Of a DNA stretch of 23,578 nt, positions 1 through 23,578 are shown piece after piece. The stretch is from a virus. Numbering within the stretch: the stretch's first letter is position 1; each line of letters begins with the position of its first letter. Position numbers and translations under genes: made by a program. A model generated the notes under the pieces. The model saw nothing but the letters and a program-made list of their open reading frames with translations. It was not told where the DNA came from and did not search any database. Where the stretch lies: IMG/VR virus record IMGVR_UViG_3300038417_000505, positions 1 to 23,578 of that record. One strand, given 5' to 3'.

Positions 1-372
1 CTATTCTCCGTAATCGGGACCATTTATGGTGCGGCGGATATTTATAGTTTCAATCTTCCTGATGACAGAGGGAAGTTCCCGAGATATTGGGATCACGGCA
101 AAGGAGTCGATCCTGACCGCGCTTCAAGAACGGCGGTGGCCGTCGCCGGAGCGACCATGGTTGCCGGCGATCACGTAGGGACGGAGGAAAACGATGATGT
201 AGTGGCGCATTCCCACCCTATTTACAATGTCACAGACAATGGTGGGGGGCCTAAAAGTTATGTGCTGGGTGGTGCGACCGGTACCTACGTCACATTGGCC
301 ACAGGCAACTCTGCGGCGGGCAACGAAACTCGACCGCGCAATAAATATGTAATGCCGATAATTTTTTATTAG
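1..372 (+). CDS. Phage tail-collar domain protein, C-terminal part (5' end outside window)
   Basis: The frame is open from the first base of the window and stops at TAG 370-372, so only the last 123 residues are present. They contain the pattern of the phage tail collar domain: a VIGTIYG stretch, then FNLPDDRGKFPRYWDHG, a GDHVGTEEND segment, the HSHPIYN histidine motif and a C-terminal N-K-Y-V-M-P-I-I-F-Y ending. In this family the domain forms the trimeric tip of receptor-binding tail fibres. It lies just upstream of a fibre-assembly-like gene, the usual order at the end of a tail operon. An internal ATG at 160 would give a much shorter product and is not the true start. Family assignment is good; the full-length fibre and its receptor cannot be judged from this fragment. 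Confidence 0.85.
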   Translation, partial: LFSVIGTIYGAADIYSFNLPDDRGKFPRYWDHGKGVDPDRASRTAVAVAGATMVAGDHVGTEENDDVVAHSHPIYNVTDNGGGPKSYVLGGATGTYVTLATGNSAAGNETRPRNKYVMPIIFY

Positions 373-382
373 AGGAGTGTTT

Positions 383-859
383 ATGAAAATTTATAATTGC
401 CATTGGCAAACGGGGGAATACATCGGATCGCAGGATGCTCCCCTTGATCCGCTTGAGTCGCTGAATCAGGGCAAAGAAGTTTATCTAATGCCCGCGCATT
501 CGACCGTAGTGGCGCCGCCTGATGCAGCGGAAGGCAATGCGCGGATCTTCAAGAACGGAGCGTGGACGCAGATCGAAGATCACAGAGGAACCAGGATATA
601 TAAGACGTCGGATGCCAGTGAAATGATAATTGCAGAGGTAGGAGCAATCCCTGAGGGCTTTACATTACTGGCGCCTTGCGAATTTCCCGTGTGGGACGGG
701 ACGCAATGGACGTCTCAGCCGCCTCCGCCGTTGCCCGACCCTCTATGTGACCTCGTGGCGGCGCTGATGACCAAGGGCGTTCTCGTCGAGGCGGATTTGC
801 CGACATCCATTTCCGCAATGCCGACAGTTGCGGCGGTGATGAACGCGAAGAAGGCTTAG
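383..859 (+). CDS. Putative tail fibre assembly/chaperone-like protein
   Basis: The product is 158 residues. A GTG at 377 is in frame, but GAGGAG at 372-377 lies 5 bases before ATG 383, which is preferred. The N-terminus (MKIYNCHWQTGEYIG) and the repeated 'W.Q/W.S' phrases, such as FKNGAWTQIED and WDGTQWTSQPPPP, resemble the tail-fibre assembly and small fibre-accessory proteins found directly after fibre genes. A proline-rich linker at about residues 110-120 is followed by a C-terminal helix. No enzymatic motif is visible. The call rests mainly on position, only 10 bases after the collar-domain gene, and on composition. A non-chaperone fibre accessory protein is an equally possible reading. 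Confidence 0.5.
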   Translation: MKIYNCHWQTGEYIGSQDAPLDPLESLNQGKEVYLMPAHSTVVAPPDAAEGNARIFKNGAWTQIEDHRGTRIYKTSDASEMIIAEVGAIPEGFTLLAPCEFPVWDGTQWTSQPPPPLPDPLCDLVAALMTKGVLVEADLPTSISAMPTVAAVMNAKKA

Positions 860-863
860 AGAT

Positions 864-1325
864 TTACCAGTCTTCCCGGTTGGTGGGGTTCGTGAGATAT
901 ATCTGAAGACCGTATGTTAAAAGCTCTATCTCGTTCTGAACGGGCTTTTTAAATTCTGAATAAATCGGATATCCCCCCGCCTGCTGAACGTTATCGATCT
1001 TCAGGCGAACCTTTCCATCTTTGATATCTTCTTGCATCGTGAATGTAGCGACTATACGAGGGAGGGTTATTTTTATATATATATCTGTAGTGCCATTTCC
1101 TATGATTACGCCTTTTTCTTTATTTTCATATTCGATGACGGATTTTGCTGATTTAAAGTTCTTTGCCATCCACATCTTTGACCGTTCAAATATTTCATCT
1201 TTATCAAGATTGCGTACTTGAAATATTCTTTCAATCTGCAATTCTTCAGAATTAGGCGCTGTCATTTTGGGCATGCACCCCGCCAGCATGACTCCCACGA
1301 TTGCGATGATCAGAATCCTTTTCAT
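864..1325 (-). CDS. DUF4468-like lipoprotein
   Basis: This 153-residue protein has a lipoprotein signal: MKRILIIAIVGVMLAGC, with lipobox LAGC and the modified cysteine at residue 17. The mature part has the look of the DUF4468 (TBP-like fold) family: a helix (IFERSKMWMAKNF), the strand pair SVIEYENKEKGVIIGNG, and a TFTMQEDIKDGKVRLKIDN segment. An AAGGA lies about 8 bases before the ATG on the minus strand. It is convergent with the tail gene (4-bp gap) and transcribed in the same direction as the repressor, so it probably belongs to the lysogeny-expressed side. Cell-envelope lipoproteins in this position are often lysogenic-conversion or superinfection-exclusion factors. That role is inference; no such activity can be read from the sequence. 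Confidence 0.72.
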   Translation of the reverse strand: MKRILIIAIVGVMLAGCMPKMTAPNSEELQIERIFQVRNLDKDEIFERSKMWMAKNFKSAKSVIEYENKEKGVIIGNGTTDIYIKITLPRIVATFTMQEDIKDGKVRLKIDNVQQAGGYPIYSEFKKPVQNEIELLTYGLQIYLTNPTNREDW

Positions 1326-1361
1326 GATTTTTTTCCTTTGGCGGGATGCGTTGGTCCTAAT

Positions 1362-1388
1362 GTCATTCTCGCGGAAGCGGGAATCCAG
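1362..1388. repeat. REP-like palindromic element, copy 1
   Basis: A 27-bp element with arms CATTCTCGC and GCGGGAAT around a GAAG-type loop, ending in TCCAG. It differs by a few bases from the copy at 3889-3915, and one stem pair here is a T.G mismatch. It begins one base beyond the stop codon of the 59-aa membrane protein gene and lies between that gene and the lipoprotein gene. This class of extragenic palindrome is common in proteobacterial chromosomes. Confidence 0.75.
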
Positions 1389-1568
1389 TTATTTGGTCTC
1401 TTCAATCTTAAAACCGGCCTTCAACGCATTGATGATGCTCTCAAGTTGGTTTACAATGCGATCCAGTCTATCGACGATATGATTGATGCGCAGGACCCAT
1501 CGCAGGATGGCTATTGCGATGGCGAAGAAAAGAATCGCAAAAAAGAATGTTAAAGCGACGGCATCCAT
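1389..1568 (-). CDS. Small single-span membrane protein (59 aa)
   Basis: This short minus-strand gene starts at ATG 1568-1566 and stops at TAA 1391-1389. AAGGA on the minus strand lies about 5 bases before the start. Residues 5-24 (ALTFFFAILFFAIAIAILRW) form one strongly hydrophobic span. They are followed by a short amphipathic, coiled-coil-like helix (RINHIVDRLDRIVNQLESI) and a charged C-terminus. It sits between the repressor and lipoprotein genes, same strand, and could be co-expressed with them in the lysogen. Its size and topology fit small phage membrane proteins such as holin-like, antiholin-like or exclusion proteins, but nothing distinguishes these. The real frame is this one; an overlapping plus-strand frame lacks a ribosome site. 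Confidence 0.65.
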   Translation of the reverse strand: MDAVALTFFFAILFFAIAIAILRWVLRINHIVDRLDRIVNQLESIINALKAGFKIEETK

Positions 1569-1603
1569 AATGTCCTTTCCTATTGACTAAAAATGAACAT
1601 GAA

Positions 1604-2197
1604 TCATATTTTTTTGTCTCGCTGTTCTGTGTCGGGATGCGTTAAGAGGGGACACGGGTCACACGTTCTCCGCTGGGGAATCGGCTCTATATTTCCTTCC
1701 ACCAATGACAACTCCGTACGTTTCCAGTTCCTCCGAAGTTTGGTTGCCGTCTCTCTGATTTTTTTAATTTCCTCGGTTTGCTTGATGGCATCCTCTAAGA
1801 CTTCAATCGCAACCTTTATTCCATGCACGATGATAGGATGTTCGGATTCTATAATATTTTTCACTTTTGTGCAAATTTCTTTTGTCTCTTCCGAAATCGT
1901 GGTGCAGAATTCGCAGCGATGTTCTCGCACCCGGTGGTCATTTATTAGATCAGCGGGAACCGCATAAGGTCTTGTGCCCGTAAAAAGCCAGTCGATGGAG
2001 ACATTGAATTTATCACGGATGGCGAGGAGTTGTTGACCATCGGGCAGATTTTCTCCCTTGCACCATCTGCGGATGGAGTCATAAACTACATTCAAAGCTG
2101 CCGCGACAGCATATTTCCCCCCATTATCAGAGACTATCTTGCTGATATTCTTAGCGAATAAAATATAATCAGATTTATGCGTTTTTTTTCTTGACAA
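1604..2197 (-). CDS. CI-type HTH transcriptional repressor, no S24 protease domain
   Basis: The 197-residue protein carries an N-terminal helix-turn-helix of the bacteriophage CI repressor/HTH_3 type (about residues 14-75). It includes the recognition-helix region NVVYDSIRRWCKGENLPDG and the hallmark IDWLFTGTRP at 68-77. A Cys pair follows (C95, C98), then a long charged helical stretch (about 100-160) that could mediate oligomerisation. There is no LexA/S24 autocleavage domain, so induction would have to differ from lambda CI cleavage. The only usable start is TTG at 2197, and no Shine-Dalgarno sequence precedes it, so leaderless translation like lambda cI from PRM is possible. It is divergent from the 47-aa plus-strand gene across a 61-bp gap, the classic lysogeny-switch arrangement. 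Confidence 0.8.
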   Translation of the reverse strand: MSRKKTHKSDYILFAKNISKIVSDNGGKYAVAAALNVVYDSIRRWCKGENLPDGQQLLAIRDKFNVSIDWLFTGTRPYAVPADLINDHRVREHRCEFCTTISEETKEICTKVKNIIESEHPIIVHGIKVAIEVLEDAIKQTEEIKKIRETATKLRRNWKRTELSLVEGNIEPIPQRRTCDPCPLLTHPDTEQRDKKI

Positions 2198-2219
2198 GAC
2201 GTTTAGATTAGTTTATTTC
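2191..2219 (+). promoter_or_regulatory. Candidate rightward early promoter (PR-like)
   Basis: A perfect TTGACA (2191-2196) is followed, after a 17-bp spacer, by TATTTC (2214-2219), a weak -10. The -35 overlaps the repressor start codon on the other strand. An 8-bp palindrome, TAAATTTA, lies downstream at 2235-2242 and could be part of an operator. Position and direction fit an early promoter reading into the 47-aa gene. The poor -10 keeps confidence low. Confidence 0.35.
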
Positions 2220-2258
2220 TCCGTCCCAGATTCATAAATTTAAAAATGGGAGGAACCT

Positions 2259-2402
2259 ATGACCGCATGGCAAAAATTCCTTAATCAAACAATTCCGGAT
2301 CCAAAACTGCAGGCCGAATTTCAAGAATTTATCGGCATTGCAATCAAGCAGAGCCTGAAGGAGGCGATTTCCGCAAAAAAAAGCGAAGGTAACCGTCGAT
2401 GA
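2259..2402 (+). CDS. 47-aa protein in the Cro position, resembling a segment of the phage's own primase-helicase
   Basis: ATG 2259 follows a strong GGGAGG with 5 bases between, and the frame stops at TGA 2400-2402. The product begins MTAWQKFLNQTIPDP and contains EFQEFIG before a lysine-rich tail (KQSLKEAISAKK). It is divergent from the repressor and is the first gene on the rightward side, where lambdoid phages encode Cro. It has no recognisable HTH. Residues 4-26 align without gaps to residues 515-537 of the primase-helicase at 9721-12153, with 9 of 23 identical, including W, L, QT, QEF and G. That part of the primase lies just before the Walker A motif. Its last 59 bases overlap the 3' end of the opposite-strand gene at 2344-2598. 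The function is unknown. Confidence 0.6.
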   Translation: MTAWQKFLNQTIPDPKLQAEFQEFIGIAIKQSLKEAISAKKSEGNRR

Positions 2403-2598
2403 TAAACTTGGCAATTCCCTCTTTTTCTTTCCGAAGTTCAATTAGTAGACTTTCAGCTTCTTCGTCGGATATCTCTTCATCAAATTTAGTCGGCCCGGGG
2501 ATCATTGACTTAAAGATCTCAAGCATTTCAGCGGCAAATTCTTTTGGCTTGCCCGTAACCTCATGAATAATTTGTATGAATATGTCTCCTTGTTTCAT
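2344..2598 (-). CDS. Small unknown acidic protein (84 aa)
   Basis: The start at ATG 2598 is chosen because AAGGAG on the minus strand lies 7 bases upstream; a TTG at 2604 is also in frame. The product starts MKQGDIFIQIIHEVTGKPKE and has an acidic centre (FDEEISDEEAESLLIELRKEKEG, split here by its helix boundaries) and a hydrophobic-basic C-terminus. It appears mostly alpha-helical, without Cys, transmembrane or HTH motifs. I do not recognise the family. Its 3' end runs antisense across the last 59 bases of the 47-aa plus-strand gene, and its whole length would be antisense to any transcript running from the PR-like promoter to the CII-like gene. Expression of the two sides could therefore interfere with each other. 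Confidence 0.5.
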   Translation of the reverse strand: MKQGDIFIQIIHEVTGKPKEFAAEMLEIFKSMIPGPTKFDEEISDEEAESLLIELRKEKEGIAKFIIDGYLRFFLRKSPPSGSA

Positions 2599-2604
2599 AA
2601 GCAA

Positions 2605-2859
2605 TCTCCTTCAATGCAGAGAAGAAAACGCGGAAAGGCCCTTTTCCGCTCTGCCGGTCATGCGGGGGATTCTTGGCGGGATGCTCCCGCAGAACCGGCT
2701 TGAAAGCGTTGCATAGCACGGAATAAAAACTTTCTCAACCAGAAAAGGATCCGGCATGACGCACATCAACTTTATACCTCCTTCAATCGGCTGCAGAATA
2801 AACCGCAGCCGCAAACCTTTGCAACACCACAGATCAGCGGCATTCTGGATATCCAATTC
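2605..2859 (+). other. Structured stretch without a convincing plus-strand gene (possible leader RNA)
   Basis: On the plus strand no good gene occupies this stretch, but it holds clear inverted repeats: GCGGG-ATGCT-CCCGC at 2676-2690, and CGGCTGC...GCAGCCG at 2788-2794/2805-2811. The terminator hairpin at 2860-2893 follows. Together they could form the leader of the transcript entering the CII-like gene, or a small stable RNA. A 55-aa ORF from ATG 2756 has an AAGGA upstream, but it runs through the terminator and is not believed. Confidence 0.35.
2611..2766 (-). CDS. Possible short minus-strand ORF (51 aa)
   Basis: ATG 2766 is preceded on the minus strand by AAGGAGG about 10 bases upstream, and a TTG at 2769 is 7 bases from it. 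The frame stops at 2611, 12 bases before the start of the 84-aa gene, so the two could be co-translated. The product (MCVMPDPFLVEKVFIPCYAT...) is rich in Cys, Pro and Arg and matches nothing I know. Much of the DNA is also part of the plus-strand hairpins described in this region, so the reading frame may be incidental. The ribosome site is the main support. Confidence 0.25.
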   Translation of the reverse strand: MCVMPDPFLVEKVFIPCYATLSSRFCGSIPPRIPRMTGRAEKGLSAFSSLH

Positions 2860-2904
2860 GCAGGTCGAAATTCCAGCACGAAATTCGACCTGCTTTTTTG
2901 TTTT
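2860..2904 (+). terminator. Rho-independent terminator directly before the CII-like gene
   Basis: A perfect 10-bp stem, GCAGGTCGAA (2860-2869) with TTCGACCTGC (2884-2893), has a 14-base loop and is followed by six T (2894-2899) and GTTTT. The ribosome site of the next gene begins at 2905, leaving no room for a normal promoter between. Transcription of the CII-like gene most likely has to read through this site, as at lambda tR1. Confidence 0.8.
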
Positions 2905-2917
2905 GAGGAGGGCATAA

Positions 2918-3256
2918 ATGTCCGATTCCTATGGCGAGATGTTCGACAAGATGATCGACAGGGCGGCCAGGCATGAAGAGCGCACTGATATCTTCCGCAG
3001 GAACGATATCTCAAGGAATCACTTCTACAACGTCATCAACCCGAACCGCTCCACGACAAGCGGAAACCCTTACTATGCGCCCATCGAATGGCTGGTCAAG
3101 CTTACCAGGGATCTCAGGGATTACTGGATGCTGAAAAGAATCGCGCGCGATTGCGGCTGTCTCTTGCTTACGCCGGACGACGTAAAGGAATTGAAGGATT
3201 CTGATCCGGAAAAAGCAATCGAGGTTTTCAAGAAAATCGTGGGACTCGTGAAGTGA
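2918..3256 (+). CDS. Phage regulatory CII-like protein (CP76 type)
   Basis: This 112-residue protein resembles the phage regulatory protein CII/CP76 family. A helix-turn-helix-like region spans about residues 22-45 (RTDIFRRNDISRNHFYNVIN). It is followed by the family phrases PYYAPIEWLVKLTRD (51-65) and DYWMLKRIARDCGC (68-81), and a charged C-terminal helix. Such proteins help choose between lysogenic and lytic development. GAGGAGGG at 2905-2912 is 5 bases from the ATG. It lies right after the terminator at 2860-2904 and is the first gene of the main early operon, in the same relative place as cII in lambda. The family match is from memory of its sequence pattern. Confidence 0.75.
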   Translation: MSDSYGEMFDKMIDRAARHEERTDIFRRNDISRNHFYNVINPNRSTTSGNPYYAPIEWLVKLTRDLRDYWMLKRIARDCGCLLLTPDDVKELKDSDPEKAIEVFKKIVGLVK

Positions 3257-3259
3257 CGC

Positions 3260-3490
3260 ATGGACATCATCGATAGGGCTCAGCAGAATGACAGGGAAAT
3301 TCAGCAATCGGTGGATAATTATCTGAAGCGCCGCGGCATTGATCTCTTCGAGCCTCCGGAGCGGGCGCAGGTCATCGATGGAATTGCTTACTGCGTGGAT
3401 TGCGGGCTCGATATCCCGCCAAAGAGACTTGAGGCCAAACCGGATGCCGTGCGTTGCGTCGAGTGCGAGAGCAGGAAGGAGAGACGATGA
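3260..3490 (+). CDS. TraR/DksA family zinc-finger protein
   Basis: The 76-residue product has the C4 zinc finger of the short TraR/DksA (YbiI-like) phage proteins: C45-x2-C48...C66-x2-C69 in CVDCGLDIPPKRLEAKPDA then VRCVECESR. A short helical N-terminus (DIIDRAQQNDREIQQSVDNY) precedes it. Family members bind the secondary channel of RNA polymerase and alter host transcription without needing ppGpp in the TraR case. This short version has the finger and part of the coiled coil. It starts 3 bases after the CII-like stop and overlaps the next gene by ATGA, so it is part of the early operon. The ribosome site is weak, suggesting coupled translation. Confidence 0.85.
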   Translation: MDIIDRAQQNDREIQQSVDNYLKRRGIDLFEPPERAQVIDGIAYCVDCGLDIPPKRLEAKPDAVRCVECESRKERR

Positions 3491-3723
3491 AATATCTGAT
3501 CGCTTGCCTAGTCATGATCATGGGATTTCAGGCGTTCATTTATTGGCCTGTGCTGACGTCACCGGCGGCCGCGGCATACGAATGGCGATCACTCCAGGAG
3601 AAAAAAGAATTCCAGCGCCTCCTGAAGAAGCACGGTTTGGATCGCAAGATATCGGTTGTCTTCTACGATGGGAAGCAGAAATATTTTATAAATGAGAAAG
3701 GGCAGAAATGCCGGTTCATTTAA
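3487..3723 (+). CDS. Small exported or membrane-anchored protein (78 aa)
   Basis: ATG 3487 overlaps the preceding TGA (ATGA), and AGGAAGGAGA lies 4 bases upstream. The N-terminus MKYLIACLVMIMGFQAFIYW is a hydrophobic signal or anchor segment. SPAAAA-YEW at about residues 25-32 is a plausible signal-peptidase site. The rest is small and basic: a helix EKKEFQRLLKKHGLDRK, then strands ISVVFYDGKQKYFINEKGQK. There is one Cys near the C-terminus. I do not recognise the family. It is the first of four small membrane-associated products in the early operon, which could modify the host envelope early in infection. Confidence 0.6.
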   Translation: MKYLIACLVMIMGFQAFIYWPVLTSPAAAAYEWRSLQEKKEFQRLLKKHGLDRKISVVFYDGKQKYFINEKGQKCRFI

Positions 3724-3924
3724 CATTGTCCATTTGGGGCGGGGAGATAACCACGGGCCGAGCCAGCCGTGGCGTGGCGAACGCCGAGGGTCACACAGAT
3801 TCTGGCATACTCCCGCCTGTGACCGGGGAGAAGAAATCGAGAGGCGGAGTGTGGCGCATTCCGACCTCGTCCCAAGCGGACAATAAATGTCATTCCCGCG
3901 AAGGCGGGAATCCAGGAAGATTGT
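3724..3924 (+). other. Mostly non-coding stretch with inverted repeats and a REP-like element
   Basis: No convincing gene lies here. A 74-codon frame (3708-3932) has a mediocre ribosome site, but its end translates the REP-like palindrome into the CHSREGGNP phrase typical of translated repeats. Visible structures are CCACGG (3751-3756)/CCGTGG (3767-3772), GGTCACA (3789-3795)/TGTGACC (3818-3824) and the element at 3889-3915. A short real peptide ending before the repeat cannot be excluded. Confidence 0.5.
3889..3915. repeat. REP-like palindromic element, copy 2
   Basis: This copy has perfect 8-bp arms, ATTCCCGC (3892-3899) and GCGGGAAT (3904-3911), around the loop GAAG, with flanks GTC and CCAG. 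It is closely related to the copy at 1362-1388 in the same plus-strand orientation. It ends only 9 bases before the next start codon, and its terminal CCAGGA contributes to that gene's ribosome-site region. Confidence 0.85.
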
Positions 3925-4068
3925 ATGGATGATCGAATCACGCTGTATTTATTAATTCTCGCTTTTATGATCTGCGCTGCCTGGCTTCTCTTTTGGATTA
4001 TAGAGGAGGCAGTGAAACTCGGCGTTAAACGAGCGCTCAAGGATTATTTTAAGAATGAGGAGGTTTGA
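3925..4068 (+). CDS. Small single-span membrane protein (47 aa)
   Basis: ATG 3925 follows AGGA with a 7-base gap; the AGGA is at the end of the REP-like element. The product begins MDDRITLYLLILAFMICAAW, and residues 6-26 form one transmembrane helix. It is followed by an amphipathic basic-acidic tail (VKLGVKRALKDYFKNEEV). The stop TGA at 4066-4068 is one base before the next ATG, and the GAGGAGG ribosome site of the next gene is embedded in its last codons, so the pair is translationally linked. No family is recognised. Topology and size fit a small phage membrane effector or holin-like protein, without further proof. Confidence 0.65.
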   Translation: MDDRITLYLLILAFMICAAWLLFWIIEEAVKLGVKRALKDYFKNEEV

Positions 4069-4069
4069 A

Positions 4070-4381
4070 ATGAAAAAGCGCATCTGGAAAAGGATCATCG
4101 AATTCTTAATCTGCCTGCTCGCCATGACATGCCTGCTCTTCGCCGGCGGTGACAGCCCGTATTTTCCCTGGCCGAATTTCGCGGCGGTGATCCTCTTCAC
4201 AATTATAGTCATGGCATGGCTCAGGAGGAACGCCAGGCGCGATATCCTGACCAGGGCGGAGGAACGGTCGGCCCTGGCGATTGTGAGAGACATGAACGCA
4301 CGTCTCGGACGTCTGACGCAAAACAGGACCGCAGCAAACGATCTGCTGAAACATCGGGGTGAGGCGACAATCCACAGTTAA
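4070..4381 (+). CDS. Two-span membrane protein (103 aa)
   Basis: ATG 4070 is preferred over ATG 4055 because GAGGAGG lies 6 bases upstream of it. The protein starts MKKRIWKRIIEFLICLLAMT. Hydrophobic spans lie at about residues 10-25 and 36-51 (AAVILFTIIVMAWL), joined by a short GGDSPYFPWPNF loop. The arginine-rich segment RRNARRDILTRAEERS is followed by a helical cytoplasmic tail (IVRDMNARLGRLTQNRTAANDLL). The positive-inside pattern suggests both ends in the cytoplasm. It follows the 47-aa membrane protein with one base between. The function is unknown, and holin-like topology is possible, though an early position would be unusual for lysis genes. Confidence 0.65.
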   Translation: MKKRIWKRIIEFLICLLAMTCLLFAGGDSPYFPWPNFAAVILFTIIVMAWLRRNARRDILTRAEERSALAIVRDMNARLGRLTQNRTAANDLLKHRGEATIHS

Positions 4382-4393
4382 CTCCCCACGGCA

Positions 4394-4438
4394 GGCCCGG
4401 GGTTCAAACCTCCTCCCCGGGCCGACCCTTTCTTTCTT
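4394..4438 (+). terminator. Strong GC hairpin with pyrimidine tail (terminator-like)
   Basis: A 9-bp perfect stem, GGCCCGGGG (4394-4402)/CCCCGGGCC (4415-4423), has a 12-base loop and is followed by a CCCTTTCTTTCTTCC tract. The tail is interrupted by C, so termination may be partial. A second hairpin, CCCCTT/AAGGGG, at 4439-4455 lies just before the next ribosome site. The CCTTTCTTTC tail recurs after the hairpin at 21860-21892. Confidence 0.5.
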
Positions 4439-4474
4439 CCCCTTCGCGAAAGGGGAATACAAGGAGATTTTATC

Positions 4475-4585
4475 ATGGAAATATTGATGAGCAATCCATT
4501 CTGGGGCGGAGTTTTGATCGGCGTGATCATTGGAATCGCCGGGACCATTTGGATAATCGGCATGTGCGCATCGGGAAGAACCTGA
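4475..4585 (+). CDS. Tiny membrane protein (36 aa)
   Basis: ATG 4475 is preceded by AAGGAG with a 9-base gap, and the frame stops at TGA 4583-4585, one base before the next GTG start. The product, MEILMSNPFWGGVLIGVIIG then IAGTIWIIGMC, is almost entirely one glycine-containing transmembrane helix with a short polar end. No family is recognised. It is the fourth small membrane-associated product in about 1.1 kb. It is too short for domain analysis, but the ribosome site and tight spacing support translation. Confidence 0.6.
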   Translation: MEILMSNPFWGGVLIGVIIGIAGTIWIIGMCASGRT

Positions 4586-4586
4586 G

Positions 4587-4826
4587 GTGACTGTGCACAG
4601 ACTGAAGAAGGCGACTGAGAGAATCTGTGAATTTGGAGGCGTCAAGAAGACGGTCCTGGACGTGCCGGTAGAACATGGGCCGGCCGTGGTCCTCGGCGAA
4701 CGCGGAGCAAAGGCGGTACTTGAGAACCTGGATGAGATCAGGGCGTTCGTGGCGCGCCAGGAGGTCACAAGACACGCCATCGAGCAGATGGGCGGAGGCG
4801 GCATAATAGAGGAGAGCAGAGGATGA
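4587..4826 (+). CDS. Conserved-looking small protein of unknown function (79 aa)
   Basis: The frame opens with GTG at 4587, with GTG 4593 an alternative; the intervening GAGGTG could serve the second. The stop TGA (4824-4826) overlaps the next ATG as ATGA. The sequence runs from a basic helix (HRLKKATERICEFGGVKK) into a strand (TVLDVPVEHGPAVVLGERGA) and a helix (KAVLENLDEIRAFVARQEVT), ending in a glycine-rich GGGGII tail. It is soluble, with one Cys and no catalytic signature. I do not recognise the family. Tight coupling to both neighbours places it in the early operon upstream of the replication block. Confidence 0.5.
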   Translation: MTVHRLKKATERICEFGGVKKTVLDVPVEHGPAVVLGERGAKAVLENLDEIRAFVARQEVTRHAIEQMGGGGIIEESRG

Positions 4827-5092
4827 AGAACAAATTGATACACCTAAATAACCATCTTTTCGAGCAACTGGAGCGCCTGAATGATGCGGATCTCAAGAGC
4901 GAAGAACTTCAGGAGGAAATGAGTCGGGCCAAGGCCATCACGGGTGTGGCCAATCAAATCATCAACAATGCGCGTCTCGTTTTCGAGGCGACGAAGGCTC
5001 TGAGTGAAGGACTGATCCGCAATCAACGCAGTAAGCAATTCCATGCTCGGTATGCTCAACCAGGACGGAGCCGACAAGATCAAAGCCGTTAA
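4823..5092 (+). CDS. Conserved phage protein, helical, possible frameshift near the C-terminus
   Basis: The 89-residue reading begins MKNKLIHLNNHLFEQLERLN and continues with DADLKSEELQEEMSRAKAIT then VANQIINNARLVFEATKALS. This is a pattern I recognise from small helical phage proteins of unknown function in early operons. The last 20 residues (RSKQFHARYAQPGRSRQDQS) are basic and unlike the rest. In the +1 frame, from about 5016, the DNA instead reads SAINAVSNSMLGMLNQDGAD and ends at TGA 5094-5096, overlapping the next ATG as ATGA, the junction type used elsewhere here. A one-base change or ribosomal slip near 5013-5016 would join the two. The start ATG overlaps the previous stop. Confidence 0.6.
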   Translation: MKNKLIHLNNHLFEQLERLNDADLKSEELQEEMSRAKAITGVANQIINNARLVFEATKALSEGLIRNQRSKQFHARYAQPGRSRQDQSR

Positions 5093-5884
5093 ATGAAAAA
5101 AATCTATACTGAGATGCATATCGCGTTTCTACGCGCTAACTATCCGCTCATGAAGATCCCGGAACTGACGATCGCCTTCAATGCCACTTTCGATACCGCG
5201 AAGACGTATGATCAGATCAATGCTGTCCTATGTCGATACAAAATCAAATCTGGGAGAACGGTGGGAAATCCTGTCGGCACTCTCATCGCATGGAATCCGG
5301 AGCAGGCAGAATTTCTGCGCGAGGGATATAGGCGTCTCACGGTACCTGAATTGACGATCGCATTGAATACTCATTTTTCGATAAATAAAAGACCGAGGCA
5401 GGTCGAGGCATTTTTGAAGAACCGCAGAATATTGTCGGGACGGACCGGGCGCTATCCGAAAGGCTCTGTTCCAATGAACAAGGGGACAAAAGGCCTGACG
5501 GGACCCAATAGGACGAGCTTCAAGAAGGGAAACGTACCGCCCAATCGGAAACCCCTTGGATCCGAGCGCATTGATTCAAAAGATGGCTACACATTGTTAA
5601 AGGTCGCCGAACTCGATCCATACACCGGTTATCCGACTAGGTTCAAACTGAAGCATGTTCATATTTGGGAGAAGATTAACGGCCCGGTGCCTGACGGTAT
5701 GTGTCTCGCTTTCAGAGACGGCAATAAAGAGAATTGCGTCATCGAAAATTTGATGCCTGTTAGCAGAACGGAATTATTGTTGCTGAATCAACACGGATAC
5801 AGAGAAACGCCTGCGGAACTGAAGCCGTCCATTTTTGCTATCGCGAAATTGGAAGCGAAAATTAAAAAGAGAATTTTCGCCTGA
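5093..5884 (+). CDS. HNH homing-type endonuclease with duplicated N-terminal module
   Basis: This 263-residue protein ends with an HNH_3-type nuclease: KHVHIWEKINGPVPDGM (187-203), FRDGNKENC (207-215) and IENLMPVSRTE (218-228). H188/H190 and N219 are likely metal or catalytic residues. The N-terminus holds two copies of a roughly 55-residue module (about 6-58 and 68-120) sharing FLR..Y, PELTIA.N..F and SGRT. They look like paired DNA-binding helical units. A basic linker (about 125-155) contains GTKG and FKKGNVPPN phrases common in such nucleases. There is no good ribosome site, so translation is probably coupled to the preceding gene. Free-standing HNH genes of this type are often mobile, and it may be an inserted element rather than an operon member with a phage function. 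Confidence 0.85.
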   Translation: MKKIYTEMHIAFLRANYPLMKIPELTIAFNATFDTAKTYDQINAVLCRYKIKSGRTVGNPVGTLIAWNPEQAEFLREGYRRLTVPELTIALNTHFSINKRPRQVEAFLKNRRILSGRTGRYPKGSVPMNKGTKGLTGPNRTSFKKGNVPPNRKPLGSERIDSKDGYTLLKVAELDPYTGYPTRFKLKHVHIWEKINGPVPDGMCLAFRDGNKENCVIENLMPVSRTELLLLNQHGYRETPAELKPSIFAIAKLEAKIKKRIFA

Positions 5885-5908
5885 GATCAACGAACCAAGG
5901 AGGGATTT

Positions 5909-7762
5909 ATGAAAGGTAAAGAACCATACCAGGAAGTACTGCTCAACAACATCGCCCCGAATCCGCTGAACCCGAGGAAGGAATTCGGGGGCGTGAAATT
6001 TGACGAACTCGTCGCCTCAGTCGAAGTGAAAGGCGTTATCGTGCCAATTCTGTTGCGGCCGATGACCGACAAGCGGAAAAAGCAGGAATTCGAAATCGTC
6101 TTTGGTGAGCGGCGCTGGCGCGCAGCCATGGCCGTCGGGGAAAAGAACGGTGGCGTGAAGAAGGCGACGATCCCGGCGATCGTGAAGGATCTGACGGATG
6201 AAGAAGCCTTCGACGCCATGACGATCGAGAACCTGCAGCGCGAGGATCTCACGGAACTTGAGGAGGCTCAGTCATTCAAGACATATCTCGATAAAAAGGG
6301 CAAGGATGGGCTGCCGGAACTGGCGACGAGGCTCGGGATCCATCCGCGCTACATTCAGCGGCGAGTCGCTGTTCTGGAGCTCCCTAAACCGGCACTCAAG
6401 GCCTGGGAGGAAGGGAAGATCAAGTATGGCCACTGCGAACAACTCATGCGTCTTAAGGATCCGGGAGAGATCAAAAATTGCTTGAAGGAACTACTCGAGT
6501 ATAACCAATGGCGCGGTCAGCCATCGGTGCATGAACTACAGATTTCGATCGACAACAACGCAACCGAGTTGGCATGGGCGAAGTTCAACATTGAAGAAGA
6601 AGGATGTCTGGCATGTCGCCACAACTCTGATGTCCAGAGGGAAATGTTCGGCGATGTGACTTCAACGAAAACCACTCATTGCCTCGATTCTTCCTGTTTC
6701 AAAAGCAAGCAGGGAAAATGGCTCACAAAAAATTGGAAGAAATTTGCAAAGCAGGCCGGCACTAATGGATTCCGTTTTGCCGGCACGATCAAATACAATG
6801 AGCATAATGAGTTTGAGGAGTGGTCAAGACAGCCTGGGGAAAAATGCAGTGGCTGCCCGGATTTCGTCTCAATTGTTAGCCTGCGTGGGAAGACAGAGCA
6901 TAAGCAGTCGTGCGTTGGTAAAAAATCGTGCTACGACAGTATGCCGGCGGCAACGCGCAAGAGAGAAACGAAAAAGACTCGTCGAGGCGAACAAAGTGAA
7001 GCCGCTCCAAAAGAAGGGCCCCGCGTCGATTGGCATGGCGCTTTCTTCCGCGAAGAATTTTATCACGAACGCATCCAAGCGGTTCTCTCCGCCAGGGGAA
7101 GTGATGATCCGGACGTATTAAGGACCGCACTTTTCTCTATCCTCAAATCGAACGACGACGCGAAGATCAAATTCGCAAAAGATCGGAAGATCATCAGGGA
7201 GGATCAAAATTCTTTCCACGTCAGTCTGGAGCGGCTCTGGAGTGAGATCGCAGGCATGTATGTCGATAAGGTCAGGGAGAATCTACAGATTGCGGCAACG
7301 CGGATTGTCCTGCAGTCGAACCATTTCAGTTCTATGCTCAGCCTGATTGCTGATCATTTGAAAATATCGCTCGCTGATGAATGGAGGCTTAACCGTAGCT
7401 ATCTCGATAAGAAGACGATCGGAGAGATCCACGAAATCGGCGAAAAGCTCGGCATCTTTGCGGACGAGAAAGCGCAGACGTTCCTATTCGAGACCCTGGG
7501 CAAGAAACGGGGCAAGTTTACGACCTGCAAAAAAGAGGAACTGATCAGGGTGATCCTCGAGAGCGGCGTGGACCTGGCCGGCAAGGTGCCCGCGGAGATC
7601 CTCGACTTGCGTACGCGAACGGAGAGGCTGATGGAGGCGGACGGCGAGACAGTTTGCCCAAAGTGCAAGGGTGAATGTTACCTCGATGAAGATTGTGAGG
7701 AGGAATGTCCCGACTGCAAAGGCGAAGGCACGATAGCCGCCCAGGAGGCCGTCAGTGCCTGA
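5909..7762 (+). CDS. ParB/Spo0J-family protein with C-terminal zinc-finger-like region
   Basis: AAGGAGGG lies 5 bases before ATG 5909. The 617-residue protein has a ParB N-terminal domain: IAPNPLNPRKEF near residue 15, the nucleotide-binding GERRWRAA at 66-73 (CTP-binding motif II in ParB CTPases) and ENLQREDLTELEEA at 107-120. A KorB/ParB-type HTH follows (LPELATRLGIHPRYIQRR, about 135-152). Mid-protein Cys clusters (about 232-265 and 310-345) and a C-terminal set (C583, C586, C590, C596, C600, C603, with CKGE repeats like DnaJ-type fingers) suggest metal binding. It is about twice the size of plasmid ParB. No ParA is adjacent. The role could be DNA segregation, replication-origin binding or transcription control near the primase. 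The domain call is firm; the role is inference. Confidence 0.85.
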   Translation: MKGKEPYQEVLLNNIAPNPLNPRKEFGGVKFDELVASVEVKGVIVPILLRPMTDKRKKQEFEIVFGERRWRAAMAVGEKNGGVKKATIPAIVKDLTDEEAFDAMTIENLQREDLTELEEAQSFKTYLDKKGKDGLPELATRLGIHPRYIQRRVAVLELPKPALKAWEEGKIKYGHCEQLMRLKDPGEIKNCLKELLEYNQWRGQPSVHELQISIDNNATELAWAKFNIEEEGCLACRHNSDVQREMFGDVTSTKTTHCLDSSCFKSKQGKWLTKNWKKFAKQAGTNGFRFAGTIKYNEHNEFEEWSRQPGEKCSGCPDFVSIVSLRGKTEHKQSCVGKKSCYDSMPAATRKRETKKTRRGEQSEAAPKEGPRVDWHGAFFREEFYHERIQAVLSARGSDDPDVLRTALFSILKSNDDAKIKFAKDRKIIREDQNSFHVSLERLWSEIAGMYVDKVRENLQIAATRIVLQSNHFSSMLSLIADHLKISLADEWRLNRSYLDKKTIGEIHEIGEKLGIFADEKAQTFLFETLGKKRGKFTTCKKEELIRVILESGVDLAGKVPAEILDLRTRTERLMEADGETVCPKCKGECYLDEDCEEECPDCKGEGTIAAQEAVSA

Positions 7763-7868
7763 GATAATTGCTATTGATGATGGTGGAACAGGCACCTTGC
7801 ATGGTTTGGAGAAAAGAATAAACCGGTGCGTTGGTTTACACACGATCCAATTGGGTACGCTGTTATGA
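7755..7868 (+). CDS. Possible short gene (37 aa) overlapping the ParB stop
   Basis: GTG 7755 is 6 bases after a perfect AGGAGG at 7743-7748, and the frame runs to TGA 7866-7868. The product begins MPEIIAIDDGGTGTLHGLEK. Another frame across the same DNA ends KPVRWFTHDPIGYAVMKII then LAGI, with its TGA overlapping ATG 7888 as ATGA. The region may therefore hold one small gene with a frame error, or a leader for the DUF5131 gene. Neither product is recognised. The AGGAGG also encodes part of ParB, so it could be chance. Confidence 0.35.
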   Translation: MPEIIAIDDGGTGTLHGLEKRINRCVGLHTIQLGTLL

Positions 7869-7887
7869 AGATTATTTTGGCCGGCAT

Positions 7888-8841
7888 ATGAAAATTGAAG
7901 GCGAAAGATACTGGAATTTTCCCTGGCAGCTGACCGGTGGATGCAGCCCCGTAAGTCCTGGTTGCATGCATTGCTGGAGCGCTGCCGGCGCATACATACG
8001 ACAACATCAAAAGAATCCGAAAATCGTGGATCAATATGAAGGGTTGACGTATCTCAAGGATGGCATTCCGACTTTTAACGGGACGGTGCGAATATTTCCC
8101 GACCGCCTGAATCTGGCCATCCCGAAGAAGAAGAGGCAGCCCCGAACGTGGGCGATCTGGAATGATTTGCTGCATCCTAAGGTTCCATTTGACTTTGTCG
8201 CACAGGCCATGGACGTCATATGCGACGAACGATGCCAGCAAGACACGTTCCTGCTCGTCACGAAGCGCGTGGAGAGATGGAAAGACTTCAGATGGTGGCA
8301 TTCCGAGCATTGGTCTGGTGATCAGCCTTTTTCTGTGACGCTGGAAGCGCTGGCAAAAATCCCTAATCTCTGGATCATTCCGACAGTCTGCAATCAGGAA
8401 GAGGCCGATCGTATTATTCCAGAACTGCTTCAAATCGATGAAGCGAATAGGGGCATATCGATCGAGCCGATGCTGGGGGCAATCGATATTAGGGCAACAT
8501 GGAGATCGTGGGCTTTCAATGAGGTTAGACAAGGAAGAGATATGCCAACTCCGGCAGAAGCGATTAATGCCGTCATTCTCGGCGGCGAGACAGGCGCAGG
8601 CGCAAGGCCGATGCATCCGGATTGGGTTCGCTCTGTCAGAGATCAATGCGCGGCTGCAGGTGTGCCGTTCTTCTTCAAGCAAATAGGCAATAAGAAAAAG
8701 AATTGGATGTGTGATGAGGTTAGACAATGGGGAAATCTCGATGAGTTATATGAAGCGTGTGAGGACAACGCCATTCGATTCTTCCCCAATAGAATGCTCG
8801 ATGGCCGGACGCATGACGATCTGCCATGGAGGACATCATGA
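7888..8841 (+). CDS. DUF5131 / phage Gp37-Gp68 family protein, Cys-cluster enzyme-like
   Basis: The 317-residue product belongs to the DUF5131 (phage Gp37/Gp68) family. It opens with WQLTGGCSPVSPGCMHCW, giving C19, C26 and C29, a CxxxxxxCxxC cluster like those that bind iron-sulfur clusters in radical-SAM-type enzymes. Family phrases follow: FLLVTKRVERW, WIIPTVCNQEEADR, ISIEPMLGAID, ILGGETGAGARPMHPDWV and VPFFFKQIGN. The reaction is unknown. ATG 7888 is preferred by family start pattern and by ATGA overlap with an upstream frame. TTG 7831 would add 19 residues, and neither has a clear ribosome site. The stop overlaps the next ATG, forming a three-gene cassette to 9691. Confidence 0.8.
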   Translation: MKIEGERYWNFPWQLTGGCSPVSPGCMHCWSAAGAYIRQHQKNPKIVDQYEGLTYLKDGIPTFNGTVRIFPDRLNLAIPKKKRQPRTWAIWNDLLHPKVPFDFVAQAMDVICDERCQQDTFLLVTKRVERWKDFRWWHSEHWSGDQPFSVTLEALAKIPNLWIIPTVCNQEEADRIIPELLQIDEANRGISIEPMLGAIDIRATWRSWAFNEVRQGRDMPTPAEAINAVILGGETGAGARPMHPDWVRSVRDQCAAAGVPFFFKQIGNKKKNWMCDEVRQWGNLDELYEACEDNAIRFFPNRMLDGRTHDDLPWRTS

Positions 8842-9053
8842 AGACTGAATATAAATATATCTACTTCGTCAAACTCACAGAGAGGCCGAAGACGTCGGTA
8901 TACGCCTGCATGAATTCCCGGAGCGGCACGGCGATCGGTCTTGTTCGATGGTACGGTCCCTGGCGGCAGTACTGTTTCTTTCCTGAGCCGAACTGCGTCT
9001 TCAACGTAGGCTGCATGGACGACATCAAGGATTTCATAGGGCAGTTGAGATGA
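8838..9053 (+). CDS. Conserved small phage protein (71 aa)
   Basis: ATG 8838 overlaps the preceding TGA and is 5 bases from GGAGG, so it is chosen over ATG 8826. The product starts MKTEYKYIYFVKLTERPKTS. It continues with the phrase IGLVRWYGPWRQYCFFPEPN and a C-terminal CMDDIKDFIGQL helix. This arrangement (aromatic-rich beta core, WY..WRQYCFFP, then a terminal helix) recurs in small phage proteins of unknown function. There is no catalytic motif. It sits between the DUF5131 and the ASCH-like genes with ATGA overlaps on both sides, implying coordinated translation and perhaps a common function. Confidence 0.65.
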   Translation: MKTEYKYIYFVKLTERPKTSVYACMNSRSGTAIGLVRWYGPWRQYCFFPEPNCVFNVGCMDDIKDFIGQLR

Positions 9054-9691
9054 AAGAACATCCGATCATATTCAGCGGTCCCATGGTCAAGGCGATCCTG
9101 GACGGCAGGAAGACCATGACGCGCCGAATAGTTAAAAAGGCATGGGATGGTTTAACGTGGGCTGGCGATGTTCATCCTGCCCGTGTTGATGGGTGGATTG
9201 CCTGGTGGCCATCGGGAACTGCAGAGTTTACGAAGAGGGCATATGAACATGGATTTCCTTGTCCCTACGGCATCCCCGGCGACAGGCTGTGGGTATGGGA
9301 AGCATGGTGCCTACCTGATCCTACCGACAAACGGACAATTTGCTATAGGGCATCAGGTGATCCCGTAACGACTGGCGCAAAGTGGAAACCTTCCATTCAC
9401 ATGCCCGGCTGGGCTTCCCGCATCACGCTTGAGATCGTCAGCGTCAGGGTCGAGAGGTTGCAGGAGATAACGGAGGAAGGTGCGATTAAGGAGGGAATTA
9501 CAAAGATTGATTTTTATAGGCTGTTGGATGAACGGCAACGCACCGACCAGCTTGACCGCATTTTTGGCGGTAAATCTTTGCCTTACTACGTCAGGCAATT
9601 TGCTTCTCTTTGGGATTCCCTCAACGGCAAGAAGCATCCGTGGTCAAGTAATCCCTGGGTATGGGTAATAGAATTTAAAAAAATCAGCTAA
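9050..9691 (+). CDS. Conserved phage protein, ASCH/PUA-like (213 aa)
   Basis: The protein begins KEHPIIFSGPMVKAILDGRK then TMTRRIV. It continues with YGIPGDRLWVWEAW, KWKPSIHMPGWASRITLEIV, VRVERLQEITEEGAIKEGI and FASLWDSLNG...NPWVWVIEFK. This is the layout of a common phage family with an ASCH/PUA-like beta-barrel: an early 'GRK..TRR' loop, a central 'PGD.LWV.E' strand and a closing 'NPWVWVIEF' strand. ASCH-like domains are thought to bind RNA or modified nucleosides; the phage members have no agreed function. A helical insert at about 155-185 (IDFYRLLDERQRTDQLDRIF) is probably a lineage variation. ATG 9050 overlaps the previous stop. I am sure of the family look, less so of its name. Confidence 0.7.
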   Translation: MKEHPIIFSGPMVKAILDGRKTMTRRIVKKAWDGLTWAGDVHPARVDGWIAWWPSGTAEFTKRAYEHGFPCPYGIPGDRLWVWEAWCLPDPTDKRTICYRASGDPVTTGAKWKPSIHMPGWASRITLEIVSVRVERLQEITEEGAIKEGITKIDFYRLLDERQRTDQLDRIFGGKSLPYYVRQFASLWDSLNGKKHPWSSNPWVWVIEFKKIS

Positions 9692-9720
9692 TCAGCCGCA
9701 TCCCGCCGAAGACGGTTATT

Positions 9721-12153
9721 TTGGGCATCGCAAAAAAGCATCTTTCAGAGACCGATCGCAAAAACATCGCCAAGGATATCTTTAAAGTCACGTCCACCGA
9801 AGACAAAAAAGGCGAACTGCACGGCCTCTGCCCCATTCATTCGGAATCGAATCCTTCCTTTTCCTACAATTTCCGAAAAGACCAATACAACTGCTTTTCA
9901 TGCGGCGCCGCCGGCGATCTCCTGAAGCTCTGGAGCGAAGTCAACGGCCTTAATCAGATCGAAGGTTTCAAGGCATTTTGTGAAAAATTTGCTATCCCCC
10001 TTGGGGGGGATCAAAAACGGGAGCGCGCGGCGGCGAAGGGCACGGGAGGAGGCGAAGCGGAACCTCTCAGTCACGAGAAGACAATGGAAATGATGAATAA
10101 GGCGTGGGAGATGTTTCCCGCGTTGCCTGATCAATGGATCGCTCGTCTTGAAAAGACTCGCGGATGGTCCAGGAGGGTGATCGAGATACTCGATCTTCGT
10201 CTTGAAACACACCGCCTGACGAAGAAGGGCATTTTAATCAAATTAAAAACTCCGGAGAAAATCGCCATCCCGATCCGGGACTCGCTGGGCAGCCTAGTCA
10301 ACATTCGCCTGTATCATCAGGGCGCGAAGGAATATAAGATGATCTCCTTCGCGCGGTCGACGGGGTCATCGAGGCTTTTCCCGGCAGAACCGTTATATCC
10401 CGACGGCGAGGTCATCTTATCTGAGGGAGAGACGGATACGATTTGTGCTTTATCACTCGCGGTATATGGTCCCGATCGCGGCTTTAATGCCATTACGCAG
10501 ACTTCTAAGCTCAAGAACTGGCCTGTGGATCACCTGACTCCTTTCAAGGGCCGTGATGTGATCATAGCCTATGACGCTGATGAACCTGGCCAGAAATACG
10601 CTACTTTCGCGGCACAGGCGCTCATGGGCACGGCCAAGTCCATCCGGCTGATACAATGGCCATCCTTCATGGGGATCGATGAATCTGGCGCATATCCTGA
10701 GAAGCATGGGCAGGATCTGACGGATTTCTTCGTTCGACATGGGAAAACGATCGATGATTTCCGCGAGGTCGTCAAGCAAGCAAAGATTTTCGCGCAAACG
10801 GCGGCCACGTACACGTCGATCGATGACGCCGCCCCCGCGGGCCCTGAAATATTTTTTGCCCGGGGTGTCCATAAGGATCGCATGTCATTCAAGCCACGCT
10901 TGCTCGCAAACAAGATCCTGGGTGATCTGGCGTTGCTCTCAGATCCCGAGACGGGCTTAATGTATCGCTGGAACGATCATTACTGGGAAGATTTCGATGA
11001 GGACCACGTTCGAAATCTCTGCCTTAAATATCTGCATAATGAATCGCAAAAAAGCAGAGCGGAAGATGCCACCTACCAGGTCAAAATGCTCTGCACCATT
11101 CCCCATGGGCGGAAGGTCAATGACCAGGCGGATTGGATATGCCTCAAAAACGGGATGTTTAATCTGATCACATATCAACTGAAGCCGCACGATCGGGAAT
11201 TCTATTGCACATACTCGCTGCCCGTCTCTTTTGATCCGGATTCGGATAAGACGTGCACGCGCTGGCTCCTCTACCTGCAGCAAACTGTGAAAACCGCTGA
11301 GGCGATCGCGCAATTGCAGGAATTTCTGGGATACGTCTTAGTGCGGCATACAAAATTCGAAAAATGCCTGCTTTTGGTTGGGCCAGGCGCAGACGGCAAA
11401 AGCACGTTCCTGAAAGTGATGAAGGAGCTGGTTGGCGATGAAAATTGCGCGGCCGTGTCTTTTCAGGATCTCGAAGATCAGTTTCAGAGGTCATCGCTCT
11501 ATAACAAACTTCTCAATATCAGCACTGAGGTCGGCGCAAAGGCCATCGAGAGCCCTTATTTCAAGGCGATAACATCCGGAGACCCGATTAACGCCGCATT
11601 CAAGCATAAGAACACCTTTACCTTTTCATCATACTGCAAACTTGCCTTTGCGGCGAATCGCCTTCCCCGCGTGCTCGACAATTCGGATGGCTTTTTTCGC
11701 CGTGTTTTGCCCGTTCGTTTCAAGCGGCAATTTCTCGATGATGATCCCGACAAGGACCCGGAACTCTTTGAGGTTCTGAAAGGCGAACTTTCAGAGATCT
11801 TCTCCTGGGCGGTCGTGGGACTCGCCAGGTTGACGAAGAACAAGAAATTTACGATGGCCGAAGAGACCAGGTTGATGATGATGGATTATCGGCGCATCAA
11901 TAACCCGGTTCTCTGCTACGTCGACGATCAATGCGATATCGGCGATGATTACCAGGTCGCCAAGGAGGATTTGTACGATGACTACAAAAGCTACTGCGGA
12001 AAGAATGGGTACACGGCGCTGAATCGGGAGAACTTCTTTCGCGAACTCTATGTGGCCGTGAGCAATCTGAAGCAGTATCAGCCGCGCACGAATGGAATTC
12101 GTAAACGTGTTATCGAGGGGATTCAGGTCAAGTCCGTTCCTGAAAAGCACTAA
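9721..12153 (+). CDS. P4-type primase-helicase (CHC2 zinc finger, Toprim, D5_N, SF3 helicase)
   Basis: The 810-residue replication protein has a CHC2-type primase zinc finger (C37, H40, C58, C61 within LCPIHSESNPSFSYN and YNCFSCGAAGD). A Toprim-like domain follows (SEGETD 234-239 and AYDADEPG 283-290), then a D5_N region with QEFLGYV ending near 540. The superfamily 3 helicase has Walker A GPGADGKST at 554-562, an LNISTEVGAKAIES Walker B-like region and the arginine-finger segment FFRRV. Such fused proteins make primers, unwind the origin and often bind origin repeats themselves. The start TTG 9721 has no clear ribosome site and could be slightly off. The repeat array at 12259-12529 follows immediately, as expected for a replication module. 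Confidence 0.93.
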   Translation: MGIAKKHLSETDRKNIAKDIFKVTSTEDKKGELHGLCPIHSESNPSFSYNFRKDQYNCFSCGAAGDLLKLWSEVNGLNQIEGFKAFCEKFAIPLGGDQKRERAAAKGTGGGEAEPLSHEKTMEMMNKAWEMFPALPDQWIARLEKTRGWSRRVIEILDLRLETHRLTKKGILIKLKTPEKIAIPIRDSLGSLVNIRLYHQGAKEYKMISFARSTGSSRLFPAEPLYPDGEVILSEGETDTICALSLAVYGPDRGFNAITQTSKLKNWPVDHLTPFKGRDVIIAYDADEPGQKYATFAAQALMGTAKSIRLIQWPSFMGIDESGAYPEKHGQDLTDFFVRHGKTIDDFREVVKQAKIFAQTAATYTSIDDAAPAGPEIFFARGVHKDRMSFKPRLLANKILGDLALLSDPETGLMYRWNDHYWEDFDEDHVRNLCLKYLHNESQKSRAEDATYQVKMLCTIPHGRKVNDQADWICLKNGMFNLITYQLKPHDREFYCTYSLPVSFDPDSDKTCTRWLLYLQQTVKTAEAIAQLQEFLGYVLVRHTKFEKCLLLVGPGADGKSTFLKVMKELVGDENCAAVSFQDLEDQFQRSSLYNKLLNISTEVGAKAIESPYFKAITSGDPINAAFKHKNTFTFSSYCKLAFAANRLPRVLDNSDGFFRRVLPVRFKRQFLDDDPDKDPELFEVLKGELSEIFSWAVVGLARLTKNKKFTMAEETRLMMMDYRRINNPVLCYVDDQCDIGDDYQVAKEDLYDDYKSYCGKNGYTALNRENFFRELYVAVSNLKQYQPRTNGIRKRVIEGIQVKSVPEKH

Positions 12154-12543
12154 AAAAATGTTTTTTTGCGCGCTCTTCCCCCTTTCCCCTAGGATTTAAC
12201 GCGCCAAAATTGAAAATACCGGTCGATTTTAAGGAGAATTGTTCAATGATTTCAACACTGGCACAAGTGGAACAGGCGCGGCACAGGCAAAAAGGCGCCC
12301 ACCTGTGCCATTTTGGATATGATTTTATTGAGTTTTTAAGTGGTGGCACAGGTGGAACAGGCAAAAATCCACCTATTGCACATGCGCGCGCGCGCGCGGT
12401 AATTCGCTTTCTCTCCTTTAGAAATATCTGGATTATTATAAAAAACACCTGTTCCACCTGTGACAGAAGCGGAATGATTGACATTTCACCTGTGCCAGCC
12501 GCCTGTGCCAGCCTGTTCCACCTGTGCCAGGCAAGGGGATGAC
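12154..12543. other. Candidate replication origin with iterated 9-bp units
   Basis: This 390-bp stretch separates the primase-helicase from the next gene. It contains twelve copies of a unit close to TGG(C/A)ACAGG. Plus-oriented units start at 12259, 12268, 12279, 12344 and 12353. Reverse units start at 12302, 12448, 12457, 12489, 12502, 12512 and 12521. Paired units make 19-bp blocks: TGGCACAGGTGGAACAGGC at 12344-12362 is repeated exactly, inverted, at 12511-12529. Near copies are at 12259-12277 and 12446-12464. AT-rich segments (12311-12340 and 12420-12446) and a (CG)7 tract (12385-12398) lie between. P4 alpha-type primases bind iterated sites at their origin, so the placement fits. A 98-codon frame (12246-12542) with AAGGAG upstream runs through the repeats but has repeat-like composition. 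Confidence 0.65.
12377..12398. repeat. 22-bp alternating purine-pyrimidine tract including (CG)7
   Basis: TGCACATG at 12377-12384 continues as seven CG dinucleotides at 12385-12398, giving 22 strictly alternating bases. Such tracts can adopt Z-DNA under negative supercoiling. It lies at the centre of the inverted repeat-unit array, between the mainly plus-oriented left half and the reverse-oriented right half. Confidence 0.85.
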
Positions 12544-12909
12544 ATGAACCTCGATAAATTGATGGATAAATACGATCCATTGAAGGGGAAAGAACCCGAA
12601 CCTGCGGCCCCTGTTGGCCCGCAGTCCTGGAAGGACAGCGCCGCCGTCGTCCGCCTATCCGAATATATGAAGATGCACAATGACCGGGGGATTCACCTCT
12701 ACCAGAGAAAGGGCCGGCCTTATCTATTCTTCGATCCTGGCATAGCCGGGGAAGACAAAGATACTGAGCGCTGGAAGATAGCATTCAATACAACCGTTCT
12801 CTTCTTCGAGGCAGTCGATGATCTGGAATGCCTGATCTCGAAGGGCATGATCGATGTCCCGGTGCAAGCGCTTGCAAAAGCGCAGAAGGATAATGACTAT
12901 GCCATCTAA
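12544..12909 (+). CDS. Unknown phage protein (121 aa)
   Basis: ATG 12544 follows an AAGGGG-type ribosome site; upstream in-frame codons from 12478 are made of the repeat units and are not believed. The product starts MNLDKLMDKYDPLKGKEPEP, has a proline-rich linker, and then a mixed domain: DSAAVVRLSEYMKMHNDRGI, HLYQRKGRPYLFFDPGIAGE and a helix TTVLFFEAVDDLECLISKGM. No metal-binding or catalytic signature is seen, and I do not recognise the family. The stop overlaps the next gene's start region. Its place between the origin candidate and the packaging genes suggests a replication or early-late accessory role, which is inference from position only. Confidence 0.6.
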   Translation: MNLDKLMDKYDPLKGKEPEPAAPVGPQSWKDSAAVVRLSEYMKMHNDRGIHLYQRKGRPYLFFDPGIAGEDKDTERWKIAFNTTVLFFEAVDDLECLISKGMIDVPVQALAKAQKDNDYAI

Positions 12910-13264
12910 ACCAAAGAAGCAGTGTGGATATCCTGGCTGTCCTGCATTGACCGATGGCGGACGATGCGAAGAACATCGGCAGAAAGAGATAAGATTATAT
13001 GATGAACAACGTGGCAACTCTGGAAAACGTGGTTACGATGCGACGTGGCAGAAATTGCGGAAGATGAAGCTGGCAGCGGATCCCCTATGCGAGGAACATC
13101 TAAAGGAAGGGCAGGACGTGGCCGCGACTATGGTGCACCATATCAAGCCAATAGAGACGCACCCAGAATTGAGGCTGGTGTGGGATAATCTAATGAGTCT
13201 ATGCAATGATTGTCACGAAAGGAAGGAAACGCCCATCAGATGGGGAGGGGGCATAAAATCTTAA
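12899..13264 (+). CDS. HNH endonuclease, packaging-associated type
   Basis: ATG 12899 is preferred over ATG 12893 because AAGGA is 8 bases upstream. The 121-residue protein has an N-terminal zinc-binding cluster (C9, C14, C23, H26 in CGYPGCPALTDGGRCEEH) and a classical HNH fold. The fold shows DPLCEEHLKEG (C64, H67), VHHIKPIETHPELR (H80, H81), WDNLMSLCNDCHERKE (N97, C102, C105, H106). Small HNH proteins of this form sit next to terminase genes in many cos-type phages such as HK97 and assist terminase cleavage. Here it lies directly upstream of the small terminase, which supports that role. Confidence 0.88.
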   Translation: MPSKPKKQCGYPGCPALTDGGRCEEHRQKEIRLYDEQRGNSGKRGYDATWQKLRKMKLAADPLCEEHLKEGQDVAATMVHHIKPIETHPELRLVWDNLMSLCNDCHERKETPIRWGGGIKS

Positions 13265-13353
13265 AACAATTCGCCGGTTTGACCGTGTGCGCAGTCTCGC
13301 GTATGTGACCGCCCACTTATAGGTTTGATAGAACTGCCCCTTGGAAGAAGAAT

Positions 13354-13953
13354 ATGATTAAGCCATGTAAATACAAACCTTGCTCAAAAAACTTCGAGGG
13401 AAGGCCTAATAAGCTGTTCTGCTCGCCTAAATGCAAGAAATTGCATGAGATTTCTTTGAGGGGAAAACCAGAGAAGAAGAAAAGGCGCGGAAGCGCAGTA
13501 ATGTTGACCGGCGATATTAAAAAACCGCCCCTACTTGACGGTTACGCATCAGTTTTCTGGGACAAAACCGCCCTAGTTATCATTGCGAGGGGACATTTGA
13601 ACATTTTATCGGAGGATGCCTTCGCGGAACTATGCGACTTGGTTGCGCGTTTGCGGGATATAAACGCTGCCATCAATGAATCGGGCCGATCACTCCTCCA
13701 GGGAGGCGAGAAGGCGAGTGAAAAAACTGAAAATAAAGCCGATGCGAAACCCGAAGAGAGGGCAGATGTTGAAATTGGGGTCCTGAAGGAGAGCGCACTC
13801 TCCGACCTGAAACGCAAATATTCAAATCTCCTCTTGGTCTATTGCAAGCAGTTCTATCTCACGCCGCTCTCGAACCGCGGCAATTTCGACATCCCGGAGG
13901 GGAAGGAAAAGGATCCCCTGGAGGAATTTCTAAGAGGCAAGAATGAGAAGTAA
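13354..13953 (+). CDS. terS: Terminase small subunit, P27 family, with N-terminal zinc finger
   Basis: The 199-residue product begins with a Cys4 finger (C5, C10, C23, C27 in CKYKPCSKNFEGRPNK and LFCSPKCKK). The P27-type small-terminase body follows: VFWDKTALVIIARGHLNILS, EDAFAELCDLVARLRDINAA and SDLKRKYSNLLLVYCKQFYL with the family closing LTPLSNRGNF. A long acidic-lysine linker (about 115-145) separates the two helical parts. It recognises packaging sites and recruits the large terminase. The added zinc finger may contribute DNA binding. The start has GGAAGAAG close upstream. The 89-bp gap before it (13265-13353) shows no gene and no convincing promoter. The end overlaps the large-terminase start by 11 bases. 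Confidence 0.85.
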   Translation: MIKPCKYKPCSKNFEGRPNKLFCSPKCKKLHEISLRGKPEKKKRRGSAVMLTGDIKKPPLLDGYASVFWDKTALVIIARGHLNILSEDAFAELCDLVARLRDINAAINESGRSLLQGGEKASEKTENKADAKPEERADVEIGVLKESALSDLKRKYSNLLLVYCKQFYLTPLSNRGNFDIPEGKEKDPLEEFLRGKNEK

Positions 13954-15808
13954 GGCGCCGCACCCAACAAAGGAATATGCAGAGCATGTCTGCTGCGGAA
14001 AGATCCCGGCATCCAGATGGGTCCGCCTGGCGTGCCGGCGACATCTCGATGATCTGAAGAAATATCGGACAAGACGATCTTCCGGATTGTGGTTCGACAA
14101 GAAAGCTGCCCAGGACGCAATAGATTTTTTCCCGATGTTCCTTCGCTTCTACGAGGGGGAATTTGCAGGCAAGCCGTTCGTCCTGGAATTGTGGCAGCAA
14201 TTCATCATCGGTTCGATCGTGGGCTGGAAAATGGGAAAATATCGCAGATTCAGGACGGCATATCTCGAGATAGCGAAGGGGAACGGCAAAAGCCCCATGG
14301 CGGCTGGCATAGGCATCTACGGCCTTGTGGCAGACGACGAGAAGGGCGCGGAGATCTACTCGGCGGCAACAATGAGGGAGCAGGCCGGCATACTTTTCCG
14401 CGACGCGAAGGCATTTGTGGAAAGTTCGCCCTCTCTGCAGAAGAAACTGCATGTCGGCGTCGGCAACATCGACTACAAGCTAAACAACTCCTTTTTCCGA
14501 CCCGTGTCTTCAGAGCATAAAGGCTTAGATGGCAAACGGCCACACATCGCCCTGATCGATGAGATCCATGAACATCCGAACGCGACGGTGATCGACAAAC
14601 TCCGCCTCGGCGCGAAAGGGCGGCGCCAGGCTTTATTCTTCGAGATCACAAACGCCGGCTATGACCGCCAGTCGATCTGTTTCCAGCATCATGAATATAC
14701 CGAGAAGATCTTGGAGGGCATAATAGAGAACGATTCATGGTTCGGATACATGAGCGGTCTGGACGTTTGTGACAAGTGCCGAGGAGAAGGCAAGACCATT
14801 CCCCAGGACGGCTGCCCGGATTGCGATGACTGGATGGATGAAAAGACGTGGCCGAAAGCAAACCCTAACCTCGGCGTCTCGATCCAAATGTCATACATCA
14901 GGGAGCAGGTTGACGAGGCGACAAACATGCCCTCGAAGCAGAACATCGTCAAACGCCTGAATTTCTGCATCTGGACAGAGAGTGTTACGCGGTGGATCCC
15001 CTTTGATGTCTGGAATGCCTGCGCTTTTCCCGTGGATCCGGAAATACTCAGGGGCAGGACCTGTTATGGAGGGCTCGATCTGTCGTCGATATCCGATCTG
15101 ACTGCATGGCTAATGCTGTTTCCGCCGGTCAATCAGGGAAAACTATATGAGGTTATCTGCCGCTTCTTTCTTCCGGCCGATAATATGATGCAGCGCGTCA
15201 GACGTGACAAGGTCCCATACGACGTCTGGGCCAAGCAGGGATTCATCACACTGACTCCGGGCAACCTCATTGACTACAAGTTCATCATCGCGCAGATCCA
15301 GAAGGACATGGCCGATTATCGCATCGCGGAACTCGCCTTTGACCGCTGGGGATCGCAGAAGATCACGACCGATCTGCAGGACCTCGGCTTCGAGGTCGAG
15401 GGCAAGAGGACGCTTGTGCAGTTCGGCCAGGGCTTTGCATCGATGTCGGCGCCGACCAAGGAAGTCGAAAAAATGATCAAAGGCAAGGAACTGGCGCACG
15501 GAGGGAATCCGGTGCTGTCCTGGATGGTCTCCAACGTGGCGATCAGGACGGATCCGGCAGAAAATAAGAAACCGGACAAGGAAAAAAGCAAGGAACGCAT
15601 TGACGGTGCCGTGGCGCTTATCATGGCCGTGGGCCGGGCGATGCTGAGGGGCGGCCAGAAGAAATCGATCTATGAAAATCAGGGAATTCTTACTTTCGGT
15701 CAAGGAGGCGAAGATGGGAGAAGCGAAGAGGAACATGGAAAAGGGAATGATGCGGATGCAATACGGGAACCAGCAGATACAACTCGACCTGAGCCAGGCC
15801 GTCCATAA
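13943..15808 (+). CDS. terL: Terminase large subunit (Terminase_1 family) with zinc-ribbon-like insert
   Basis: This 621-residue packaging motor has an N-terminal ATPase: FVLELWQQFIIGSIVGW (79-95), a deviant Walker A EIAKGNGKS (109-117) and Walker B IALIDEIHEH (202-211). The C-terminal nuclease begins near CYGGLDLSSISDLTAW, with its first acidic residue in GLDLS. Between them, a Cys4 set (C276, C279, C291, C294: CDKCRGEGKTIPQDGCPDC) replaces a short loop found in relatives and may bind zinc. It packages DNA into the prohead through the portal. GAGGCAAGA precedes ATG 13943. The last 95 bases overlap the next gene in another frame, and the terminal 40 or so residues are low-complexity and probably a late extension past the family end near SIYENQGILTF. 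Confidence 0.92.
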   Translation: MRSKAPHPTKEYAEHVCCGKIPASRWVRLACRRHLDDLKKYRTRRSSGLWFDKKAAQDAIDFFPMFLRFYEGEFAGKPFVLELWQQFIIGSIVGWKMGKYRRFRTAYLEIAKGNGKSPMAAGIGIYGLVADDEKGAEIYSAATMREQAGILFRDAKAFVESSPSLQKKLHVGVGNIDYKLNNSFFRPVSSEHKGLDGKRPHIALIDEIHEHPNATVIDKLRLGAKGRRQALFFEITNAGYDRQSICFQHHEYTEKILEGIIENDSWFGYMSGLDVCDKCRGEGKTIPQDGCPDCDDWMDEKTWPKANPNLGVSIQMSYIREQVDEATNMPSKQNIVKRLNFCIWTESVTRWIPFDVWNACAFPVDPEILRGRTCYGGLDLSSISDLTAWLMLFPPVNQGKLYEVICRFFLPADNMMQRVRRDKVPYDVWAKQGFITLTPGNLIDYKFIIAQIQKDMADYRIAELAFDRWGSQKITTDLQDLGFEVEGKRTLVQFGQGFASMSAPTKEVEKMIKGKELAHGGNPVLSWMVSNVAIRTDPAENKKPDKEKSKERIDGAVALIMAVGRAMLRGGQKKSIYENQGILTFGQGGEDGRSEEEHGKGNDADAIREPADTTRPEPGRP

Positions 15809-15968
15809 GAAATGCGAGGCCTGCGGCTGCGAGTTCTTTGACAAGGTCTGCAGGATGTCCGTCATATCAAAACTGGCCGCGGGAAATCCGACCGGGAAGG
15901 ATGTCCCGGTAGAATTCTCGGCGCATTTGTGCCGGCAATGCGGACTCGAGTTTGGGAAGCCATTTTAG
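15714..15968 (+). CDS. Zinc-ribbon protein (84 aa)
   Basis: ATG 15714 is 6 bases after AAGGAGG and inside the 3' end of the large-terminase frame; an upstream ATG at 15672 lacks such a site. The protein begins MGEAKRNMEKGMMRMQYGNQ, then has a Cys pair in KKCEACGCEFFDKVCRM, the conserved-looking SKLAAGNPTGKDVPVEF and a second pair in HLCRQCGLEFG. The two CxxC/CxxCxC knuckles are about 40 residues apart, a typical zinc ribbon. Related small ribbons occur in many phage genomes with no settled function. Position in the packaging region may imply a role with the terminase or transcription. Confidence 0.7.
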   Translation: MGEAKRNMEKGMMRMQYGNQQIQLDLSQAVHKKCEACGCEFFDKVCRMSVISKLAAGNPTGKDVPVEFSAHLCRQCGLEFGKPF

Positions 15969-15992
15969 TCGGTGTTGAAATGAGGAGAGGTT

Positions 15993-16157
15993 ATGGATAA
16001 AGATAACGCATCATTACAGAAAGCCTTGGAAGATCATGGATTCTCCTGGGAAGAATATAAGCGGTATAAGGAAACGGGCAGCGGCCTCATATACGATGAC
16101 AGAATTCTCATAGATAGAATTGAAAATGAAATAAGATATCATAAGGAGGTCTCATGA
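15993..16157 (+). CDS. Small unknown protein (54 aa)
   Basis: ATG 15993 is preceded by GAGGAGAGG with a short gap, and the stop TGA (16155-16157) overlaps the next ATG as ATGA. The product begins MDKDNASLQKALEDHGFSWE and continues EYKRYKETGSGLIYDDRILI with a closing charged helix. It is strongly charged, soluble and probably helical. No family is recognised. The AAGGAGG site of the following HTH gene lies in its last codons, so the two are translationally coupled. It could be a partner or modulator of the HTH protein, judged only from that coupling. Confidence 0.65.
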   Translation: MDKDNASLQKALEDHGFSWEEYKRYKETGSGLIYDDRILIDRIENEIRYHKEVS

Positions 16158-16351
16158 CCGACCTTCCCGACAAGAAACTGTTTCGCGTCAGTGAAGTGGC
16201 CGCGTATTTCGACGTGACAGAAAGAACGGTCTACTTGTGGATTGAGCATGGCCATCTCAAGACTGAGGTGACGCCCGGCGGCCAGAAGAGAATTACCCGG
16301 GCGTCCATTGATAAATGCCGCTTTTCGCCCAAAGAAGAAAAAATAGTGTGA
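16154..16351 (+). CDS. MerR/excisionase-like winged HTH DNA-binding protein (65 aa)
   Basis: The 65-residue protein is almost entirely a MerR-type (HTH_17) DNA-binding domain. LFRVSEVAAYFDVTERTVYL (9-28) is the helix-turn-helix, WIEHGHLKTEV the following helix-strand and TPGGQKRITRASIDKC the wing. AAGGAGG lies 5 bases before the ATG. Similar domains occur in excisionases, in small activators and as the DNA-binding part of lambda-type small terminases (gpNu1). Three tandem 10-bp repeats begin at its stop codon and abut a near-consensus promoter for the head operon, so these repeats are the obvious binding-site candidate. An excisionase role is less likely because no integrase is nearby. Confidence 0.85.
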   Translation: MTDLPDKKLFRVSEVAAYFDVTERTVYLWIEHGHLKTEVTPGGQKRITRASIDKCRFSPKEEKIV

Positions 16352-16379
16352 AGTTTGCAGAAGTTTGCAGAAGTTTACC
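16350..16379. repeat. Three tandem 10-bp repeats (probable operator)
   Basis: GAAGTTTGCA at 16350-16359 and 16360-16369 are identical, followed by GAAGTTTACC at 16370-16379. The spacing is one helical turn, so all three present the same DNA face. They begin in the stop codon of the HTH gene and end 3 bases before the -35 element of the promoter at 16383-16412, covering about -69 to -40. Confidence 0.85.
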
Positions 16380-16382
16380 CCA

Positions 16383-16412
16383 TTGACTCGCTAATTTCAT
16401 CCCCATTATAAT
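16383..16412 (+). promoter_or_regulatory. Near-consensus sigma70 promoter for the head operon
   Basis: TTGACT (16383-16388, 5 of 6) and a perfect TATAAT (16407-16412) are 18 bp apart. Transcription would start near 16419, leaving a leader of about 70 bases before the portal start at 16489. The only nearby downstream genes are the head genes. The direct repeats just upstream suggest control by a DNA-binding protein, perhaps the one encoded immediately before. Confidence 0.8.
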
Positions 16413-16488
16413 CCCGCCATACAGTCAGTCATCCCGCCAATAGCAAGACTCGATTCGGTTTCAACGATCTTCAATCAGGACTATTTAT

Positions 16489-17802
16489 GTGAACATCCTC
16501 GGACGACTCAGGTATTTCTTCAAGAACATGATCTCTCTCACGGATCCCAAGGCCTGGGATCGCTCGCTCTGGAATCTTTTTGGCTCCCAGGCGCTTTCCG
16601 GAGAGAACGTCACCGAGCATACGGCGCTCACCTACGCGCCCGTCTGGAACGCAGTTTCCATCATCTCCGGAACGATAGCCGCTCTTCCCCTGCATCTGAT
16701 GCAGAGAAAGGAAGATTCCAAGCGCATTGCAGACGATCTTCCGGCGTATCGCGTCCTGCACGACCAGGCGAACCCCTTCATGACGGCGATGGCGTTCCGC
16801 GAGGTCATGACCGCGCATGTGCTCACCTGGGGCAACTGCTATGCAGAGAAGGTCCGCGACGGATACGGAAACCTGCGGGAACTCTGGCCGATAACCCCGA
16901 ATCGCGTGCGGATCCGGATGGAGAATGGGAATCTCGTCTATCGGGTCCGAGTGGGAAATGACAACATCGACCTGCCCCGGGAAATCGTCCTGCACGTTCC
17001 CGGCCTCGGCTTTGACGGCTTCCAGGGATATTCCGTGATCGCGATGGCGCGGAAATCCATCGGCCTCGGGGTGGCCCTTGAATCGTTCGGCTCCTTGTTC
17101 TTTGGCAACGGAACAAATCCGGGAATGGTTGTTTCTCATCCGCAGTCGTTATCCGCGCAGGCGAAAAAAAATATCGAGGACTCGTTAGGCAAGCAGCAAA
17201 GCGGTCTCGGAAAGGCCCACCGACTAATGGTCTTGGAAGAAGGAATGAAGGTCGAGAAGTACGGCATCCCTCCGGACGACTGCCAGTTCCTCGAAACCAG
17301 GGGATTCCAGATTCCCGACATCGCGCGCTGGTTCAACCTTCCTCCGCACAAACTGAAGGACCTCTCAAAATCTTCATTCAGTAATATCGAATCGGAGCAG
17401 ACGTCGTTCGTCATCGATACGCTGCTTCCCTGGCTCGTCCGCTTCGAGCAGAATTACAACATGCAGCTCCTGACTCCAAGTGAGAGGGCCCTTTCCGGCA
17501 GGGGCAGACTCTATTTCAAGCACATCGTTGAAGGCCTTCTGAGAGGCGACCATGCTTCCCGGGCGACCTTCTATAAGGAAATGTTCATGATCGGTGCGAT
17601 GTCCCAGAACGACATTCGCGAGAGAGAAGATATGGATCCGATAGATGGCGGCGATAAGTATTACGTGCCTCTCAATATGGTCGCAGTCGAAGATGTGGGG
17701 AAAGAGCCGGCGCCGCCGCCTGTCATCCCGGGACGGTCGCCTGCGCCAGCGCCAAAGAGGATCCCGATGCATACTACAAAGATTCACGAAATCGGAGGTT
17801 AA
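16489..17802 (+). CDS. Portal protein, HK97 family
   Basis: The 437-residue product shows the Phage_portal (HK97-type) pattern: ALTYAPVWNAVSIISGTIAA (45-64) with LPLHLMQR, HVLTWGNCYAEKVRDGYGNL (109-129 region), REIVLHVPGLGFDGFQGYSV, FQIPDIARWFNLPPHKLKDL and SSFSNIESEQTSFVIDTLLP. It forms the dodecameric vertex ring through which the terminase loads DNA. A proline-rich C-terminal tail (EPAPPPVIPGRSPAPAPKR) is disordered in appearance. The start is GTG 16489 with AGGA upstream; the ATG two bases before is followed at once by a stop. The protease gene begins 3 bases after its stop. Confidence 0.93.
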   Translation: MNILGRLRYFFKNMISLTDPKAWDRSLWNLFGSQALSGENVTEHTALTYAPVWNAVSIISGTIAALPLHLMQRKEDSKRIADDLPAYRVLHDQANPFMTAMAFREVMTAHVLTWGNCYAEKVRDGYGNLRELWPITPNRVRIRMENGNLVYRVRVGNDNIDLPREIVLHVPGLGFDGFQGYSVIAMARKSIGLGVALESFGSLFFGNGTNPGMVVSHPQSLSAQAKKNIEDSLGKQQSGLGKAHRLMVLEEGMKVEKYGIPPDDCQFLETRGFQIPDIARWFNLPPHKLKDLSKSSFSNIESEQTSFVIDTLLPWLVRFEQNYNMQLLTPSERALSGRGRLYFKHIVEGLLRGDHASRATFYKEMFMIGAMSQNDIREREDMDPIDGGDKYYVPLNMVAVEDVGKEPAPPPVIPGRSPAPAPKRIPMHTTKIHEIGG

Positions 17803-17805
17803 GCG

Positions 17806-18981
17806 ATGGCAGTCAAATTGAATTCAAAGGGAAAGGCCCACGCGGGCAGTCTGGTAGACGCCGGCAAGGTGGACAAGACAAGCAGTTGGTCATTTTCTGC
17901 GGATGATGGCAATAAGATCTTAGGCGACCCTCCCGACTGGAGTGAATATTCCAAGTGGCATCTTGGCATCGATCCCGACGCGAATCAAGAGACGAAGGCA
18001 GCATATCATTATCCCTTTGGAAAGAACGGCAAGGTCTACCGCTCTGCGCTCATCGCTATCAGGCAACGGGCCGCGCAACAGAGCGCGACCGATATTTACG
18101 ACGCCGCCGGTGTGCTGATCGACAAGATCGACGGCAATAAGGCCATGTCCTGGTATGAGATAAAGAACCAGGCCGATTCCTCTGAGATTTGGATCTATGA
18201 CGAGATTGGATATTGGGGCATCGGCGCGAAGGATTTCATCCAGGAACTGAACGCCGTGAAGAACAAGAAGATAGACATGCACATCAATTCCCCCGGGGGC
18301 GAGGTCTTCGATGGCAATGCCATTTATAACGCGATTAAAAACCATCCGGCAAAGGTCACGACTTACATCGACGGCATCGCCGCCTCCATCGCATCCGTGA
18401 TCGCCCTGGCCGGCGACAAGGTCGTCATGGCCGAGAATGCGATTTACATGATGCACAATCCGTTTGGCCTGGTCATCGGAAACGCGGACGATATGAGAAA
18501 GATGGCCGATATCCTGGACAAGATCTGCAATTCGATGATGGGGGCGTACGTCTCAAAGAGCGGCAAGACGTCAGATGAGATCAAGAGCCTTCTCGATGCG
18601 GAAACGTGGATGAGCGCCGACGAGGCGAAGCAGGCCGGATTCGTAGATGAGATCAGCGGCAAGATGGACATGGCTGCCTGCGCGAAATATTCACCCATTA
18701 TGATGAAACTGGGATTTAGGAAAATCCCGGAGAGCATATTAGGAAAGAGGCAGATGCCCACGGCAAGAGAAACGGAGCGGATCCTCCGGGACGGAGGTTT
18801 CAGCGCCAAGGCGGCAAAGACGATCCTTGCGGAAGGTTATACGGACAATCTTCGGGATGAAGACGAATCCGTCGCCGAACCTGCGGCAAGACAACGGGAC
18901 GTTGATTTGGGTTCCGCGGGAACGAAGGATGCGGTTAGCGAGCTGCTCGAGTTGGGCGATAAACTTACCGGAACGAACTGA
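17806..18981 (+). CDS. ClpP-type (S14) head maturation protease with N-terminal domain
   Basis: The protein has 391 residues. The central domain (about 125-285) is ClpP-like: INSPGGEVFDGNAIYNAIKN (160-179), IDGIAASIASVIALAGD with the nucleophile S194, and IYMMHNPFGL with H217. ETWMSADEAKQAGFVDEI closes the fold and holds the third-residue region. About 115 residues precede it, including WHLGIDPDANQETKAAYHYP and GKVYRSALIAIRQRAAQQ, a module also found in other phage head proteins but with no name I can give. The C-terminal 90 residues are charged and could act as scaffold or as the cleaved tail. It processes capsid proteins during prohead maturation. GGAGG lies 7 bases upstream of ATG 17806. 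Confidence 0.88.
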   Translation: MAVKLNSKGKAHAGSLVDAGKVDKTSSWSFSADDGNKILGDPPDWSEYSKWHLGIDPDANQETKAAYHYPFGKNGKVYRSALIAIRQRAAQQSATDIYDAAGVLIDKIDGNKAMSWYEIKNQADSSEIWIYDEIGYWGIGAKDFIQELNAVKNKKIDMHINSPGGEVFDGNAIYNAIKNHPAKVTTYIDGIAASIASVIALAGDKVVMAENAIYMMHNPFGLVIGNADDMRKMADILDKICNSMMGAYVSKSGKTSDEIKSLLDAETWMSADEAKQAGFVDEISGKMDMAACAKYSPIMMKLGFRKIPESILGKRQMPTARETERILRDGGFSAKAAKTILAEGYTDNLRDEDESVAEPAARQRDVDLGSAGTKDAVSELLELGDKLTGTN

Positions 18982-19003
18982 CTTTCAGGAGGAAGATAGA
19001 AAA

Positions 19004-20308
19004 ATGAAAACGATTACTCAATACAAACAGGAAATTAAGGACCTCATGAAGAAGATGAACGACATTGAGGCCAAGGCGACAGCGGAAAACCGCAACCTCA
19101 CAAAGGATGAAGTCGCATATTTCGCCAGGGTCAACGATGAGATCGAGGGCATGAAGGAGATGGTGACCCAGCTCGAGAGGAAAGAAGGGATAAACGTGGC
19201 GCTGTCGACGCCGTCCCGGCCTGCATCCGTTCGGGATGGAGATATGGGGCAATCTGAAAGAGAGAACAGAGACAGATTCTCAAGCCTTGGCCAGCAGCTT
19301 GTTGCGGTTATAGAAGCATGCCGTCAGGGCGGAGCGGTTGATCCGCGGCTCTTTAATGCGGCCGCAGGATTGAATGAGAGCGTTCCCGCAGACGGCGGTT
19401 TCCTTGTGCAGCCGGACTTTGCGCAGGAACTGCTCCAGGAGGCGATCAAGACGGGTATCCTGGCTCCGAGATGCCGTCCCCAGCCGATCAGCAGCAATGC
19501 GAATTCCATCAAGATAAACGGCGTTGATGAGACGTCGCGCGTATCCAGCCGTTTCGGCGGCATCGTGGCTTACTGGCAGAACGAAGCCTCGGAGAAGACG
19601 AAGAGCAAGCCGAAGTTCCGCCAGATCGAACTGAACCTCAAGAAACTGATCGGCCTCTGCTATGCCACGGATGAGCTCCTTAATGACGCAGCCGCACTTG
19701 AGGGATTCATCAGGAACGCGTTCCCGAATGAATTCGGTTTCCAGATCGACGATGCGATTCTCAACGGGAACGGCGCTGGACAGCCGCTTGGCATTCTCAA
19801 TGCCGGCTGTCTCGTCACCGTGAAAAAGGAAGCCGGCCAGAAGGCCGACACCATCGTGGCGCAAAACGTCATCAACATGTCGTCCCGGATATTCGCATCC
19901 AGCTACTTAAATGCGTCCTGGTACATCAACCAGATGACCCTTCCCCAGCTTTACACGATGTCGATCGCCGTCGGCACCGGCGGCCAGCTCGTATTTATGC
20001 CGCCAGGAGGAATTTCCGGGGCGCCTTACGGGATGCTTCTTGGCCGTCCCGTGGTTCCAATCGAACAGTGCGCCGCACTCGGCGACGTCGGAGATATCGT
20101 TCTCGCCGACCTGAACGGCTATATCCTGGCGCAGAAAGGCGGGATCCAGGCCGACATGTCGATACATGTGAGGTTCGAATATGATGAAAGCGTCTTCCGC
20201 TTCGTATTGAGAGTAGACGGCCAGCCCGTCCGTGCCTCCGCACTTACGCCGTACAAAGGCGGTCCGGATGCGACGCAGTCTCATTTCGTGGCGCTCGAGG
20301 CCAGATAA
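19004..20308 (+). CDS. Major capsid protein, HK97 family
   Basis: ATG 19004, with GGAGGAAG just upstream, gives 434 residues; longer in-frame starts lie inside the protease gene. The first 65 residues are a coiled-coil delta-like domain (QYKQEIKDLMKKMNDIEAKA then LTKDEVAYFARVNDEIEGMK). A linker leads to the HK97 fold with GGFLVQPDFAQELLQEAIKT, FRQIELNLKKLIGLCYATDE, DDAILNGNGAGQPLGILNA, GMLLGRPVVPIEQCAALGDV, and ESVFRFVLRVDGQPV at the end. The N-terminal domain is probably removed by the neighbouring ClpP-like protease during maturation. It is the main shell protein of the virion. A GC-rich palindrome follows the gene. Confidence 0.95.
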   Translation: MKTITQYKQEIKDLMKKMNDIEAKATAENRNLTKDEVAYFARVNDEIEGMKEMVTQLERKEGINVALSTPSRPASVRDGDMGQSERENRDRFSSLGQQLVAVIEACRQGGAVDPRLFNAAAGLNESVPADGGFLVQPDFAQELLQEAIKTGILAPRCRPQPISSNANSIKINGVDETSRVSSRFGGIVAYWQNEASEKTKSKPKFRQIELNLKKLIGLCYATDELLNDAAALEGFIRNAFPNEFGFQIDDAILNGNGAGQPLGILNAGCLVTVKKEAGQKADTIVAQNVINMSSRIFASSYLNASWYINQMTLPQLYTMSIAVGTGGQLVFMPPGGISGAPYGMLLGRPVVPIEQCAALGDVGDIVLADLNGYILAQKGGIQADMSIHVRFEYDESVFRFVLRVDGQPVRASALTPYKGGPDATQSHFVALEAR

Positions 20309-20320
20309 TTCTTAATCACC

Positions 20321-20340
20321 GCCGGGGCCGCGGCCCCGGC
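20321..20340. other. 20-bp perfect GC palindrome after the capsid gene
   Basis: GCCGGGGCCGCGGCCCCGGC is its own reverse complement and can form a very stable hairpin in RNA. No T tract follows; the next ribosome site (AAGGAGG) begins 8 bases later. It is more likely to stabilise or delimit the capsid mRNA than to terminate it. Confidence 0.7.
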
Positions 20341-20362
20341 CAACCAGAAGGAGGATATAACG

Positions 20363-21034
20363 ATGTTTGGAATCAACGGAAAATATACCATAGTGCCGTT
20401 TACATTCCCCTACAGCCATGACGGGGCGATTGCAGGCGACATATTCAGCATGAAGAATTACAACAATGCCGACATCTGGATCATACTCGGCGCGATCACA
20501 AAGGCGGGTGCAATAACCCTTGAGCAGGGCGTAAGCGTCAGCTCGGCGGCCACGGCCCTGGCCTTTACCGAATATTACCGCTCAGGCCATATCCTGAAGT
20601 ACAAGTCCCCTTCAACGGGCGTGGCGGCGGCAGCCGGAGAAACCGTCACAGGCGCCGGCGGCGGAATAAGCTACGTGGCCGAAGATCTTGGAGACAGGCT
20701 GGTATGCTACAGCTTCAACGGCACGACCTTCGTCGACGGCGAGACATTGACGTTCTCCGGCGGCAAGACCGCCAAGGCCAATGGGATCCAGGTCAATGAG
20801 GACATCATGGTCCACATGAGTCTGGCTGCGGGCGTCAATACCTTCCAGCCGGATGTGGTTGCAAACCGCATGTACTGCATTCCGATCAACAGCGCGATGC
20901 TGAATGTGGCCGGCGGTATGGACTGTGTCGAACTGAATATTGCCGACCTTGACACAACTCTCTATTCCTGTTTCGCAGTTCTCCATGGGGCGCGATTTAT
21001 TGGAGACCATCCGGAGACGGCGCTTTACGATTAA
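20363..21034 (+). CDS. Putative capsid-associated (decoration-like) protein (223 aa)
   Basis: AAGGAGGA precedes ATG 20363 with a short gap. The product begins MFGINGKYTIVPFTFPYSHD and is mostly predicted strand: IWIILGAITKAGAITLEQGV, VAAAAGETVTGAGGGISYVA and LVCYSFNGTTFVDGETLTFS. A C-terminal NRMYCIPINSAMLNVAGGMD then LHGARFIGDHPE follows. I do not recognise a named family, although the style (non-globular N-terminus, beta-rich, no catalytic motif) suits a virion structural protein. Being directly downstream of the major capsid gene and between two hairpins suggests a decoration or head-stabilising protein. That is inferred from location. Confidence 0.6.
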   Translation: MFGINGKYTIVPFTFPYSHDGAIAGDIFSMKNYNNADIWIILGAITKAGAITLEQGVSVSSAATALAFTEYYRSGHILKYKSPSTGVAAAAGETVTGAGGGISYVAEDLGDRLVCYSFNGTTFVDGETLTFSGGKTAKANGIQVNEDIMVHMSLAAGVNTFQPDVVANRMYCIPINSAMLNVAGGMDCVELNIADLDTTLYSCFAVLHGARFIGDHPETALYD

Positions 21035-21041
21035 CCGGTGA

Positions 21042-21069
21042 ATGGAGCGGTCCGAAGGGATCGCTCCAT
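21042..21069. other. 12-bp hairpin with GAAG tetraloop between head genes
   Basis: ATGGAGCGGTCC (21042-21053) pairs with GGATCGCTCCAT (21058-21069), one pair being G.U, around the loop GAAG. It is followed within 6 bases by the AAGGAGG of the next gene and has no T tract. It probably affects mRNA stability or translation of the downstream gene rather than ending transcription. Confidence 0.7.
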
Positions 21070-21090
21070 CATCCAAGGAGGAACGCAAAA

Positions 21091-21282
21091 ATGCGAAAAG
21101 ATCAAATCGAAACCGTAAAATTCCTCATCAAGCAGGAAATCGCCCTGGCTCTCGAGAAGTTCAAGATGGAGCTGAAGGCGGAGTCCGCCGGAAGTCCTAT
21201 TTCGGCGCAGACGGCAATCAAGACTGATGGGGAAGGCGAAAAAGATAAGTGTCACAGGCAATCCGGCGACGGATGCCTCTAA
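21091..21282 (+). CDS. Small helical protein (63 aa)
   Basis: A strong AAGGAGG precedes ATG 21091 by about 9 bases. The first 31 residues (MRKDQIETVKFLIKQEIALA then LEKFKMELKAE) form a clear amphipathic, coiled-coil-like helix. The rest is polar and glycine/lysine-rich (GSPISAQTAIKTDGEGEKDK) with two Cys near the end. It overlaps the possible upstream start (21227) of the next gene in another frame. No family is known. Its place in the head operon suggests a small virion or scaffold accessory. Confidence 0.55.
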   Translation: MRKDQIETVKFLIKQEIALALEKFKMELKAESAGSPISAQTAIKTDGEGEKDKCHRQSGDGCL

Positions 21283-21310
21283 AGCAAAAGACGAGAAGGA
21301 GGAAGAAAAA

Positions 21311-21829
21311 GTGAGAAATTATCCCCCATCAACAATTGAGACGATCAGCGATCTCAAACTGGGTCTGAGAGTCGAAACTGCGATCTTGGCGAATGCTACG
21401 TATCTGAAGACCGGCGGAGTGCAGACCGAATTATTCAATGTCTTCGGACGAATCTTCGTGCATCAGCTCTTTTTGGAGATTGTCGTCGCCTGTTCCGCAA
21501 ACGCCACACAGGTTCTCTTCAACTGCACGTTCACGACGCCTGTGATCGCGGCTAACCCGATGTGCGCCAAGTGCGCCGCCATCACCAGCCTCGGCCAGGG
21601 CGGAAGGATCGTCTGGGTCGGCGGAGCAGTGGCGACAGCCGCGGTGATCACAGATTCGCCGGGCCTTTCCGATGTGCTCCCGACATCGCCACAGATTGTG
21701 GGCGGCCAGGACTTCGTCGGAACCATCGGTATCCTGTCCTCTGATGCAACCCAAGGCAGCGGCAGTTTCAAGGCCGTTCTGCACTACACGGCCGGCAGTG
21801 ATGGAGCGTACGCAGAAGCGAAACTATAA
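21311..21829 (+). CDS. Unknown virion-type protein (172 aa; 200 aa if started at 21227)
   Basis: GTG 21311 is preceded by AAGGAGGAAG, making it the best start. ATG 21227 is in frame and would add a charged N-terminus (MGKAKKISVTGNPATDASKA...), but it has no ribosome site and overlaps the previous gene. The body is hydrophobic and strand-rich: RNYPPSTIETISDLKLGLRV, NVFGRIFVHQLFLEIVVACS, NPMCAKCAAITSLGQGGRIV and SGSFKAVLHYTAGSDGAYAE. A CxxC occurs at its centre. No recognised domain. The context (head operon, before a terminator-like hairpin) makes a structural role likely; the start remains open. Confidence 0.6.
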   Translation: MRNYPPSTIETISDLKLGLRVETAILANATYLKTGGVQTELFNVFGRIFVHQLFLEIVVACSANATQVLFNCTFTTPVIAANPMCAKCAAITSLGQGGRIVWVGGAVATAAVITDSPGLSDVLPTSPQIVGGQDFVGTIGILSSDATQGSGSFKAVLHYTAGSDGAYAEAKL

Positions 21830-21859
21830 AGACGATAACTGAACCGCAGGCATTCCCCG

Positions 21860-21899
21860 GGCGGGGTGATTGCTTTCCTCCGTCGCCCCGCCTTTCTTT
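21860..21899 (+). terminator. Hairpin with T-rich tail closing the head-gene block
   Basis: GGCGGGG (21860-21866) pairs with CCCCGCC (21886-21892), extendable by a U.G pair, and is followed by TTTCTTT. It sits in the only sizeable gap between the capsid-side genes and the three signal-peptide genes, 16 bases before their first ATG-side ribosome site. Termination may be partial because of the interrupted T tract. Confidence 0.6.
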
Positions 21900-21915
21900 C
21901 AAAGAGGACATGAAT

Positions 21916-22404
21916 ATGAAAAAAATTACCGCAATGATTATTTCCATCATCTTGACCGTTATGTTGATGGCCTCAAATGCATGGGCAGTCGCAGGATCAT
22001 GCGTCCAGACTCCATATACATACGGTCCCGGAAGTTTTGTGAAAGTCGTTTTTGTCTGTACCGGCGATTCGACAGACGGATCCATACCGACGCAGACCGT
22101 CGGTTCGGACATTATGGATTTGATAACGGGTTTCTATTGGCTCGCTTCAGTCAAGGCATATCACACGCCGGGTGGAACAGCGCCGGATGCGGCCGATGTC
22201 GCAGTGTTGATGAATGGCCAGGATCTGCTCGGAGGCAAAGGCGCTAATCTAATCCATCCGACGGCGACTTATGACGTCGTGCCATATAGTTCCTTTATAT
22301 CATCATATCGATATCCGCCGATAACTTCGACGATCACTGTGACGGTATCCAACCAGGCGACGGATAGCGCGAATTACAGCATTGAATTGATTTTTTCGAG
22401 GTAA
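21916..22404 (+). CDS. Sec signal-peptide protein with a phage-virion-like body (162 aa)
   Basis: ATG 21916 has GAGGAC about 6 bases upstream; ATG 21910 is too close to it. Residues 1-24 (MKKITAMIISIILTVMLMAS, ending AWA) form a clear Sec signal peptide with cleavage before V25. The mature part is beta-rich: VKVVFVCTGDSTDGSIPTQT, DLITGFYWLASVKAYHTPGG, DVAVLMNGQDLLGGKGANLI, ITSTITVTVSNQATDSANYS. Its order (PGGTAP, D..L...G.DLLGG, closing TVTVSN) resembles a family of non-secreted phage structural proteins I know from head-tail regions. A signal peptide on such a protein is unusual. It could be an exported homologue displayed on the host, or the body may simply converge. Confidence 0.7.
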   Translation: MKKITAMIISIILTVMLMASNAWAVAGSCVQTPYTYGPGSFVKVVFVCTGDSTDGSIPTQTVGSDIMDLITGFYWLASVKAYHTPGGTAPDAADVAVLMNGQDLLGGKGANLIHPTATYDVVPYSSFISSYRYPPITSTITVTVSNQATDSANYSIELIFSR

Positions 22405-22410
22405 GCAGAC

Positions 22411-23142
22411 ATGAAAAAAATCAAAATCATTCTTGCAATTTTATCGATCTTTTTTACTTTCGGGACCGCATCTGCCATTCCCCCTATGCCGGCAGGCATA
22501 GGTAGCGGTCTTCCCTATTCCGCAGGTATTGCCGCCAACCTTCCCGGGTCTTGTTCCGCCCCGGCGATCTATTATGCTACGGACACGGGCGCATATTATC
22601 AGTGCGGTTCTGACGGCACGTTCGCCCTTTCCAGCGTTCCCAATGCCGCTGACGGCTCTCGGCAACTGCTAATGGGAAATAATTCGACTTTCTCGCCAAC
22701 GGCCTCAACCTATGGCCTTGTCTTCGTGGCAGGTGTCCCAAAGTTTATTGTGAATGGGGCATTGCAGACTGCCTTGACAAAGGCGCAGGTCTTCTCCAAC
22801 TGCACGACGGTGAAGGCCCTGGTCGCCACAGATGATTTCCCCGTGGCAATATTTCCTTATGCCATCACAATTACGGGCGTGAGGATCTATCATATCGGAT
22901 CGACCGACCTGCAGGGTCAGTTCGATGAATGCACCGGCACGAGTGGAGTATGTACTTCTCTGACACCTGTGGATGTAGACATAGACGCCACGGTCGCAAG
23001 TGTCTGGACTGCTAATACCTCTGATGGCGGTGTACTCGATAACCCCGGCATCGCGGCGAATAACGGCATCTGGTGGCATACGACTTCGGTAACGGGGACG
23101 AATACCTTTGCGACAATGTGTTTTTATTACACGATAGATTGA
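22411..23142 (+). CDS. Sec signal-peptide protein with fibre-like segment (243 aa)
   Basis: GAGG lies about 10 bases before ATG 22411. The signal peptide MKKIKIILAILSIFFTFGTA-SA ends before I23. The following stretch (about 54-71, YYATDTGAYYQCGSDGTF) resembles the 'YYATDTG..Y...G.W' phrases of tail fibres and other phage surface proteins. The C-terminal half is beta-rich with Cys pairs (FDECTGTSGVCTS) and ends GIWWHTTSVTGTNTFATMCF. It starts 6 bases after the previous signal-peptide gene and is followed by another, so the three form a cluster. It is exported to the periplasm or beyond by inference from the signal peptide. No enzyme motif is seen and no family name can be given. Confidence 0.7.
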   Translation: MKKIKIILAILSIFFTFGTASAIPPMPAGIGSGLPYSAGIAANLPGSCSAPAIYYATDTGAYYQCGSDGTFALSSVPNAADGSRQLLMGNNSTFSPTASTYGLVFVAGVPKFIVNGALQTALTKAQVFSNCTTVKALVATDDFPVAIFPYAITITGVRIYHIGSTDLQGQFDECTGTSGVCTSLTPVDVDIDATVASVWTANTSDGGVLDNPGIAANNGIWWHTTSVTGTNTFATMCFYYTID

Positions 23143-23150
23143 GGTGAGAT

Positions 23151-23578
23151 ATGAAACGACACCTGTCCATATTTTTCAGTCTCGTGATTCTTTTGTCTGC
23201 GTCACTTTGCCCTGCTGAGGAAATCCAACTTGCCAAGATGGTCGTCGGGTCGGGTGCGACGGGCGGCGTATGTACCATTGACAATCAGACCCTCCTGATT
23301 GACAGGCTTACGACAGCCACGGACGCGAGCAATAATGCATGGACGGCGACGAAAATTACAGTCACGGCAGATTCTACGATTACTGAATATGTTATTCGTG
23401 AACAACGTGCCGCAGGTGGGGGAACAGCATCTGCAATGATTTACTCTCATGATGCAGGAAATGACTGTCCCCTTGCCCTTGTAACGGGCACATCAGTAAC
23501 GAATCCGACCTTGCAAACAAGTATGACGAACGACACATACGTTCTCGCAACACCGACACAGCTAACAGGAACAACATA
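23151..23578 (+). CDS. Third Sec signal-peptide protein, 3' end outside window
   Basis: ATG 23151 has GAGGTGA close upstream, and the frame is open to the end of the window (142 residues visible). The signal peptide MKRHLSIFFSLVILLSASLC-PA likely ends before E23. There is no lipobox, because the residue before C20 is Leu and the spacing is wrong. The mature part is strand-rich with Cys in GGVCTID and NDCPLAL: WTATKITVTADSTITEYVIR, GGGTASAMIYSHDAGNDCPL, TSMTNDTYVLATPTQLTGTT. It is laid out like the two preceding proteins (short signal peptide, beta-rich mature part) with no obvious sequence identity between them. It is probably co-expressed with them. Function unknown. Confidence 0.7.
   Translation, partial: MKRHLSIFFSLVILLSASLCPAEEIQLAKMVVGSGATGGVCTIDNQTLLIDRLTTATDASNNAWTATKITVTADSTITEYVIREQRAAGGGTASAMIYSHDAGNDCPLALVTGTSVTNPTLQTSMTNDTYVLATPTQLTGTT

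Follow-up and report, generated by a model that had tools for sequence, protein, structure and literature searches.

In the virus record IMGVR_UViG_3300038417_000505 from IMG/VR, a gene for a 65 amino acid MerR-like helix-turn-helix (HTH) protein, three tandem 10 bp repeats and a near-consensus promoter follow each other directly ahead of the head genes. The stretch that was analysed, here called the window, comprises positions 1 to 23,578 of this record. It is likely that these elements together form a late head-gene switch, in which the small protein, oligomerised on the repeats, would activate the head operon. The array, its conservation, its geometry and its co-occurrence with the HTH gene are apparent from the sequences compared. 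An earlier sequence-only reading of the window had proposed a compact late-gene switch at this place, and the proposal has gained support from the conserved contiguity of the parts, from the likeness of the protein to BldC and Xis, and from a correlation between repeats and proteins, with binding and the direction of control being presumed. The features concerned are the following.

13354 to 13953, + strand: small terminase, TerS (Terminase_4 E=5.7e-6, phrog_83 E=2.6e-15)
13943 to 15808, + strand: large terminase, TerL (TerL_nuclease E=5e-48, TerL_ATPase E=4.3e-30)
16154 to 16351, + strand: gene for the 65 amino acid MerR-like/HTH_17 winged helix-turn-helix (wHTH) regulator (Pfam HTH_17 E=1.6e-8; phrog_66 excisionase/transcriptional regulator)
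16342 to 16349, + strand: AATAGTGT, an extension ahead of repeat 1, containing an AGTGT common to several relatives
16350 to 16359, + strand: repeat 1, GAAGTTTGCA (sequence reading, Tandem Repeats Finder, tandem score)
16360 to 16369, + strand: repeat 2, GAAGTTTGCA (same three sources)
16370 to 16379, + strand: repeat 3, GAAGTTTACC (same three sources)
16383 to 16388, + strand: -35 hexamer TTGACT, 3 bp past the array end, as in six other loci
16407 to 16412, + strand: -10 hexamer TATAAT after an 18 bp spacer (promoter scan and geometry measurement)
16419, + strand: predicted transcription start, placed 7 nt downstream of the -10
16489 to 17802, + strand: portal protein gene with a GTG start, first in the head operon that would be controlled (Phage_portal E=7.9e-101)
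17806 to 18981, + strand: ClpP-type head maturation protease (CLP_protease E=2.6e-37)
18827 to 20308, + strand: HK97-type major capsid protein, as listed (Phage_capsid E=3.4e-52); the true start probably lies downstream of the listed one

The TGA stop codon of the HTH gene overlaps repeat 1, and repeat 3 is followed by CCA, the -35, 18 bp and the -10, a promoter that matches the consensus at 11 of 12 positions. Given a start near 16419, the array covers -69 to -40. The sequence-only reading had described the repeats, the overlap with the stop codon, the 3 bp gap, TTGACT-N18-TATAAT and a span of about -69 to -40, and all of these are found where it placed them. The array has a tandem score of 26 out of 30, a value reached in none of 300 locally shuffled 23.6 kb windows (mean of the maxima 18.9, highest 24), and the second-best separate site in the window scores 20. 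It is also the top-scoring entry listed for the window by Tandem Repeats Finder. The tandem-score scan covered the window and the sister contig described below, and neither has a second array of comparable score. The gap upstream of the portal gene is 137 bp, the widest between 12854 and 23578 in the chosen set of ORFs.

The genes in this part of the window are, in order, HNH, TerS (Terminase_4), TerL, two small ORFs, the HTH_17 protein, the array with its promoter, portal, ClpP protease and HK97 capsid. The large-terminase operon upstream presumably co-transcribes the HTH gene. A sister contig of 39.4 kb (IMGVR_UViG_3300018020_000011) is near-identical to the window; window positions 1-7798 and 7851-23578 overlap it at both ends with 99.96-99.97% identity, and taken together the two sequences imply a circular map of about 39.45 kb. 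The 52 nt in between (7799-7850) are absent from the sister contig. Other repeats were seen elsewhere in the window. In and past the gap after the primase/helicase gene (12243-12530) there is a family of ∼19 nt direct and inverted repeats (CTGGCACAAGTGGAACAGGC and variants), which appears origin-like. A 28 nt inverted repeat, ATGGAATTGCTTACTGCGTGGATTGCGG, is found at 3378-3405 and 5017-5044 (96% complementary, 1.6 kb apart) and could mark a rearranged or invertible segment. A palindromic element, TCATTCCCGCGAAGGCGGGAATCCAG, occurs in two copies that are 90% alike (1359-1388 and 3886-3915), and we take it to resemble chromosomal repeats of the REP/dRS3 type.

The 65 amino acid protein is a short MerR-like/HTH_17 wHTH lacking a dimerisation coiled coil. 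Its AF2 model is a winged HTH (pLDDT 85.7), and the nearest solved structures in Foldseek are BldC-DNA complexes and the Xis of Pukovnik. Owing to the shortness of the protein the E-values are modest (0.004-0.03); the BldC match has a probability of 1.0 and a TM score of up to 0.76 by target length. A profile search of PDB sequences finds the same two proteins, Pukovnik Xis (4j2n, 4e-11) and BldC (6amk, 1.8e-7). In some relatives there are two adjacent HTH_17 genes (2308-2592 and 2586-2780 in locus L013; 7849-8040 and 8081-8245 in G007:C193).

BldC has been shown to bind 9 bp direct repeats as head-to-tail multimers (PMC5859096). Like the phage protein, Streptomyces BldC (6AMA, 6AMK), which gives the best Foldseek matches, is a MerR-like wHTH of about 65-70 amino acids with neither a dimerisation nor an effector domain. 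The phage protein may share its head-to-tail mode of binding to direct repeats. Unlike the phage protein, BldC is a chromosomal developmental regulator with 9 bp sites of loose consensus, whereas the putative sites here, three in the window, have a period of 10 bp throughout the family and belong to one phage promoter. Pukovnik Xis (4J2N) and RdfS belong to the same wHTH group and oligomerise on DNA; RdfS assembles into head-to-tail filaments and acts as an activator at some promoters (PMC11963761). The present system differs from them in that the site lies at a head-gene promoter and that no Phage_integrase or Resolvase match is found in this phage, as discussed below.

In the relatives, all of which are metagenomic, the array belongs to a conserved module. 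Among the first 13 HTH homologues, nearly all close ones that adjoin a portal gene show a recognisable array. A set of 80 portal homologues and a few HTH loci already found was split according to the presence of an HTH gene directly upstream. Where the HTH gene is present (38 loci), the best score for a three-copy tandem is highest at period 10 (1.90 versus 1.20-1.54 at other periods), whereas the 36 portal loci without a nearby HTH gene have no such peak (1.44); p<=0.05 is reached in 22 of the former and 5 of the latter. Two further HTH scans with closer sub-alignments, pooled with the earlier loci, gave 111 unique downstream regions, 73 with a portal gene downstream and 38 without, some of them closely related to one another, so that the counts are not fully independent. 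The mean z of the 73 loci is 2.55 at period 10, whereas the means for periods 6-9 and 11-16 lie between -0.32 and 0.46, and z>3 occurs in 44% of the loci at period 10 and in 0-4% at the other periods from 6 to 16. When no portal follows, z>3 is found in 5% of the 38 and there is mostly no array. Since the period-10 signal is gone when either partner is absent, the array goes with the pair of HTH gene and portal, not with either alone. Over half of the 73 loci do not reach z>3, and the array is degenerate or missing in some of them. Synteny of HTH gene, repeats and promoter, proposed as a check in the earlier reading, is kept across divergent relatives; among relatives with the HTH gene, where it expected the repeats, they reach z>3 in 44% of the loci next to a portal and are mostly lacking away from one. 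The portal starts can also be compared: TTG or GTG predominates in loci that have the HTH gene (54 of 72 by automatic call), ATG in portals without it (20 of 33). A tblastn search with three family members gave no match in 50,697 deposited phage records. In the GTDB collection only two genome contigs matched, one from a Rhodobacteraceae MAG and one from a Deltaproteobacteria MAG, and 291 genomes from the class of the latter yielded no further match.

The repeat unit itself varies from phage to phage. In the window it is GAAGTTTGCA, and other examples are TTTCATAAAT (L154), TTAGCACCAT (L171), CATTTCACGC (L210), TACTCCAGTG (L163) and TTGTTACAAT (L049). The more alike two HTH proteins are, the more similar are their repeat units (Mantel-type r=0.25, p=0.001). 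This is what recognition of the repeats by the protein would predict, although shared ancestry also contributes to it.

The position of the arrays relative to the promoter is also conserved. With motifs chosen by eye and measured afterwards, all 7 direct arrays with the window's type of repeat (the window, L004, L008, L009, L011, L014 and L032) leave a gap of exactly 3 bp to the -35 and of 26-27 bp to the -10, and the inverted arrays of L013, L030 and L006 lie 20, 30 and 30 bp upstream of a perfect TTGACA with an 18 bp spacer. As 20 and 30 bp are one repeat unit apart, these offsets point to a role for the face of the helix. The AGTGT stands 5' of repeat 1 in the window, L004, L011 and L032, and its mirror, ACACT, is found in the three inverted arrays. 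Where the promoter call is good, well-scored arrays are in most cases placed upstream of the -35 and do not cover the promoter. A spacer of 18 bp is the most frequent (21 of 34 loci; 15 of 23 with z>1.5), where 17 would be optimal, and the -35 elements beside direct arrays are weak in the relatives. A CTTTACA in L049 and L052 was considered as a -10 and rejected, as the promoter scan calls it a -35.

From these features we infer activation rather than repression. The same protein and array could repress the head operon, with a filament on the repeats that blocks or traps the polymerase until the protein is diluted or displaced, and this reading is unlikely, though the most probable of the alternatives. 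The window promoter is close enough to the consensus that it might fire unaided, which also counts against activation, and the window by itself cannot separate an activator from a repressor. BldC-type proteins are able to repress as well. The comparative evidence for binding is neutral as to direction, and RdfS represses its own promoter (PMC11963761). On the other hand, the arrays are mostly upstream of the -35, with the closest group fixed at 3 or at 20/30 bp as expected of a contact with polymerase; the relatives have poor -35 elements and long spacers, and a repressor made together with the terminase would oppose head synthesis. Contact with the polymerase from upstream is therefore favoured by the upstream position, the fixed gaps and the 18 bp spacers, and the geometry would fit it better than steric repression, though it does not prove the direction of control.

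In the activating switch that we prefer, the terminase gene cluster would yield the 65 amino acid protein as its final product. Arranged head to tail along one face of the helix, as with BldC or Xis, copies of this protein would occupy the three 10 bp repeats, and the bound oligomer would recruit or remodel RNA polymerase at the adjoining promoter, a contact by which portal, protease and capsid genes would be switched on. With the HTH gene expressed at the end of the terminase cluster, heads would follow terminase. Binding, oligomerisation, activation and timing are what we infer here.

Other roles for the protein fit less well. It might act, like Q of lambda or AlpA of Pseudomonas aeruginosa, as an antiterminator that is loaded at the promoter, and not as an activator of initiation. 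AlpA does regulate lysis genes positively after loading at a promoter (PMC7969949, PMC9371919), but it was rejected as a model since it has a Q-like fold and an element between -35 and -10, while the sites here are upstream of the -35; the + strand from promoter to portal has no terminator-like site listed either, and we regard this reading as improbable. A further alternative, raised in the sequence-only reading, was that the array is a packaging site resembling the R sites of cosB and the HTH protein a terminase subunit like gpNu1. gpNu1 has a MerR-like winged helix domain, and the HTH gene adjoins the terminase genes. The main support for this reading is removed by the presence of a separate TerS (Terminase_4/phrog_83) at 13354-13953, distinct from the HTH protein. 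The arrays are tied to promoter and portal and not to terS, portal relatives without the HTH gene have no period-10 signal, and gpNu1 is absent from the significant sequence matches of the HTH profile in the PDB search. The order HNH-TerS-TerL, too, suggests a cut site upstream of terS, and a packaging site here is very improbable. An excisionase acting on repeats at an attachment region is hardly credible in spite of the excisionases among the best PHROG and PDB relatives, as neither of the two families searched for, Phage_integrase and Resolvase, has a match in the window or the sister contig (together the ∼39.45 kb circle), and the arrays go with the portal gene.

The layout of the proposed activating switch is reminiscent of late-gene switches in which Ltr (phi13) and Alt (TP901-1) activate late genes from a regulator gene directly upstream of the promoter, with activator sites at about -107 to -42 (phi13) or -76 to -32 (TP901-1) (PMC13123087). 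As in the Ltr/RinA/ArpU/Alt systems, a regulator gene lies directly upstream of a structural-gene promoter, with direct repeats at the 3' end of the gene (PMC13123087). Unlike here, the regulators in those systems are ∼130 amino acids long and drive terminase and head genes; the present one has 65, is of the HTH_17/BldC type and is located between terL and portal, so that the terminase genes precede the switch. Its Pfam and PHROG matches are only to HTH_17/MerR/excisionase and generic HTH families and not to the Ltr/RinA/ArpU family. The layout is thus analogous, while the regulator appears unrelated by family searches and is not an Ltr member.

There may be a second layer of control in the relatives. 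In 34 loci with a reasonable promoter call, the Shine-Dalgarno/start region of the portal gene was compared with the 18 nt segment that begins 2 nt upstream of the -10. Half of these segments (50%) are complementary to it at p<=0.05, and 53% rank within the top 5% of the intergenic 18-mers by this measure; the complementarity had been noticed before it was tested, the test set overlaps the loci in which it was noticed, and the promoter calls are predictions. Examples of such pairs are GTATAATACCGTC with GGCGGTATTATGT (L040) and TATAATGTCCCGC with GCGGGGTATTATG (L094), and others are found in L009, L013, L154, L147, L079, L088 and more, with sequences that differ by phage. By prediction, promoter-initiated RNA leaves the start region more accessible than read-through RNA does, by >0.1, in 17 of 31 loci, and less accessible in 1. 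In the window this hairpin is absent (z=0.7). A similar principle is known from T4, where the start regions of genes e, soc and 49 are sequestered in read-through transcripts (PMC3014915). Our proposal, which concerns about half of those relatives that have a promoter call, is like this in that the start region would be sequestered in upstream-initiated transcripts, and unlike it in that the sequestering arm reaches into the -10 or borders on it. The complementarity is possibly a lock on read-through translation in these relatives. Put together, and with rather less than an even chance of being right in full, this would be a two-layer lock on head genes: a BldC-like mini-regulator with a co-diversifying 10 bp repeat code would activate the portal promoter, and in many members the complement between -10 and start would silence read-through mRNA, so that only mRNA from the activated promoter is translated. 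Such a lock would be widespread and so far undescribed in uncultured phages.

Late-gene control has been worked out for few phages. Here, an apparently unrelated regulator is found in the layout of the Gram-positive Ltr switches in dozens of metagenomic phages. As the regulator has only ∼65 amino acids and its putative sites are easily read, the pairing of protein and repeat is directly testable, and the family is a possible source of compact activator/promoter pairs. If the switch works as proposed, BldC-like binding of direct repeats would reach from bacterial development to the timing of phage genes.
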